From Cupriavidus basilensis (lineage in GTDB: Bacteria > Pseudomonadota > Gammaproteobacteria > Burkholderiales > Burkholderiaceae): 64,000 bases of DNA. Below the pieces are notes generated by a model. That model ran no database searches. It saw only the letters and a program-made list of their open reading frames with translations, and was not told where the DNA came from. The position numbers were made by a program, and so were the translations under genes. The DNA lies in NCBI RefSeq assembly GCF_000876015.1, contig NZ_BBQM01000030.1:1-64000 (forward strand), in the 5' to 3' direction. Each line of letters opens with the position of its first letter. Position 1 is the stretch's first letter. Shown here piece by piece: positions 1 to 64,000 of the stretch.

Positions 1-8
1 CGCACATC

Positions 9-206
9 ATGAACCTCCTATCCCGCCTCGACTCGCACAACGAGTTCACTGAAAGCGCCGAAGCCCGGCAGCTAAGAAAGGACGCCGCTGATGAGATTCG
101 GAGGCTCCGATACGCGCTCGACAACGCCAAAGGTCGCGCCGAAGCCGCAGAGATCAAAGCGAGCGCATTGGAGCGCCTAGTGACGCGCGACAACGGCAGG
201 AGATAA
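9..206 (+). CDS. small phage-type hypothetical protein
   Basis: A 65-residue, highly charged protein rich in Ala, Arg, Glu and Leu, with heptad-like spacing over residues 15-55 that suggests a helical coiled coil. I do not recognise a family. It is the first of five same-strand genes ending in the integrase and is followed by the next gene after only 9 bases, so it is probably co-transcribed as part of the integrated element. The true start could lie upstream of the window edge, because the frame is open for the few bases visible before the ATG. Function unknown. Confidence 0.5.
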   Translation: MNLLSRLDSHNEFTESAEARQLRKDAADEIRRLRYALDNAKGRAEAAEIKASALERLVTRDNGRR

Positions 207-215
207 GGGGCAAAG

Positions 216-767
216 ATGAAAGCCTGGACACATTGGACAGAAGAAGACGACGCCAAACTGCGCGAGCATTGGGCGAATGGCATCCCTGTGCGAAAGTGGT
301 TCACCGACTTCCCGGGCAGAAGCCAATCCTCGATCTTCTGCCGGGCGCATGCTCTTGGCCTTCCCGCACGCAACAAAACAGTAAAGCGCGATGAATGCGT
401 GACATGGCGCATGATTCAGCGCGTGCTTTCCGATGGAGTGGCGAGGTCAGCCAAAGAAATCTCTATCCTCACCGGCTTCCACAGTGCCTATATCTCACTT
501 CAACTAAAGCGTCACCATCCAGAACATCTGCATATCGTTGGATGGGTTGGGCACCGCATGAAGATGCCGCGGTGGATACTTGGCCCTGGCGAAGATACGC
601 CGAAGCCGGCGCCGATCTCGCATAGTGCGGCATCGGCGAAATGGCGCAAGAAGATACTGAATGAACGGCCGGAAATGATCGATGCTAAGAACGCACGCAG
701 GCGCTTGCGATATGCCGAGCGTGCCGGGACTTTGATCCGCCGCGACCCAGCTGCGGCGTGGATCTAG
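216..767 (+). CDS. phage-type hypothetical protein with SANT/GcrA-like N terminus
   Basis: A 183-residue basic protein. Residues 4-50 (WTHWTEEDDAKLREHW, then a Ser/Ile-rich helix) have the spacing of a SANT/GcrA-like helix-turn-helix as found in phage regulators; the rest has a second helix-rich block (about 65-100) and a very basic tail. This suggests DNA binding, but no specific family is certain. An AAGGGG ribosome-binding site precedes the ATG. It sits in a tight same-strand series leading to the integrase. Confidence 0.5.
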   Translation: MKAWTHWTEEDDAKLREHWANGIPVRKWFTDFPGRSQSSIFCRAHALGLPARNKTVKRDECVTWRMIQRVLSDGVARSAKEISILTGFHSAYISLQLKRHHPEHLHIVGWVGHRMKMPRWILGPGEDTPKPAPISHSAASAKWRKKILNERPEMIDAKNARRRLRYAERAGTLIRRDPAAAWI

Positions 768-776
768 GGGAACGAG

Positions 777-995
777 ATGAGCAACATGACACTATCGCCA
801 GATGAATTGAAAGAACTGACGCATAGGTGCCGTCCCGGTGCGCAGGCGCGTGCGCTTCGGGCTATGGGTATCGAGCACAAGGTGAGACCAGACGGCAGCG
901 TGGCCGTATTGCGGTCGCACGTTGAGGGGCAGATGGGGGCTCCGAAGGAACGCGCAAAGGTGGCATCGTGGGAACCGAATTGGGGGGCGGCGTGA
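777..995 (+). CDS. DUF4224-like small phage protein
   Basis: A 72-residue protein with a LSPDELKELTHRCRPGAQAR start and a following VRPDGSVAVLRSHVE block. That is the layout of DUF4224 proteins, small presumed DNA-binding proteins found next to phage integrases. Its TGA overlaps the GTG start of the next gene (GTGA at 992-995), so the two are translationally coupled. The role is inferred from neighbourhood only, possibly excision or regulation of the integrated element. Confidence 0.6.
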   Translation: MSNMTLSPDELKELTHRCRPGAQARALRAMGIEHKVRPDGSVAVLRSHVEGQMGAPKERAKVASWEPNWGAA

Positions 996-1393
996 ATACT
1001 ACGCGAGAAGAACGACGCGCACTGCTGCGTGAGAATTCGAAGCAGCCGAAGTACCTGGTGCCAGTTGAGGGATGGCAGTACAGCAGCCATATTCCTGATG
1101 GCCTTATCGAAGTCTGGCGCTCGCGAGAATTCCTCGTGCAGATCTTCCGTGAAGGCGAAGGCATCGTCCGCGCATCCGTCAATCGAACGACGATTGATGC
1201 TTCGTCTGGTCGCTGGCACGATTCGATCTCATGGGACGAATTGCAGCGCATCAAGCGGGAGATTGGGCGCGGCCACATGGATGCCGTCGAGGTCTATCCG
1301 AACGATAGCGATGTCGTGAACGTGGCGAACATGCGGCACCTCTGGATCTTCGCGGATCCGCTTCCGTACAAGTGGAGCAAGAATGCCACGTAA
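992..1393 (+). CDS. phage-type hypothetical protein upstream of integrase
   Basis: About 133 residues. I chose the GTG at 992 because it overlaps the previous stop as GTGA; a GTG at 968 in the same frame is the alternative. The middle (residues about 20-110) is a compact alpha/beta sequence with FLVQIFREG, ISWDELQRIKREIG and DAVEVYPN segments, the pattern seen in small phage proteins encoded just upstream of integrases. Function unknown. The gene overlaps the integrase start by 11 bases, again indicating one transcript. Confidence 0.5.
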   Translation: MNTTREERRALLRENSKQPKYLVPVEGWQYSSHIPDGLIEVWRSREFLVQIFREGEGIVRASVNRTTIDASSGRWHDSISWDELQRIKREIGRGHMDAVEVYPNDSDVVNVANMRHLWIFADPLPYKWSKNAT

Positions 1394-2435
1394 GCGTAAC
1401 CCCGAGAACCAGGGCCTGCCGACGCGCTGGCGGCAGCGCCGTGGCGCCTACTACTATCAGGTCCCGCCAGGCCTGGAAGCAATGTGGGATGGGAAGAAGG
1501 AATTCCGGCTCGGCGCGTCGCTGCCAGAAGCGTACAAGGTCTGGGCCGAACGCCTGGCCAGCCCCGAGGACACGCGCACGATCGCTCAACTGCTGGACCG
1601 GTACTCGCTCCAGGTCGTGCCCACGAAGGCCCCCAGCACGCGAGTGCAGAACCAGGTGGCGATCAAGCGCCTGCGCGCCGTGCTCGGCAACGCCCCCATC
1701 TCTTGGGTCCGGCCCCAGGTGATCTACCAGTACATCGAGCACCGGCAATCGAAGGTCGCAGCGCGCCGCGAGATTGAGATCCTGTCGCATGCTTTCACCA
1801 AGGCGGTCGAGTGGGGAATCATCGACAGGCACCCGTTCAAGGGCGAGGTGCGCCTGGCCGGCGAGAAGGCGCGCACGCGCTACGTGGAGGACTGGGAGAT
1901 CGTCGAATGCCTGTCGCTGGAGTCGAAACGCAAAGCGGGCAGCGTTCTCGCGGTGCAGGCCTACATCCGGATCAAGCTGATCACCGGCCTACGCCGCGGG
2001 GATCTGCTGCGCCTGACCATGTCCGACCTGCAGGAGGACGGCATTCACGTCACACCGGCGAAGACGGCCGGCAGCACCGCAAAGCGGATTATCCTGGCCT
2101 GGACGGACGAGCTGCGTGCCAGCGTCGAAATGGCCAAACAGGCGCGGCCGGTGCGTATCTCACCCTGGCTCTTCTGCAATCGCGACGGGCAGTCCTATCT
2201 CAATGAGGAAACGGGCCGGGCCGGCGGGTGGGATTCGATGTGGCGCGGCTTCATGGAGCGCGCGCTGAAGGAGACGGGGATAAAAGTGCGCTTCAACGAG
2301 CACGACCTGCGCGCGAAATGCGCAAGCGATGCAGCTACATTGGAGCATGCGCGGGCGCTGATGGCCCACGCTGACAGCAGGATCACGGACCGGGTGTATC
2401 GGCGCAAACCTGAGTTGGTGCAGCCTCTGCGGTAG
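1383..2435 (+). CDS. int: tyrosine-recombinase phage integrase
   Basis: A 350-residue site-specific recombinase that would integrate and excise the element on its left. The catalytic set is visible: Arg204 (TGLRRGD), Lys227 (TPAKTAG), His307/Arg310 (EHDLR), His329 (LMAHAD) and nucleophile Tyr339 (DRVYRRK). Residues 60-160 look like the SAM-like core-binding domain and the N terminus like an arm-binding segment. Its stop lies 75 bases from the 3' end of a tRNA-Ser gene, the usual place for an attachment site. Length and motifs are those of an intact integrase. Confidence 0.9.
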   Translation: MPRKRNPENQGLPTRWRQRRGAYYYQVPPGLEAMWDGKKEFRLGASLPEAYKVWAERLASPEDTRTIAQLLDRYSLQVVPTKAPSTRVQNQVAIKRLRAVLGNAPISWVRPQVIYQYIEHRQSKVAARREIEILSHAFTKAVEWGIIDRHPFKGEVRLAGEKARTRYVEDWEIVECLSLESKRKAGSVLAVQAYIRIKLITGLRRGDLLRLTMSDLQEDGIHVTPAKTAGSTAKRIILAWTDELRASVEMAKQARPVRISPWLFCNRDGQSYLNEETGRAGGWDSMWRGFMERALKETGIKVRFNEHDLRAKCASDAATLEHARALMAHADSRITDRVYRRKPELVQPLR

Positions 2436-2509
2436 TGGCTGAATAGGACACCGCCAAATCTATAGGGCGCCATCAGCAACAACTAACCCGCAAAGCCATA
2501 TGGAATCAG

Positions 2510-2600
2510 TGGCGGAGAGAGGGGGATTCGAACCCCCGATAGGCTATTAACCTATACACGCTTTCCAGGCGTGCGACTTAAACCACTCATCCATCTCTCC
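2510..2600 (-). tRNA. serX: tRNA-Ser(GGA)
   Basis: Read on the minus strand, this folds as a class II tRNA: acceptor GGAGAGA/TCTCTCC, a D arm with GGTTTAAG, anticodon loop CTGGAAA (anticodon GGA), a long variable arm, T loop TTCGAAT, discriminator G and an encoded CCA. It decodes UCC/UCU serine codons. Its 3' end points at the integrase gene, so the last bases of the tRNA are the probable attachment core of the element to the left. The symbol is a convenience label. Confidence 0.93.
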
Positions 2601-2660
2601 GGGAAGTCGGCGATTATAACAGACTTGTCCGGCAATTCCAGTGTTTCGTGAAGCGGTCCG

Positions 2661-4712
2661 TCAGCCACGTCGCAGGTAGGTCACGAGGCGGTCGATCACG
2701 GGCGCGTTGCGCGGGGTCAGCAGGCTGACGAGGATGGCGACGGCGAAGCCGGCGGGGACGCCGAAGGCGCCTGACGCGATGGGGTCGACGCCGAACCAGC
2801 GGTTGCCGAAGATGCCGGTCATGCGGGTGAAGAACGGGTAGTTGACGAAGATGTAGTAGACCGCCACGCCGAGGCCGGCGGTCATGCCGGCGACCGCGCC
2901 GGCGGCGGTGGTGCGGCGCCAGAAGATGGCGAGCACGAGTACCGGGAAGAAGCTGGAGGCGGCCAGCGAGAAGGCGGCGCCGACCAGGAAGAGGATGTTG
3001 CCGGGCCGCAGCGAGGTGACGTACGAGGCGAACAGCGCGACGCCGAGCAGGACGATCTTGGCGGTGGTGACGCGCCGCTGGTGGCTCGCGGTGCGGTCGA
3101 TCATGTGATAGAAGACGTCGTGCGAGAGCGCGTTGGCGATGGTGAGCAGCAGGCCGTCGGCAGTGGAGAGCGCCGCGGCGAGCGCGCCGGCGGCGACGAG
3201 GCCGGAGATGACGTAGGGCAGGCCGGCGATCTCGGGCGCGGCGAGCACGATCATGTCGGGCTGGATCAGGATCTCGGCCCACTGCACGATGCCGTCGCCG
3301 TTGACGTCGCGGATGCCGAACACGGGCGGGTCGACCTTGCGCCATTGCACTACCCACTGCGGCAGTTCGGCGTAGGGAGTGCCGACCAGGTGCTGGAAGA
3401 ATTCGTATTTCACCAGCGCGGCGAGCGTGGGCGCGGAGACGTAGAGCAGCGCGATGCAGAACACGGCCCAGGCCACGGAGCTGCGCGTTTCCTTGACCGA
3501 CGGCGTGGTGTAGAGGCGCGTGAGGATGTGCGGCAGGCTGGCGGTGCCGAGCATCAGGCAGAACACGAGCAGCACGAAGTTGAGGCGCTTGGTCTTGCGC
3601 TCCTGCTCGGAGGCGGAGGGATAGGGTTCGGTGGAGGGCGTGGACGGCTGGCTGCGCGCGAGCGCTTCTTCGCGCTGCTGGCTCCATTGCAGCTGCGCCG
3701 CGGCGACGTCGCGCGGGAATTCGATGCGCTCGCGCTCGACGGTCTTGATCTCGCGCAGCGGCGCGTTGCGCAGGCGCAGTTCCTGCAGCCGCGCGGACAG
3801 CGCGTCGCGTTCCTCGGCGAACGACTGCGGCAGCCGGGCGATGCGTTCCTGCATGCGGATGGCCTGCTGGCGGTAGAACTCGCGCACGACCTGCTCGGCC
3901 GGGTCGCGCTCTATCTCGCGCTCGCGCGTGTCGAGCTGCGAGAGCAGCTTGCCATAGCTGAGCTGGGGCAGCGCGTCGTGATGATGTTTCCACGCGATCA
4001 TCGACACCGTGACCAGGAAGGCGACGATCAGCATGATGTATTGCGCGACCTGGGTCCACGTGACCGCGCGCATGCCGCCGAGGAACGAGCAGACCAGGAT
4101 GCCGGCCAGGCCGAAGAACACGCCGACGGCGAACTCCACGCCGATGAAGCGCGTGACGATCAGCCCTACGCCCTGGATCTGCGCCACCAGGTAGACGAAG
4201 GAGCAGAGCGAGGCGGCCAGCACGGCGATCGCGCGCACCGGCAGGTTGCCGCCGGGCTTGCCGTTGCCGTAGCGCGCGGCGAGGAAGTCGGGGATGGTGT
4301 AGCCGCCGTACTTGCGCAGGTAGGGCGCGAGCAGGAAGGCGACCAGGCAGTAGCCGCCGGTCCAGCCCATCACGTAGGCGAGCCCTTCGTAGCCCGAGGC
4401 GAACAGAATGCCGGCCAGGCCGATGAAGGACGCGGCGCTCATCCAGTCGGCGGCGATGGCCATGCCGTTGAACATGGCGGGCACGCGGCGCCCCGCCACG
4501 TAGTATTCATTGAGGTCGGAGGTGCGGCAGATCAGCCCGATGCACGCATAGATGGCGATGGTGACGAACAGGAAGACGTAGCCGAGCCAGAGCGCGTCGC
4601 CGCTGGAATGCTCCAGCAGGCCCATCATGCCGATGAACGTGAAGAGGCCGACGGTGAACAAGCCGTAGTAGAGCAGCAGCCGGCGGCGGAAGCGCGACTG
4701 TTCGTCGGGCAT
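2661..4712 (-). CDS. sodium:solute symporter, VC_2705/acetate-permease type
   Basis: A 683-residue inner-membrane symporter, probably for acetate or another short carboxylate, with many hydrophobic helices and SSS-family motifs (residues 70-110, RRVPAMFNGMAIAADWMSAA; LSTADGLLLTIANALSHD near 510-530). It is longer than a typical 500-550-residue member because of a charged coiled-coil-like insertion at about 250-375. It also has an EF-hand-like loop DVNGDGIVQWAE at 469-480. It lies 87 bases downstream of acs on the same strand, which fits acetate uptake coupled to activation. The start gives MPDEQ, after which the first membrane helix follows at about 12. Confidence 0.85.
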   Translation of the reverse strand: MPDEQSRFRRRLLLYYGLFTVGLFTFIGMMGLLEHSSGDALWLGYVFLFVTIAIYACIGLICRTSDLNEYYVAGRRVPAMFNGMAIAADWMSAASFIGLAGILFASGYEGLAYVMGWTGGYCLVAFLLAPYLRKYGGYTIPDFLAARYGNGKPGGNLPVRAIAVLAASLCSFVYLVAQIQGVGLIVTRFIGVEFAVGVFFGLAGILVCSFLGGMRAVTWTQVAQYIMLIVAFLVTVSMIAWKHHHDALPQLSYGKLLSQLDTREREIERDPAEQVVREFYRQQAIRMQERIARLPQSFAEERDALSARLQELRLRNAPLREIKTVERERIEFPRDVAAAQLQWSQQREEALARSQPSTPSTEPYPSASEQERKTKRLNFVLLVFCLMLGTASLPHILTRLYTTPSVKETRSSVAWAVFCIALLYVSAPTLAALVKYEFFQHLVGTPYAELPQWVVQWRKVDPPVFGIRDVNGDGIVQWAEILIQPDMIVLAAPEIAGLPYVISGLVAAGALAAALSTADGLLLTIANALSHDVFYHMIDRTASHQRRVTTAKIVLLGVALFASYVTSLRPGNILFLVGAAFSLAASSFFPVLVLAIFWRRTTAAGAVAGMTAGLGVAVYYIFVNYPFFTRMTGIFGNRWFGVDPIASGAFGVPAGFAVAILVSLLTPRNAPVIDRLVTYLRRG

Positions 4713-4749
4713 GGGATGCGTGGTTGGACTGGCGCCGCGGATGCGGAAA

Positions 4750-4786
4750 CGGCCGGCCGGCACGCGCGTGGCGTACCGGCCGGCCG
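4750..4786. repeat. GC-rich inverted repeat between acs and the symporter
   Basis: The 87-base gap holds two copies of CGGCCGGCCGG in inverted arrangement (4750-4760 and 4776-4786), able to form a strong hairpin. No T tract follows, so it may act as a partial terminator or mRNA-processing element setting the acs to symporter ratio rather than a full terminator. Confidence 0.45.
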
Positions 4787-4799
4787 GTGCGTGCCCTGC

Positions 4800-6782
4800 T
4801 TACTGGACCTGCTTGAGCTGGTCCAGGATGGCGGGGTTTTCCAGGGTCGAGGTGTCCTGGGTGATTTCCTCGTTCTTGGCCAGCGAGCGCAACAGGCGCC
4901 GCATGATCTTGCCGGAGCGGGTCTTGGGCAGGTTGTCGCCGAAGCGGATGTCCTTGGGCTTGGCGATCGGGCCGATCTCCTTGCCGACCCAGTTGCGCAG
5001 CTCGGTGGCGATCTGCTTGGCTTCTTCCTCGGTCGGGCGCGAGCGCTTGAGCACCACGAAGGCGCAGATGGCCTCGCCGGTCATGTCGTCGGGGCGGCCC
5101 ACCACGGCGGCCTCGGCCACGATCGGGTTGGACACCAGCGCCGACTCGATCTCCATCGTGCCCATGCGGTGGCCCGAGACGTTGAGCACGTCGTCGATGC
5201 GGCCCATGATGGTGAAGTAGCCGGTTTCCTTGTCGCGGATCGAGCCGTCGCCGGCAAGGTAGAGCTTGCCGCCGAGTTCCTCCGGGAAGTAGCTCTTCTT
5301 GAAGCGGTCCGGATCGCCCCAGATGGTGCGGATCATCGACGGCCACGGGCGCTTGACGACCAGGATGCCGCCGCTGCCGTTGGGCACGTCCTGGCCGGTC
5401 TCGTCGACGATGGCGGCGATGATGCCGGGCAGCGGCAAGGTGCACGAGCCCGGCACCAGCGGCGTGGCGCCCGGCAGCGGCGTGATCATGTGGCCGCCGG
5501 TCTCGGTCTGCCAGAAGGTGTCCACGATCGGGCAGCGCTCGTTGCCGATATTGTGGTGGTACCACATCCAGGCTTCCGGGTTGATCGGTTCGCCCACGGT
5601 GCCGAGCAGGCGCAGGCTGGACAGGTCGTACTGCTTCGGATGGACCTTCTCGTCGGCGTCGGCGGCCTTGATCAGCGAGCGGATCGCGGTCGGCGCGGTG
5701 TAGAAGATGCTGACCTTGTGGCGCGCGATCATGTCCCAGAAGCGGCCGGCGTTGGGATACGTGGGCACGCCTTCGAACACCACCTGGGTGGCGCCGGCGG
5801 CGAGCGGGCCGTAGGCGATGTAGGTGTGGCCCGTGACCCAGCCGATGTCGGCGGTGCACCAGAACAGGTCGTCGGGCTTGATGTCGAAAGTCCACTTCAT
5901 CGTCATCAGCGCCCACAGCAGGTAGCCGCCGGTGCTGTGCTGCACGCCCTTGGGCTTGCCGGTGGAGCCGGAGGTGTAGAGCACGAACAGCGGGTGCTCG
6001 GCGCTGACCGGCTCGGCTTCGCAGGTCTCGGGCTGGCCCTTGGCGACGTCGTCCATCGCGCGGTCGCGGCCTTCGGTCCAGTTGACCTTGCCGCCGGTGC
6101 GGCGATACACGATGACGCTCTTGACGGCTTCGCAGCCACCCAGCGCGAGCGCTTCGTCGGCGATGGCCTTGAGCGGCAGCGCCTTGCCGCCGCGCATCTG
6201 CTCGTCGGCGGTGATCAGCGCGACCGCGCCGACGTCCACCAGACGTTCCTGCAGCGACTTGGCGGAGAAGCCGCCGAACACCACCGAGTGGGTGGCGCCG
6301 ATGCGCGCGCAGGCCTGCATGGCCACCACGCCTTCGACCGACATCGGCATGTAGATGACGACGCGGTCGCCCTTCCTGATGCCGAGCGCCTTGAGGCCGT
6401 TGGCGAACTGGCAGACCTTGGTGTGAAGCTGGCGGTAGGTGACTTTGCTGACGGCGCCGTCGTCGGCCTCGAACACGATCGCCACCTTGTCGGCGTTGCC
6501 GTTGGCGAGGTTGCGGTCGAGGCAGTTGTAGGAGGCGTTGAGCTCGCCGTCCTCGAACCATTTGTAGAACGGCGCGTTGCTTTCGTCGAGCACCTTGGTG
6601 AAAGGCTTGCTCCAGTGCAGCTGTTCGCGCGCATGCCGCGCCCAGAAGCCCTCGTAGTCACGCTCCGCTTCATCGCACAGCGCCCGGTAGGCCTCCATGC
6701 TTGGCACCGCGGCCTGCTTTGCGAACGACTCCGGGGGATTGAAAACGCGATGCTCCTGCATCACCGATTCGATGGCGGACAT
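4800..6782 (-). CDS. acs: acetyl-CoA synthetase
   Basis: A 660-residue AMP-forming ligase that activates acetate with ATP and CoA. Adenylate-forming motifs are present: [15 protein letters not shown] (P-loop-like), the [10 protein letters not shown] segment, the ATPase region around YLAGDG and [16 protein letters not shown], and the C-terminal [11 protein letters not shown] segment whose Lys is the family's acetylation-controlled residue. Length is normal for Acs. The ATG is supported by GGAGA eight bases upstream. It is first in an apparent operon with the symporter and is transcribed divergently from the DMT transporter gene. Confidence 0.97.
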
Positions 6783-7071
6783 TTGTTTGTCTCCTGATAT
6801 GGTGTGGCTGCGTGGCTGCAAACTTACGCCCGACGGCTTACTTAAACCTGACGTGCCGCCGGGGGTTTTCAGGCCCCCGCCGGGCCGGGTCCGGCTGCTG
6901 CAATGCAGCATGCCGCTTGCGTGCGGCGCAGCATCGGCGAGCGTTGCGCCGGCAACGCGGGTGGCGCGATCGCGGCGCCCGCATGCCGATGTGCAGCCTT
7001 CTCCATTAGGCTAGCACAGCTATAATGCCGCGAGCCCTATTCCGAACACGGCGCTGCGACATTCGCGGAGT

Positions 7072-8073
7072 TTGCGCGCGCCGCACGCCGCCCGCCGAGC
7101 CGACTTGGCCGTCCACGACTTGCCCGTCCACTCCCTCCTCCTGATCGCCGCGATGGCCCTGGTCGGCAGCAATGTCGGACTGGGCAAGGCCATCGTGGCC
7201 TACGTGCCGATCCTGCTGTTCGCGCTGCTGCGCTTTGCCATCGCCATCGTGTGCCTGGCGCCGTGGTACCGGCCCGCGCGCATGCGCGCGGTGTCGCGCG
7301 GCGAGTGGCTCAACCTGTTCCTGCAGGCGTTCTTCGGCACCTTCCTGTTCACGCTGCTGATGCTGGGCGGCGTGCGCCTGACCAGCGCGATGGCCGCGGG
7401 CGTGATCACCAGCACCATCCCGGCCACGGTGGCGCTGCTGTCGTGGCTGGTCCTGCGCGAGCGGCTGTCGCGCCGCACCGTGCTGTCGGTGCTGCTGGCG
7501 GTGGCGGGCATCGCGGTGCTGAACGTGGCGCGCGGCACCGGGCACGGCGCCGGTGGCGGGACCGACGGCGGGCAGGCGCTGCTCGGCAACCTGATGATCA
7601 TGGGCGCGGTGATCTGCGAATCGGTCTACGTGATCCTGTCGCGGCGGCTGGCGCAGACGCTGGCGGCGATCGAGATCTGCGCCTACACGCACCTGATCGG
7701 CGGCCTGCTGATGCTGCCGCTGGGGCTGGTGCCGCTGCTCACGTTCGACATGGCCTCGGTCCCGCCCGGCATCTGGCTGATGCTGCTGTGGTACGCGCTG
7801 TCGGCCAGCATCTTCTCGTTCTGGCTGTGGATGAAGGGCGTGCGCCACGTGCCCGCGCAACTGGCCGGCGTGTTTACCGCGGTGCTGCCGGTCGCGGCGG
7901 CCACCTACGGCATCGTCTTCCTCGGCGAGACGCCGGGCTGGGCGCATGGCGTGGCGCTGGCCTGCGTGCTGACCGGCATCGTGCTGGCGAGCTGGCCCGG
8001 CCCGCTCGCCCGGCGCACGTGGCGCGACGGCGCCGGTGCGGCGGCCGGCGCCAGGCGGGATCGCGGCGGCTGA
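7072..8073 (+). CDS. DMT-superfamily (EamA) transporter
   Basis: About 320 residues with ten predicted membrane helices in two EamA repeats ([15 protein letters not shown] near 40-55; the second starts at [21 protein letters not shown]). Such proteins export metabolites, but the substrate cannot be read. The start is uncertain: TTG at 7072 opens the frame, and a TTG at 7105 giving [10 protein letters not shown] is also possible; neither has a clear ribosome-binding site. A TATAAT at 7021-7026 is a candidate -10 for this gene. It faces away from acs. Confidence 0.8.
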
Positions 8074-8170
8074 ACAGGTTGAAGGCCGGCCGGGGTGCAA
8101 AACGCGCGATTCGCGAAATATGCGCAATGTACAATTGCAACCCTTCCCTTACATTCCGCTTTCAACCCCA

Positions 8171-8713
8171 ATGGCATCGAATCCCATGTCGAACCAGCCC
8201 CGGCGGCTCGGCCCGCTGGCCAGCGTGATCTTTTCCTCGCGCTGGCTGCAGCTGCCGCTTTACCTCGGCCTGATCGTCGCGCAGGCGGTCTACGTCTATC
8301 ACTTCGGCGTGGAAGTCTGGCACCTGGTGGCGCACGCCACCGAATACGACGAGACCAAGTTCATGCTGGTGGTGCTGGGCCTGATCGACGTGGTGATGAT
8401 CTCCAACCTGCTGATCATGGTGATCGTGGGCGGCTACGAGACCTTCGTCTCGCGCCTGGGGCTGGACAACCATCCGGACGAGCCGGAATGGCTCGACCAC
8501 GTCAACGCCGGCGTGCTCAAGGTCAAGCTGTCGATGGCGCTGATCAGCATCTCGTCGATCCACCTGCTCAAGACCTTCATCGACGCCGACCAGCGCGCGC
8601 CGAACACCATCATGTGGCAGGTCATCATCCACCTCGCCTTCCTGCTCTCGGCGGTGGCGATGGCCTACGTCGACAAGCTGGTGTCGCACCCCGCGCCCGG
8701 CAAGGCGCACTGA
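8171..8713 (+). CDS. UPF0114/YqhA-family membrane protein
   Basis: A 180-residue integral membrane protein with the features of the TIGR00645/UPF0114 family: helix 1 at about 26-45, helix 2 ([20 protein letters not shown]) at about 65-85, a GGYETFVS motif after it, and a final helix before the C terminus. Function of the family is unknown. The start is the ATG giving MASNPMSNQ; an internal ATG five codons later is possible. A terminator-like hairpin follows 25 bases after the stop. Confidence 0.83.
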
Positions 8714-8737
8714 AGGCGCTCCCGGCGAGGCCACCAG

Positions 8738-8764
8738 ACCGCGGCCCCGGCTGCGGTTTTTTTT
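8738..8764 (+). terminator. rho-independent terminator after UPF0114 gene
   Basis: Stem ACCGC/GCGGT (8738-8742 with 8753-8757) around a GC-rich loop, followed by a run of eight T. It ends the upstream membrane-protein transcript. Confidence 0.75.
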
Positions 8765-8912
8765 CGGCCTGCCGCCGGAACGCCCGGCGGGCCGCGCGAT
8801 GCGGCCCCGGCATCACCCGCGGCGTTGCCGGCATGCGCATGCGCGTGCCGCGACGCCGCCGCGCGGGTGTATCATTCCGAGTTGAATTTCCCCTCGCCTG
8901 TCCCCCACAAAA

Positions 8913-10436
8913 ATGACCGTCATCAAACAAGAAGACCTCATCCAGAGCGTCGCCGACTCCCTGCAGTACATCAGCTATTACCACCCGATGGACTACATCA
9001 CCAGCCTGGGCCGCGCCTATGAGCTGGAGCAGAGTCCGGCCGCCAAGGACGCGATCGCGCAGATCCTGACCAACAGCCGCATGTGCGCGGAGGGCAAGCG
9101 CCCGATCTGCCAGGACACCGGCATCGTCACGATCTTCGTCAAGGTGGGCATGGACGTGCGCTGGGACGGCGCCACCATGGGGCTGTCGGACATGATCAAC
9201 GAAGGCGTGCGCCGCGGCTACACCCATCCGGACAACGTGCTGCGCGCCTCCATCGTCAACCCGCCCGAAGGCGGCCGCAAGAACACCCGCGACAACACCC
9301 CGGCCGTGATCCACTATGAAGTGGTGCCCGGCAACACGGTGGACATCCAGGTCGCGGCCAAGGGCGGCGGCTCGGAGAACAAGTCGAAGTTCGTCATGCT
9401 CAACCCGTCCGACTCCATCGTCGACTGGGTGCTCAAGACCGTGCCGACGATGGGCGCCGGCTGGTGCCCGCCCGGCATGCTGGGCATCGGCATCGGCGGC
9501 ACCGCGGAGAAGGCGATGGTCATGGCCAAGGAATCGCTGATGGACCCGATCGACATCCAGGACGTGATCGCGCGCGGCCCGCGCGACTGGATCGAGGAAC
9601 TGCGCGTGGAGCTGTACGAGAAGGTCAACGCACTGGGCATCGGCGCGCAGGGCCTGGGCGGCCTGGCCACCGTGCTCGACGTCAAGATCATGGGCTACCC
9701 GACCCACGCGGCCTCGAAGCCGGTGGCGATGATCCCGAACTGCGCGGCCACGCGCCACGCGCACTTCACGCTGGACGGCAGCGGCCCGGCCAGGCTGGAA
9801 GCGCCGGACCTGTCGCAATGGCCGAAGGTCGAGTGGGCGCCCAACACCGAAACCTCCAAGCGCGTCGACCTGAACACGCTCACGCCCGAGGAAGTGGCGT
9901 CGTGGAAGCCGGGCCAGACCCTGCTGCTCAACGGCAAGATGCTGACCGGCCGCGACGCCGCGCACAAGCGCATCGCCGACATGCTGGCCAAGGGCGAGAA
10001 ACTGCCGGTGGACTTCAAGAACCGCGTGATCTACTACGTCGGCCCGGTCGACCCGGTGCGCGACGAAGCGGTCGGCCCGGCCGGCCCGACCACCGCCACG
10101 CGCATGGACAAGTTCACCGAGATGATGCTGGCCGAGACCGGCCTGATCTCGATGATCGGCAAGGCCGAGCGCGGCCCGGTGGCGATCGAGGCGATCAAGA
10201 AGCACAAGTCGGCCTACCTGATGGCGGTCGGCGGCGCGGCTTACCTGGTGGCCAAGGCGATCAAGGAAGCCAAGGTGGTCGGCTTCGCGGACCTGGGCAT
10301 GGAAGCCATCTACGAGTTCGACGTCAAGGACATGCCGGTGACGGTGGCCGTGGACAGCGAAGGCACCTCGGTGCACAAGACCGGCCCCGCCGAATGGCAG
10401 GCCAAGATCGGCAAGATCCCGGTCGCCGCGGCATAA
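8913..10436 (+). CDS. fumA: class I (iron-sulfur) fumarate hydratase
   Basis: A 507-residue cytosolic enzyme converting fumarate and malate in the TCA cycle. It has the long N-terminal [4Fe-4S] domain with cluster cysteines Cys66 (RPICQDTG), Cys185 (GAGWCPPG) and Cys277 (MIPNCAAT), and the C-terminal beta domain with the VGPAGPTTATRMDKF motif. Length matches the oxygen-sensitive class I FumA/FumB family. It stands alone between two terminators, so it is probably monocistronic. The class II enzyme FumC has a different sequence and is not meant here. Confidence 0.96.
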   Translation: MTVIKQEDLIQSVADSLQYISYYHPMDYITSLGRAYELEQSPAAKDAIAQILTNSRMCAEGKRPICQDTGIVTIFVKVGMDVRWDGATMGLSDMINEGVRRGYTHPDNVLRASIVNPPEGGRKNTRDNTPAVIHYEVVPGNTVDIQVAAKGGGSENKSKFVMLNPSDSIVDWVLKTVPTMGAGWCPPGMLGIGIGGTAEKAMVMAKESLMDPIDIQDVIARGPRDWIEELRVELYEKVNALGIGAQGLGGLATVLDVKIMGYPTHAASKPVAMIPNCAATRHAHFTLDGSGPARLEAPDLSQWPKVEWAPNTETSKRVDLNTLTPEEVASWKPGQTLLLNGKMLTGRDAAHKRIADMLAKGEKLPVDFKNRVIYYVGPVDPVRDEAVGPAGPTTATRMDKFTEMMLAETGLISMIGKAERGPVAIEAIKKHKSAYLMAVGGAAYLVAKAIKEAKVVGFADLGMEAIYEFDVKDMPVTVAVDSEGTSVHKTGPAEWQAKIGKIPVAAA

Positions 10437-10473
10437 TCCGGGCTGCTTCCGCGACAGCCATGCCGCTGTAGAG

Positions 10474-10498
10474 AGCCGGGTCGCCGACCCGGCTTTTT
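10474..10498 (+). terminator. rho-independent terminator after fumA
   Basis: A perfect nine-base-pair stem AGCCGGGTC/GACCCGGCT (10474-10482 with 10486-10494), a three-base loop and a T tract. Confidence 0.9.
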
Positions 10499-10541
10499 GC
10501 ATGCAGGCCCTGAATTTTTCCCAATACGCCACACGCCATCC

Positions 10542-11354
10542 GTGAACAACGCACCCATCGGCATCTTCGACTCCGGCCTCGGCGGCCTGTCCGTGCTGCG
10601 CGAGGTCCGCGCGCTGCTGCCGCATGAGTCGCTGCTGTACCTCGCCGACTCGAAGTACAACCCGTATGGCGAGAAGCCCGAGCGCTTCGTCGAGGCGCGC
10701 ACGCTGCAGGCCTGCGAATGGCTGGTGGCGCAAGGCTGCAAGGCGCTGGTGATCGCCTGCAACACGGCCACCATGCACGCGGTGCACACGCTGCGCGAGC
10801 GGCTGGCGCTGCCGATCATCGGCGTCGAGCCCGGCCTCAAGCCGGCGGCCGCGGCGAGCCGCAGCAAGGTGGTCGGCGTGCTGGCCACCGGCAACACGCT
10901 CAGGAGCGCGAAGTTCGCGCGGCTGCTGGCCTCGCTCGATGGCGAGAGCCGCTTTCTCTGCCAGGCCGGCAGCGGCCTGGTCGCGCTGATCGAGGAAGGC
11001 GACGTGGCCGGCCCCGCCGTGCGCGAGAAGCTCGACGCCTATCTCACGCCGATGCTCGCGGCCGGCGCCGACACGCTGGTGCTGGGCTGCACCCACTACC
11101 CGTTCCTGGCGGAGGCGATCCACGGCATGGTGGGAGACCGGCTGGCGCTGGTCGACACCGGCAGCGCCATCGCGCGCCAGTTGCAGCGCAAGCTTGGCGA
11201 GCACGGCCTGGCCACCGATGCCGGCGCGGTGCCGCGCGACCGTTATGCGTCCACCAAGGACGCCGCGCACCTGCGCGCGATGGCCGCCGCGCTGCTGCAC
11301 GTGGAGGCCGACGCGCAAACCGTGTCGATCGAGCCGGCTCCCGCGCTGGCCTGA
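10542..11354 (+). CDS. murI: glutamate racemase
   Basis: A 270-residue enzyme making D-glutamate for peptidoglycan. Both catalytic cysteines are visible: Cys73 in IACNTAT and Cys183 in LGCTHYP, with Asp10 and the FDSGLGGLS motif at the N terminus. I chose the GTG at 10542 because it begins directly at the conserved NNAPIGIFDSG segment; the upstream extension overlaps the fumA terminator. The gene is convergent with the AAA ATPase gene, with 18 bases between the stops. Confidence 0.95.
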   Translation: MNNAPIGIFDSGLGGLSVLREVRALLPHESLLYLADSKYNPYGEKPERFVEARTLQACEWLVAQGCKALVIACNTATMHAVHTLRERLALPIIGVEPGLKPAAAASRSKVVGVLATGNTLRSAKFARLLASLDGESRFLCQAGSGLVALIEEGDVAGPAVREKLDAYLTPMLAAGADTLVLGCTHYPFLAEAIHGMVGDRLALVDTGSAIARQLQRKLGEHGLATDAGAVPRDRYASTKDAAHLRAMAAALLHVEADAQTVSIEPAPALA

Positions 11355-11372
11355 CCCCGGCGCGCGCCCACG

Positions 11373-13673
11373 CTACTGCAGGAAGCCCAGCGGCCTGCGC
11401 TGCCGCACGTCGGGCTTGACCGCATGCTCCTGGCGCAGTTGCGCGAGGAATTCGTCGGGCGTCAGCGACTCTCCCAGCAGCACGCACTGGCGCTTGACCG
11501 TGGCGAAGTCGCCCGGCGTCAGGCAGTCCAGGTGCGCCAGTTCCTCGCGCATGGCGCTGTCGAGACGCGCGGCGTCGCCGTCGAGCGCTTCTTCCACGAA
11601 CATCGCGGCGCGCTGCTCCGGCTTGAGCGGCAGGAAGCGGATCTTGAACGAGAAACGCCGCAGCGCGGCTTCGTCGATGCGCTCGAACAGGTTGGTGGTG
11701 CACACGAAGATGCCGTTGAAGCGCTCCATGCCCTGCAGCATCTCGTTGACCTCGGACACCTCGTAGTTGCGCACGGCGTTCTGGCGGCTCTGCATGAAGC
11801 TGTCGGCCTCGTCGAGCAGCAGCACCGCGCCCTCCTCCTCGGCGCGCGCGAACATCGCCGCGATCTGCTGCTCGGTCTCGCCCACGTACTTGCTCATCAG
11901 GTCGGACGCGCGGCGGATCATCAGCGGCTGCTCCAGCGCCGCGGCGATGTGCTCGGCCAGCGCGGTCTTGCCGGTGCCGGGCGGCCCGTAGAAGCACAGC
12001 GTGCCGCGCTCGCGCGCCTTGAGCGCCTGCACGATCTTGCCCACGTCGTAGCGCGTCTCCAGGTTGAGGTAGTCGAGCCGGTAATGCGTCACCAGCGGCC
12101 GCCCTTCCACCTCCGGGCGCAGGCCCATCGCGCGGTCGGCATGGTCGAGCTGGCGCAGGATCAGCGCCTCCACCGGCTCGGCCACGCCCGTGCGCGCCAA
12201 CTGCACGAAGCGCGCGGCCGACTGCACCTGCGCCGGCGTGAGCGTCTTGCGCGCGGCCAGCGTGGCGATGAAGGCATCGCTCACGTCGAGCGCGCCGAGA
12301 TGCTTGCGGATGATGTTCTCGCGCACCTGCGGCGGCGGGATCTTCAGCTCCAGGTGGAACTGGAAGCGGCGCAGGTAGGCCGGATCGATCTGCCGGATCG
12401 AGTTGGAAATCCAGATCACCGGCACCGGGTTCTGCTCCAGCGTCTGGTTGACCCAGGCCTTGCCGTTGACCGAGCCGCGCGGGTCTTCCTGGCCGAACAG
12501 GCTGGTCAGCTCGCGCGTGCTGCCGGGGAACACGTCTTCCACCTCGTCGAACAGCAGCGCCGTGTGCGGGCGGCCGCGCAGGAATGCCTGCGACACCTGC
12601 AGCGAGCGATAGCGGTCCTTGCCCGAGAGGCTGTTGCCGTCGCGGTCGAGGCAGTCCACCTCGTACAGCTCGCAGCCGGCCTCGCGCGCCAGCAGCCTGG
12701 CGAACTCGGTCTTGCCGGTGCCGGGCGGGCCGTAGATCAGCACGTTGACCCCGCAGGCGTGCTGGCTGGTGGCGTTGGCCAGCAGCGCCGAGAGATAGCG
12801 CGCGTCGGTCTCGACGTGCGGATAGTCGCCGGTGCCCAGCGTGGGCGCCGCGGCGGGGCGCGTGAACACCGCCATCATCTCCGCCTCGTCGGCGTAGTTG
12901 CCGAGCAGCACGTGCAGCAGGCGGTCGGACAGGCGCATCAGGTCGCCGAGGTCGGTCACGCTGTTCTCGGGCAGCGGCTGCTCGATCAGGTTGAGCGTCT
13001 CCAGGCGCGAGCCGGGCCGCAGCGAGGCGGCCACCGCCGCGGGGCTGGCGCCGGTCAGCCCGGCCAGGATCTGGAAGGCCTCCTGGCTGTGCGCCACCTT
13101 GCAGTCCACCATCACGGCGCGCAGGTCGCGCTTGTACTTGGCCAGCGCGGCGTACAGCAGCAGCTTGCGCTCGTGCTCGGGCAGGTCCAGCACGTGGCTG
13201 AGCATGTCGATATTGCGCACCAGCAGCACGCGCTCGCCGTCCAGCCGCGCGGCCAGCGCCGCGGCCGAGACGTCGAACACGGCGAACATGTCCTTGGCGT
13301 GGTGCTTGACGTATTCGTCGAGGTAATAGAACAGCGCGCTTTCGTCGAAGGCGCTGTTCCACTGGCCGTGCCGCTCGAGGAATTCCTCCGGGGTCAGGCG
13401 CGCGGCGCCCTTCCAGGCCGGCATGTCGGCGCAGCGCGCGGCCAGGAAGCGCTGCACGCGCAGCACCACGCCGTAGGGCCACACCATGTCCTGGGCGCTG
13501 ACGGTCAGGATGTCGTTGATGTTGCTGCGCAGGTTGAAGCGCGGCCCCAGCGCGCACACCACGCGCAGGGCGAACTGGGCGCACATCCAGTCGAGCGCGG
13601 AGGTACCCGGCGAGACAGCGGCGGCACGCAGCAGCGTGGAGCGGTCATCATCGGCGCAACGGGTGAAGTCCAT
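11373..13673 (-). CDS. double-AAA ATPase
   Basis: A 766-residue protein with two AAA modules. The first has Walker A GPPGTGKTE near residue 315 and Walker B LLFDEVEDVF near 375; the second has GPPGTGKTA near 563 and LLLDEADSF near 620, with an RRFSFK sensor/arginine-finger region after it. The N-terminal 290 residues match nothing I recognise. The layout resembles CDC48/FtsH-like or MoxR-unrelated remodelling ATPases, but no protease or zinc-site motif is present, so a substrate cannot be named. The ATG at 13673 has an AGGA site upstream. Confidence 0.8.
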   Translation of the reverse strand: MDFTRCADDDRSTLLRAAAVSPGTSALDWMCAQFALRVVCALGPRFNLRSNINDILTVSAQDMVWPYGVVLRVQRFLAARCADMPAWKGAARLTPEEFLERHGQWNSAFDESALFYYLDEYVKHHAKDMFAVFDVSAAALAARLDGERVLLVRNIDMLSHVLDLPEHERKLLLYAALAKYKRDLRAVMVDCKVAHSQEAFQILAGLTGASPAAVAASLRPGSRLETLNLIEQPLPENSVTDLGDLMRLSDRLLHVLLGNYADEAEMMAVFTRPAAAPTLGTGDYPHVETDARYLSALLANATSQHACGVNVLIYGPPGTGKTEFARLLAREAGCELYEVDCLDRDGNSLSGKDRYRSLQVSQAFLRGRPHTALLFDEVEDVFPGSTRELTSLFGQEDPRGSVNGKAWVNQTLEQNPVPVIWISNSIRQIDPAYLRRFQFHLELKIPPPQVRENIIRKHLGALDVSDAFIATLAARKTLTPAQVQSAARFVQLARTGVAEPVEALILRQLDHADRAMGLRPEVEGRPLVTHYRLDYLNLETRYDVGKIVQALKARERGTLCFYGPPGTGKTALAEHIAAALEQPLMIRRASDLMSKYVGETEQQIAAMFARAEEEGAVLLLDEADSFMQSRQNAVRNYEVSEVNEMLQGMERFNGIFVCTTNLFERIDEAALRRFSFKIRFLPLKPEQRAAMFVEEALDGDAARLDSAMREELAHLDCLTPGDFATVKRQCVLLGESLTPDEFLAQLRQEHAVKPDVRQRRPLGFLQ

Positions 13674-13994
13674 AGCCTGATCCTCTCGCACGGGGGCGCC
13701 GGCGCCGTGGGCGGCGCGGCGAATTGCTCGTCTTTTTCCTATGCTAGCGCGCTTTGTGGCAGATCGGGCATTGCCGGCAACCCTGTGCCGTGCGCCGGAG
13801 CGCATTCGGGCGCGGCGTCCGGTCGCGGCGTCCGGTCGCGGGGCGGGAGCGCGGCGCGAAATCGCGGCGAAATCGGCGTATAAAGACGACTTGTGCAGCG
13901 CCGCGATGCGACCCGGAACCGGCTGCCGCGCCGATTGCCGCGCCGGCGCGCAACAAGCCGGCGGGAATGCCCGGCTGCATTGCACAAAATACTA
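13674..13994. other. intergenic region between AAA ATPase and iron locus
   Basis: About 320 bases between divergent units. It is GC-rich and carries overlapping short open frames on both strands with no coherent protein signal; I see no gene. It should hold the ATPase promoter on its left part. Confidence 0.5.
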
Positions 13995-14013
13995 ACAAAT
14001 AAGAATCATTATC
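13995..14013 (+). promoter_or_regulatory. Fur box upstream of the microprotein and tonB genes
   Basis: ACAAATAAGAATCATTATC matches the 19-base Fur consensus at about 14 positions, with the right half AATCATTATC perfect. A TATACT at 14017-14022 is a plausible -10 just downstream, so Fur with iron would block this promoter. Confidence 0.75.
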
Positions 14014-14089
14014 GTTTATACTTGCAAGCTGACACGCTGCCCCCTAGAGCGGCGCTCCCACCGGCATACCTGTTGAAGGAGCGTTTATC

Positions 14090-14155
14090 ATGGAATTGCT
14101 GCTTAGCTTGCTGGTCGGTTGTGGCATCTCGCTGATCCTGTTCTATCGCAAATAG
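14090..14155 (+). CDS. 21-residue membrane microprotein upstream of tonB
   Basis: The sequence reads MELLLSLLVGCGISLILFYR plus Lys: one hydrophobic helix with a basic C-terminal end. It has a well placed GAAGGAG ribosome-binding site seven bases before the ATG and lies between a Fur box and tonB, so it should be made under iron limitation. I do not know a named family for it. Possible roles are an accessory to the TonB-ExbB-ExbD complex or a leader peptide; the strong ribosome-binding site and membrane-helix composition favour a real product. Confidence 0.6.
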   Translation: MELLLSLLVGCGISLILFYRK

Positions 14156-14212
14156 GCCCTATCGCTAATAAAGCCGGCGCCGCGCCAGACCGCCGACATC
14201 CGTTGTTTTCAC

Positions 14213-14869
14213 ATGTTCGATCAACGTTTTTTCAAGATCACGCTAGCCGTCCTGCTGTTCCACGTCGGCCTGCTTTACCTGATCCAGAGCGGGCTGGGGC
14301 GCAAAATCACGGAAGCCGTGATCGCGCCCGAGATCATCGCCCGCATCATTCCGCTCGAGCCGCCGCAGAAGCCTGCCGTCGAGACCCCCAAACCCAAGCC
14401 CGAAACGCCGCCCAAGCAGGTCAAGGTCACTACGCCGAAACCGACGCCGCCGCAGCCCCGGCCCACGCCGCTGCCGGTGCCGTCGCTGCCGCCCACGCCC
14501 AACGCCATCGAGGCGCCGCCGGCACCGCCCGCGCCTCCGGCTCCGCCCGCCCCGGCACCCGAGCCGCCCGCGCCGGCATCGGCCGCGCCGCGCGCCGTCG
14601 GCATCGGCGAGATCCAGTGCACGCCGCCGCAGCCGGCCTATCCGTCGCAATCGCGCCGCATGGGTGAAACCGGCAAGGCCGTGGTCCGGCTGACCACCGA
14701 CGAAAGCGGCAAGGTGGTGAAGACCGCCATCGTCTCGTCGAGCGGCTCGTCGCGCCTGGACCAGGCCGCCGTGGACGCGGTCCAGCGCATGCGCTGCAAG
14801 CCATACATGGACAACGGTCGCGCCGTGGCGGTCACCGCCCAGCAGCCGATCGGCTTCGAACTCAACTGA
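14213..14869 (+). CDS. tonB: TonB energy-transducing protein
   Basis: A 218-residue periplasm-spanning protein that transmits proton-motive force to outer-membrane siderophore and heme receptors. Residues 8-24 form the N-terminal membrane anchor (FKITLAVLLFHVGLLYLI). Residues about 45-125 are an extended Pro-rich, Lys-Pro/Glu-Pro segment. The C terminus from about 140 is the TonB domain with YPSQSRRMGETGKAVVR and the closing VTAQQPIGFELN. It is followed by exbB and exbD, the usual operon, under the Fur box upstream. Confidence 0.93.
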   Translation: MFDQRFFKITLAVLLFHVGLLYLIQSGLGRKITEAVIAPEIIARIIPLEPPQKPAVETPKPKPETPPKQVKVTTPKPTPPQPRPTPLPVPSLPPTPNAIEAPPAPPAPPAPPAPAPEPPAPASAAPRAVGIGEIQCTPPQPAYPSQSRRMGETGKAVVRLTTDESGKVVKTAIVSSSGSSRLDQAAVDAVQRMRCKPYMDNGRAVAVTAQQPIGFELN

Positions 14870-14898
14870 TTTCAATACCGACCTCACCAGGAACCATC

Positions 14899-15633
14899 AT
14901 GCAGGACCTCGGACTCTCGCACCTCTGGACGCAAGGCGATTTCGTCATGCGCGCCACCGCCATCATTCTGCTCATCATGTCGCTGGCTTCGTGGATCGTC
15001 ATCCTCACCAAGGCGTGGGACCTGATCCGCCTGAAGAAGATGGCGCACGGCGCGGAGAAGCGCTTCTGGCATTCCGACGATTTCGACCACGCCCTCGAGA
15101 CGCTCGGCGGCAACGACGCCAACCCGTTCCGCTCGCTCGCCGTGACCGGCAAGGAAGCCGCCCAGCACCACCGCGCCAGCCAGCCCCAGCTGCATGACGT
15201 GATGGACATCTCCGACTGGCTGACCCGCTCGCTCAAGAGCGCCATCGACGACGCCGTGGCGCGCATGCAGTCCGGCCTCGCCGTGCTGGCCTCGGTCGGC
15301 TCGACCGCGCCGTTCGTCGGCCTGTTCGGCACCGTGTGGGGCATCTATCACGCACTGATCAACATCGGCGCCTCGGGCGTGCCGACCATCGACAAGGTGG
15401 CCGGCCCGGTCGGCGAATCGCTGATCATGACCGCCTTCGGCCTGGCCGTGGCGATTCCGGCGGTGCTCGGCTACAACGCGCTGAGCCGCGGCAACAAGGG
15501 CGTGATCTCCAAGCTCAACCGCTTCGCCCACGACCTGCACGCCTACTTCGTGACCGGCGCCCGCGTGCGTCCGAGCAACGCCCGTGGCGCTACCGACGAC
15601 AGCGGTATGCGCCTCGCCGTCAAGAACCCGTAA
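14899..15633 (+). CDS. exbB: ExbB, TonB-complex motor subunit
   Basis: A 244-residue MotA/TolQ/ExbB-family inner-membrane protein that forms the proton channel with ExbD. Three membrane helices are visible: about 17-37 (RATAIILLIMSLASWIVIL), about 130-155 (AVLASVGSTAPFVGLFGTVW, the family signature) and about 175-200 (SLIMTAFGLAVAIPAVLGYN). Normal length. It starts 29 bases after tonB with an AGGA site and is followed by exbD. Confidence 0.93.
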   Translation: MQDLGLSHLWTQGDFVMRATAIILLIMSLASWIVILTKAWDLIRLKKMAHGAEKRFWHSDDFDHALETLGGNDANPFRSLAVTGKEAAQHHRASQPQLHDVMDISDWLTRSLKSAIDDAVARMQSGLAVLASVGSTAPFVGLFGTVWGIYHALINIGASGVPTIDKVAGPVGESLIMTAFGLAVAIPAVLGYNALSRGNKGVISKLNRFAHDLHAYFVTGARVRPSNARGATDDSGMRLAVKNP

Positions 15634-15663
15634 GGCCCGCAGCAAGGCAAGAAGGAAGTCATC

Positions 15664-16077
<414 letters not shown>

Positions 16078-16094
16078 GCGGCCGGACCGATCGG

Positions 16095-16134
16095 CAAGCA
16101 AAAGGGCACTCCCGAGGGGTGCCCTTTTTGCTTG
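16095..16134 (+). terminator. rho-independent terminator after exbD
   Basis: CAAGCAAAAGGGCAC (16095-16109) pairs with GTGCCCTTTTTGCTTG (16120-16134). The arms end in A and T runs, so it can work in either direction. Confidence 0.9.
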
Positions 16135-16202
16135 GCGCGCCGCCCTCGCCGCATCCGGCGCCGGCGCGGCGTTTCCATGCGGTTCCATCGAAAAACACTA
16201 TT

Positions 16203-16221
16203 GTAATGATAACTGTTCTCA
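16203..16221 (+). promoter_or_regulatory. Fur box upstream of hemP
   Basis: GTAATGATAACTGTTCTCA matches the Fur consensus, with the left half TAATGATAA perfect. It lies about 80 bases ahead of the hemP start, predicting iron-repressed expression. Confidence 0.7.
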
Positions 16222-16302
16222 TTTAAGATAAGGACAACTTGAACCCCGCTGGTGATGGCGCGCAGCGCGCGCCGCCGCCAGCCAACGCACCGGAGCCCTC
16301 CG

Positions 16303-16632
16303 ATGAGCACCCTGACCCTGCCGATGTCGCAACCCGCCGTGACTCGCCGCCGCCTCTCGCTGCGCCGGATCGAAGTCAATCCGAGCTCGCGCACGCCGTC
16401 GCGGCGCGAGACCGCGGCCAGCACGGCGATCGAATCGATGAAGTCCGCCGTGGCCGCCCTGCCCGCCCGCCTCGAGGCCCTCGTGCGCGACAGCCTGCCG
16501 GTGGCGCAGGCCAGCGAAGCGGTGCCGCTGGAAACGCTGATGCGCGGCAACAACGTGCTGCCGATCCTGCATAACGGCGAGGTCTACACGCTGCGCATCA
16601 CGCGCTACGGCAAGCTGATCCTGACGAAGTAA
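16303..16632 (+). CDS. hemP: hemin uptake protein HemP
   Basis: A 109-residue protein whose last 35 residues (LPILHNGEVYTLRITRYG then KLILTK) are the HemP/HmuP signature. The first 70 residues are a basic, low-complexity extension not needed for the family. HemP/HmuP proteins are needed for heme use, in some species as activators of heme-receptor genes. The start at ATG 16303 has a GGAG site; an upstream frame extension lacks one. It is preceded by a Fur box, so it is a second iron-controlled unit next to tonB. Confidence 0.87.
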   Translation: MSTLTLPMSQPAVTRRRLSLRRIEVNPSSRTPSRRETAASTAIESMKSAVAALPARLEALVRDSLPVAQASEAVPLETLMRGNNVLPILHNGEVYTLRITRYGKLILTK

Positions 16633-16947
16633 GCCGCGCGCCGTCCGCGCTTGCGCATGGGCGCGAGCACCCGCCTGCGCAAGCATGGCAGGTCGCGCCG
16701 CTACGCGGCTTGCGGACGGGAACGGACGGGAACGGGCGAGATGCCTGCCGGGACCGGCAGGCCACGTGCCGGGCCATCGACAGGCCACGGCACGGGTGGG
16801 AGCGGCGAGGAACGGGACATGGCGGCAACGCGCCGCGGCCCTCATCCTGATGCCGGCAGCGAGGATGCCCGCTGCCGGTGAACGCTTCTACTGCGCGCCT
16901 CTACTGCGCGCTTCTGCTGCGCGCGTCTACGGCTCGGAAGCCTGGGC
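16633..16947. other. gene-free GC-rich spacer with a 13-bp tandem repeat
   Basis: No gene is convincing here. Three tandem copies of a 13-base unit lie at 16888-16926 (CTACTGCGCGCCT, CTACTGCGCGCTT, CTGCTGCGCGCGT) just beyond the stop of the next gene, which reads leftward. They could be slippage products without a role. Confidence 0.5.
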
Positions 16948-17355
16948 TCAGACGCCCAGGGCCGCGATGCCGGCACGCGCGATCTGCGCGTCTTCGGTCG
17001 ACTTCACGCCGGACACGCCGACGGCGCCCACCACCTGGTCGTTGACGACGATGGGCACGCCGCCCTCCAGCATGCCTTGCAGCACCGGCGCGGTCATGAA
17101 CGACTGGCGGCCGTTGTTGATCATGTCTTCGTAGATCTTCGACTCGCGGCGGCCCAGCGACGCCGTGCGCGCCTTTTCGGTGGCGATGTAGCTGGAGATC
17201 GGCGCGGCGCCGTCCAGGCGCTGCAGGGCCAGCAGGTGGCCGCCATCGTCAACGATGGCGATCGACACGGCCCACTGGTGATTCTTGGCTTCGACCTCTG
17301 CTGCAGCCAGTACCTTCTTCACATCGTCTGCCGTCAGCACGGTTTTTTGCTGCAT
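16948..17355 (-). CDS. GlcG/HbpS-family heme-binding-like protein
   Basis: A 135-residue single-domain protein of the GlcG/HbpS family (PF03928), with VSIAIVDDGGHLLALQRLDGA (about 30-50), the ATEKARTASLGRRES segment and GVPIVVNDQVVGAVGVSG. Members bind heme or cobalamin or are encoded beside glycolate genes; the exact role here is open, though two iron/heme loci lie to its left. I chose the internal ATG giving MQQKTV because GAGGAGAG stands seven bases before it; the upstream ATG has no such site. Confidence 0.82.
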   Translation of the reverse strand: MQQKTVLTADDVKKVLAAAEVEAKNHQWAVSIAIVDDGGHLLALQRLDGAAPISSYIATEKARTASLGRRESKIYEDMINNGRQSFMTAPVLQGMLEGGVPIVVNDQVVGAVGVSGVKSTEDAQIARAGIAALGV

Positions 17356-17456
17356 ACCACTCTCCTCGAAGTTCATTTCGGTGAATCAGTTCAACGAGCC
17401 GGAAGTATAGCGCTCCGGCCGCCGGCATTGCCACGGGCCGCCCCGCGCGCGCGAAA

Positions 17457-17490
17457 AAGCAAAAAACCCGCCGGAGCGGGTTTCTTGCTT
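17457..17490 (-). terminator. terminator between the secreted repeat protein and the GlcG-like gene
   Basis: CCCGC/GCGGG stem (17467-17471 with 17476-17480) flanked by AAGCAAAAAA and TTTCTTGCTT, extending the stem. It lies just beyond the stop of the repeat-protein gene read leftward. Confidence 0.8.
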
Positions 17491-17534
17491 GCTGCTTGCG
17501 TTGCTGTGTTGGCGCGCTTGAACCTGCGGAAGAC

Positions 17535-17807
17535 TCAGGCCCCGTCGGTGAACGAGTCGCGGCGGTCGCTGACCTTGGCGCCGTCCGTGTAGGGGTCGAC
17601 CTTGCCGAACTTGGCACCGTCGGTGTACGGGTCCACCTTGCCGAACTTGGCGCCGTCCGTGTACGGATCGACCTTGCCAAGCTTGGCGCCATCGGTGTAC
17701 GGATCGGCCTTGCCGGTGCCAGCGGCGAATGCGGAAGCGGAGAGGGCGGAGAGGGCGGAGAGGGCGGTCAAGGCGGCGATCGTCACCAGGCTGTTCTTGA
17801 TCTTCAT
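17535..17807 (-). CDS. secreted protein with 12-residue DPYTDGAK repeats
   Basis: A 90-residue protein. Residues 1-28 are a signal peptide (MKIKNSLVTIAALTALSALS, then SAFA-AG). The mature part is four near-identical 12-residue repeats of the form K[A/V]DPYTDGAK[L/F/V][G/S] and a degenerate fifth ending in SFTDGA. There is no cysteine or known domain. The Asp, Tyr and Thr pattern could bind a cation or simply form an extended chain. The start has a good AAGGATCAG site. Function unknown; it has its own terminator and an AT-richer upstream region, so it is probably an independent unit. Confidence 0.75.
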   Translation of the reverse strand: MKIKNSLVTIAALTALSALSALSASAFAAGTGKADPYTDGAKLGKVDPYTDGAKFGKVDPYTDGAKFGKVDPYTDGAKVSDRRDSFTDGA

Positions 17808-18035
17808 GGTCTGATCCTTTGGGTAGGTACTGTGCTGGAGGGGCACCGGATGACAGGACTTTGCGAAATCATTTCATCGCGGTGCAACACAAGTAGTGTA
17901 GGTGGAAACCCTAATAACGATCTAACCTGCCGTTTGACTTGTCTGTTCAAATATTTTGACCCCGATTATCTCGCGGGAACCACTTGCCGCTTTGCCGCGT
18001 CATTCGGCCATCCGCCGGCCGCGGCCCCAAATGCC
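17808..18035. other. upstream region of the repeat-protein gene
   Basis: This part is AT-richer than its surroundings near 17880-17970 and should hold the promoter of the leftward repeat-protein gene. I see no gene in it. Confidence 0.4.
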
Positions 18036-18058
18036 AAAGGGCCCCGAGGGGCCCTTTT
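18036..18058 (-). terminator. bidirectional terminator below the Tyr/Pro-rich protein gene
   Basis: AAAGGGCCCC (18036-18045) pairs with GGGGCCCTTT (18048-18057), with A and T runs on the two sides. It lies 31 bases after the stop of the leftward gene. Confidence 0.85.
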
Positions 18059-18088
18059 GTGACACTGCGCGAAGCAGATCGTTCATGC

Positions 18089-18406
18089 TTATCGCCAGTG
18101 GCGATGCTCATGCCCCCAGCGTCCCGGCGGGCCGTAGTAGCCGCGGCCGTAGTAGCGCGGGCCATAGTAGCCGGGGCCGTAATAGACCGGCGCCGGGCGT
18201 ACCACCACCGGCGGCGGGCCATAGTAGACCGGAGCGGGCGCCATCACCACCGGCGGCGCGACATAGGCGGGCGCCGGATAGTATGCCGGGCCGCCAACCA
18301 CCACGCCGGGGACGCCGATCGACAGGCCGACATTGACATGCGCCATTGCCGCGCCCGACGAAAGCACTCCAAGCACTGCAAGTCCTGCGAGCAACCAGCG
18401 TTTCAT
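18089..18406 (-). CDS. secreted Gly/Pro/Tyr-rich protein
   Basis: A 105-residue protein with a signal peptide (residues 1-22, MKRWLLAGLAVLGVLSSGAA then MA). A hydrophobic Gly/Val segment follows, and then a low-complexity region with repeated APVYYGP, RPAPVYYGPGYYGPRYYG and YYGPPG units, ending in a His/Arg-rich tail (HEHRHW). Such proteins are common in Burkholderiales and have no assigned function; an envelope or cell-surface role and metal contact through the tail are guesses. Its ATG has an AGGGGCAAAG site. Confidence 0.72.
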   Translation of the reverse strand: MKRWLLAGLAVLGVLSSGAAMAHVNVGLSIGVPGVVVGGPAYYPAPAYVAPPVVMAPAPVYYGPPPVVVRPAPVYYGPGYYGPRYYGRGYYGPPGRWGHEHRHWR

Positions 18407-18611
18407 GATCTTTGCCCCTGCAAGTCGTTATTCGATAAGTCATATTGTAGAGACTGCCGCCAATCCAGGTGAAACCGGGGGTTCTACATTGTTACCGGGC
18501 GTAACAACCGGCACATCCGGGCGGCATCTGCGCGCCTCCCGCCGCATCGCGGCTGTCCCGCGCCAAGCTTGCATCACCGCGCCCAACCGACCACAATACC
18601 GGGCTTGCCGT

Positions 18612-18657
18612 GCGGCCGTGGAGAAATTGGTAGACTCAGCAGACTTAAAATCTGTTT
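18612..18657 (+). pseudogene. truncated tRNA-Leu(UAA)-like fragment
   Basis: GCGGCCG acceptor strand, TG, D arm GAG/CTC with loop AAATTGGTAGA, and a full anticodon arm GCAGA-CTTAAAA-TCTGT (anticodon TAA) are present. After position 18657 the variable arm, T arm and 3' acceptor strand are missing, so it cannot make a tRNA. It differs in sequence from the intact tRNA-Leu 155 bases downstream, so it is not a simple duplication of that gene. It is probably a remnant of an integration or recombination event. Confidence 0.65.
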
Positions 18658-18660
18658 TGT

Positions 18661-18715
18661 CAAGTCCTTTCTGCTTTCGCCACCAAGCCGGAAGGTCAAT
18701 AGTGGCAAGGACTTG
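18661..18715 (+). repeat. hairpin next to the tRNA fragment
   Basis: CAAGTCCTT (18661-18669) pairs with AAGGACTTG (18707-18715), and GCCAC (18679-18683) with GTGGC (18702-18706), giving a 14-pair stem with a bulge. It directly follows the broken tRNA. It may be part of an RNA or a recombination site; nothing identifies it further. Confidence 0.5.
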
Positions 18716-18811
18716 GGAGCATCCAAGGCGTAGCTTCGCGGCTCGGCTTGATGGTCAGGAGCCAACTAGGAGCCAGCAGGGAGAGGTGTAGGCTCCAGTG
18801 CATCATGTAAT

Positions 18812-19122
18812 GCCCGAGTGGTGAAATCGGTAGACACAAGGGACTTGAACAATTTGAGCCCTCCGGGGGAAACCCCAGAGGTGAAGCCCGTCAAAGTCGG
18901 CGAACGCCCTGGATGCCCCGGCATCCGAGCCAACGCCGAGCCAAGCCCAGGCCCAATGCCTGGGAAGGTGTAGAGAGCAGACGGCGGGCACCTACGGCTG
19001 CAAGGCTATGGTGAAGGCGTGCTCCAGACCACGAACAGCGCACGCGCTGGCGGCGAAAGCCGAAGTGGTAAGAAAATCCCTCGCCGAAAGGCGTGCCGGT
19101 TCGATTCCGGCCTCGGGCACCA
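18812..19122 (+). tRNA. tRNA-Leu(UAA) split by a group I intron
   Basis: Exon 1 is 18812-18846 and exon 2 is 19073-19122, giving an 85-nt tRNA with encoded CCA. Acceptor GCCCGAG pairs with CTCGGGC, the D loop has AAATCGGTAGA, the anticodon stem AGGGA/TCCCT closes the loop CTTAAAA (anticodon TAA), the variable arm is CGCCGAAAGGCG and the T loop TTCGATT. The interruption falls after the first anticodon base, U34, the site used by the cyanobacterial and plastid tRNA-Leu(UAA) introns. Confidence 0.92.
18847..19072 (+). ncRNA. group I intron (IC3-like) in tRNA-Leu
   Basis: This 226-nt insert carries no open frame for an endonuclease. P1 forms between exon CTT and intron GAG with a U-G wobble at the 5' splice site, and the last intron base is G. 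GAAA tetraloops cap CCTCCGGGG/CCCCAGAGG (P2-like) and CGGC/GCCG at 19051-19062 (P9-like). Core segments GAGCCAAGCC (18938-18947) and GGAAGGTGTAGAGA (18963-18976) resemble, from memory, the Anabaena tRNA-Leu intron core. These features support a self-splicing group I ribozyme. Confidence 0.88.
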
Positions 19123-19129
19123 ATTCAGG

Positions 19130-19161
19130 GGCCGCTTCTGTTGGCGCAGAAGCGGCCTTTT
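19130..19161 (+). terminator. rho-independent terminator after tRNA-Leu
   Basis: GGCCGCTTCTG (19130-19140) pairs perfectly with CAGAAGCGGCC (19147-19157) and is followed by TTTT. Confidence 0.92.
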
Positions 19162-19164
19162 CAT
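19157..19164 (+). other. candidate Tn4371-type attachment core
   Basis: CTTTTCAT differs by one base from TTTTTCAT, the 8-base end repeat I recall for Tn4371-family elements. It overlaps the T tract of the tRNA-Leu terminator and marks the change from chromosomal genes to mobile genes. ATTTTTAT at 24582-24589 is a rival candidate nearer the trb genes. The partner repeat would be off the window to the right. Confidence 0.35.
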
Positions 19165-19220
19165 AGGGGGCAATGACACGGCTCATCCAAGCGCGTTCAG
19201 TCAAGGTTAACTCCGCTGCG

Positions 19221-20168
19221 CTAGATGTAGTTTCTCAACACGTTGTTCCCCTCGAAGCCAAGGCGAGTGATAGGAGGACGATGTGAAGTTGCCGAGTGTG
19301 GCCGATGGAAGTTGTAGTGGTACATCCACGGCTGCAGTTCCCGCGCTCGATGTTCCGAGGACGGGTAGACGAAGGCATAGGCCCACTCGCGCAGCAAGGT
19401 CTGGATGAAGCGTTCGGCTTTGCCATTGGTCCTTGGCGTGTAGGGGCGCGTGCGGATGTGCTTGATGCCCAGGCGACGCAGCAATTTGGTGAAGCGGCGT
19501 GACTTGTAGGCCGAGCCGTTGTCGGTCATCACTCGCTCAACGTTCACGCCCAGGCTCTTGTAGTAGCGCAGTGCGGCCAGCAGGAAGGCGCAGGCGCACT
19601 TGGCCGTCTCGTCGGCGAGCATCTGGCTGAAGCCCACGCGCGAATGATCGTCGATAGCCACATGCAGCGCTTGCCAGCCGGCACGCGGGGTGTTCTGTGT
19701 GCGATCGCCCGTGACACGGTGGCCAGGCTTGTCGAAGCGCCCAAGCTTCTTGGTGTCCAGGTGCAGCAATTCGCCCGCGCTTTGGCGTTCGTAACGGCGC
19801 ACGGGCACCGTGTCTTGCAACGCGGGCAAGCGCGCCACCGCAGCGGCCTTGCAAGCACGTGCCACGACGCTTATGGACAGGCCCACCCGCTCGGCAATGC
19901 ACGCGTAGGTCAGGCGCTGATTGCGGCGCAGCGCCACCGCCCGCTCGAGCTTGAGGGCATCGCTGCGTCGCGGACTGCGCTCGGGTCGGGAACTGCGATC
20001 AAGCAGGCCGGGCGCGCCCTGGCTGGCCCAGCGACGCTGCCACTTGCGTGCGGTGTGTGCGCTCAAGCCTGCGGCTGCAGCCGCAGGCTTGAGCCCGATG
20101 CGATCGATCTCGCGCACCAGATGCTCTCGACCTCTGGGCGTCATTGAGGCATTCTTGTGGATGTTCAC
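19221..20168 (-). CDS. IS481-family transposase
   Basis: About 315 residues from the GTG at 20168 (VNIHKNASMTPRGRE, a typical start for the family). Residues 1-100 hold helix-turn-helix domains (AAAAAGLSAHTARKWQRRW). The rest is a DDE integrase core: HLDTKKLGRF (first Asp), MTDNGSAYKS (second Asp) and TNGKAERFIQTL (Glu). It is full length, so the element may be active. The stop codon TAG (19221-19223) is supplied by the target duplication outside the IS. Confidence 0.92.
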   Translation of the reverse strand: MNIHKNASMTPRGREHLVREIDRIGLKPAAAAAGLSAHTARKWQRRWASQGAPGLLDRSSRPERSPRRSDALKLERAVALRRNQRLTYACIAERVGLSISVVARACKAAAVARLPALQDTVPVRRYERQSAGELLHLDTKKLGRFDKPGHRVTGDRTQNTPRAGWQALHVAIDDHSRVGFSQMLADETAKCACAFLLAALRYYKSLGVNVERVMTDNGSAYKSRRFTKLLRRLGIKHIRTRPYTPRTNGKAERFIQTLLREWAYAFVYPSSEHRARELQPWMYHYNFHRPHSATSHRPPITRLGFEGNNVLRNYI

Positions 20169-20251
20169 ACGGGGAGTCCTGAAGAAAGTTGGCCGGCTTG
20201 AGAACCTCCATCTTCCTTCACCTCGGGTGAACAACCTCTTGGGAAACTACA
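19226..20251 (-). mobile_element. IS481-family insertion sequence, complete
   Basis: The 1026-bp element has imperfect terminal inverted repeats, left TGTAGTTTCTCAACACGTTG and right (reverse complement) TGTAGTTTCCCAAGAGGTTG. It is flanked by a 6-bp direct repeat GCTAGA (19220-19225 and 20252-20257). Intact ends and an identical target duplication point to a fairly recent insertion. Confidence 0.92.
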
Positions 20252-20322
20252 GCTAGATCGCGACAAGCCCAGGAGCAAGGTCCAGCGGCCTTCACCGATT
20301 GACTGCCCGATGTGTTGAAACC

Positions 20323-22200
20323 TCAGCCCAGATGCTCCGCACCTCGGATTACGGCCTCGGGGAATAGATTCTGCGCCACGATCGCGGTGCGAGCCGCTGC
20401 GACATCGGGCACAAAGGCCACGACTGCCAAGTCCTTCGTTGCACGCGAGCAGCACACATAGAAGAGGCGGCGGGTTCGATCGAGTACGGACTCTTCACCT
20501 GCCGCCAGGTTGGCTTCGTCCTTGTCCGAGAGGGGGACGTACCCGAGATACTTCCCGTAAGAATACTGCCGGAAGCCCGCTTCCTCATCGTCGATGACGA
20601 CCAATACGCGCTCAAATTGGGCACCCTTCACCCCATGATGCGTCGCGAACGGTGACTCCTCTGTAAAGTAGCGCCGGTAGGCCCAGAGTTCGTCGACACC
20701 GCATGCCAGATAGGCTTGAACGTTCTCGAAGCCGCTGCTGCCGTCATCCACAGGCTCTGCAACCAGATGCATGGCGAAGCGATCATCGAGGCGCAGCAAC
20801 TCGTTATCTCGCACATGCGTCAAGACGTCCCGGATAGTCGCCTGCGATCCTGCTGCCAACAGACCGACAAGCCCGTCGAGCGCTTGCTGTAGCGCTGTAA
20901 GAACGGGGGCCGTCGCTTGCCCTCGAAGCCGCGCTGGTTCAAGCCTCGGGCATTCGCTGCGCAAGGTCGATATCACTGTGAACCGATCACCCGCTTGCGC
21001 CGCGACAACGAGCGGAAGTATGTGCTGGACAAGTGGACGGAGCGGCCAGGCTGTGCCATCGCTCAGCCCTTCACTCAGACTCATGGGGGCTCGGTCATTG
21101 AGCGCAGCATACAGATTAGGGAACCCGAGCCGGTTGGCCGCCATGCGGTGCACCAGTACAAGCAGGCGGACATCGCCTTCCCGCACGTCGCTTAGCCACA
21201 GACCGTCGCCGGTTTCGGCGGCCAGCCACTGCCTAATGGCCGCGAGGCGCGCACTCCGCTCCGCGTCCGCCGGCAGGATGAACAGATTGGAGGTACCGGC
21301 AACCGGCTGCTCGATGCCATCAACGGTTATCGTCCGACCACGCACCTGCTCAAGACCGTCGCCAGGGGCGCGGATTGCATTGATGACCCCGAGCACCGAT
21401 GTCGGGCACCGGAAGTTCTCGGGCTTTGTGATCTCCGCCCAGCCGTCGTTCAGCGGGACAGTGCCTGCTCCGCTCATATAGATCTTCTGCATCGGGTCTC
21501 CGAAGAACCCGACACACAGGCCAGGATGTTCGCCCGCAATGTGCCGTAACGCCTCGACGACCTCCGGATTGGTGTCTTGGCTCTCATCGACGAAGATGTA
21601 GGGAAAGCGCTTAGCGACGAGTTGTCTCAGCAGCGGATGCGCTGCGACGCAGGCTGGGGTGAGCTTGAGGATATCGTCATGGCCAAGGATGCCTTCAGCG
21701 TAGCTGCTGCCGGTGCCGTAGACGAACTTCTCTACTTCACTGATCGCAGCCAGATCGGCTTCGAGATCTGCGATCTCCTGTTCGAGGCGGGCCTTCGTTT
21801 TCGCCTGAGTCCGAGGCTTGTCGTAGTGTGCGCGTCGCTCCGCGATCTTCTCGTCGATGCGGATGGCTACCCAAGCCGCGATATCCGAATGGAACGGCCG
21901 GATGACTGACCACAGGAAACTGTGGATGGTCGAGATGTGGAATAGCGGCGAGGCCCCGACATCGGCCGAAATCTCACCGACGGCGACTTCGGTATATGTG
22001 ATGCAGGCGATTTGTTGCCCGGCGCGGCGCAGGGCAGGACCGCGGGTCTCGGCTAGGTGCGCCATAGCCTTGATCAGCGAGGTCGTTTTCCCCGACCCCG
22101 CACCGGCGACCATGACAAACGAGCGTGGCGGCATCCGATCGAGACACGCTCGAACATCTAGATCGGCTTGTGTGTCAGGACTGCCGATCCGGCTTGTCAT
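20323..22200 (-). CDS. gajB: UvrD-like helicase, GajB-type
   Basis: A 625-residue superfamily 1 helicase-like protein: Walker A GAGSGKTT (33-40), motif Ia region ITYTEVAVGEI, Walker B FVDESQDTN, motif III GDPMQKIY, and motif VI RRLFYVCCSRATKDL near 585. Its ATG overlaps the stop of the OLD-family gene by four bases. An OLD nuclease followed by a UvrD-like helicase is the composition of the Gabija anti-phage system, in which GajB is the partner of GajA. It is larger than the Bacillus cereus GajB I recall (about 500 residues), so this is a divergent type. Confidence 0.75.
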   Translation of the reverse strand: MTSRIGSPDTQADLDVRACLDRMPPRSFVMVAGAGSGKTTSLIKAMAHLAETRGPALRRAGQQIACITYTEVAVGEISADVGASPLFHISTIHSFLWSVIRPFHSDIAAWVAIRIDEKIAERRAHYDKPRTQAKTKARLEQEIADLEADLAAISEVEKFVYGTGSSYAEGILGHDDILKLTPACVAAHPLLRQLVAKRFPYIFVDESQDTNPEVVEALRHIAGEHPGLCVGFFGDPMQKIYMSGAGTVPLNDGWAEITKPENFRCPTSVLGVINAIRAPGDGLEQVRGRTITVDGIEQPVAGTSNLFILPADAERSARLAAIRQWLAAETGDGLWLSDVREGDVRLLVLVHRMAANRLGFPNLYAALNDRAPMSLSEGLSDGTAWPLRPLVQHILPLVVAAQAGDRFTVISTLRSECPRLEPARLRGQATAPVLTALQQALDGLVGLLAAGSQATIRDVLTHVRDNELLRLDDRFAMHLVAEPVDDGSSGFENVQAYLACGVDELWAYRRYFTEESPFATHHGVKGAQFERVLVVIDDEEAGFRQYSYGKYLGYVPLSDKDEANLAAGEESVLDRTRRLFYVCCSRATKDLAVVAFVPDVAAARTAIVAQNLFPEAVIRGAEHLG

Positions 22201-24533
22201 GCCGCTACCTCGTCGCCGGCGGCGACTGGTGCCCCCTGGGGCGCGTCCTCATGCGGCTGGCCCTCATGCGGCTGGTCCTCGTCCGGTTCCGGCGGCGCAA
22301 TCTCGGTCTCAAGCCAGCTCAGGCCCTCGGCGATATAGGTTGGGACAGACCAACTGCTCGGATCTTCGGCTAACAAGGCGAGCGCGAAGTCGGTCTTGCT
22401 GAAGCTCTTAGCCTGCACGCGCTTGTGGATGCGTTCCGCAAGCGTGGTCAGGTTCTTCTCGTCGGCCTTGGCGATGCGGAGCTGAAGCGGCTTACGGTTC
22501 TTGTCCTGACACCATTCAAGATTTTCGAGTGCGAATGCTTCCTCCAGCGTGCGCCCGGCTAGCGCCAGGGTTTCTCCGCCCCAAGTGACATCGGTCCGGC
22601 ACTGATAGGCAACGCGTACCAAAGCGTCATTGTCGTCCGTCCTCGCCTGGATCTTCTGCTCAGCCGTCGCCTCCCACAGGGCGGCGACCGTGTCGCATTT
22701 CGGTAGCCATTGGAGCAAAGTCTGATTGGACGTCGCCGCGCCCGGATGACCGGCTATGCACGCCTTCCCGGGCTTCTCCGCAGCCACAGGCAAATCCTCC
22801 TCGTCATCGTCAATGTCCTCAGCGTCAGCGCCGGCAGCCTGCGCGTTCTCGGCGGCTGGTTCCGCGGCTTCCGGTTGACCAGCGGGTGCCGCACCCTCGC
22901 CATCCTGCCCCAGTGGACCGAACACGCTGTCGAGATCGGTGATGATGAGCGTTGTCAGTCCGAGAAACTCGATCAGCGTTTTGAATCGGTAGCCGAACGC
23001 TCCGCCGATCTCTAGGACGGTGAGATAGGTCGATTGCAGCCGCGGCGCGGCATTGGCGATCATCTGCGGCAATAGCAGCCGTTCGACATTGCCTTCGACC
23101 AGCACGGCGCCATCGGCGAAGAACAGATCGCAGTGCGCGAGTTTCAAATAGCGCTCGAGGAAGCTTCGGATGTCCGGATCGGTGCTGTCGTAGAAAACCG
23201 AGAGGTTGAGCACATCGGAGGTCGACACATTCTGTGCACGGCTTCGACGAAAATAGCGGATCGGCCGGAAGCCTCGTTCGTAAAGGATATGAGTCGAATG
23301 GGTCGTGACGACGACCTGGCTCGTATAGTGCGTGCGGTCCTCGCCCTTGAGCGCTAGGATGTCCATCACCTTGCGTATGAAGGCCTGTTGAAGCTGGGCA
23401 TGGAGGTGCGCTTCGGGCTCCTCGATGAAGATCAGGTGGACCGGCGGACGGTTTTCCTCGATCGCCAGCCATTGAGCGTGGAGGTCGAGCAGCTCAACGA
23501 CCATGAAGATGAGGTTTTTGAAGCCAAGACCGTTATACCGATCGGGCAAGGTAGGCGGGTCGGGCTTCCCGTCATCGGCTCCCAACGCATAGTGAACGAT
23601 CGCGCCATCTCGACCGCTCATGATCTGGGCAGGGTCGAGGGCCGAGCGGATCATCATGCGCGGGTTTGAGAGGCCCGGATAGCCGAGCTTCGACAAGCTC
23701 TTGAGCGTCGGTTCGAACACTCGTTCGAGATGCTCATTAAGCGAGACTTCGGATGCTGCGAGGGCGCGCAACGCTTCGATATCTTCGCCTTTCTGTTCGA
23801 GGTTGCGCCCGTAGAAGCGACTGAGTACACGGGAGAGATCCTCGGCGCGAGAGCCACCTGGGCCGTCCGAGAGATGGCGCTGTGCGTTCAAGAAGTCAAT
23901 GTGGAGAAGGCCGTTCAAGATCTCACGGCCGCTCCGGTCGCGTCCGGTGAGAGTGGCTGGGTCATAGCCAGCCTCTGCGACCATCTTCGCATCGAACCGC
24001 GCGGGATCGAGTACGAAATAGCGCAGCTCATATTCGTCATGTAGCCTGTCGCGAAGGAACTCCCGCAGGTTACGTGGCGAGGGATCGAAGGCGGGTGCTC
24101 CGTCTTCACCCTTAGCGACCGCATCGAGCACGCGCTGGCGCACTTCGACATAGCGTGCATGCGTCGCCGCAGGATTGGTGGGCGCGTAGGCAACACGCAT
24201 CCCCACCAGCTTGCCTTCCCAAGCAAGGCTGGGAAGAAGATCGATGACGCGGTGAACATCGTCCGGACCGATTTCGAACCAAACGTCGATTTCCATCGTG
24301 GGAAGGCTCGCCTCGCCATCGCCCTCACCAAACGCAACGATGTCGGCCCAAAGTTCGGCACTAAAGTCGTGAATGTTGAAGCGGCCACTGCCAGTGAATA
24401 ACTGGAGTGCGTGCCCGACTGATGTCTTGCCGCTGTTGTTGGCACCGACAAAAATAGAGATGTCGGAAGCAAGATCAATTACAACGTTTCGCAGCCGCCT
24501 GAAATTCCGGACGGCCAACTTCTTCAAATGCAT
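22197..24533 (-). CDS. gajA: OLD-family ATPase/TOPRIM nuclease, GajA-type
   Basis: A 778-residue protein. The N-terminal ABC-type ATPase has Walker A GANNSGKTS (30-38), the FIEEPEAHLHAQLQ Walker B region and the VVVTTHSTHIL switch histidine. The TOPRIM nuclease domain follows, with GAVLVEGNVERLLLP (catalytic Glu) and TTLIITDLDSVF (DxD). An Ala/Glu/Asp-rich linker (about 560-610) interrupts the C-terminal part. This is the class 2 OLD layout that pairs with UvrD-like helicases, as in Gabija. By family knowledge it would cut phage DNA when nucleotides are depleted; that activity here is inferred. Confidence 0.8.
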   Translation of the reverse strand: MHLKKLAVRNFRRLRNVVIDLASDISIFVGANNSGKTSVGHALQLFTGSGRFNIHDFSAELWADIVAFGEGDGEASLPTMEIDVWFEIGPDDVHRVIDLLPSLAWEGKLVGMRVAYAPTNPAATHARYVEVRQRVLDAVAKGEDGAPAFDPSPRNLREFLRDRLHDEYELRYFVLDPARFDAKMVAEAGYDPATLTGRDRSGREILNGLLHIDFLNAQRHLSDGPGGSRAEDLSRVLSRFYGRNLEQKGEDIEALRALAASEVSLNEHLERVFEPTLKSLSKLGYPGLSNPRMMIRSALDPAQIMSGRDGAIVHYALGADDGKPDPPTLPDRYNGLGFKNLIFMVVELLDLHAQWLAIEENRPPVHLIFIEEPEAHLHAQLQQAFIRKVMDILALKGEDRTHYTSQVVVTTHSTHILYERGFRPIRYFRRSRAQNVSTSDVLNLSVFYDSTDPDIRSFLERYLKLAHCDLFFADGAVLVEGNVERLLLPQMIANAAPRLQSTYLTVLEIGGAFGYRFKTLIEFLGLTTLIITDLDSVFGPLGQDGEGAAPAGQPEAAEPAAENAQAAGADAEDIDDDEEDLPVAAEKPGKACIAGHPGAATSNQTLLQWLPKCDTVAALWEATAEQKIQARTDDNDALVRVAYQCRTDVTWGGETLALAGRTLEEAFALENLEWCQDKNRKPLQLRIAKADEKNLTTLAERIHKRVQAKSFSKTDFALALLAEDPSSWSVPTYIAEGLSWLETEIAPPEPDEDQPHEGQPHEDAPQGAPVAAGDEVAA

Positions 24534-24771
24534 CCTAACCTCCCCCGGTTATCGGATCATCTGGCTGGTCAAAAGGCCAGCATTTTTATGCAGATTACTA
24601 TAACTATAGCGTTTCCCTTAGGGCGACGAACTTGGCGGCCACTGGTTGCTGCCGATCCACAAGGACACTTTCGACTGGTGCTGCATCGGTGGAACGGCCT
24701 ATCGAACGCGTCGCGGCGTTAGCCGCCCCGATTCGTAAGCTCCGCGATCCCCTTGCCCTTTGGAGGAGGAG
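24534..24771. promoter_or_regulatory. divergent promoter region between gajA and the HNH gene
   Basis: A 238-base spacer, AT-rich around 24580-24615 (AGATTACTATAACTATAGCG), separates the leftward gajA start from the rightward HNH gene. It should hold both promoters. It also contains the ATTTTTAT at 24582-24589 mentioned as an alternative element end. Confidence 0.45.
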
Positions 24772-25509
24772 ATGCATTTCACTGCAATGAGTAGAAACTT
24801 GGAGCGCATGCGTGCCGCTCTTACCGAATGGATGATTAAAGAGGAAATCCTGGGGGATGCGTTCTTCGTCGATATCGAGGCTTGGAGAGCTCGAAACGAG
24901 CCCTATGGGAACGACTCGCTCTTAGTCTTGGTGTTCGACAGCAGCACGCTTCATACCATGTTGAACTACGGTGGCGACACGATGGAGTTCGACGATCTGG
25001 TTGAGTCGTTCGGATTCTGGTACGAGCTTGGTCACTCTTGGAACATGGGCTTCTACCCTATTGAGGGGTATGACTACTCACGGCTTTCAGGCACCTATGC
25101 ATCCAAGCTGCAAGATGAAAGGTGGCGTAAGAAGGCAGCAACCGTGAAGAAGCGGGCAGGACATCAATGTCAGGACTGCGGAGCCACGAAGCCTTTGGAT
25201 GCCCACCATTGCTACTACGCAAATATGCGAGAAGGCTTCGAGCCGTGGGAATACCCACTCAGTGCCCTGCGTGCTTTGTGTCGTGAGTGTCACATCCGGC
25301 GCGAGAGATCAGAGATCCGGCTACGTGCGTTTGCTGCGTCCCTGACGAGCGAAGAACTTGACGCGCTGCGCCCCGCCATCAGTCACGCCATCTATTGGCA
25401 CCAAACCGCAGCGGTGTTCTCGTCCCTTTCCGCCCTGGGGCCAGAAGAACGACACCTACAGGCAGCGCTGGAGATTCTCAGAAACGGCCGAAACGATGCC
25501 GACCGCTGA
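24772..25509 (+). CDS. HNH-type endonuclease-like protein
   Basis: A 245-residue protein with a zinc-bound HNH-like module at about 128-180: Cys133/Cys136 (HQCQDCGA), DAHH at 144-146, a Pro-Leu-Ser-Ala-Leu segment, and Cys170/Cys173 (LCRECH). The first 125 residues are acidic with several Trp/Tyr and match nothing I know. The ATG at 24772 follows GGAGGAGG by two to nine bases; a TTG twelve bases upstream is less likely. It is divergent from the Gabija pair and convergent with the trb operon, its stop 8 bases from DUF2274. It may be a defence gene or a McrA-like nuclease. Confidence 0.7.
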   Translation: MHFTAMSRNLERMRAALTEWMIKEEILGDAFFVDIEAWRARNEPYGNDSLLVLVFDSSTLHTMLNYGGDTMEFDDLVESFGFWYELGHSWNMGFYPIEGYDYSRLSGTYASKLQDERWRKKAATVKKRAGHQCQDCGATKPLDAHHCYYANMREGFEPWEYPLSALRALCRECHIRRERSEIRLRAFAASLTSEELDALRPAISHAIYWHQTAAVFSSLSALGPEERHLQAALEILRNGRNDADR

Positions 25510-25517
25510 AGGGGCGT

Positions 25518-25736
25518 CTACCTTGCGTGGCGTCTAAATCCCCGGTCCCCCGCCATGAACGCCTCCAGCATATGCGGGATCAGCGTCATGGCGTCGACCG
25601 TCTCGCCATACGTCTGTGCGTGCAGCGCGGCGTAACGATCGAGGTCTGCCTTGAGGCTGCCCGAGCAAACAAAGGTCAGCTTGACGCTCTCGGTCTTGGG
25701 CAGCGGCCCGAGTCGCAGCTTGCGGGTCGTGCTCAT
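25518..25736 (-). CDS. DUF2274 family protein
   Basis: A 72-residue protein beginning MSTTRKLRLGPLPKTE with VKLTFVCSGSLKADLDRYAALHAQTYGETV, the DUF2274 pattern. These small proteins end trb operons of Tn4371-like elements and resemble ribbon-helix-helix or antitoxin-like proteins; the function is unknown. Its ATG overlaps the trbI stop by four bases, so it is the last gene of the trb operon. Confidence 0.8.
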   Translation of the reverse strand: MSTTRKLRLGPLPKTESVKLTFVCSGSLKADLDRYAALHAQTYGETVDAMTLIPHMLEAFMAGDRGFRRHAR

Positions 25737-27019
25737 CTCGAACTCCCCCGGTTGAAGAACAGCGGCTGATAGGGGCGGAGAACCAGGTCGCGGTTGACGA
25801 TGATCCGCACCGGCAAACCCGGCCGTTCGGTCAGCGTCGGCTGGATGTTGAGGTTGCGCCGGGTCATTTCCTGTCCGACCTGGTTCACGCTGTCCTGCAA
25901 GCTGTCGCGTCCGGCGATGATGACGCGGTCGCCGTTCTGGCGGTTCCCCGGCGAGGCCAACTCGGCACCGACGCCCAGCAGCGTCGTCAGGGCGGCGCCG
26001 GCGAAGATGCGATCCCAATGCCAATCGACACCATCCTCCAGGCCGGCATAGCCGGCCGGGTCGGTGCCGGCCAGGTTGTCCAGCGTCAACGAGGACGTGT
26101 CCGGCAGAATGATCCGGTTCCACACCACCTGCACCCGGCTCTGGCCGTAGCTGACCTGGCTGTTGTAGCGCCCGAGGATGCGCGCCCCCTGTGGAATCAG
26201 CAGATGCCGGCCCGTAGCCGTGTCGTAGACAGGCTCCGTCACCGTAGCGATCACGTCGCCCGGCAAGTCCGACTTGATGCCCGTCACCAGCGCGCCCGCG
26301 ATCACGGTTCCGGCCATCACCTGATACGGAGACGCCGGCAGCGCCAGGTTGCCGGAGTTGCGGGTTTCCGTAGAACCGGCTTTCAGGAACGCTTCTTTCT
26401 GGTCTTGCCGGTTCTGCACGGTCGTCGGGTCGGCGGGCTGGGCCGCCGTCGAGGCAGGCCCGGCAGCGAGAGGAGCGAAGGCCGCGAGTGTGTTTGCAAC
26501 ACCAGGCGCACCCGGCGCAGCTTGCGCGACCGTGGTGGCGGCCTGGCCCTGGGCGCCCGAGCGGAAGAACACCGACGAGGCCGCCGCCGCGTCCGCCTCC
26601 TTGCGCAAGGCATCTTCGGGATCATGGCCTGGCGGCGAATAGCCCGGCGTCACCGGCTGCTGCGAAGCGACGATGGCCGGGCCAAGGTCGCCGGGCAACG
26701 GCGGCCCCAGCTCGGGCACATCGGGCGGCAAGGCTGGTGGCAGCTTCGAGTAATCCGTCGGCAGCGCATCCAGTCCTTCGGACTTCGAGACGCGATCGAC
26801 GTTGTAAAGCTCGGTTTGCTCGCCCGTACCGCGCCGCTGCGGTTGCAGCGACCAGATCGTGGCCCCAAGCACGGCGACCGACAGGCCGCCGACGAGGATG
26901 GCCAGCGTGCGCCGGTTCAGGCCCGTGACCGGGCGCGGCTGGGCGCGCAGCGCCACCGCCTCGGGCGCGACCTTGCCCGCCTGCGGCGTGGCGAGGTCGG
27001 GGGTGTTGTCCTGGCTCAT
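25733..27019 (-). CDS. trbI: TrbI, VirB10-like mating-channel protein
   Basis: A 428-residue inner-membrane-anchored protein spanning the periplasm of the conjugative type IV secretion system. One helix is at about 38-57 (LAILVGGLSVAVLGATIWSL), then a long Pro/Ala-rich stretch (80-210). The conserved C-terminal VirB10/TrbI domain includes PYQVMAGTVIAGALVTGIKS and the ATGRHLLIPQGARILGRYNS region. Length is normal. It lies between trbG (2 bases) and DUF2274. Confidence 0.93.
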   Translation of the reverse strand: MSQDNTPDLATPQAGKVAPEAVALRAQPRPVTGLNRRTLAILVGGLSVAVLGATIWSLQPQRRGTGEQTELYNVDRVSKSEGLDALPTDYSKLPPALPPDVPELGPPLPGDLGPAIVASQQPVTPGYSPPGHDPEDALRKEADAAAASSVFFRSGAQGQAATTVAQAAPGAPGVANTLAAFAPLAAGPASTAAQPADPTTVQNRQDQKEAFLKAGSTETRNSGNLALPASPYQVMAGTVIAGALVTGIKSDLPGDVIATVTEPVYDTATGRHLLIPQGARILGRYNSQVSYGQSRVQVVWNRIILPDTSSLTLDNLAGTDPAGYAGLEDGVDWHWDRIFAGAALTTLLGVGAELASPGNRQNGDRVIIAGRDSLQDSVNQVGQEMTRRNLNIQPTLTERPGLPVRIIVNRDLVLRPYQPLFFNRGSSR

Positions 27020-27021
27020 GG

Positions 27022-28005
27022 TCAGTTCCTCCGTGCCACGCCATCCGTGCGCTCGATCCGCACCACGTCGCCCTTGTCACCGCCCAGGCGCAGTTCGGCC
27101 GCGCCGAACAGCCGATCCACGATGTAGTACGGCGAGCGGAAGCGGTAGTTCACCAGTTGCCCGTCGCCCTGCGCGCCGATGACAAACAGCGGCGGCAGCT
27201 CGCCTTGCGCGATGCCCGCCGGAAACTGGATATAGACCTTTTCGCCGTCATCGAACGCACGCAGCGGCTTCCAGGGCGGATTGCTGCCGCTGATCGCGTA
27301 GCGGAAGCGCAGGTTCTCCAGCGCCAGCCCGGTATCGACAGGCGCGGCGGCATTGGCCGCCTGCGCCTGACGCTGTAGCGCCAGCATCCGGTCGCGCGGA
27401 TACTCCCAGGACACGGACGCCATCCACGTCTTCTCCGTCGAAGCCAGCTCCAGCAGGTACGTCCTGCGGCTGGTGGTAATGACGAGATTGGTCTTGAGGC
27501 CCGAGCGGATCGGCTTGACCAGCACGTTCACGCGCAGGTCGGCACCGCTACCGCTGGACGTGTCGCCCACGATCCAGCGCACGGTATCGCCGGCGGCCAC
27601 CGTCACCAGTTCCTCGCCCGGCTGGAGCGAAACCACGGTCACACGGCCGACGGCCGCATAGACCTGATACAGCGCGCCATCGGTGAAGGGCCAGACCTGA
27701 ATCGCATTGACGTAGCCCTCGCGCGTGGGCGCGACGCGGGCCTCGGCATTGGCGCGCGAGACGCGCACCTTCTCGTCGGCCGGCTCCGGCGCGGGTTTGG
27801 CGTCCTCGAGCGGCTTCAACTGCGCCGGCATTGGCAGCACCTCGGGCACGGCCACCACTTCCACCGGCGCGGGCGGCTCCGGCAGCGGCTGCGCCTGCAC
27901 CGGCTCATCGAGCGAGATGGTTGGCGGTGGCTTGCCCTGCGAGGCGCAGCCCGCGAGGGCGAGCAGGATCGCCGGCAAAGCGGATTTACGGAAAAGATCA
28001 TTCAT
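27022..28005 (-). CDS. trbG: TrbG, VirB9-like conjugation protein
   Basis: A 327-residue outer-membrane-associated component of the mating channel. The start MNDLFRKSALPAILLALAGC is a lipoprotein-type signal with lipobox LAGC. The VirB9 domain runs from about 100 (EGYVNAIQVWPFTDGALYQV) with VSLQPGEELVTVAAGDTVRW, to a C-terminal segment with YRFRSPYYIVDRLF. The gene overlaps trbF by four bases. Confidence 0.92.
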   Translation of the reverse strand: MNDLFRKSALPAILLALAGCASQGKPPPTISLDEPVQAQPLPEPPAPVEVVAVPEVLPMPAQLKPLEDAKPAPEPADEKVRVSRANAEARVAPTREGYVNAIQVWPFTDGALYQVYAAVGRVTVVSLQPGEELVTVAAGDTVRWIVGDTSSGSGADLRVNVLVKPIRSGLKTNLVITTSRRTYLLELASTEKTWMASVSWEYPRDRMLALQRQAQAANAAAPVDTGLALENLRFRYAISGSNPPWKPLRAFDDGEKVYIQFPAGIAQGELPPLFVIGAQGDGQLVNYRFRSPYYIVDRLFGAAELRLGGDKGDVVRIERTDGVARRN

Positions 28006-28706
28006 GGCTTGGCTCCTTCGGAAGAATCCAGTTCGCGGCTCCACGACAGGCCGTTGACGTAGATGCCCAGGGGGTTCTTGCGCAGGCGTTCTTCGGTGCG
28101 CGGCGGCTGGAGCACGATGGACACCACGGCCGTCCATCGCTCCAGCCCAGCCGCGGCGCCGTTGACGTAACGGCGTTCCGTCCAGCGCACGTTGAAAGAG
28201 GTGTCGCTGGCGCGCACGACGCTGGTGATCTGTACCGTCACAGACTCCTTGCCGATGCGCGCGAACGGGTCGTTGACCCGCGCGTAGTCGTTGAGCACGG
28301 CCGCGCCCTTGTCGGTCGTGTAGTCGTAGGCGTCGAGCCAGTTCTGGCGGACGACGATGGAGTCGATGGACAGCGAGCGCACCAGCGTCACGAAGCGCGC
28401 GATGTGGTGCGCGGTCTGCGCATCGTTGGGCCGGTATGGCGTGGCGGCTTCGCCCACGGCGCGTACCTGGCCCGCGTTGTCCACCTCCACGACGTAGGGC
28501 GTCACGATGGATTGCGCCGAGCGCCACACCAGCCCGCCGGCCATCAGCAGCGCAAGCGTCAGGCAACCGAAGGCCATCAGGCGCCAGTTCTTCGCCTGGA
28601 CGCGCGGCGAGCCGATGCGCTCGTCCCACACCTGGCCGGCAGCTTGGTACGGCGTGGCAGGCTGCGGCGTGTCGGCGTAGCGCACCTGCGGTTTCTTGAA
28701 TCGCAT
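28002..28706 (-). CDS. trbF: TrbF, VirB8-like conjugation protein
   Basis: A 234-residue bitopic inner-membrane protein: cytoplasmic N terminus (FKKPQVRYADTPQPATPYQA), one helix at about 43-62 (LMAFGCLTLALLMAGGLVW), and a periplasmic VirB8-like domain with PYVVEVDNAGQVRAVG and FNVRWTERRYV. It helps assemble the type IV channel. It lies 12 bases after trbL. Confidence 0.92.
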   Translation of the reverse strand: MRFKKPQVRYADTPQPATPYQAAGQVWDERIGSPRVQAKNWRLMAFGCLTLALLMAGGLVWRSAQSIVTPYVVEVDNAGQVRAVGEAATPYRPNDAQTAHHIARFVTLVRSLSIDSIVVRQNWLDAYDYTTDKGAAVLNDYARVNDPFARIGKESVTVQITSVVRASDTSFNVRWTERRYVNGAAAGLERWTAVVSIVLQPPRTEERLRKNPLGIYVNGLSWSRELDSSEGAKP

Positions 28707-28718
28707 GGTCAGTTCTCC

Positions 28719-30104
28719 TTATGAATCGGAATCGCGCAGGCTCGGCCCCTGGCCGGAGCCGCCGCCATCGCCACCGCGCAGCGCGTGGGCGGTGGTGGTC
28801 GCGGCGTGGGTGAGTTGCTGGCGGCGATGCAGGCGCTTGGCCCAAGCGGGCTGTTCCTGTGTCTGCGCCGTAGCGGCGCCGGATGCGGCCTCGCCTGCGG
28901 CACCCTGACCGGATGCCGCGCCCGCGCCGCCATCGGCGGCAGCGCCGTTCCAGCCAGCGCGGAAGGGAGCGGCCATGCGTTGCCCGGCAGCGGATGCACG
29001 GGATGCAGCCGCACGTCCGGCGGACTGCGCGCCGGTCTTGGCGACGTTGCCCAAGCCCGCCATCGCGCCCTTTGCGCCGCCGCCAGCGGCGGCGGAGCCG
29101 GCCTGGAACGCCGATTTCGCACTGCCAGCCGCCGACGTGGCCGCACGCGCACCAGCGCCGGCCAGCTTGGCGGCAGCCGGTGCCATGCGCGCGCCAGCGG
29201 CCACGGCACCGCCTACGCCCGTCGCGGCAGCACCAACAGCCACCGCCGTCCCGGCTGCGCCGATGGCAGCGCCTGCCATCGCACCCGCGCCGAGCTGCGG
29301 CGCACCGGACACAAGGCCCGTGGCGATGCCAGGGCCGAAGATCCCCAGCGCCAGCAAGGTGAGCGAGGCCAGCATGATGACCAGTGCGTGGTCGAGCGAC
29401 GGCTCATCGGGATGGACTTGGAACTGAGTGAACAGGCCCGAGCCGATACCGACGATCACGGCCAGCACCAGCACCTTGACGCCGGAGGCCACCACGTTGC
29501 CCAAGACCTTTTCGGCCAGGAACGAGGTCTTGTTCCAAAGCGCGAACGGCACCAGCACGAAGCCCGCGAGCGTGGTCAGCTTGAACTCGATCAGCGTGAT
29601 GAATAGCTGGATCGCCAGCACGAAGAAGCAGAGCACCACGACCAGCCAGGCGAGGAACAACACCAAGATGGCATCGAGGTTCAAGAACACCTCGGGAAAT
29701 CCCATCATGTCGTCGAGCTGGAGGAAGATCGGCCCGCCCGCGTCAAGGCCGGTTTTCGCCAGCCGGCCCGGCTGCAAGAAGTTCTCCATCGTGATGGCAG
29801 AGCCGGTGGCGGTGATGCCCAATCCCGCGAACGAGCGGAAGACGATGCTCGCCAGCCAGTTGAAGTTGTTGATGATGTAGGCGAAGGCGCCGACGTACAG
29901 CACCTTGCGCAGCAGCTTGGCGATCACGTCCTCGCCCTGGCCGGTGGCGTGGCTCATGGCCCAATACAGGCCGGCGATCGTCATGTCGATGACGATCAGC
30001 GTGGCCGTGAGGAACGCCACTTCGCCCCGCAGCAGCCCGAAACCCGAGTCGATGTAGGCAGCAAAGGTGTTGAGGAATTGGTCGATGATGGTCACGTCAT
30101 TCAT
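28719..30104 (-). CDS. trbL: TrbL, VirB6-like conjugation membrane protein
   Basis: A 461-residue polytopic membrane protein (at least six hydrophobic helices between about 25 and 260, e.g. LVVVLCFFVLAIQLFITLI), with the TrbL/VirB6 features of the inner-membrane mating channel. The C-terminal 200 residues are an Ala/Gly-rich, low-complexity tail typical of Tn4371-type TrbL. It overlaps the upstream exclusion lipoprotein gene by four bases. Confidence 0.92.
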   Translation of the reverse strand: MNDVTIIDQFLNTFAAYIDSGFGLLRGEVAFLTATLIVIDMTIAGLYWAMSHATGQGEDVIAKLLRKVLYVGAFAYIINNFNWLASIVFRSFAGLGITATGSAITMENFLQPGRLAKTGLDAGGPIFLQLDDMMGFPEVFLNLDAILVLFLAWLVVVLCFFVLAIQLFITLIEFKLTTLAGFVLVPFALWNKTSFLAEKVLGNVVASGVKVLVLAVIVGIGSGLFTQFQVHPDEPSLDHALVIMLASLTLLALGIFGPGIATGLVSGAPQLGAGAMAGAAIGAAGTAVAVGAAATGVGGAVAAGARMAPAAAKLAGAGARAATSAAGSAKSAFQAGSAAAGGGAKGAMAGLGNVAKTGAQSAGRAAASRASAAGQRMAAPFRAGWNGAAADGGAGAASGQGAAGEAASGAATAQTQEQPAWAKRLHRRQQLTHAATTTAHALRGGDGGGSGQGPSLRDSDS

Positions 30105-30421
30105 GGCGTGTCCTCCGGTTCGGCAGGAACGACCGGCGCCACGCCATCGGCCGGCTCATCAAAACTCGGCGGGATCGGTGGCAGCTCGGCCAAGGTCTGG
30201 TATTCATCCGGCCCGGCTTGGCCGGAGAAGAAGCGCCGCCGGAAGGCTTCGGCGGCGGCGCGGCAAGCGTCCTCGCCCGTGGCCTGCCGGTCGGCCGCGC
30301 ATTGCGCGCGCAATGCCTTGAGCCGCACGGGATCAGCGGCCAGGGCATCGGCAAGGTGGTCGGCCGGCTGCTCGCCGCAAGCGGCCAGCAGCGCGGCACA
30401 CAGGACGAGGACGCATCGCAT
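30101..30421 (-). CDS. trbK: TrbK-like entry-exclusion lipoprotein
   Basis: A 106-residue protein: signal peptide with lipobox (LCAALLAAC, Cys at about 15), then AADPVRLKALRAQCAADRQATG and CRAAAEAFRRRFF. Between trbJ and trbL, as trbK in IncP plasmids, it should be an inner-membrane or periplasmic lipoprotein that blocks entry of the same element. Family assignment rests on position, the lipobox and the paralogue at 38074-38352, which shares the ERLKELR-xQC pattern. Confidence 0.78.
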   Translation of the reverse strand: MRCVLVLCAALLAACGEQPADHLADALAADPVRLKALRAQCAADRQATGEDACRAAAEAFRRRFFSGQAGPDEYQTLAELPPIPPSFDEPADGVAPVVPAEPEDTP

Positions 30422-30433
30422 GGCGGCCTCCCG

Positions 30434-31159
30434 TCAGTTGCCGTAGAAATCCACGCGCTGCGGCGTGTACGGCGTGCCATCGCCCATGAACCGCCGCCGT
30501 ACTTCGCGCGCGCGCTCGGTGGCCGCCGCCTGCCGCGCCAGCTCCAGCGCGGCAGCGCGATCCTGCGTGATCTGGAGCCGCTGCGACTGGATCGACTGCT
30601 TGGCCTGCAAGGCGAGCAACTGGTTCATGGCCTGCATGGCTTGGAGCGCCCCTTCGGCCGACTGGCTCTTGCCCACGAGGTCGGCCAGCACGCTTTCGTC
30701 TTCGCCCAGGTTCTGCGACACCTGCGCCTGCATCTGCATCGTGGTCTGCAAGCCGTTGAGCGTGTTCCGCCAACGCTCCTGCGCGTCGCGGTACATCTGG
30801 TCGCCGCTGACGGTGGCGGCGTACTGCTCGGGATACAGGCGCGCGAACTCCCGATCCAGATTCGTCACGTCGTAGGCCAAGCCTCGGGCCTGGGCGATCA
30901 GCCGCTCGGTCGTTGCCAGATTCGCGCGCAACTGGCCGACCACGCTGGACGGCAGGCTGGCGAGGTTGCGCGCCTGGTTCATCAGCATCTGCGCTTCGTT
31001 CTGAAGCTGCTGGATCTGGTTGTTGATCTGCTCCAGCGTGCGGATCGCGGTCAGCGTGTTCTGCACGAGGTTCGTGGGATCGACCACGACCCATTGCGCA
31101 TGGGCGGTGGCAGTGCAAAGCATGGCCGCAATGGCGGCGGCGATAAGGCGCTTTTTCAT
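30434..31159 (-). CDS. trbJ: TrbJ, VirB5-like conjugation protein
   Basis: A 241-residue periplasmic/surface protein. Residues 1-21 are a signal peptide (MKKRLIAAAIAAMLCTATAH). The helical body contains QINNQIQQLQNEAQMLMNQA and other heptad runs, as in VirB5 adhesin-like pilus-tip proteins. It ends in VRRRFMGDGTPYTPQRV, a tail also found in the exclusion lipoprotein near traG. It overlaps trbE by four bases. Confidence 0.9.
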   Translation of the reverse strand: MKKRLIAAAIAAMLCTATAHAQWVVVDPTNLVQNTLTAIRTLEQINNQIQQLQNEAQMLMNQARNLASLPSSVVGQLRANLATTERLIAQARGLAYDVTNLDREFARLYPEQYAATVSGDQMYRDAQERWRNTLNGLQTTMQMQAQVSQNLGEDESVLADLVGKSQSAEGALQAMQAMNQLLALQAKQSIQSQRLQITQDRAAALELARQAAATERAREVRRRFMGDGTPYTPQRVDFYGN

Positions 31160-33609
31160 GACAGGTTCTCCAGGGGTTGGTCAGCGAGGGAACCCGGCGC
31201 GAGGCCGGGGAACGAGGGCAGCAGGTCGGCCGCCCAATCGAGGCCGCGATGGCGCAGCCAAGCGCCCGCGAAGCCGGGCACGCCGGCGTCCAGCAGCACG
31301 CGGCCTATGTCGCGCTGGTCTTGCGGCGTGGACGCGCCCGCGAAGGCCAGGGCCGCCGGCCCCAGGTCGAGGTCGAACAGGCGGTTGCCGAGGCGGGATT
31401 GGTAGTAGTAGTCACGCTTGGGCTGCGCGGTGGCGACGATTTCGATCTGCCGCCTGTTGAGGCCGAAGCCCTCGTAGATCGTGCGAATCTGCGGCTCTGT
31501 CGCCTGCGGGTTGGGCAAGAAAATCCGACTCGCACAGCTCTCGATGATCGCGGGCGCGATGCTCGAATCCTTGATGTCGGCAAGGCTCTGAGTGGCGAAG
31601 ATGACGCTGACGTTCTTTTTCCTGAGCGTCTTGAGCCACTGCCGGATGCGCGCCGCGAACACCGGGTCATCGAGGAACAGCCACGCTTCATCGAGGATCA
31701 GCAGCGTGGGCGCCCCGTCGAAGCGTTCATCGAAACGCGCAAAGAGGTAAGGCAGCACGGCCATGACGGCGGCCTTGCTGTGCATCAGCTCCTCCATCTC
31801 GAAGCACTGCACGTCGGCCATGCCCAGCCGGTCGTGGTCGGCGTCCAGCAGCTTGCCGTGGGCGCCACCCAGCACATAGGGCGAAAGCGCCTGCCGCAGC
31901 GTGTTCGATTGCAGCAGCACGGAAAGTCCCGTCATCGTGCGCTGCTCCACCGGCGCACCGGCGAGACTTCCCAGCGCCGACCAGATAGCCGCCTTCTCGT
32001 CGGGGCCGACTGCCACGCCTTCGTGCAGCAAGCGGCCTTCGATCCATTCGGCGGCCCAGGTGCGGTAGCCCTCACTGTCGATGCGCGCGAGCGGCTGGAA
32101 GGCGATTTCGCCATCCGTGCCCAGGTCGTAGTGCTCGCCGCCCAGGCCGAGGATGGCGGCCCGCATGGAACGGCCCATGTCGAAGGCGAAGATGCGCGAG
32201 CCGCGATAGCGGCGGAACTGCATCGCCAGCGTGGCGAGCAAGACCGACTTGCCCATGCCGGTCGGGCCTGCGACCAGCGTGTGGCCCACGTCGCCGATGT
32301 GCGTCACCAGCCGGAACGGCGTAGCGCCATCGGTACGTGTCACGATCAACGGTGGGCCGTCCAAATGATCGTTGCGCTCCTGGCCGGCCCATACCGCCGA
32401 CACCGGCATCATGTGCGCCAGATTCAGCGTCGAGACGATGGGCTGGCGCACGTTGGCGTAAGCATTGCCGGGGAGCGAGGACAGCCACGCATCCACGGCG
32501 TTGAGCGTTTCGGGGATGGTGACGAAGCCCCGACCCTGTATGACGCGCTCCACCATGCGCAGCTTCTCGTCGGCCACGGCGGCGTCCGCGTCCATGACGG
32601 TGACGGTCGCCGTCAGGTAGCCGAAGGCGACTTGATCGCTGCCCAGCTCCTGCAAGGCAGCATCGGCGTCGGCGGCCTTGTTGTTGGCGTCGGTATCGAC
32701 CAGCGGGCTTTCCTGCTGGAAGATCGTTTCGCGTAGCAGCGCGATGACGTTCTTGCGCTTGGCGAACCACTGGCGGCGCAGGCGGGCGAGTTCTCTTTCC
32801 GCCTCGGCTTTGTCGAGGCAGAGAAAGCGCGTGCTCCAGCGGTACGCAAAGCCCAGGCGGTTGAGGTCGTCCAGAATCCCCGGCCAGGTCGAGGTCGGGA
32901 AGCCCCGCACCGACACCACGCGCAGGTGCTGGTCGCCCAGCATGGGCGCCAGGCCACCGACCAGCGGCGAGTCGGTCAGCAGCGCGTCGATGTGGAACGG
33001 CACTTCGGGCACGCCGACGCGATAGCGCCGCGTCGAGATGGTCGCGTGCAGGTAGGTCAGCGTCTGCGCGTCATCGAGCCAGTCAATCTCCGGCATCACG
33101 CCGTCGAGCAGGTCAAAGACGCGATCCGTTTCCGCGACGAAGGCTTGCAGCCGCTCGCGCCAGTCCACGCCATTCGTCGGCGTGTTCTCGTAGAGCATCT
33201 TGGCTGCACGGGCGCGGGATTCTTCCGGCGGCAGGTAAAGCAGCGTCAGGTGATAGCCGCTCTCGAAGTGATTGCCCGATTCCTCGAAGGCGGCCCGGCG
33301 TTCTTCCTCCACCACCCAGGAAAGCGGCTCGGGAAACTCCGAGTGCGGATAATCGGCCGCAGGCCGACGCTCGGCTTCGATGAACAGCGCCCAGCCCGAT
33401 CCCATGCGGCGCAGCGCGTTGTTCAACCGTGCCGACGTGGCGATCAGCTCGCCTTGCGTCGCGCTGTCGAGGTCAGGCCCGCGAAACCGGGCCGTGCGCT
33501 GGAAACTGCCGTCCTTGTTCAAGACGACGCCCGGCGCGACCAGTCCGGCCCAGGGCAGCCAGTCGGCAAGCAAGGCCGGCCGCTGGCGGTATTCGGCGAG
33601 GTTCAGCAT
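31156..33609 (-). CDS. trbE: TrbE, VirB4-like conjugation ATPase
   Basis: An 817-residue ATPase that powers pilus and channel assembly. The C-terminal half holds Walker A GPTGMGKSVLL near 447, Walker B LLILDEAWLFLDD near 640, and the ATQSLADIKDS motif. The N-terminal half is the CagE/TrbE domain (FRGPDLDSATQGELIATSAR region). Full length, no frameshift. It lies 15 bases after trbD. Confidence 0.95.
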   Translation of the reverse strand: MLNLAEYRQRPALLADWLPWAGLVAPGVVLNKDGSFQRTARFRGPDLDSATQGELIATSARLNNALRRMGSGWALFIEAERRPAADYPHSEFPEPLSWVVEEERRAAFEESGNHFESGYHLTLLYLPPEESRARAAKMLYENTPTNGVDWRERLQAFVAETDRVFDLLDGVMPEIDWLDDAQTLTYLHATISTRRYRVGVPEVPFHIDALLTDSPLVGGLAPMLGDQHLRVVSVRGFPTSTWPGILDDLNRLGFAYRWSTRFLCLDKAEAERELARLRRQWFAKRKNVIALLRETIFQQESPLVDTDANNKAADADAALQELGSDQVAFGYLTATVTVMDADAAVADEKLRMVERVIQGRGFVTIPETLNAVDAWLSSLPGNAYANVRQPIVSTLNLAHMMPVSAVWAGQERNDHLDGPPLIVTRTDGATPFRLVTHIGDVGHTLVAGPTGMGKSVLLATLAMQFRRYRGSRIFAFDMGRSMRAAILGLGGEHYDLGTDGEIAFQPLARIDSEGYRTWAAEWIEGRLLHEGVAVGPDEKAAIWSALGSLAGAPVEQRTMTGLSVLLQSNTLRQALSPYVLGGAHGKLLDADHDRLGMADVQCFEMEELMHSKAAVMAVLPYLFARFDERFDGAPTLLILDEAWLFLDDPVFAARIRQWLKTLRKKNVSVIFATQSLADIKDSSIAPAIIESCASRIFLPNPQATEPQIRTIYEGFGLNRRQIEIVATAQPKRDYYYQSRLGNRLFDLDLGPAALAFAGASTPQDQRDIGRVLLDAGVPGFAGAWLRHRGLDWAADLLPSFPGLAPGSLADQPLENLS

Positions 33610-33624
33610 CGCGGCGTCCTCCCC

Positions 33625-33897
33625 TCACACGTCCAGCAGCGGGCGGTGCCTGATGTGCCGGGCGAACACGGCCATGAACTGCGGATCGACGCGCGCACCC
33701 CACACCGCCAGCGAATGGCCGACGATCCAGAACACCACGCCGGGAATCCACAGTTGCAGGCCCAGGCCGACAGCGGCGGCCAGCGTGCCGTTGGCGATCG
33801 CCACGGTTCGCGGCGCACCGCCCAGCAGAATCGGCTCGGTCAGCGAGCGATGCAGCGGTACCTCGAAGCCGTCCGCGAAGGTGTCGGGGGCACTCAT
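33625..33897 (-). CDS. trbD: TrbD, VirB3-like conjugation protein
   Basis: A 90-residue inner-membrane protein starting MSAPDTFADGFEVPLHRSLT with one or two hydrophobic helices (LAAAVGLGLQLWIPGVVFWI) and a C-terminal PQFMAVFARHIRHR, the VirB3 pattern. It associates with TrbE. The ATG at 33897 overlaps the trbC stop by four bases. Confidence 0.9.
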   Translation of the reverse strand: MSAPDTFADGFEVPLHRSLTEPILLGGAPRTVAIANGTLAAAVGLGLQLWIPGVVFWIVGHSLAVWGARVDPQFMAVFARHIRHRPLLDV

Positions 33898-34277
33898 ACG
33901 ACGGCCCCGCCGGAGAAGCTGAAGAACGACAGGAAGAAGCTCGAAGCCGCGAAGGCGATGGACAGACCGAAGACGATCTGGATCAGCTTGCGGAATCCGC
34001 CGGACGTGTCGCCGAAGGCGAGCGCGAGGCCCGTGGCGATGATGATGATGACCGCGACGATGCGCGCCACCGGCCCTTGAATCGACTCCAAGATCGACTG
34101 CAAGGGGCCTTCCCACGGCATCGAGGAACCGGCGGCCTGCGCGGTTCCGGCCAGGAACAGCAGCAGCGCGGCCAGCAGCAGCCCTTGCCCCGCAGGGCGG
34201 GCCAGGCAGCGCAGCCGCGCAAGACGCAAAGCCGGATTTGCAGAAAAACGGAAAGCAGGAACGTACATCTGCGTCAT
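33894..34277 (-). CDS. trbC: TrbC, conjugative pilin precursor
   Basis: A 127-residue VirB2/TrbC pilin: long N-terminal leader with a hydrophobic helix (GLLLAALLLFLAGTAQAAGS, cleavage after AQA likely) and two more helices, IVAVIIIIATGLALAFG and LIQIVFGLSIAFAASSFF, in the mature pilin. In RP4 the pilin is circularised with help from TraF, and a TraF-like peptidase is encoded at 55334. The start at 34277 overlaps trbB by four bases. Confidence 0.9.
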   Translation of the reverse strand: MTQMYVPAFRFSANPALRLARLRCLARPAGQGLLLAALLLFLAGTAQAAGSSMPWEGPLQSILESIQGPVARIVAVIIIIATGLALAFGDTSGGFRKLIQIVFGLSIAFAASSFFLSFFSFSGGAVV

Positions 34278-35341
34278 GGCAGTTCTCCAAGTGAGTGAGG
34301 GGATGGGGAAGTCGCCGCAGCGGGTGCGGCATCGGGAAGTGGCGGCAGCTCGGGAAACGGCGTTTCCAGCGCGTCCGCCAGTTGGTAGCCCACGCCGTCG
34401 AAGCCGACGACGCGGGCGATGCTCTCGATGCGGCGCTTGCGCCCGCGCCCGGCGATGTGGATCACCACGTTGACCGCCTCGGCGATCAGCGCACGCGGCG
34501 GGTTCACCGCCACTTCGAGAATCAGTTGCTCCAGGCGCAGCAGCGCGCCCAGCGCGGAACCGGCATGGATGGTGGAAATGCCGCCCGGATGGCCGGTGCC
34601 CCACACCTTCACCAAGTCCAGGGCTTCGCCGCCGCGCACTTCGCCGACGATCACGCGGTCGGGGCGCAGGCGCATCGTGGCGCGCACCAGCTCGGTCATC
34701 GACACCACGCCCGCGCGGGTGCGCAGCGGCACATGGTCGCGGGCCGCGCATTGCAGCTCAATGGTGTCTTCGAGCACCAGCACGCGGTCGCCGGTGGCAG
34801 CGATCTCCGCAAGCAAGGCATTGGCGAGTGTGGTCTTACCGCTGCTCGTCGCCCCGGCGATCAGGATGTTCTGGCGCTCGCGCACGGCGCGGCGCAGGAA
34901 GTCCGCTTGGCCTGTGGTCAGGATGCCGTCGGCGACGTAGCGATCCAGGCCGATGATGCTCACGGCGCGCTTGCGCAGCGCGAAGGCCGGGCCAGGCGCA
35001 GCCGGCGGCAAGATGCCCTCGAACCGCTCGCCGGTTTCGGGCAGCTCGGCGGTCAGCAACGGTCGGCCGCGATGCACCTCCGCGCCGACGTGCGCGGCCA
35101 CCAGTCGGATGATGCGTTCGCCATCGTCTTCGGACAGTTCCACTCCCAGCGGCATGCGGCCCGAGGACAGCCGATCCACCCATAGGGTGCGGTCGGGGTT
35201 GAGCATGATTTCCACCACGTCCGGGTCGGCCAGCGCGGCGGCGATGACTGGTCCCATTGCCGTGCGCAGCATCTGGATTCGGCGATCCAGCGAAGCCGCG
35301 GTGGATGAGCGTTCGGGCGGGGTCTGCGGAATGGCGCTCAT
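34274..35341 (-). CDS. trbB: TrbB, VirB11-like conjugation ATPase
   Basis: A 355-residue hexameric secretion ATPase. Walker A GATSSGKTTLA near 160, Asp box LVLEDTIEL near 195, and Walker B VIVGEVRGGEAL followed by GTGHPGGISTIHAGSA carry the family signatures. It provides energy for pilus biogenesis and transfer. Its ATG overlaps the stop of the upstream CopG-type gene by four bases. Confidence 0.95.
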   Translation of the reverse strand: MSAIPQTPPERSSTAASLDRRIQMLRTAMGPVIAAALADPDVVEIMLNPDRTLWVDRLSSGRMPLGVELSEDDGERIIRLVAAHVGAEVHRGRPLLTAELPETGERFEGILPPAAPGPAFALRKRAVSIIGLDRYVADGILTTGQADFLRRAVRERQNILIAGATSSGKTTLANALLAEIAATGDRVLVLEDTIELQCAARDHVPLRTRAGVVSMTELVRATMRLRPDRVIVGEVRGGEALDLVKVWGTGHPGGISTIHAGSALGALLRLEQLILEVAVNPPRALIAEAVNVVIHIAGRGRKRRIESIARVVGFDGVGYQLADALETPFPELPPLPDAAPAAATSPSPHSLGELP

Positions 35342-35814
35342 AGGGCACGCTCCCCAGTTCGTTCGTGGGCTTCGGCCAGCGCCGCTGCGTCATCCATCCG
35401 CACCGGGTCGGGGTGTAGTTCTTCCACCACGTCGCGCACCAGGCTTCGGCCGCGCAACAGGTGCCGACCCAACTGTTCGACGAACTGCTCGAAACGAGCC
35501 TTGCCCTGGGCGCGGGCTGCGTCCTGATGGGCTTCGGGAACCGGCGTGCTGACGGTCAGGAAGTAGCGGATGAACAGCGCCAGCGTTTCGATCTGGATGT
35601 TCTGGTCGCGCTCCAGGCGTTCGGCCTGGCGCGACAGGCGATCCAGACGCTTCGCAATCGCCGCCTCACGCTGGTCGCCGGCATCGGGCGACAGCCACGA
35701 TGCGAGCGCCGCCGCGACGATGGATGACTTGGACACGCCTTTCTTGGCGGCCAGTTCTTCGAGGCGCTTGGCGTGCTCGGGCTGGATGAACAGATTGAGG
35801 CGGTACTGGCTCAT
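35338..35814 (-). CDS. CopG/ribbon-helix-helix family protein
   Basis: A 158-residue protein. Residues 1-45 form a ribbon-helix-helix (YRLNLFIQPEHAKRLEELA, then KKGVSKSSIVAAALASWL). A helical middle (LDRLSRQAERLERDQNIQIE) and a C-terminal segment follow. Such proteins sit between traG and trbB in Tn4371-type elements and may regulate the tra/trb operon or join the relaxosome; which one is not shown here. It overlaps both neighbours by four bases. Confidence 0.82.
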   Translation of the reverse strand: MSQYRLNLFIQPEHAKRLEELAAKKGVSKSSIVAAALASWLSPDAGDQREAAIAKRLDRLSRQAERLERDQNIQIETLALFIRYFLTVSTPVPEAHQDAARAQGKARFEQFVEQLGRHLLRGRSLVRDVVEELHPDPVRMDDAAALAEAHERTGERAL

Positions 35815-37838
35815 AGGTCGATTCCGTCGTTGGGGTCGAGGGAAGCCAGCCGGGCCGTGCGCTGCATGGCCGGGTCGAGCTGGCCGGTGAGAGACGCAAA
35901 ACCAGGCAGCGGCAGGTCGTCGTCGTCATCGAGCAGCGCCAGGTCATTGCCGGCGGGTTGCGGCTCGGAGCTGTATTCGGTGACTTCGGATAGCTCCGGC
36001 TGGCGGCGCGGGCCGCCGTCATCGGCGGTGCCGCCCAAGCCATTGGCTGCGGCACTGGTCGGCGCAGTGGGAACGGCGGGAATTGCTAGGCCGCTCCAGT
36101 CGTCAGACCGGGTCGGTGGCGCATCGGCATAACGTCCTGTGATTGGCCCGGCCGCGAGCGCGGGCGGCGGCAAAACGCGGTTCTTGAAATTCGCGTCGGC
36201 GTAGTAGCGCAGCTTCTTGGCCTTGATCGGTGCCACGCTGGACACCATCACCACGGCTTCGTCATTCGGAAGCTGCATCACTTCACCGGGCGTCAGTAGC
36301 GGGCGGGCCGTTTCCTGCCGCGACACCATGAGGTGCCCCAGCCACGGTGCCAATCTGTGCCCGGCATAGTTGCGTTGCGCGCGCAGTTCAGTGGCGGTGC
36401 CAAGCGTTTCGGAGATCCGTTTCGCAGTGCGTTCGTCGTTGGTGGCGAACGTCACGCGGACATGGCAGTTATCCAGAATCGAATGGTTCTGGCCGTAGGC
36501 TTTGTCGATCTGGTTGAGCGATTGGGCGATAAGGAAGCTGCGGATGCCGTAGCCCGCCATGAAGGCCAAGGCTGTCTCGAAGAAGTCGAGCCGACCCAGG
36601 GCTGGGAACTCGTCGAGCATCAGCAGCAGCTTGTAGCGGCGCTCAATGCCGTCACTGCCGTCGAGCGATTCAGTCAGCCGCCGGCCAATCTGGTTGAGGA
36701 TCAGGCGGATGAGCGGCTTCGTCCGCGAAATGTCCGACGGCGGCACCACCAGATACAGCGACACCGGATGCTCGGATGCGATCAGGTCGGCGATACGCCA
36801 GTCGCAACGCGAGGTGACTTCGGCCACCGTGGGGTCGCGGTACAGGCCGAGGAACGACATGGCGGTGCTCAACACGCCTGAGCGTTCGTTGTCCGACTTG
36901 TTGAGCACTTCACGCGCAGCGGATGCGACAACCGGGTGTGGTGCATCACCCAGGTGCTTCGTCGTCATCATCCGGTGCAAGGTCAGCTCGAATGGGCTGA
37001 CCGGATCGGACAGAAAATTGGCGACGCCGCGCAGCGTCTTGTCCTCGCCGGCATAGAGCACATGCAGGATGGCGCCGACCAGCAGCGCATGCGAAGTTTT
37101 TTCCCAGTGGTTACGCTTCTCAAGCGCACCTTCGGGATCAACCAGAATGTCCGCGATGTTTTGCACGTCGCGCACTTCATGCGCGCAGCGCCGTACCTCC
37201 AGCAGCGGGTTGTAGGCCGCCGACTTCGCATCGGTGGGGTTGAACAGCAAGCAATGCGAGAAGCGCGAGCGCCAGCCTGCGGTGATCTGCCAGTTCTCGC
37301 CCTTGATGTCATGGATGACCGCAGAGGCAGGCCAGCTCAACAAGGTGGGCACCACCAGGCCCACACCCTTGCCCGAGCGCGTGGGCGCGAAGGTCAGGAC
37401 GTGTTCCGGCCCTTCATGTCGCAGGTACTGGCGGTCGTGCTGGCCGAGGAACACGCCGGCCGGTTGCGTGAGGCCCGCCTTGCGAATGTCCTGCGCGTTC
37501 GCCCAGCGGGCCGAGCCGTAGGTCGTGACCAAACGCGATTGGCGCGATCGCCAGATCGACATGCCGATGGCGACCGCCACCGCCAGCAAGCCGCTGCCGC
37601 CCGCGATGGCTCCGCCCGTGTCGAAGACACGCGGCGCGTAGGCATCAAAGAAGAACCACCACTCGAACAGCCGCCAAGGGTGGTAGATCGGCGTGCCAAG
37701 GAGATCGAACCAGGGCAAGCCAAGGCGTAGCTGATAGCCAAGGGCGGAAGCTGTCCATTGTGTGGCGCCCCACACGCCGGCGATCACGATGCCGACCACG
37801 ACGGCGATCTGCCCGAACAGCACGTTCGTCCCTTGCAT
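35811..37838 (-). CDS. traG: TraG, VirD4-type coupling protein
   Basis: A 675-residue inner-membrane ATPase that links the relaxosome to the mating channel. Two N-terminal helices (about 5-25 and 65-90), Walker A APTRSGKGVGLVVPTL near 150 and Walker B LLMLDEFPALGRL near 400 are visible. The acidic C-terminal region is typical. I use the ATG giving MQGTNVLFG, since the longer frame has no good site upstream. Downstream genes overlap it, so traG leads the CopG-trb operon. Confidence 0.93.
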   Translation of the reverse strand: MQGTNVLFGQIAVVVGIVIAGVWGATQWTASALGYQLRLGLPWFDLLGTPIYHPWRLFEWWFFFDAYAPRVFDTGGAIAGGSGLLAVAVAIGMSIWRSRQSRLVTTYGSARWANAQDIRKAGLTQPAGVFLGQHDRQYLRHEGPEHVLTFAPTRSGKGVGLVVPTLLSWPASAVIHDIKGENWQITAGWRSRFSHCLLFNPTDAKSAAYNPLLEVRRCAHEVRDVQNIADILVDPEGALEKRNHWEKTSHALLVGAILHVLYAGEDKTLRGVANFLSDPVSPFELTLHRMMTTKHLGDAPHPVVASAAREVLNKSDNERSGVLSTAMSFLGLYRDPTVAEVTSRCDWRIADLIASEHPVSLYLVVPPSDISRTKPLIRLILNQIGRRLTESLDGSDGIERRYKLLLMLDEFPALGRLDFFETALAFMAGYGIRSFLIAQSLNQIDKAYGQNHSILDNCHVRVTFATNDERTAKRISETLGTATELRAQRNYAGHRLAPWLGHLMVSRQETARPLLTPGEVMQLPNDEAVVMVSSVAPIKAKKLRYYADANFKNRVLPPPALAAGPITGRYADAPPTRSDDWSGLAIPAVPTAPTSAAANGLGGTADDGGPRRQPELSEVTEYSSEPQPAGNDLALLDDDDDLPLPGFASLTGQLDPAMQRTARLASLDPNDGIDL

Positions 37839-38073
37839 GACCTGGCCTCCGATTTCTCCTGCGCTGCTTCCTCTTGGAAGGAGCGGCACAAATGCGTGCC
37901 GCATGCCTCAGGATCGGTGCCCCGTCAGTGCCGGTCAAAGACCGTTTTGAGCAGAAAGGTCGAGGAAAGAGAAAGAATTAGTGCGGCGGCGAGCCAAAGA
38001 AAAACGCCGCAAGCGCAGGCGCGTTGCTGTGTGTCGGGCAGAAAATGAAGTCGATGAGGCGAGCTGCCAACGA

Positions 38074-38352
38074 TCAGAACTTGGGCGATTCTTTCGGTGG
38101 TGTGTATGGCGTTTGACCATCGCCATAGAACCGCTTGCGTGTGGCTTCGGCGGCCCGGTTGCACAGCACGTCGCCCAGCTTGGAGCGGTCGGTCTTGCAT
38201 TGATGCCGCAGTTCCTTGAGTCGTTCTGGGTTGGCTGCCAGTTCTTCCACCGTCGGGATTTTTGCCTCCGGGTCGGCGGCTTTCTGGGCTGTCTCGGATT
38301 GGCCGCATGCGGTCAATGCGGCCACCAGCAAGGGCAGGATGCTTATTTTCAT
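38074..38352 (-). CDS. EexN-like entry-exclusion lipoprotein
   Basis: A 92-residue lipoprotein: short signal and lipobox (LVAALTAC, Cys about 16), then a helical stretch VEELAANPERLKELRHQC and RAAEATRKRFYGDG with a TPYTPPKE tail. It is clearly related to the TrbK-like protein at 30101-30421, and its tail matches TrbJ. Exclusion of identical elements is the likely role. Its ATG overlaps the LysR gene stop as ATGA, so translation is coupled. A 235-base gap separates it from traG. Confidence 0.75.
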   Translation of the reverse strand: MKISILPLLVAALTACGQSETAQKAADPEAKIPTVEELAANPERLKELRHQCKTDRSKLGDVLCNRAAEATRKRFYGDGQTPYTPPKESPKF

Positions 38353-39293
38353 TGCATCAGCTCCTGCGGGGGATCAGGGTTGTGGCCCCGCATGGGCCTG
38401 GGGGTTTCAGGTGAGTCGATGGCCTGCACTCGCTCAATAAACCTCGCCAGTTCATCAGATGGATCGCCCTCAAGGTGCAGCAGGTAGGTCGTCAGTGGCG
38501 GCACTCGCGATGCCAGCGGGCGGGCCACCACGCCCGATTCTCGGCTGGCGGCAATATGCGAAGCGCCTGCCAAGCCGAGTGCATACCCAGCCGACACCAA
38601 CACCATCATGAGGTCGCAGGAAGCTACGCGCTCGGCAACCAATGGCTCCATGTCCAAGCGACGCAAGACGCGCTCCACATGTCTTGAATGGCCCTCGCAG
38701 ACTTGCGGATCAGACAGCACCAAGGGATAGCGCAGCAGTTCTTCCAGGGAAATGCGCTTTTGGGCAAGCAACGTATGTCGCGCGGGCACCGCCACCATGA
38801 GCGCATCGCTCCAGGCGGGTATGGTGACGATGCCATCACCTACGTCTTCGGACTGCGCAAATCCCACGTCGTACAGATCGTCATGCAGACCCTTGATCTG
38901 CTGCGACAGCGGCACCTCGAAGAAGCGGATTTCGACCTCGGGTTCTTCTTGTCGGCAGAGGGCAAGCAAAGCGGGAAGGCGCGACGGCGTAATGCCGTCG
39001 GATAAGGCCACGCGCAGTTGGCCATGAAAGCCATTGGCCGCAGCTTTCACGCTCTCACGGGCTTGTTCAAGGGCCGCAAAAACTCGGCGCACGTGCTCCA
39101 AAAACAGCTTGCCGGCACAGGTCAGTCGCGTGCTACGCGTGGTGCGCGCAAATAGCACCACGCCCAGCTCTTCTTCAAGCTCTTTGATGGCTCGCGACAA
39201 CGGTGACTGCTCGATATGCAGCCGCTCGGCCGCACGTGCGAAATGAAGTTCTTCGGCAACAGCCAAAAAGTATCGCAGGTGTCGCAGTTCCAT
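38349..39293 (-). CDS. LysR-family regulator (TraR or BphR type)
   Basis: A 314-residue transcription regulator starting MELRHLRYFLAVAEELHFAR with a winged helix-turn-helix in residues 1-60 (AAERLHIEQSPLSRAIKELE) and the LysR effector domain from about 90. I chose ATG 39293 because the conserved N terminus begins there. In Tn4371-like elements a LysR gene named traR stands beside traG; in bph literature the last gene of the cluster is called bphR. This gene fits both positions, so the target set is unresolved. It is coupled to the exclusion lipoprotein. Confidence 0.85.
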   Translation of the reverse strand: MELRHLRYFLAVAEELHFARAAERLHIEQSPLSRAIKELEEELGVVLFARTTRSTRLTCAGKLFLEHVRRVFAALEQARESVKAAANGFHGQLRVALSDGITPSRLPALLALCRQEEPEVEIRFFEVPLSQQIKGLHDDLYDVGFAQSEDVGDGIVTIPAWSDALMVAVPARHTLLAQKRISLEELLRYPLVLSDPQVCEGHSRHVERVLRRLDMEPLVAERVASCDLMMVLVSAGYALGLAGASHIAASRESGVVARPLASRVPPLTTYLLHLEGDPSDELARFIERVQAIDSPETPRPMRGHNPDPPQELMQ

Positions 39294-39586
39294 GCATCGA
39301 GCTCCCGTTTGGGGGTACACGGAATGGCGGCGGCAGAGATACACCACCTGCTCGCGTACCCGGTCACGAACTTTTGTCGGAGCACTGCCACCAGCCACTC
39401 CGTCCTCCATCTGGCCCCACCTTTCGATCCGTTCGGATCCCCACTGAAATCGCCAACTATCAATGCGCGCATGGACACACGAGGTTGCGACTACGACTGC
39501 GGGGCATGCGCATTCTTGACACACCGAGCCGTGCCGTGCAGGGGCACGGCCTTTCTCTGAGCTATGCGCGCGTCATACGCAGGCAC
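39294..39586. other. spacer between LysR gene and bph operon end
   Basis: No gene is visible. It should hold the leftward LysR promoter. GCCGTGCC at about 39529-39536 and GGGCACGG near 39542-39550 form a hairpin just past the bphA4 stop, probably ending or slowing the leftward bph transcript, though without a T run on that strand. Confidence 0.45.
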
Positions 39587-40813
39587 TCACGCGGCAACGG
39601 CGGCAGCGAGCTTGCGCAAGTCGGTGGCCGGGTCGGCGAGCGCGGCGCGGTCGGGCTTGGCGCCGACCGCGAGCAGGCGCCGCAGCGGTGCGAAGTCGCG
39701 CGCGTTGTTCACGCAGGTCGCGCCCACAATGCGGCCCTTTTGCAGCTCGATGAGCGTGAACTTGGGGGCGTCGAGTGAGACTTCGCCACGCACGATTTCC
39801 TCGTCGCCGCTCGCAAGCCCCGCCACCTGGATGCGCAGCGCACCCTGGTCGGACCAATACCACGGCAACTCGGCATATCCAGGCGCGGTTGGATCGACCA
39901 AGTGGCGCGCCACCGCGATGCCCTGGTTCTGCGCGTTCGACCAGGTTTCGATCCGCTCGAAACGCCCGCTTAGAGGGTTGCGCTGGCGCGTTACGTCGCC
40001 AAGAGCATAGACGTCGGGACAGGTGGTACGCCCATAGGCATCGACGAAGATGCCGTCGTCGCAGGCCAGCCCGGCTGCGCGCGCAAGCGCGTCGTTGGCC
40101 AACACGCCTATGCCCACAACCACCATGTCGGCCGCGATGCGCGTGCCATCGTCGAGCAGCACCACGCCATCGACAGAGCCCGTGACGCTGCGCTCAAAGC
40201 GCAGATCGACCCCTTGCGCCGCGTGGTAGCGCGCGACGAAGTCGGCCAGCGTGGCCGGTGCAGCGCGGCTCATGAGGCGCGGCTGAGTTTCGACAAGGCT
40301 CACGTGGACACCAGCAGTGCGCGCCGTGGCGGCGAGTTCGAGCCCGATCACACCGCCGCCTACGATCAAAAGTCGCGACTGCGGGCGCAGCCCGGCCTGG
40401 ATGCGCCGCGCATCTTCCAGCGTGCGCAGCGTATGTACCGGCATGGTGGCGCCCTGCAAGGTCGGTAGCGCGCGCGGCGCTGCACCCGTGGCCAGCACCA
40501 GCGTGCCATAGGGAAGGGTGCGCCCGTCCGACAGCGCCACCGTGTGTGCCTGCGGATCGAACGACTGCGCCGTGACGCCCAGCAGCCATTCGACCTCAGG
40601 CGCGCGCTTGCAGTCAAGGCGGATCTTCTCGGCGTCGCCATGGGCCATGAAGTCCTTAGACAAGGGCGGGCGGTCGTAAGGTCGCTCGGCCTCATCGCCG
40701 ACTACGGTGATCAGCCCCTGGTAGCCCGCCTGGCGCAGTTCGGCCACAAAGGAGACGGAGGCCAAGCCTGCACCGAGAACTACAACGGGGGCTTTCAATG
40801 CTTCTTGTGACAT
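39587..40813 (-). CDS. bphA4: BphA4, biphenyl dioxygenase ferredoxin reductase
   Basis: A 408-residue FAD/NADH reductase that passes electrons from NADH to ferredoxin BphA3. Two dinucleotide folds are visible: FAD site [17 protein letters not shown] (9-25) and NAD site [16 protein letters not shown] near 150, plus [11 protein letters not shown], which binds FAD. The ATG giving MSQEALKAP is the start expected for the 408-residue KKS102 enzyme as I recall it. It is the last gene of the bph operon, separated from orf1 by a hairpin. Confidence 0.92.
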
Positions 40814-40902
40814 AGTGAGGTTACTCGACGACTCAATGGAAAAAAGGGCTGCCCAATTCAGCAGCAAATAGCACTAACGCATCACTTTGCATGTTTGTCG
40901 CT

Positions 40903-40953
40903 TTGCGCCGAACGCTTGCAGCGGAGCATCGAGCTGCAAGCGTTGCGGCGCAA
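40903..40953. repeat. 20-bp-stem hairpin between orf1 and bphA4
   Basis: AACGCTTGCAGC (40911-40922) pairs perfectly with GCTGCAAGCGTT (40933-40944), extended by TTGCGCCG (40903-40910) with CGGCGCAA (40946-40953) around one bulged G. No T tract follows on the transcribed strand, so attenuation, RNA protection or processing is more likely than strong termination. Confidence 0.7.
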
Positions 40954-40977
40954 CAAAAATCGCTCTCCGGACCAGAA

Positions 40978-41634
40978 TCAGAATTGCTTGCGCACGGCGA
41001 GGAAGCTTACCAGCGGGTCCAGTCGCACGTTGGCCGTGACCGGTTGGCCGCCCATGGTGCCGCTGGCAGTGGTCTTGAGGTAAAGTTTCTGCAGCGTGAA
41101 GGTGAGGCTGTAGCCGTCAGCCAAAGGCCAGTCGGCGCCGACGATGAAGGCGCCGCCAAAGTTGTCGTCCACCTTGAGGTTCTGCAGAGCACCGTTGCTG
41201 GTGCTGAATACCTTGAGGTAGGTCATGCCGCCGCCAAAGAATGGGCGGATTGGCCCCCACATGCCAGGCGAATAGGTGAGTGTCAGAATTGCCGGCCCGC
41301 CCTTCACGCCACCGAGACGCCCTAGAGCCCCGAGGTTGCCCGTGCCGGAAAGATTTGTCTTGACGGGTGTGCCGAGGTCCAGCCGAGCCGTCCAGTTAGG
41401 GTTAAAGGAATAGGCGATTTCCAGGCCCGCTATGGTGTCGCTGCTGGCGTCTACACCAGCACCAGGGACGGGCCCACCGGCATACAGGTCGGCCTTGGTG
41501 TTGAAGCCTAAATGCACGGCGCCCACAGCCAGCGACCAGGGCGAAGTTTGGACGTTAGGTGTGGTTTGGGCATGGGCACTGCCAAACAACGCAACGCAGG
41601 CCAGCGGTAGCAGGGTGCGGGAAACGGGTTTCAT
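40978..41634 (-). CDS. OmpW-family outer-membrane protein (bph orf1)
   Basis: A 218-residue protein with a signal peptide (VSRTLLPLACVALFGSAHAQ) and OmpW features: SPWSLAVGAVHLGFNTKA, alternating beta-strand pattern, GLEIAYSFNPNWTARLD and a C-terminal Phe (RKQF). It corresponds to orf1 between bphD and bphA4 in KKS102/Tn4371 clusters. A likely role is passage of the hydrophobic substrate through the outer membrane, by analogy with other OmpW proteins; this is inference. Confidence 0.85.
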   Translation of the reverse strand: MKPVSRTLLPLACVALFGSAHAQTTPNVQTSPWSLAVGAVHLGFNTKADLYAGGPVPGAGVDASSDTIAGLEIAYSFNPNWTARLDLGTPVKTNLSGTGNLGALGRLGGVKGGPAILTLTYSPGMWGPIRPFFGGGMTYLKVFSTSNGALQNLKVDDNFGGAFIVGADWPLADGYSLTFTLQKLYLKTTASGTMGGQPVTANVRLDPLVSFLAVRKQF

Positions 41635-41761
41635 GGGAGTCTCCTCGCGTTTTTTTAAAGAAATGGACCAAGAGGCCGGTTTTATGGAAAAGCAGGGCCG
41701 CGCCTCCCCCTGTGGGGAGGTGGCCTACTGGTTTGCTCTGCGGGAAAAGTGGAAACGGCGC

Positions 41762-42640
<879 letters not shown>

Positions 42641-42658
42641 TTAAATAAATGACGCGGC

Positions 42659-43540
42659 TCAGCGCTGGCCGCGTACCGACTTGTGACCCCACATGGCCGT
42701 GCGGCTGTGTCGCGCCACCGTCCAGGAGGAATCCACTGTGCGCGGCCCCCAGCCGAACTCGACCTCGATCATGGGCGACGGCGTGTCGGCATAGAAGGAG
42801 AGCGTCTGGTCGTTGGTGTGGCGCCCGAGCAGGGAGGTGATGCGCCCGGCGGCGTCCAGCCGATCGAAGGCGTAGCCCACATCGTCGATGGTGTTGGCTT
42901 GCAGCATGAAGTGGTGGATGCGCTTCGGGATCGGGAAAGCAGCCAGGGCGATCGTGTGGTGACGGCCATTGCAGTGCAGAAAGTGCGCGGGCACGCTCGT
43001 TTCCGGCCCCATCTGGATGTCAATGATGTCCGACAGCACAAAGCCAAGCACCTCGGTGTAGAAAGCCATCGCCTTCGCCGTGTCGGGCACGCAGCGCACG
43101 AAGTGCCCGATGCCCTGGTCGCCCGTGACGAAGCCCGACACGGGGGCGCTAGGCAGGAAGGGCTCATGAAAGATTTCTGCCGGGCCGTAGTAAATCTCGA
43201 GCGGCAGGCCGAACGGATCTTGCAGACACAGCAGGCCCATGACCTTGCGCTGCTGCATGAGCGCTTCGTCACCGCGGGTGAAGGCCACCCCTGCCTGGCG
43301 CAGCTTGTCGGCCATGCGCTCGAGCGCGGCGGCGTCATCCACTTCCAAGCCTGCGTAGGCCAGGTCGTCGAGTTCGCCCGGCTGCACGGCGATGCGCCAG
43401 GCACGCTGATCGGCCCGGTACAGCGCAGCGTCGCCAGCCGAACCCGCAGCCATCAAACCCACGCTCTTGGTCAGAAAGTGGTCCCAGGCGGGTACATCCT
43501 TGACGGCGAAGCCGAGGTAGCCCAAACGTTCGATACTCAT
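42659..43540 (-). CDS. bphC: BphC, 2,3-dihydroxybiphenyl 1,2-dioxygenase
   Basis: A 293-residue extradiol (VOC-fold, two-domain) dioxygenase. Iron ligands are His146 (GIGHFVRC), His210 (RIHHFMLQ) and Glu261 (MIEVEFGWG). It opens the catechol ring next to the phenyl substituent. Length and ligand positions are those of the KKS102-type BphC. It lies between bphB and bphD. Confidence 0.95.
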   Translation of the reverse strand: MSIERLGYLGFAVKDVPAWDHFLTKSVGLMAAGSAGDAALYRADQRAWRIAVQPGELDDLAYAGLEVDDAAALERMADKLRQAGVAFTRGDEALMQQRKVMGLLCLQDPFGLPLEIYYGPAEIFHEPFLPSAPVSGFVTGDQGIGHFVRCVPDTAKAMAFYTEVLGFVLSDIIDIQMGPETSVPAHFLHCNGRHHTIALAAFPIPKRIHHFMLQANTIDDVGYAFDRLDAAGRITSLLGRHTNDQTLSFYADTPSPMIEVEFGWGPRTVDSSWTVARHSRTAMWGHKSVRGQR

Positions 43541-43554
43541 TGTCTTCTCCTTGG

Positions 43555-45332
<1,778 letters not shown>

Positions 45333-45502
45333 GCCATATCTCCTTGAATGGATTGGGGTGCAGGCGCTGCTCAAGGCATCCATGCAATCTGGATGATGAA
45401 TGCCTGGAGCGCAGGGGCGCCTGCGGGGAGTCAAAACGATGCTGCTTGTTTTTGGCCAAACAGCGTGAAAAGGCTGAGAGTTGGTCTCGAAGCCATGAGA
45501 AC

Positions 45503-46891
<1,389 letters not shown>

Positions 46892-46938
46892 CTAGTACCC
46901 AAACTGCCAACATTAAAAGGCCCGGCGAGTGCGCGTAC

Positions 46939-47349
46939 TCACCGAGCCGACTTCAACACTGCACGCCTGGCGTACAGCGCCCAAACGATCCACACAGGGT
47001 GGATCACCAAAGTCGTCAACCCGAATGCCGTGGCCAGGTGGCTCCAGGTGATGCTGTAAAAGTCCCACAAGCCATCAACCACCTCGGTGGCAATGACGAT
47101 GTCGAACACCGCCAGGTAGCGCAGCGGATCGCGCGCACCCCACAAGGCCACGATGCCGATGGCGCCCAGCTGCAGGCCCACAACGGCCCAGGCGTCGCTG
47201 AGCAACCGAAAGCCGGGCGTGGCCGCGTCAGGCACGAAGCCTGGGTACATCTGGCTGAACAGCGAGGCCGAGGCAAACGGCAGCGTGCCCAGCAGGTTCG
47301 CCAGGTAAAAAAGACCCAGCGCCCACAGAAAGATGCGTCCTTGCTTCAT
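46939..47349 (-). CDS. BphX-like membrane protein (bph orf4)
   Basis: A 136-residue protein with four membrane helices (IFLWALGLFYLANLLGTLPF at 5-24; AWAVVGLQLGAIGIVALW; YLAVFDIVIATEVVDGLW; LTTLVIHPVWIVWALYA). It matches orf4 between bphF and bphA1 in KKS102/Tn4371 and the BphX-like family. Function is unknown; it is not one of the pathway enzymes. Confidence 0.83.
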   Translation of the reverse strand: MKQGRIFLWALGLFYLANLLGTLPFASASLFSQMYPGFVPDAATPGFRLLSDAWAVVGLQLGAIGIVALWGARDPLRYLAVFDIVIATEVVDGLWDFYSITWSHLATAFGLTTLVIHPVWIVWALYARRAVLKSAR

Positions 47350-47367
47350 GCGTGCTCCTTGAGGATG

Positions 47368-48426
47368 TCATCCCGCTTCGCTGGAAACCGGCTGGGCATG
47401 GATGCGCTCATGTTCCAGCGACTTGAGCAGGTCAAGAGCGACATCGACGATCATGTCTTCCTGGCCGCCGACCATGCGGCGTCTCCCCAGTTCGACCAAG
47501 ATGTCCATGGTCTTCAGTCCGTACTTCTGTGCCGCCGCCTCCGAATGGCGCAGGAAGCTGCTGTACACGCCGGCGTAGCCCAGCGCCAGCGTCTCGCGGT
47601 CCACGCGCACGGGGCGATCCTGCAACGGCCGCACGATGTCATCGGCCGCATCCATCAGCTTGTACAACTCGGTGCCGTGGTGCCAGCCCATGCGCTCGGC
47701 TGCGGCGATGAACACCTCCAGCGGCGCGTTGCCTGCACCAGCGCCCATGCCAGCCAAGCTGGCGTCGACGCGGTCACAGCCTTCCTCGATTGCCACGATG
47801 CTGTTGGCCACGCCAAGGCTGAGGTTGTGGTGGGCGTGGATGCCGGTTTCGGTTTCGGGCTTGAGCACGTCCTTGAAGGCTCGAAACCGCATCCGCACGT
47901 CATCCATGCTCAAGGCGCCGCCGGAATCTACCACGTAGCAGCAGGTGGCTCCGTAGCTTTCCATCAGCTTGGCCTGCTGGGCCAGGCCTTGCGGCGTGCT
48001 CATGTGGCTCATCATCAGAAAGCCGACCGCCTCCATGCCCAGGTGGCGGGCGTATTCGATGTGCTGTTTGGAGATGTCCGCCTCGGTGCAGTGCGTGGCC
48101 ACGCGCACGATGCGCGCGCCGGCGTCGTAGGCCGCCTTCAGGTCGTGGATGGTGCCTATGCCCGGCAGCAGCAGGGTGGCGATCTTCGCGTGCTTGACCA
48201 CGCTGGCCACCGCCTCGATCCACTCCAAGTCGGTGTGGGCGCCGAAGCCGTAGTTGAAGCTGGAGCCCTGCAGGCCGTCGCCATGGGCGACCTCAATGGA
48301 ATCGACCTTGGCTTCGTCCAACTCTTTCGCGATGGTCCTGACCTGTTCCACGCTGTACTGGTGGCGGATGGCGTGGCTGCCGTCGCGCAGCGTCACATCA
48401 GAAATGTAGATTTTCTTTGTCGTCAT
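47368..48426 (-). CDS. bphF: BphF, 4-hydroxy-2-oxovalerate aldolase
   Basis: A 352-residue HMG-CoA-lyase-like metal-dependent aldolase: [20 protein letters not shown] (about 7-26, metal and substrate site), [15 protein letters not shown] with the metal histidines, and [14 protein letters not shown]. It splits 4-hydroxy-2-oxovalerate to pyruvate and acetaldehyde and is expected to form a channelling complex with BphG. Confidence 0.94.
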
Positions 48427-48436
48427 GGGGGCATCC

Positions 48437-49387
48437 TCAGGCGGTCAGGGTAGCGAGCAGGCGCTCGGCCATCTTCTCGGCGGTGCGCAGCGCGGCGCTG
48501 GTCATGATGTCCAAGTTGCCGGCGTAGGCTGGCAGGTAGTGGGCGGCACCCTCGACCTCCAGGAAGACCGAGGTCTTCAGCCCGGTGAGCCGATCGCCCA
48601 CGCCAGGGATGCGGATCGGCCGGTCGGCCTCGATGCGGTCAAACTGCACACGCTGCTTCAGGCGGTAGCCGGGCACATAAGCCTGCACTGCGGCGGCCAT
48701 GCGCTGCACCGAGTCCTCGATCTTGGCGGTGTCGGCGAAATCGCTCAGGGTGTAGACCGTGTCACGCATGATCAGCGGCGGCTCGGCCGGGTTCAGGACG
48801 ATGATGGCCTTGCCCTTGGCGGCGCCGCCCACCACTTCGATGGCCTTGGAGGTGGTTTCGGTGAACTCGTCGATGTTGGCGCGCGTGCCCGGGCCGGCGC
48901 TCTTGCTGGAGATGCTGGCGACGATTTCGCCGTACTGCACCTTGGCCACGCGCGAGACGGCCGCCACCATGGGAATGGTGGCCTGGCCACCGCAGGTGAC
49001 CATGTTCACGTTCAGCGCGTCCAGGTGGTCTTCGCCGTTGACCACCGGGATACAGTAGGGGCCGATGGCCGCGGGCGTGAGGTCGATCACGCGCATCGCG
49101 GGTTTGTGATGGCGCAGCAGGGCATCATTCTTTACGTGCGCGCCCGCACTGGTGGCGTCGAACACGATGTCAATGTCGGCGAATACCGGCAGTCGCGTCA
49201 GGCCTTCAGCACCCTCGTGGGTGGTGGCGACGCCCAAGCGCTGCGCGCGCGCTAGGCCGTCGGAGGCTGGGTCGATTCCGACCATGGCGCCCATTTCGAT
49301 GAATCGGCCGTGCCTGATGATCTTGATCATCAGGTCGGTACCGATGTTGCCGCTACCGATGATGGCAGCCTTGAGTTTGCGGGTCAT
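48437..49387 (-). CDS. bphG: BphG, acylating acetaldehyde dehydrogenase
   Basis: A 316-residue enzyme that converts acetaldehyde, NAD+ and CoA to acetyl-CoA. NAD motif [14 protein letters not shown] (7-20), nucleophile Cys132 ([10 protein letters not shown]). Two ATGs are possible. The one at 49393 forms an ATGA overlap with bphE but touches the AAGGA site, whereas 49387 has AAGGA at proper spacing, so I chose 49387. The partner aldolase gene follows after 10 bases. Confidence 0.94.
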
Positions 49388-49389
49388 TG

Positions 49390-50196
49390 TCATTCCTTCG
49401 CGAAGACTGCGGTTACCGAACCAAGTCCGGCGATGCGCACATCGAATACGTCGCCTCCAGCCACGGGCACCATTGGCCCCAGCGCACCGGAGAGCACAGT
49501 GTCGCCAGCACGCAGCGGACGACCGGCCCGAGCCATGACCTTCGCCAGCCAGAGCGTTGCGTTGAGCGGCGAACCCAGGCAGGCCGAACCCACGCCGGAA
49601 GACACCGGCACACCTTGCCGCTCCATCACCATGCCCGCCTGACGCGCATCGAAATCGCACAGCCGTTTCGGCGTGGAGCCCAGCACGTACAGGCCCGACG
49701 AGGCGTTATCGGCAATGGTGTCGGTGATATGGATATCCCAGTTGGCTATCCGCGATCCCACGATCTCGATCGCGGGAACCGCGAACTCGATGGCGCGAAA
49801 GAGATCTGCCACCGTCAATTGATCGCCTTCAAGGTCACGGCCGAATACAAAGGCTATCTCGGCCTCGACCTTGGGCTGAAGCACATCCTTGAGGGAGACC
49901 TCTTCACCCTCGGTACGTGCCATGTCAGCGAACAGCATGCCGTAGTCCGGCTGCCCAACCCCGAGCTGCTTTTGGACGGTCACGGAGGTCAGCCCGATCT
50001 TGCGGCCCGACAGGCGTCGTCCCGCCGTCAGCGCCCGCACGGTATTTATCTCCTGCACCGCGTAGGCCACATCAAGATCCTTCTCGCCGATCAGGTTACG
50101 TACCGGCGCCACGGCCACCCTGGTGTGGGCGGCCTCATACAACAAGTCGGCAGCTTTACTTGCCGCGCTGGTCGAAACCGTATCTGGTTTGCTCAT
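49390..50196 (-). CDS. bphE: BphE, 2-hydroxypenta-2,4-dienoate hydratase
   Basis: A 268-residue enzyme of the MhpD/DmpE family: [20 protein letters not shown] (about 63-82), [15 protein letters not shown] with acidic metal ligands, and [14 protein letters not shown]. It hydrates the five-carbon dienoate from BphD to 4-hydroxy-2-oxovalerate. It is the first gene of the operon, so the promoter lies to its right. GGAGA precedes the ATG. Confidence 0.94.
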
Positions 50197-50636
50197 TCGA
50201 GATTTCTCCTTGGTTCATGGTTTCTGCGATTTCCGTGCGCACTGCCCGTCGGTTGTGATCGCATGCATATGCGTGTGCAAGCGAAGGTCAGCCTGGCCCC
50301 TGCTTGGCTGATCGCTCATGCAGGCACCCAAAAACTTGTGTCCCCAGATACTGATGCGGTCGTTGCGCACGACCGCATCAGGGAAAAGGGACTGTTGCCG
50401 AACACCGCCAAGTGATTGCATGGATGAGCACCGAAGGCGCATGATTGCCCCTGCGCGAACAATCTTTTTTTGAACATATTGTTGCCATTGATTTTAAATA
50501 ACGTTATTTTTATATAAAATAGATTATATGCATGCCATAATTTTTAAACACTCGTGAAAACCCTATGTTTCACTCACTTCACTCCGCGCACTTGCGCCGG
50601 GCTGACACATTGATGCACCTCTCAACGACGACCGCG
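50197..50636 (-). promoter_or_regulatory. bph operon promoter (pE) region with two palindromes
   Basis: This leader is strikingly AT-rich at 50465-50570. On the minus strand a TATAAT (50528-50523) can serve as -10 with a weak GTGTTT 17 bases upstream. It lies inside the imperfect palindrome ATTATATGCATGCCATAAT (50523-50541). A second, perfect palindrome AAATAACGTTATTT lies at 50496-50509. Both are sensible operators for the divergently encoded BphS; in KKS102 BphS is known to bind several sites at pE. Confidence 0.6.
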
Positions 50637-50640
50637 TTAG

Positions 50641-51830
50641 GGATGGTGTTCAAAACTCCGGTCAAGCCCGGATGGCGTGAGCGAGTTACGACACGAACAA
50701 TGGCGTCATGACCCAACAAGACCTCGGCCTGAACCTGAGCACGCGGCGTACTCGCAAAACCGTGTTCCTCGACGAGATGAACCTGGTGGTGCCGTGGACG
50801 GAGTTGCTGTCGTTGATTGCGCCGCATGTACCTCGCGCCAAGACCGGACGCCCGCCGTTTGAGCTGGTGACGATGTTGCGCATTCATTTCTTGCAACAGT
50901 GGTTCGGCCTGAGTGACCTGGCCATGGAAGAAGCCTTGTTCGAGACCACGCTGTACCGCGAGTTCGCGGGACTCTCCAGCGCCGAGCGCATCCCTGACCG
51001 GGTCAGCATCCTGCGCTTTCGCCACCTGCTCGAAGAACACCAGTTGGCCCCGCAGATGCTGGCCGTGGTCAACGCCACCCTGGCCGACAAAGGCTTGATG
51101 CTCAGACAAGGCACGGTGGTGGACGCCACCTTGATTGCTGCGCCCAGTTCGACCAAGAACCAGGATGGCAAGCGTGATCCCGAGATGCACCAGACCAAGA
51201 AGGGCAACCAGTGGCATTTCGGCATGAAAGCGCACATCGGCGTGGACGCTGACTCGGGACTGGTGCACACCGTGGTCGGTACAGCAGCCAACGTCAACGA
51301 CGTGACACAGGCCAGTGCGTTGGTCCATGGCGAAGAAACGGATGTGTTCGCTGACGCCGGCTACCAGGGCGTGACCAAGCGCGAAGAAGTCCAAGGCATC
51401 GATGCCAACTGGCATGTGGCCATGCGTCCGGGCAAGCGCCGCGCGATGGACAAGAACAGTCCCATGGGCGCCGTGCTCGACCAGCTTGAACACGTCAAGG
51501 CCCGAATCCGGGCCAAGGTGGAACACCCGTTTCGGGTCATCAAACGGCAGTTCGGCCACATGAAAGTGCGCTATCGGGGACTGGCCAAAAACACGGCACA
51601 GTTGCACACGCTGTTTGCACTGAGCAATCTTTGGATGGTGCGACGCCGACTGTTGCAAGGGCTGCAGGCGTGAGTGCGTCCGCAAGCAGCCGAAGGGCCG
51701 CCGCCGAACGGAAAATGGCCTGTGAAAACGCAGAAACTGGGTCGAATTCGCCGATTCCAGGCCGCGCTGTTTCATGTCGTGGCAACCCGCCCGCTATCGG
51801 CTGGGGCCAAACGTGTTTTGAACACCATCC
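50641..51830 (+). mobile_element. IS5-family insertion sequence, complete
   Basis: The 1190-bp element has terminal inverted repeats GGATGGTGTTCAAAAC at 50641-50656 and its exact complement at 51815-51830, flanked by a 4-bp duplication TTAG (50637-50640 and 51831-51834). Size, ends and the YTAR target fit the IS5 subgroup. It lies between bphS and the bph operon promoter. Confidence 0.93.
50708..51673 (+). CDS. IS5-family transposase
   Basis: A 321-residue DDE transposase: N-terminal DUF772-type domain (GRPPFELVTMLRIHFLQQWF), DATLIAAPSSTKN (first Asp), DVFADAGYQG (second Asp) and the VEHPFRVIKRQFGHMKVRYR Y-R-E region. It is uninterrupted, so the element may be active. Confidence 0.93.
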   Translation: MTQQDLGLNLSTRRTRKTVFLDEMNLVVPWTELLSLIAPHVPRAKTGRPPFELVTMLRIHFLQQWFGLSDLAMEEALFETTLYREFAGLSSAERIPDRVSILRFRHLLEEHQLAPQMLAVVNATLADKGLMLRQGTVVDATLIAAPSSTKNQDGKRDPEMHQTKKGNQWHFGMKAHIGVDADSGLVHTVVGTAANVNDVTQASALVHGEETDVFADAGYQGVTKREEVQGIDANWHVAMRPGKRRAMDKNSPMGAVLDQLEHVKARIRAKVEHPFRVIKRQFGHMKVRYRGLAKNTAQLHTLFALSNLWMVRRRLLQGLQA

Positions 51831-52012
51831 TTAGATGTGCAACGATGTGTGACGGTTGCCGCGGCTCCGCACCGGTGCGGGCTACGTTGGCCCTGCAGCA
51901 CGAGCATGCAACACTATGGTGAGCACGTGGAGCGGGCCTGCGGCCAGCGGCGTCACGCGGACCGGGCTGTCACGTCAGTCCTTGATCGCACAATGCTGTC
52001 TACAACCAAACA

Positions 52013-52792
52013 ATGAAACCGAAGACCATGACAAAGCAAGATCAAGCAGTTCTGCCTCGATTGATTGAGTCAGCAAGACTGCCCGAAGGGGCACTGGCAG
52101 AATTCAATGTCGGGCCGAAAGAGAAGAAAGCCGTAACCGCCATCGAATCCACCTATGCAACCCTCCGTGACGCAATCTTGAGGGGAAGCTACCCACAGAG
52201 CTCTAGGCTCCACCTCGAGACGCTCAAGTCATCGCTGGGCGTCAGCGGCAGCACTCTGCGGGAAGCATTGACGCGCCTGATTGGAGACCGTCTGGTCGTC
52301 GCTGAAGGACAGAAGGGGTTCAGGGTGGCCCCAATGTCGCTTTGCGATCTTGATGACCTGACGAGTGCGCGCATCATGTTGGAAAGCGCCGCCCTCGTCG
52401 AAAGCATCAACCTCGGTGGGGACGGCTGGGAAGACCAACTCGTCACCAGTTTCCGTCGACTGACGAGGGCGCAGGAACGAGTCGAGGCCAATCCGGCAGA
52501 GGCCTTCGACGCGTGGGAAGCGAGGAACTTGGAGTTCCACAACGCACTCATGGCCGCCTCTCCGTCCAAATGGCTCGCGAACTTCAGAGAAATCCTGCTT
52601 CGAAACTCTGAGCGCTACCGCAGGTTGTCCGGCACGCAAGGCCCACTTCCTGCCGAAGTGCACGAGGAGCACAAGACAATCTTCGACGCGGCGATGGCCC
52701 GTGATGTAGATCGGGCGGTTTCGGCCCTCTCGCAGCATATTCGCCGCTCCGCGAATGTGATTCGAGCAAATGGATTGCTGAGGAAGGTCTGA
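52013..52792 (+). CDS. bphS: BphS, GntR-family repressor of bph genes
   Basis: A 259-residue FadR-type GntR regulator: winged helix-turn-helix at about 45-110 (LHLETLKSSLGVSGSTLREA) and a helical FCD effector domain (SARIMLESAALVESI; ARNLEFHNALMAA). An internal ATG at codon 6 is an alternative start. In KKS102 BphS represses pE until a pathway metabolite binds. The gene is divergent from bphE. Its own promoter must lie within 180 bases of the IS5 end or inside the IS. Confidence 0.88.
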   Translation: MKPKTMTKQDQAVLPRLIESARLPEGALAEFNVGPKEKKAVTAIESTYATLRDAILRGSYPQSSRLHLETLKSSLGVSGSTLREALTRLIGDRLVVAEGQKGFRVAPMSLCDLDDLTSARIMLESAALVESINLGGDGWEDQLVTSFRRLTRAQERVEANPAEAFDAWEARNLEFHNALMAASPSKWLANFREILLRNSERYRRLSGTQGPLPAEVHEEHKTIFDAAMARDVDRAVSALSQHIRRSANVIRANGLLRKV

Positions 52793-52803
52793 CCTCGACC
52801 CGT

Positions 52804-52898
52804 TTCCCCATGCACCGGGACCTAATGGGCTTCGACTTCACCGCCTCGGTGGTGGACCCAAAGCTGGTTCAGCAACTCGCGACGCTGGAGGTCACCGC
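52804..52898 (+). pseudogene. possible IS21 IstB fragment
   Basis: One frame reads HRDLMGFDFTASVVDPKLVQ followed by QLATLEVT, resembling the stretch just before Walker A in IstB helper proteins of IS21-type elements. It then runs into the rlxS 3' end. No other part of an IS21 element is present. It would be a relic marking the junction of the bph module and the element backbone. Similarity judged by eye only. Confidence 0.4.
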
Positions 52899-52899
52899 C

Positions 52900-54873
52900 T
52901 CAACTGATAGCTGGCCCGCGTGTACGCCCAATATCCCAAGACACCCCGCCACCGCGCACTGTGGCCGCGACTTGCTGCCCCAGCCGCTGTTCGATCACCG
53001 GCTTCCAGGGCACCAGGCTGAAACCCATGCCATCATCGACCATGGCGTAGCGTCCGCTGGCGAGCATGACGGAGCGCCGGTAGATGCCAGTCACGCGCTG
53101 GCCGTCGGACACGGGCCGATGCTCCAGGCCGGTTTCGGCGGTAATGTCCTTCGCGGCCTGCACCAGTTCCCGGCTTCGCAGCGTACCCAGCAGGTTGCGG
53201 GCGAGGATCACGCGCTGCCCGCGCCGCTGCGCCAGCCCCTGTCCTTCGAGGAAGTCGGCGCGCTGCTGCATGGCCTGCTTGGCGTCGCCGCCAAAGCCCA
53301 TGTCGCCCAGCCCGCGGCCGCCGCCGATCAGTTGCTGGTCAAGCCAGGTGGCCCCGATCACGCGGGCCTGCCGCTCAATTGGAAGGTGCGATTTCAGCTC
53401 CACGGCCACGCCGCCCAGCCGCTGCGCGTCGCACTGGCGGCCACGCTCGGCCAGGTCGCCCGGCACCTTCCATAGTCCCTCGGCCACGCGCTCCACGATG
53501 CCCGCCCGGCGCAGGGCTTCCAGCCGGCGGACATGGGCCGCCACGACCTCCTGCGGATCGCGTCCGGGCACGGCCTGACCCTGTGCCACGGCCAAGTGAT
53601 GGTCGGTGCGGTACAGGCCATCGCTCGCCAGCGCGGCGATGTTCCTGTCGGCCGCACGCACGTCGGCCGATCCCTTCACCTCCACCACGGCGCAGGTCGG
53701 ATAGTTCGCTAGCTCGTCGCGGGCGTTGAGCGCGACGTAGTGGGCCTTGCCGTCCACCCCGTCGATGACCAGATAGCTCCGGTCGCGCAGCTCGTCGGCC
53801 AGCCCCTTCGCGGCCACGCGCCCCAGGATGGTTCGGCCATCGTCGCCCGGCTCGAACACCGCCAGTTCACGCGGCTCGCCGCGCATGGCCCGCTGCATGG
53901 TGCGGATGACGTCGCCGCGCTCGCCCAGGGCGCGCAGGGTCTTGTCGGCATCGGCGTGGATAGCCCAGGTGCCGGGCTGCGTCTCGTCGACCAGGCCCAG
54001 GCGCTGCAAGCGTTGCAGGCGGCCGATCAGCAGCAGGCGCTGGCGCTGCAAGCGGGGTTCGTTGAGCCGTTCGACATGCACCAGGCCATCGTCGCCGGCC
54101 TCGCGCTTCAAGGTGCGATCCAGGCTCGTCCACCGCTCTTGCTCCACCTCGCGCTGCAAGGTCTGCTGGATCTCCAGCTCGGTGCGCGGCCCAAGCCATT
54201 CGGTCGCCAGCTCGGCGGCGCGGTGGCGGAAGCCATCGGCGATGTAGTCGCCCGCGATGATGAGGTCTTTGCCTGTGTCGTCGCGCCCGCGCACGATCAG
54301 GTGGGTATGCGGGTTGTCGGTGTTCCAGTGATCCACCGCCACCCAATCCAGCCGCGTGCCCAGGTCGGCTTCCATGCGGTTCACCAGATGCCGGGTATAG
54401 TTGCGCAGGTCTTCCAGCTCCGCGCCATCCTCGGGCGAAAGGATGAAGCGGAAATGGTGCCGGTCGTCGGCGCAGCGTTCCTTGAAGGCGTCGAGGTCGG
54501 CGGTGTCGGTCTGCGGCCCGTAGGCTTGGCCCGGCTCGCCGTCGCGGCCCACGCCATCTCGCTCGATGTAGCGCAGGTGCTTGGCGAGCGACTGCGGGCT
54601 GGCCCGCTGGTGATTCACCAGCAGCGTCTTGATGGTCACGCGCCGCGACATGGGCGTCAGCTTCGCGCCCGCGAAGCGCGCCGCCGTGTGGCCGCGCCCC
54701 AGGCGCGAGCCGGGGCGCTGGCCAGTGCTCCGCGCCGATCCCGGACGGCGCACCGTGGACTTGCCGCTGCTGGCCTTGCCCGCCTGCTTGAGTACCTTGG
54801 AAACGAAGCCCTGGCCCCGGTTCTTCGGGGCGCTGGGGCGGATGCGGAAATCGTCATCGCGGCGGTTGGTCAT
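52900..54873 (-). CDS. rlxS: RlxS/TraI-type conjugative relaxase
   Basis: A 657-residue relaxase with a DUF3363-type C terminus. HUH-like motif III is clear: WVAVDHWNTDNPHTHLIVRG with His182, His189 and His191. The candidate nicking Tyr is Tyr102 (KHLRYIERDG). The N terminus is basic and low in complexity. It should nick at oriT and lead the strand to TraG. The ATG at 54873 starts MTNRRDDDF; the open frame continues upstream without a supported start. Its stop abuts the bph-side junction, so the C terminus could be altered. Confidence 0.9.
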   Translation of the reverse strand: MTNRRDDDFRIRPSAPKNRGQGFVSKVLKQAGKASSGKSTVRRPGSARSTGQRPGSRLGRGHTAARFAGAKLTPMSRRVTIKTLLVNHQRASPQSLAKHLRYIERDGVGRDGEPGQAYGPQTDTADLDAFKERCADDRHHFRFILSPEDGAELEDLRNYTRHLVNRMEADLGTRLDWVAVDHWNTDNPHTHLIVRGRDDTGKDLIIAGDYIADGFRHRAAELATEWLGPRTELEIQQTLQREVEQERWTSLDRTLKREAGDDGLVHVERLNEPRLQRQRLLLIGRLQRLQRLGLVDETQPGTWAIHADADKTLRALGERGDVIRTMQRAMRGEPRELAVFEPGDDGRTILGRVAAKGLADELRDRSYLVIDGVDGKAHYVALNARDELANYPTCAVVEVKGSADVRAADRNIAALASDGLYRTDHHLAVAQGQAVPGRDPQEVVAAHVRRLEALRRAGIVERVAEGLWKVPGDLAERGRQCDAQRLGGVAVELKSHLPIERQARVIGATWLDQQLIGGGRGLGDMGFGGDAKQAMQQRADFLEGQGLAQRRGQRVILARNLLGTLRSRELVQAAKDITAETGLEHRPVSDGQRVTGIYRRSVMLASGRYAMVDDGMGFSLVPWKPVIEQRLGQQVAATVRGGGVSWDIGRTRGPAIS

Positions 54874-55333
54874 GGCTGGGCTCCCTGCAAGCTCTGGCGT
54901 GTCCGGGCGTGCGAAGCACGTGGACATGACTGCATCGGCGCGGGCTTCGCGCCCCAAGCGGCACGGCGGCAAAGCCGCTCCGTGCCGCGCCACCCCCACG
55001 TGCAGACAGGCTTTCGACGCGGCCCGGTGCCGCGTCCTTTTGTCTTGCCTTCCGCCTTTGCCCCTCGCTGGCGCTCCGGGCCGCGGCGGCCCGGCGGCGC
55101 TGCTGCGCGAGCAGCCAGCGCGCCGGCGAACGCGCGAACCAGCGCGGTGAGGGCCGCAGGCCGGGCGCGTTCGAGGCAAGACGCCTGCACGTGGGACGGC
55201 TGCGCCGAAGGCAGCGCGAAGTGCGGCGCGGATGCGCTCGCACTGCACGCGCGACAGCATGGCGACGGACAGCAGAACGACACGCCCGATGGCACGATGA
55301 AATGCACGGCAACGTGCAGCGAGTCGGCGGCCA
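54874..55333. other. candidate oriT region with nested inverted repeats
   Basis: There is no gene in 460 bases between rlxS and traF. CCCACGTGCAG (54995-55005) is complementary to CTGCACGTGGG (55185-55195), and inside these GTCTTGCCT (55042-55050) to AGGCAAGAC (55174-55182). Local hairpins occur at 54960-54986 (GGCACGGCGGC/GCCGCTCCGTGCC) and 55016-55036 (GACGCGGC/GCCGCGTC). A relaxase-adjacent, gene-free region rich in such repeats is the likely transfer origin. The nic site is not identified. Confidence 0.5.
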
Positions 55334-55930
55334 TCATGGGCGAGACTCCAGCCAGACCGGATGCGCGACGCCGATCACGGCGGATGCGCTGACCGGCCCG
55401 AAATACCGGCTGTCGAACGACGCCGGGTTGGTCACACTGAGCAGGAACAGTTCGCCAGCTTCAAGGCGACGGCACTGCTGCCAGGATGGCAGCGGCCGGC
55501 CCCAGCGGTCGGCGGGCAGCGCGGCGGCCGAAGGCACGCCGTCGATGCGGACGATGCGGCCAGTGATGCACACCTCCTGCGGCGCGATGGCGCCCACGCG
55601 CTTGAGCAGCGGGACGCGCGCCGGCAGGTAGCCGCGCTGCGCGGCCAGCGCGGCAGCGTCTGGCGGCAGCGTGGTCAGGACGATGCTGCCCACGGACAAG
55701 GGGCGTGGCAGCGAGCCGGGCTTACGGCCCAGCGGATCGACGCGATACCAGCCGACCGCCACGCTGTCGGACGGGTTGTAGATCAGGCGCGGCAGCGGAT
55801 GCACGAAGGACGCCCAGGCCAGCGCAGCGAGGCCCCAGGCGGACAGGCTCGCCAGCACGAGGCGAGCGCGCAAACGTGCGCGGGGCGCGCGAGGACGCGG
55901 CTCGGTGCAGGCAGGGGAAACGGCGGTCAT
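55334..55930 (-). CDS. traF: TraF-like S26 peptidase
   Basis: A 198-residue membrane-bound serine peptidase of the S26 (signal peptidase) family: helix at about 28-46, YNPSDSVAVGWYRVDPLGR with the nucleophile Ser (about 57-75), and the general-base Lys region LPARVPLLKRVGAIAPQEV. In RP4, TraF matures and circularises the TrbC pilin. The ATG at 55930 overlaps the upstream DUF2840 gene by four bases. Confidence 0.9.
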   Translation of the reverse strand: MTAVSPACTEPRPRAPRARLRARLVLASLSAWGLAALAWASFVHPLPRLIYNPSDSVAVGWYRVDPLGRKPGSLPRPLSVGSIVLTTLPPDAAALAAQRGYLPARVPLLKRVGAIAPQEVCITGRIVRIDGVPSAAALPADRWGRPLPSWQQCRRLEAGELFLLSVTNPASFDSRYFGPVSASAVIGVAHPVWLESRP

Positions 55931-56460
55931 GGCAGCGCCCTCCCGGTCAGCCAGGCGGCGTGCCGCTCGGCGGTGTATTCGGGCAACGGCAGGCGCGCGG
56001 CGAGCCGGTTGGCGAGCGTGCGCCAGTACGCGGGCGACGCACCGATAGGCGCGATGCCCAGCGCCTCGATGGAGTCGATGCGCTCCAGCACGGCGCGCAC
56101 CTGGTTCTCCCCTTCGGCGTGCAGCAGCAGGCGCGCGCCAGGCTGCACGCCGGGGATGCGCTGCGCCGCATCGAACGGCGTGCAAGCCTGCATCACCATG
56201 AGCTGCCAGCGGATCGTGCCGTAGTCGTTGGCATGCCAGCGGATGCGGCAGAACATGGCACCCGGCAGGAACACCGCGCAGCGCCGCCAGCGGTCGAGCT
56301 GGAGCGTGCGCGCAGGTTCGCCGAAGCGCAGGTAGAGCTTGAAGCGCGGTTCGATGTAGGCCAGCGCCACGCGCGTCAGCGGTGCGCTGGCAGGCTGGCC
56401 GAAAGATGCTGCGAGCGCAGCCGTGGCCGCGCCAGCGACAGGCGAAGCGGATGTGGTCAT
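55927..56460 (-). CDS. DUF2840 family protein
   Basis: A 177-residue protein with RVALAYIEPRFKLYLRFGEP (about 31-50), the GAMFCRIRWHANDYGTIRWQ block and a C-terminal LPEYTAERHAAWLTGRAL. This is the DUF2840 protein found between traF and parB-like genes of Tn4371-type elements. Function unknown; the coupled arrangement (overlaps on both sides) suggests maintenance or transfer. Confidence 0.85.
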   Translation of the reverse strand: MTTSASPVAGAATAALAASFGQPASAPLTRVALAYIEPRFKLYLRFGEPARTLQLDRWRRCAVFLPGAMFCRIRWHANDYGTIRWQLMVMQACTPFDAAQRIPGVQPGARLLLHAEGENQVRAVLERIDSIEALGIAPIGASPAYWRTLANRLAARLPLPEYTAERHAAWLTGRALP

Positions 56461-56741
56461 GGGGTGTTTTCCCTGCGGTGTTCTGGAAACTCGCGCTCAA
56501 GCAGGCCGCGCAGCAGATCGGCCACCGTCACGCCTTGCGTGAAGGCCGACACCTTGATGCGCGCCCGCATCGCGGGCGTGATGTCGAGGGTCAGGCGGGC
56601 GGTGTAGAGGTCGCCCTTGCCCAGCGCATCGGCGTCGCCCTGGCGAATCCACGCCTCGGCGTGCGGATTCGCGGGCGGACGCGCGCCGATGCCGACGCGC
56701 TTGACCGAGCGTTTGCCGTTCGGTGGCGGCTTTGCGGTCAT
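56457..56741 (-). CDS. ParB-like small DNA-binding protein
   Basis: A 94-residue basic protein with a C-terminal ribbon-helix-helix-like segment (YTARLTLDITPAMRARIKVS, then AFTQGVTVADLLRGLLEREF). It overlaps parA by four bases and is probably its centromere-binding partner, although it lacks the classic ParB nuclease or HTH domains. The N terminus is disordered and Pro/Lys-rich. Confidence 0.78.
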   Translation of the reverse strand: MTAKPPPNGKRSVKRVGIGARPPANPHAEAWIRQGDADALGKGDLYTARLTLDITPAMRARIKVSAFTQGVTVADLLRGLLEREFPEHRRENTP

Positions 56742-57376
56742 GGCGTCCACCGCAACAGTTCGTCCACCAGCGCGGTGATTTCGCGCGCGGCGGCGCTGTC
56801 CGGCGCCGTCTCGCGTGCAAGCCGTCCAGCGGCCACGCTGTCGGCGAACACGATGCGTTGATGCACTTCCGCGCGCAGCGCAGGAAGCGGCTGGTCGGCG
56901 AGTGCCTGGCGCGCTTCGCGTCCGATCACGGTGGTACTGACGCGCCGATTGATGACGAAGGCCGCGCGCAGCGCAGGCCGAAACACCTGCGCTTCGCGGA
57001 TCAGCGCCACCATCTCCGCGCTGGCCCACAGGTCGTAGGGGCTGGGCTGCACCGGAATCAGCACGCGCTCGGCCGCCAGCAGCGCGGAGCGCGCCAAGGC
57101 GGCGATCCTGGGCGGCCCGTCGATGACGACGTGATCGGCCCGCCAGGCGAGTTCTGGCGCCTCCTGATGCAGCGTTTCGCGTGCGAGGCCCACGGCGCTG
57201 AACAGCCTTGGCAAGCCTTGCTGGCTTCTGCGCTGCGTCCAGTCCAGCGATGAGCCTTGCGGGTCGGCATCCAGCAGCACGACGTGCTGGCCGCGCATCG
57301 CCAACTCTCCAGCGATGTGCGTGGCGAGCGTGGTCTTGCCCACGCCGCCTTTCTGGTTGAGCAGAGCAACGATCAT
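56738..57376 (-). CDS. parA: ParA-family partition ATPase
   Basis: A 212-residue ATPase with deviant Walker A QKGGVGKTT (8-16), LLDADPQGSSLDW (switch I) and VIDGPPRIA (Walker B). It would segregate the excised, circular form of the element. The ATG at 57376 begins directly at the conserved MIVALLNQKGG; longer frames run into the iteron region. Confidence 0.93.
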   Translation of the reverse strand: MIVALLNQKGGVGKTTLATHIAGELAMRGQHVVLLDADPQGSSLDWTQRRSQQGLPRLFSAVGLARETLHQEAPELAWRADHVVIDGPPRIAALARSALLAAERVLIPVQPSPYDLWASAEMVALIREAQVFRPALRAAFVINRRVSTTVIGREARQALADQPLPALRAEVHQRIVFADSVAAGRLARETAPDSAAAREITALVDELLRWTP

Positions 57377-57539
57377 GGCGCGGCCCTCCGTGTTGGAAAG
57401 CCGGGCTGTTGCCGCTGCGCTTCGTGCCGCGTGGCGGTTGTCCACCGTGGCGCGGCGCTTCTACTACCAGTTAGAGGTTTTAAGTTAGGGAAGTTAGAGG
57501 GGCCGCAAACCCGCGCCGTTATTGGCTTTGCGGCCGATT

Positions 57540-57605
57540 CGTACTCCTGATAGCACGATAGCCGTACTCCCGATAGCACGATACCTCGTACTCCTGATAG
57601 CACGA
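57540..57605. repeat. three iteron-like direct repeats next to repA
   Basis: Copies of the 19-mer CGTACTCCTGATAGCACGA lie at 57540-57558, 57563-57581 (one mismatch) and 57587-57605, at 23- and 24-base periods, about two helical turns. They sit just beyond the repA stop and ahead of parA. Such iterons are the usual binding sites of RepA initiators, though a role as operators for the par genes is also possible. Confidence 0.75.
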
Positions 57606-57629
57606 GCCCGTCCACAAGTTGCGCACCGT

Positions 57630-58487
57630 TTATCCCCGTGCCGTGTATGGCACGGGCCGAAAGGTCAGCAGCTCGGCGCCGTTGTCCGGCATCCGCTCGA
57701 TGCCCAGGGCGTAGCCCGGCAGCGACTGCCGCGCGACCAGCGTGCGCAGGTCGTAGGCGAAGTCCGAGAAGCGCGTAGCGCTGCCCGATTTCCGATACAG
57801 GTGTCGGAAATCGAACTGCCAGCCGCCCGGCTGTCGGCCACCGTGCTTGCGCACCAGCCGGTACAGCCAGCGCTCGATGCCGCCCGTCAGCCGGAAATAC
57901 GCCGGGTCGATGGTCAGCACCAGGGCGGCGTCCATGACGCCGGCATAGAACCAGTCCGGCAAGATCAGCTCCAGCCCCAAGGGCGTGCCCTTGGCATCGG
58001 CCAGTTCCTTCCACTCGTTGATCCACGAGAAGCGATGCAGGCGCCGTCCGGTCGTCTCGCGGATCGACGTGGCCACCGTGGTCGATTGCAGCCGGTCGAG
58101 GGCGGCCTTGAGGCGCTGGTAGTCGCGCAGCGACGTACCGCGCCCGATGAACCGCAGGATCTCGTAGGGCGTGGCCTGCATCAGCCGCGACGAGCGGAAG
58201 CCCGCGTCGCGGGCTTCCACGATCTGCGAGGCCGCCCATATCAGCACGTCCGCGTCCCAAATCGTGGCGATGCCATGCTCGGCCGTGCCTTCCACGCGGA
58301 TCGTGACGTTCCCCGCCCGGAAGTCGATCGGCGCGACGCGCCGCGACTTCGCCAGCGAGAAGAACGGAAAGGCCATCAAGTCCTGGCTGTCGCGCGGCGC
58401 CATGTCGCCGGGCAAGGCGCGGAACAGGTCGAGCTGTTCGCGCTCTTGCAACGGCCGCTGCCGGGACGGCAGCGCAGGGCTGGACAT
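57630..58487 (-). CDS. repA: RepA-type replication initiator
   Basis: A 285-residue initiator of the plasmid RPA family: MAFPFFSLAKSRRVAPIDFR (about 38-57), IATIWDADVLIWAASQIVEA, and YEILRFIGRGTSLRDYQRLK with winged-helix character. It would allow the excised element to replicate. It is upstream of iterons and par genes on the same strand. Confidence 0.9.
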   Translation of the reverse strand: MSSPALPSRQRPLQEREQLDLFRALPGDMAPRDSQDLMAFPFFSLAKSRRVAPIDFRAGNVTIRVEGTAEHGIATIWDADVLIWAASQIVEARDAGFRSSRLMQATPYEILRFIGRGTSLRDYQRLKAALDRLQSTTVATSIRETTGRRLHRFSWINEWKELADAKGTPLGLELILPDWFYAGVMDAALVLTIDPAYFRLTGGIERWLYRLVRKHGGRQPGGWQFDFRHLYRKSGSATRFSDFAYDLRTLVARQSLPGYALGIERMPDNGAELLTFRPVPYTARG

Positions 58488-58513
58488 GGCGATGGCCTCC
58501 CGCGCTCCAGTGG

Positions 58514-58795
58514 TCAGCGCGCACGGCTGTCGGCCGAGTGGTGCTCGGCGTATTCGGGATCGGAAGTCGTCTCGAAGCTGCGGTCGGCGGCCCAGGCATC
58601 GAGGTCGGCCACGGCGTACATGACGCGCCGGCCGAACTTGCGAAAGCGCGGGCCGCCGCCGATCACGCGCTGCTTTTCCAGCGTGCGCGGCGACAGGCGC
58701 AGGTATTCGGCGGCTTCGTCGTTGGTCAGATAGCGTTGGGGCTGCGCGGCAGCAGTTGAGACAGCGGCGGCAGGCCGCAAAGGAGCGGGACGCAT
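58514..58795 (-). CDS. AlpA/HTH_17-type regulator
   Basis: A 93-residue protein with a MerR-like helix-turn-helix: RYLTNDEAAEYLRLSPRTLE (about 23-42), then RKFGRRVMYAVADLDAWA. Such AlpA/excisionase-like proteins control excision or rep genes. GGAGG nine bases before the ATG at 58795 decides the start. It lies 26 bases upstream of repA. Confidence 0.85.
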   Translation of the reverse strand: MRPAPLRPAAAVSTAAAQPQRYLTNDEAAEYLRLSPRTLEKQRVIGGGPRFRKFGRRVMYAVADLDAWAADRSFETTSDPEYAEHHSADSRAR

Positions 58796-58879
58796 GAGAT
58801 GAACCTCCATCGGTTGCAAAGCTCCGGCCACACAGCGCAACCGGATGGAAGCCAGTCTCAGAAAACGAAGCTGCTCTGC

Positions 58880-59653
58880 TCAGGGACGTTTTGCGTCTCC
58901 ATCAAAACGTCCCTTCTCAAGCGGCGACAGTTGTGCTAGGCGGCGGTAGCCGCCGCGCATCAACGCATCGCCGCGCCGCACCAGGCGGCGCACGCGGGCA
59001 CGCAGATCGCCATCGGCGTGCCAGTCGGCGGCCACGGCATCGGCGCCGAACAGACCTTCGGCCACGTCGCGCAAGGACGCACCCGCCAGGGTCGCGTCGA
59101 GCGCCTGCAAGGTGTGCAGTTCCAGCAGCGCGGCAGGTGTCGGCCTACGTCTGGCATCGGCCAGTGCCGCGCCGAACACATGACCGCGCGCAGGCGCGGC
59201 AGCGCCGCCGCGGTGGGCATAGGCGACGGCCATGCCGTCTTCCAGTCCAGGCGCGAGCGCGAAGCGCAGGCAATGGCCGGGGCTGCGTGCGGTGAGCGCC
59301 AGCCCCTTGCCATCGTGGAGCAGTTGCTTATGGCCGGGGATACGCCAGAACGCGAAGGATTCGGCATCCACGGGCGGATCGGCATCGGGGTAGAGTTGCA
59401 CCACGGCAGCGTGGCCGGGCTGCCAGGCCGGATGCGCGTCGCGCGCATCCAGGGCCGGGTCTTCCAGCAGGCGCAGGCCCCAGCGATGCGCCGCGTCCTG
59501 TGCTGCCTGTGACCGGCGACGATGGCGCAGCCAATCGAGCCGGTAGTCGGGGTGCCTGCGCAGGTACTCCCAGGCGAGCGCAAGGCTGTCCAGATGCAGC
59601 ACGTACAGATACGCGGCAGTCGGATACCAAGACTCGGCGGCGCGATCGGCCAT
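58880..59653 (-). CDS. DUF2285-containing protein
   Basis: A 257-residue protein conserved in Tn4371-type elements: W-Y-P-T-A-A-Y-L-Y-V-L-H-L-D start, SLALAWEYLRRHPDYRLDWL, a middle beta-rich domain with HAAVVQLYPDADPP, and a C-terminal helical region with LRDVAEGLFGADAVAADWHA. Function unknown; the C-terminal part suggests DNA binding. AGGAGG seven bases before the ATG supports the start. Confidence 0.83.
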   Translation of the reverse strand: MADRAAESWYPTAAYLYVLHLDSLALAWEYLRRHPDYRLDWLRHRRRSQAAQDAAHRWGLRLLEDPALDARDAHPAWQPGHAAVVQLYPDADPPVDAESFAFWRIPGHKQLLHDGKGLALTARSPGHCLRFALAPGLEDGMAVAYAHRGGAAAPARGHVFGAALADARRRPTPAALLELHTLQALDATLAGASLRDVAEGLFGADAVAADWHADGDLRARVRRLVRRGDALMRGGYRRLAQLSPLEKGRFDGDAKRP

Positions 59654-59962
59654 GACGCAACCTCCTGGGAACAGGAATCGCCGCCACGGCCGGGCTACGC
59701 GCTACATCGCCATCGTCAGAACGTCATGGGTAAAAATTGTGGCTCGGGTTGTCAAGACCAATTGGCTCCGATGCGTTGCGGTTTCCGTCTCAATGTGGCA
59801 GTGGCAGCGCCCCGACCGTGGGACGCCGTACAGGCCAGCCTGCCGCAGCCCAGGCCGGACATCATGACTGTTTCGATCAGATTTGCCGGGGTATGCCGCA
59901 AGAGTGCCGATTAAGACCTATCCGGCATGACACCAGACTGAGAAAGCCACAGTAGGCCGTAC
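59654..59962 (-). promoter_or_regulatory. upstream region of the DUF2285-rep-par operon
   Basis: 309 bases without a convincing gene. On the minus strand TTGACA (59755-59750) is a perfect -35, with TACCCA 17 bases on as a poor -10. This is the only candidate promoter I see for the leftward rep-par-traF genes. Confidence 0.35.
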
Positions 59963-60313
59963 TCAGTCCGGGATGGCCCCGTCGCGCTCGGCCAGCCGGG
60001 TGTATTCCGACAGCGTGCGCGTGGGGCGGAAATAGAGGTCGCGCATCACGGGCTGCTGATGCGGCCCGACGATGCCAGCCAGCTCGGACAGCTTGACGGT
60101 TCCTTGCGCCGGCATTCCGATTCCCAGGTCGATGAGGCCCCAGGCGGTGTCGCCATCGGCGGGATCGAGCGCAGCCAGCAGCCAGGTCACATGCGCGTCC
60201 GGCGTGAACAGCCGCACCACGGGCACCGGGTCGATGGCCCGGCCAGCGGCGCGGGCCTCGCCGTTGGCGAGCAGTTGCGCGCGCTCCGGGACGGTGGCGA
60301 GTGGCTGGGGCAT
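59963..60313 (-). CDS. DUF2958 family protein
   Basis: A 116-residue protein with IDPVPVVRLFTPDAHVTWLL (about 29-48), ADGDTAWGLIDLGIGMPAQG and VMRDLYFRPTRTLSEYTRLA, the DUF2958 pattern common on conjugative elements. Function unknown. I chose the ATG at 60313; the longer frame has no supporting site. Confidence 0.83.
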   Translation of the reverse strand: MPQPLATVPERAQLLANGEARAAGRAIDPVPVVRLFTPDAHVTWLLAALDPADGDTAWGLIDLGIGMPAQGTVKLSELAGIVGPHQQPVMRDLYFRPTRTLSEYTRLAERDGAIPD

Positions 60314-60489
60314 GGTCGGCAATCCCACAAATCCAATGATGCACGGATGCGGTTTCACGCCCAAGCGCAGAACCGCCAAACCGGATTTACGCCTTCGTGC
60401 GCAAGCGCGGATGCGCTTGCGTGGCTTTGCTGGAACCCGCCGATGCGGATTTCCGTAAAGGCACAAAAACGTAGAACACCAAATGAACA

Positions 60490-60510
60490 CTATAGATTGT
60501 AGCTCTATAG
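60490..60510. promoter_or_regulatory. candidate operator of the HTH regulator
   Basis: Two CTATAG motifs (60490-60495 and 60505-60510) spaced 15 bases centre to centre lie 44 bases ahead of the HTH gene, a likely autoregulatory site overlapping its promoter. Confidence 0.35.
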
Positions 60511-60553
60511 GACGCAATGGGCTGTCATCTTGGTTTTTCGAGGGAAACCATAG

Positions 60554-60859
60554 GTGGCGGCTGGGAACTCATTGGCGAAGGCGTTGAAGACAGTTAGAAA
60601 GGCCCGTGGCTTGAGCCAGGAAGCCTTCTCTGACGTGTCCAGCCGTACCTATATGAGTACCCTCGAACGCGACCTGAAAAGCCCGACCTTGAACAAGCTG
60701 GCCGAGCTGTGCGAGGTGATGGAGATCCACCCGCTCACACTGCTGACGCTGGCCTATGCGGGCAATAGCCCGCACAAGGCCGACGAACTGCTGGCGCAGG
60801 TGCGCCAGGAGCTGGAGGCGGTGTTGAAGGAACGCGACGCGGCGAAGCCGCGCGCGTGA
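60554..60859 (+). CDS. XRE-family HTH regulator
   Basis: A 101-residue repressor-like protein from a GTG start: helix-turn-helix at about 8-62 (LKTVRKARGLSQEAFSDVSS, RTYMSTLERDLKSPTLNKL), then a helical tail. It is transcribed against the DUF2958-rep genes, as expected for a switch between integrated and excised states. The start has only a weak AGGGA site. Confidence 0.85.
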   Translation: MAAGNSLAKALKTVRKARGLSQEAFSDVSSRTYMSTLERDLKSPTLNKLAELCEVMEIHPLTLLTLAYAGNSPHKADELLAQVRQELEAVLKERDAAKPRA

Positions 60860-60886
60860 CGTTGTGATGTGCTGCGACCAGCAGCA

Positions 60887-60916
60887 CAGCGCCCCGCCGC
60901 GATGGGCGGGGCGCTG
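60887..60916. terminator. convergent hairpin between HTH and DUF736 genes
   Basis: A 12-bp perfect stem CAGCGCCCCGCC/GGCGGGGCGCTG (60887-60898 with 60905-60916) sits between convergent stop codons. There is no T run, so it is a weak or bidirectional terminator. Confidence 0.55.
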
Positions 60917-60922
60917 CGGCGG

Positions 60923-61237
60923 TCACGCCGCCTGGGGCTTGCTGCGCGACCAGATAAGGTCGTGCGTGCCGTCCTCGCCTTCGATCAGGCGGGCATAGAC
61001 CGGAGCCGGGAACGAAGGATCGTCGAGGGTCACGGACAGGTAATCGCGCCCGGCCTCGCTTGTCTTCTTCCACGCCGCGCCGATGTCGTGGCCGGCGGCC
61101 TGGAGGCGGAAGTCGGGGGCGTTCTCGCTGCTGCCCTTGTCGTTGGGAACCAGCTTGGCCTTGACGTTGAGTGTCAGGGTGCGAAGCGTGCCGGTGAAGC
61201 CGTCTTTGTCTGCGGTGAAGGTGCCGATGTTGGCCAT
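60923..61237 (-). CDS. DUF736 family protein
   Basis: A 104-residue protein: [54 protein letters not shown] and [20 protein letters not shown], a clear DUF736 member. These are frequent on conjugative elements; function unknown. AGGAGAAAACATCATG gives a good ribosome-binding site. Confidence 0.9.
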
Positions 61238-61994
61238 GATGTTTTCTCCTTTCGGTTGAACAAGGTTCGCGCCCATCGCGTCCTTGTTGTGATCCGGCCG
61301 GCAGGGGACGGGCTGGCCGCACCGCTTGCGGTCGAAACGCAGTGGAGAGCCGGGAGGCGAAAAGAATTTGCTGCGCGAGGAAGCCGTGCAGCGGCGGGGA
61401 AATTGTTTTCGCCGGACGGTTGCAGCCATGAAGCCCGAGGCGCAGCCGCGCCACCGCCAGGATTCACAACGAGACAAGGACGCCTTGGGTCGAACCGCTC
61501 CGAAAGGAGATAGGGCCTGCTCGGCATCCCCGCTCGAAGGCTTCTCCGGCTCGCCCGCTGACGCGGGCGAGGTCAACCCCGCAACGACAGGCGAGAACGC
61601 CTCCACCACACCTTGCGGCGCCGGTCTTGAGGCGTGGCGTGGAAGCTCCATAGCGATGCCGGGCGGGTTGTCCGTGAACCGTCCTTCGTGACGTGATGGG
61701 CAGGAACCGCCAGCGTTGAGGACGGCACGCACCTGCACAACCTGCCGCAGCAAGCGCCAGCGTGTTCGCCAGCGCCCCGTTCATCGCGGCGGGGCGCTGG
61801 ACGGGCCGATCCGGCGCAGCCGGTTCGGCCACATCGAGGGGCGCCAAGCTGCGCGCGGCGGGGATAGCCCGCAGGGCTTTCCCCTGGAGGCAAGCGAAGC
61901 GCGCAGCGCCGCAGGCGCGAAGGCGTGAGCAACTGTCTTGAAAGTCAAGCCTCGCAAGCGCGCAGGCTCCATTCAATTGAAGCGTTTTGCCAAT
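61238..61994. other. 757-bp region without a supported gene
   Basis: Between the DUF736 start and the ars operon no frame has a good start, family pattern or coherent composition; a 121-codon plus-strand frame (61326-61691) is judged chance. A hairpin CCAGCGCCCCG/CGGGGCGCTGG lies at 61769-61800 and shares its AGCGCCCCG core with the hairpin at 60887-60916. The region may be the remains of the site where the ars module entered. Confidence 0.5.
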
Positions 61995-62022
61995 GATTCA
62001 ATAAATGTTGTATTATCGAATC
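61995..62022 (+). promoter_or_regulatory. ArsR operator/promoter
   Basis: A 28-bp imperfect palindrome with arms GATTCAATA and TATTATCGAATC ends immediately before the arsR ATG. Its AT content and position fit an ArsR binding site covering the promoter, giving arsenite-relieved autorepression. Confidence 0.65.
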
Positions 62023-62352
62023 ATGAACGAGACCCAAGCCATTTCCGCCCTCGGCGCCCTGGCCCATACCCAGCGGCTGCGCGTGTTCCGCGCCCTGGTG
62101 GTCGCCGGCCCCGAAGGGCTGACACCCAGCGTCCTCGCCGACCAGCTCGACGTGGCCCGCAACTCCCTGTCCTTCCACCTGAAAGAACTGGCCCATGCCG
62201 GCCTGGTCACCATCGAGCAGCAGGGCCGCAACCTGATCTACCGCGCCGACTTCACCCAGATGAATGGGCTGCTCGGCTATCTGACCGAGCACTGCTGCCA
62301 GGGCGGCGCGTGCGAGGTCACCGAATCCTCCTCTGCCTGTACTTCCTGCTGA
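62023..62352 (+). CDS. arsR: ArsR-type arsenic-responsive repressor
   Basis: A 109-residue winged-helix repressor: GALAHTQRLRVFRALVVAGP (about 9-28), DVARNSLSFHLKELAHAGLV recognition helix, and a Cys-rich C terminus (HCCQGGACEV and ACTSC) likely binding As(III). The Cys set is at the C terminus rather than in the classic ELCVCDL helix, as in Acidithiobacillus-type ArsR. First gene of arsR-arsI-arsC-acr3. Confidence 0.9.
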   Translation: MNETQAISALGALAHTQRLRVFRALVVAGPEGLTPSVLADQLDVARNSLSFHLKELAHAGLVTIEQQGRNLIYRADFTQMNGLLGYLTEHCCQGGACEVTESSSACTSC

Positions 62353-62365
62353 AAGGATCACCCCC

Positions 62366-62836
62366 ATGAAGCGCTTTCACGTCCACCTGCACGTCGATGA
62401 CCTGAACCGCAGCATCGGCTTCTATTCCCAACTGTTCGCCGCGCAGCCCGCGCGCGTCGAAGGCGACTACGCCAAATGGATGCTCGAAGACCCGCCGGTC
62501 AACTTCGCCATCTCCACACGTGGCAACAAGCCGGGCATCGACCACCTGGGTATCCAGACCGACGATGCCGAGGAATTGGCGGTGCTGAAGGCCCGCGCCG
62601 AGGCGGCCGACATGACGCTGCTGGACGAGGGCACCACGACCTGCTGCTACGCGCGCAGCGAGAAGCACTGGATCACCGATCCGCAGGGCGTGGCCTGGGA
62701 GCACTTCCACACGCTGGGCAACATTCCGGTCTTTAACGAAGCGGCGCCTGCAGCGACTTCCGCCGCAGCGTGCTGTACCCCGGTGCGCGGCAAGCCGGTG
62801 GGCGTTGCGGTGAAGCCGGCTTCCTCCTGCTGCTGA
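62366..62836 (+). CDS. arsI: ArsI-like C-As lyase (VOC family)
   Basis: A 156-residue vicinal-oxygen-chelate protein. Expected ligands are His5 (FHVHLHV), His60 (GIDHLG) and Glu112 (AWEHFH), and a paired Cys93-Cys94 (TTTCCYARSEKHW) fits organoarsenical binding in ArsI. The C-terminal CC clusters are extra. ArsI removes methyl groups from trivalent methylarsenicals with O2. The same family is also annotated CadI (cadmium-induced); the arsenic operon favours ArsI. Confidence 0.82.
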   Translation: MKRFHVHLHVDDLNRSIGFYSQLFAAQPARVEGDYAKWMLEDPPVNFAISTRGNKPGIDHLGIQTDDAEELAVLKARAEAADMTLLDEGTTTCCYARSEKHWITDPQGVAWEHFHTLGNIPVFNEAAPAATSAAACCTPVRGKPVGVAVKPASSCC

Positions 62837-62848
62837 TGTGAGATACCC

Positions 62849-63346
62849 ATGACCACCGACAAGACCTACAACGCCCTGTTCATCTGCACGGGTAACTCGG
62901 CCCGCTCCATCCTGGCCGAAGGCATCCTCAATGAATTGGGCCAGGGGCGCTTTCGCGCCTACTCGGCGGGCAGCCACCCCAAGGGCGAAGTCCACCCACT
63001 GGCGCTCGCCACGCTGGAGCGGCTGCACATGCCGACCGCCGGCTACCGCAGCAAGAACTGGGACGAGTTCGCGGCGCCCGGTGCGCCGGAGCTGGATTTC
63101 ATCTTCACGGTCTGCGACAACGCCGCCGGCGAGGTCTGCCCCGTGTGGCCGGGACGCCCGATGTCGGCGCATTGGGGTGTGCCTGATCCCGCAGCCGTCG
63201 AGGGCACCGACGAACAGAAGCGCAAGGCATTCACGGATGCGGCGCTGACCTTGCGCCGGCGCATCGAGCTATTCCTGTCGCTGCCGATGCAACGCCTGGA
63301 TGCCATGTCGCTGCAGCACGAGCTGCGCAGCATCGGCACGAAGTGA
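62849..63346 (+). CDS. arsC: arsenate reductase ArsC, LMW-phosphatase type
   Basis: A 165-residue enzyme reducing arsenate to arsenite. P-loop CTGNSAR (Cys13 to Arg19) and the relay cysteines Cys89 (FTVCDN) and Cys97 (GEVCPV) mark the low-molecular-weight phosphatase-type ArsC. It follows arsI by 12 bases. Confidence 0.94.
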   Translation: MTTDKTYNALFICTGNSARSILAEGILNELGQGRFRAYSAGSHPKGEVHPLALATLERLHMPTAGYRSKNWDEFAAPGAPELDFIFTVCDNAAGEVCPVWPGRPMSAHWGVPDPAAVEGTDEQKRKAFTDAALTLRRRIELFLSLPMQRLDAMSLQHELRSIGTK

Positions 63347-63356
63347 GGTCTGCGCG

Positions 63357-64000
63357 ATGAGTGTTGGAACCCAAACGGCCAGCCGCGTGCCGGCCGCCCC
63401 CACCATGAGCGTCTTCGAGCGCTACCTGAGCGTGTGGGTACTCCTGTGCATCGTCGCCGGTATCGCGCTCGGCCAGTTCGCGCCCAGCGTGTTCCATGCC
63501 ATCGGCCGCATGGAGATCGCGCAGGTCAACCTGCCGGTGGGCCTGCTGATCTGGGTGATGATCATTCCCATGCTGCTCAAGGTGGACTTCGGCGCTCTCG
63601 GCCAAGTCAAGCAGCATTGGCGCGGCATCGGCGTGACGCTGTTCGTCAACTGGGCCGTCAAACCCTTCTCGATGGCGCTACTCGCCTGGATCTTCATCCG
63701 CCAGGTCTTCGCGCAGTGGCTGCCCTCCGACCAGCTCGACAGCTATGTCGCGGGCCTGATCCTGCTGGCCGCCGCACCCTGCACGGCAATGGTGTTCGTC
63801 TGGAGCCGGCTGACCGGGGGCGATCCTGTGTTCACGCTGTCGCAGGTGGCGCTGAACGACACCATCATGGTCTTCGCCTTCGCCCCAATCGTGGGCCTGC
63901 TACTGGGCTTATCGTCCATTACGGTGCCGTGGGACACCTTACTGGTATCGGTCGGTCTGTACATCGTGATTCCGGTCATCCTGGCCCAGCTCTGGCGCCG
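63357..64000 (+). CDS. acr3: arsenite efflux permease Acr3 (cut by window edge)
   Basis: The first 214 codons are visible and the frame is open at the edge. After a polar start (MSVGTQTASRVPAAPTMSVF) come membrane helices with GIALGQFAPSVFHAIG and VGLLIWVMIIPMLLKVDFGA, and the AAPCTAMVFVWSRLTGGDP motif with the conserved Cys of Acr3. This fits a ten-helix As(OH)3/H+ antiporter rather than ArsB. It is the fourth gene of the ars operon. Confidence 0.92.
   Translation, partial: MSVGTQTASRVPAAPTMSVFERYLSVWVLLCIVAGIALGQFAPSVFHAIGRMEIAQVNLPVGLLIWVMIIPMLLKVDFGALGQVKQHWRGIGVTLFVNWAVKPFSMALLAWIFIRQVFAQWLPSDQLDSYVAGLILLAAAPCTAMVFVWSRLTGGDPVFTLSQVALNDTIMVFAFAPIVGLLLGLSSITVPWDTLLVSVGLYIVIPVILAQLWR

Follow-up and report, generated by a model that had tools for sequence, protein, structure and literature searches.

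It has long been asked how group I introns that lack a homing endonuclease move among the tRNA genes of bacteria, and the locus described here bears on this question. A tRNA-Leu(UAA) gene interrupted by a group I intron in the betaproteobacterium Cupriavidus basilensis may have received its intron in place or may have come from elsewhere as a whole. The cyanobacterial tRNA-Leu(UAA) intron inserts after U34, and Vepritskiy and colleagues reportedly described a tRNA-Leu(UAA) intron from gamma-proteobacteria in 2002. The window, by which we mean the whole stretch of 64,000 nucleotides that was analysed, holds the gene in the following parts.

18812-18846, plus strand: 5' exon of the replacement tRNA-Leu(UAA), up to U34 (brute-force splicing, intron delimitation)
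18847-19072, plus strand: group I intron of 226 nt with its terminal G at 19072 (exon borders, covariance match, alignment fold)
19073-19122, plus strand: 3' exon of the replacement tRNA-Leu(UAA), with CCA encoded
19130-19161, plus strand: terminator-like hairpin 3' of the tRNA, GGCCGCTTCTG...CAGAAGCGGCC followed by Ts (read from the sequence)

Brute-force splicing of the locus returned a tRNA-Leu(UAA) at these borders and, in addition, one tRNA-Gln candidate that we take as spurious. When 18812-19122 is spliced in silico across the 18846/19073 borders the product is an 85-nt tRNA-Leu(UAA), and the intron lies between U34 and A35, which agrees with the first-pass annotation in the length of the joined tRNA and in the insertion after U34. 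The unspliced gene was not called by ARAGORN run on the window. Inspection of 18840-18861 places a U-G pair at the 5' splice site of the 226-nt intron, and by inspection the guide GAGCCC (18856-18861) pairs with the 5' exon with one A-C mismatch; the U-G pair and the terminal G had both been read beforehand and both are present. A search with the Rfam model Intron_gpI (RF00028) had also been proposed as a check, and its outcome was divided, as the model matches 18837-19027 with 32.1 bits (E 2.5e-6 in a search of 701 bases) and stays under the gathering score of 50, which was not reached in the search of the whole window either. Leu-type introns with identical exon borders were delimited in 76 cases from the loci examined, the window included, a set that contains several near-copies. 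An alignment of 26 of these 76 introns yielded a group I-type fold with invariant core blocks, in which both sides have changed in 31 of the 47 predicted pairs (the pseudoknotted P7 being excluded from the 47), and this covariation bears out the reading of the insert as a group I intron of 226 nt. On these sequence grounds the locus is confirmed, beyond chance, as a tRNA-Leu(UAA) gene with a group I intron after U34. The intron should excise itself after transcription and leave a normal tRNA-Leu(UAA).

The first-pass annotation had named tRNA-Ile (Azoarcus) and tRNA-Arg (Agrobacterium) as the well-known proteobacterial examples. With 76 Leu-type introns delimited, introns in tRNA-Leu are common in Proteobacteria, and the intron by itself is therefore not novel. 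Scanning the genome contigs with an 18-letter pattern gave at least 118 stretches, not all of which are introns. The same genome carries a related group I intron in a tRNA-Leu(CAA) gene (C41:295336-295660, L009), which also has a similar hairpin 3' of it. C34 precedes the splice site in this gene, as it does in a second case (L162:1518-1741), these being 2 of the 76 Leu-type introns, and its P1 should end in a C-G pair rather than in the U-G pair that is, to our knowledge, near-universal in group I introns. Five CAA genes of relatives that were examined (L036-L039, L044) are intronless, and a synteny comparison for the C41 gene was nearly empty, with one 57-bp match. Brute-force splicing further suggests candidate introns in tRNA-Thr(UGU), Arg(UCU), Leu(CAA) after U33, Lys(CUU) and Met (L124, L129, L136, L140, L141, L145).

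The origin of the gene is clarified by the remains of another tRNA-Leu(UAA), of which the left part lies in the window.

18612-18652, plus strand: displaced 5' half of the host tRNA-Leu(UAA), comprising the 5' strand of the acceptor, the D arm and the anticodon arm, with the end GACTTAAAATC; left attachment site (identical to the beginning of the native gene in relatives)
18644-18654, plus strand: attL core, an 11-bp direct repeat CTTAAAATCTG, whose second copy is at C33:80440-80450, outside the window

The 3' half of the host gene begins at C33:80443, on the same contig as the 5' half, and the two halves joined at AAAATC make an 87-nt tRNA-Leu(UAA) with 12 of 12 stem positions paired. Its acceptor stem is GCGGCCG, that of the intron-bearing gene GCCCGAG. 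The insert between the two CTTAAAATCTG copies amounts to 61,796 bp and sits within the anticodon arm, and the corresponding empty site is seen in relatives: in all five intact loci tested (L164, L165, L168, L177, L193) the sequences on both sides agree with the host flanks and adjoin at the tRNA. A 43-nt pattern of the native start, made from the displaced 5' half and searched with three mismatches allowed, was found in 48 of 60 genomes of the genus, this genome included; the native start continues past the core in 45 of them, and the gene is split in this genome, in G020 and in G028. Thirty native-gene loci were fetched out of 49 pattern matches, and apart from the two split ones the whole native gene could be read in all of them (28/28). 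The full-length intron gene occurs in 12 of the 60 genomes. A native gene unsplit at the core is present in none of these 12 and in 45 of the 48 genomes without the intron gene (Fisher 3e-10, uncorrected for relatedness, most of the 12 being close kin); the three exceptions among the 48 are G012, which is 54% complete, G047 and G028.

These observations bear directly on the transfer of an intron into the host's tRNA-Leu, the possibility raised by the first-pass annotation. Under such an explanation the host's tRNA-Leu(UAA) gained the intron and the conjugative genes nearby are coincidental, which would suit an intron at the classical site of tRNA-Leu(UAA) as well as nine relatives that have the intron gene in its native place and no element. 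We nevertheless consider it very unlikely, as the host gene lies in two displaced halves, with another acceptor stem, at the ends of an element with an integrase. The intron-bearing gene is not the host's own tRNA plus an intron; the host's own gene lies elsewhere, in two pieces 61.8 kb apart. The suspected horizontal origin survives in a wider form, in which the entire tRNA gene with its intron would have arrived on a conjugative element. The test for a restoring island was negative, in that neither element end completes a host half and a whole tRNA gene sits inside the element; because neither end rebuilds the gene, the host tRNA has been destroyed and both of its halves displaced. We reject a gain of the intron by the native gene, an origin of the halves as pseudogene fragments, and an island of the canonical restoring kind, and a 420-nt mobile unit made of spacer, tRNA 5' half and intron is ruled out by the 3' half 61.8 kb away.

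The element itself, with the genes encoded in its window part, is composed as follows.

18653-64000, no strand: integrative conjugative element, window part (displaced halves at both ends, empty site in relatives, conjugation genes)
18653-18811, plus strand: left-end spacer of the element (alignments, blastn)
20323-22200, minus strand: GajB (Gabija), cargo (PADLOC GajB 1.2e-232)
22197-24533, minus strand: GajA (Gabija), cargo (PADLOC GajA 3.3e-257)
25733-37904, minus strand: conjugation gene region (Pfam)
25733-27019, minus strand: TrbI (Pfam)
31156-33609, minus strand: TrbE-like protein (Pfam)
34274-35341, minus strand: secretion ATPase (Pfam)
35811-37904, minus strand: TraG/VirD4-type coupling protein (Pfam)
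45503-48426, minus strand: cargo region with dioxygenase and aldolase (Pfam)
45503-46879, minus strand: Rieske ring-hydroxylating dioxygenase, cargo (Pfam)
47368-48426, minus strand: DmpG-type aldolase, cargo (Pfam)
52900-55260, minus strand: relaxase-like DUF3363 protein (Pfam; Relaxase model match below cut-off)
56738-57445, minus strand: ParA (Pfam)

The whole element occupies C33:18653-80448 (61,796 bp), with the intron-bearing tRNA starting 159 bp inside its left end. Near the right end, at a distance of about 180 bp and next to the attachment site with direct repeats, lies the gene for a 400-aa tyrosine recombinase. Type IV secretion genes and the coupling protein are present, the relaxase is represented only by the DUF3363 protein with its sub-threshold Relaxase match, and a ParB protein is also encoded. 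By its gene content the insert is an integrative conjugative element (ICE), which would be able to excise and transfer. Its left-end spacer is common to Variovorax (L159), Hydrogenophaga (L075), Lysobacterales (L058) and another member of the genus (L034). The replacement tRNA is followed immediately by a transposase-like ORF, IS481-type by eye (window 19221-20234), and two ThsB-like TIR proteins (Thoeris type in PADLOC) are encoded near the right end (L023:8995-10137 and L023:13697-14164). The Cupriavidus plasmids L006 and L007 carry copies of the left end of the element in which the tRNA ends inside the intron and the host 5' half is absent.

Taking the split host gene, the empty site and the gene content of the insert together, it is very probable that an ICE splits the host tRNA-Leu(UAA) and brings its own intron-bearing gene, which may persist after the element has decayed. 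The 61,796-bp element would insert by means of its tyrosine recombinase into the anticodon arm of the host tRNA-Leu(UAA), at the core CTTAAAATC. The host gene would be lost by this insertion and its function taken over by the complete gene that the element carries 159 bp inside its left end, from whose transcript the ribozyme would be excised to give a normal tRNA-Leu(UAA) that would be charged as such. Later the element may decay, the intron-bearing tRNA remaining as a fixed chromosomal gene. Nine genomes (L024, L026-L033) have the intron tRNA bordered on either side by the same host sequence and lack the element, the simplest reading of which would be that the element was lost after the tRNA had been replaced; with the gene in the native place and the element absent, the tRNA-intron unit would thus spread as a replacement tRNA.

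How far the host depends on the replacement can be judged from its other tRNA genes. RF00005 has 57 matches in the genome, of which we read all ten of at least 82 nt and three others. The ten long ones are four tRNA-Ser, three tRNA-Leu(CAG), one tRNA-Leu(UAG), one tRNA-Leu(GAG) and one SeC-like; no intronless UAA or CAA tRNA gene is among the 13 matches read, and the other matches are too short for a tRNA-Leu. Judged by these matches, the intron-bearing gene is the only tRNA-Leu(UAA) found in the genome, and the decoding of UUA codons by the host should rely on the ribozyme of a mobile element.

The arrangement recurs in other genomes. Apart from the window we examined 79 Leu-type introns, near-copies included; 14 of them are preceded by a displaced tRNA-Leu 5' half, in Alpha-, Beta- and Gammaproteobacteria and in one Acidobacteria MAG. 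For the remaining 65 the sequence fetched shows no recognisable displaced 5' half, and decay, short stretches or other origins are possible reasons. Twelve genomes out of the 14 with a 5' half were searched for the 3' half, which was found displaced in eight, and ARAGORN reported no complete tRNA in any of those eight 3'-half loci; in one of these genomes the 3' half, near a contig start, retains some letters of the 5' half (L194). Homologues of the integrase of our element lie beside six of the eight 3' halves, with identities of 100% over 400 aa in Variovorax sp. WDL1, 91% in Hydrogenophaga, 65-68% in three others and 31% in one. All ten joined pairs of halves, those of this genome and of G028 included, read as tRNA-Leu(UAA). 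On average they form 11.7 of the 12 pairs of the acceptor and anticodon stems, whereas 82 mismatched pairings average 7.95 and one of these reaches 11. Both halves are on one molecule in this genome, in G066, whose complete chromosome has them about 34.6 kb apart, and, with a different element, in G028; in the other genomes they are on different contigs or their linkage was unchecked.

It could still be argued that the displaced halves are unrelated fragments of tRNA pseudogenes or an artefact of an assembly that consists of 62 contigs, in which a single pair of halves was found. Such an explanation is extremely improbable in view of the match of the halves to the native gene of relatives with 12 of 12 stem positions pairing, of the nine other genomes with such halves, each pair of which rejoins to tRNA-Leu(UAA), and of the flanks that meet at the tRNA in 5/5 intact loci tested. 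Similar layouts are seen in Variovorax, Hydrogenophaga and several Alphaproteobacteria.

More than one kind of integrase is associated with these genes. A second type stands directly upstream of the intron-bearing tRNA in L046, L069, L070 and L112, each of which has a displaced half further upstream; both types belong to Pfam Phage_integrase and gave no significant blastp match to each other. In a survey of 300 genomes of the order, homologues of the first integrase (61-70% identity) lay beside a recognisable tRNA-Leu half in 0 of 10 cases, the window's own excepted, so that this integrase family does not always target tRNA-Leu(UAA). For the second integrase, a survey of 398 genomes of the phylum found a recognisable intron beside none of eight homologues, four of which lie beside tRNA-Met and one of which is broken. 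Two of the eight are tandem copies in one genome (G613; L227/L233), accompanied by half of a tRNA-Leu(CAA) gene and by a whole tRNA-Leu(CAA) that lacks an intron; beside another (G712, L231) we see, by eye, half of a tRNA-Leu(UAG) in reversed orientation and a tRNA-Leu(UAG) that likewise lacks an intron. Neither survey showed a tight coupling of these integrases to intron-bearing tRNAs. The intronless replacement tRNA comes directly after the integrase in the elements of G613 and G712 (by eye in G712). On a tree of the introns, made by a quick method without bootstrap, the 15 labelled rows are scattered and the displaced-half arrangement is not clustered beyond shuffles, with 13 changes, at least 6 of them forced, against a shuffled mean of 14.0 and 121 of 500 shuffles as low; these counts are approximate, the L054 label being on a plus-strand intron while the half belongs to a minus-strand one.

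Whether the intron plays any part in the biology of the elements is a separate matter. In the replacement gene it splits the attachment core, as CTT / AAAATC. The anticodon-arm DNA attacked by the integrase is indispensable to any functional tRNA-Leu(UAA), so an intron that splits this DNA would mask the gene; the intron might in this manner hide the replacement from the element's own integrase and from competing ones while the sequence of the mature tRNA is kept. We advance this idea tentatively and regard it as rather unlikely. If it were true, the ribozyme would amount to immunity at the DNA level, and group I introns would persist in tRNA-Leu through selection on elements. The intron is more probably a passenger, that is an old resident of tRNA-Leu(UAA) which elements captured once or a few times and which has no role in their biology, a reading to which we give modest preference. 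It sits well with the intronless replacement tRNA-Leu(UAA) in a prophage-like element of G028, with the second-integrase elements that bring intronless replacements at tRNA-Leu(CAA) (G613) and, by eye, at tRNA-Leu(UAG) (G712), and with the introns that the same scan yielded in other tRNAs; it sits less well with two distant integrase types that both bring intron-bearing UAA replacements, and with an attachment core cut exactly by the intron. Because intronless replacements exist (G028, G613, G712), an intron carried as a passenger is at present more likely than one that masks the attachment site. The element of G028 (G028:C1:2863240-2881506; L209, L211) is about 18 kb long, prophage-like by eye, and splits the same native tRNA-Leu(UAA) with another tyrosine integrase. 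Its replacement tRNA is on the opposite strand, near the right end, and the core is one base different (GACTTAAAATT).

Placing the replacement of a host tRNA by an intron-bearing gene among known systems requires several comparisons. Group I introns in tRNA genes are known in alpha- and beta-proteobacteria and, in tRNA-Leu(UAA), in cyanobacteria and plastids, according to excerpts of PMC4033280; the present intron resembles these in its presence in tRNA-Leu(UAA) and in its group I core and fold, whereas here the tRNA gene travels on a conjugative element and stands in for a host gene that has been broken. Islands that insert into tRNA genes as a rule rebuild their target and leave one displaced fragment, as stated in the relevant part of PMC4383910. 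Our element has in common with such Islander-type islands (PMC4383910) the tyrosine integrase, the tRNA target, the anticodon-type attachment site and the direct repeats, but it displaces both halves and provides a whole gene apart from them. A search that looks for a standard tRNA plus its fragment would probably miss islands of this kind, as the intron-bearing gene goes uncalled by ARAGORN.

A comparable layout is that of the Pasteurellaceae elements ICEPmu1, ICEMh1 and ICEHin1056, which occupy the anticodon loop of tRNA-Leu (sections of PMC6028734 and PMC6861422); a passage of PMC6028734 has the tRNA-Leu disrupted at both ends and an intact copy supplied at the ICE end. An ICE in the anticodon loop of tRNA-Leu and a gene both disrupted and replaced are thus shared features (PMC6028734), while the word intron, a feature present here, appears in neither PMC6028734 nor PMC6861422. 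In the first 12,000 and last 2,394 of the 59,393 bases of the ICEHin1056 record, only the 3' part of a tRNA was found, at the start of the record, and in these regions the element reads like the ordinary restoring type.

Archaeal tRNA introns, which are protein-spliced, provide a further comparison. Sugahara et al. 2012, as cited in a passage of PMC8371274, proposed an intron-bearing attP as the vector of archaeal tRNA introns. Both cases have a mobile element as the vector of a tRNA intron; there the intron is in attP (PMC8371274, same passage), whereas the intron here is a group I ribozyme, housed by a distinct replacement gene within the element. IStrons, in which a group I intron is joined to a DNA-mobility enzyme (excerpt of PMC4227781), likewise tie a group I intron to such an enzyme, the difference being that their intron is within the transposing unit and the integrase here is outside the intron. 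In a literature search that left subscription papers largely outside, no element of this sort was described as bringing a replacement tRNA with an intron, and a conjugative element whose separate replacement tRNA contains a ribozyme would be new in this form. The locus would offer a concrete vehicle for introns of this type, in that conjugative elements break tRNA-Leu(UAA) and supply an intron-bearing substitute that can outlast them, and would represent one route by which self-splicing introns pass between bacteria.

An intron-bearing tRNA-Leu(UAA) is also found near aac(3)-IId on pCTX-M3 (L002, about 4820-5293) and on other plasmids, including L003. A query derived from pCTX-M3 matches 645 of 5426 E. 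coli genomes, at 596 places on plasmids and 85 on chromosomes, and the sequence ACTTAAAAAGTCTTTT, upstream of the pCTX-M3 copy, is similar to the left ends found in L057 and L135.
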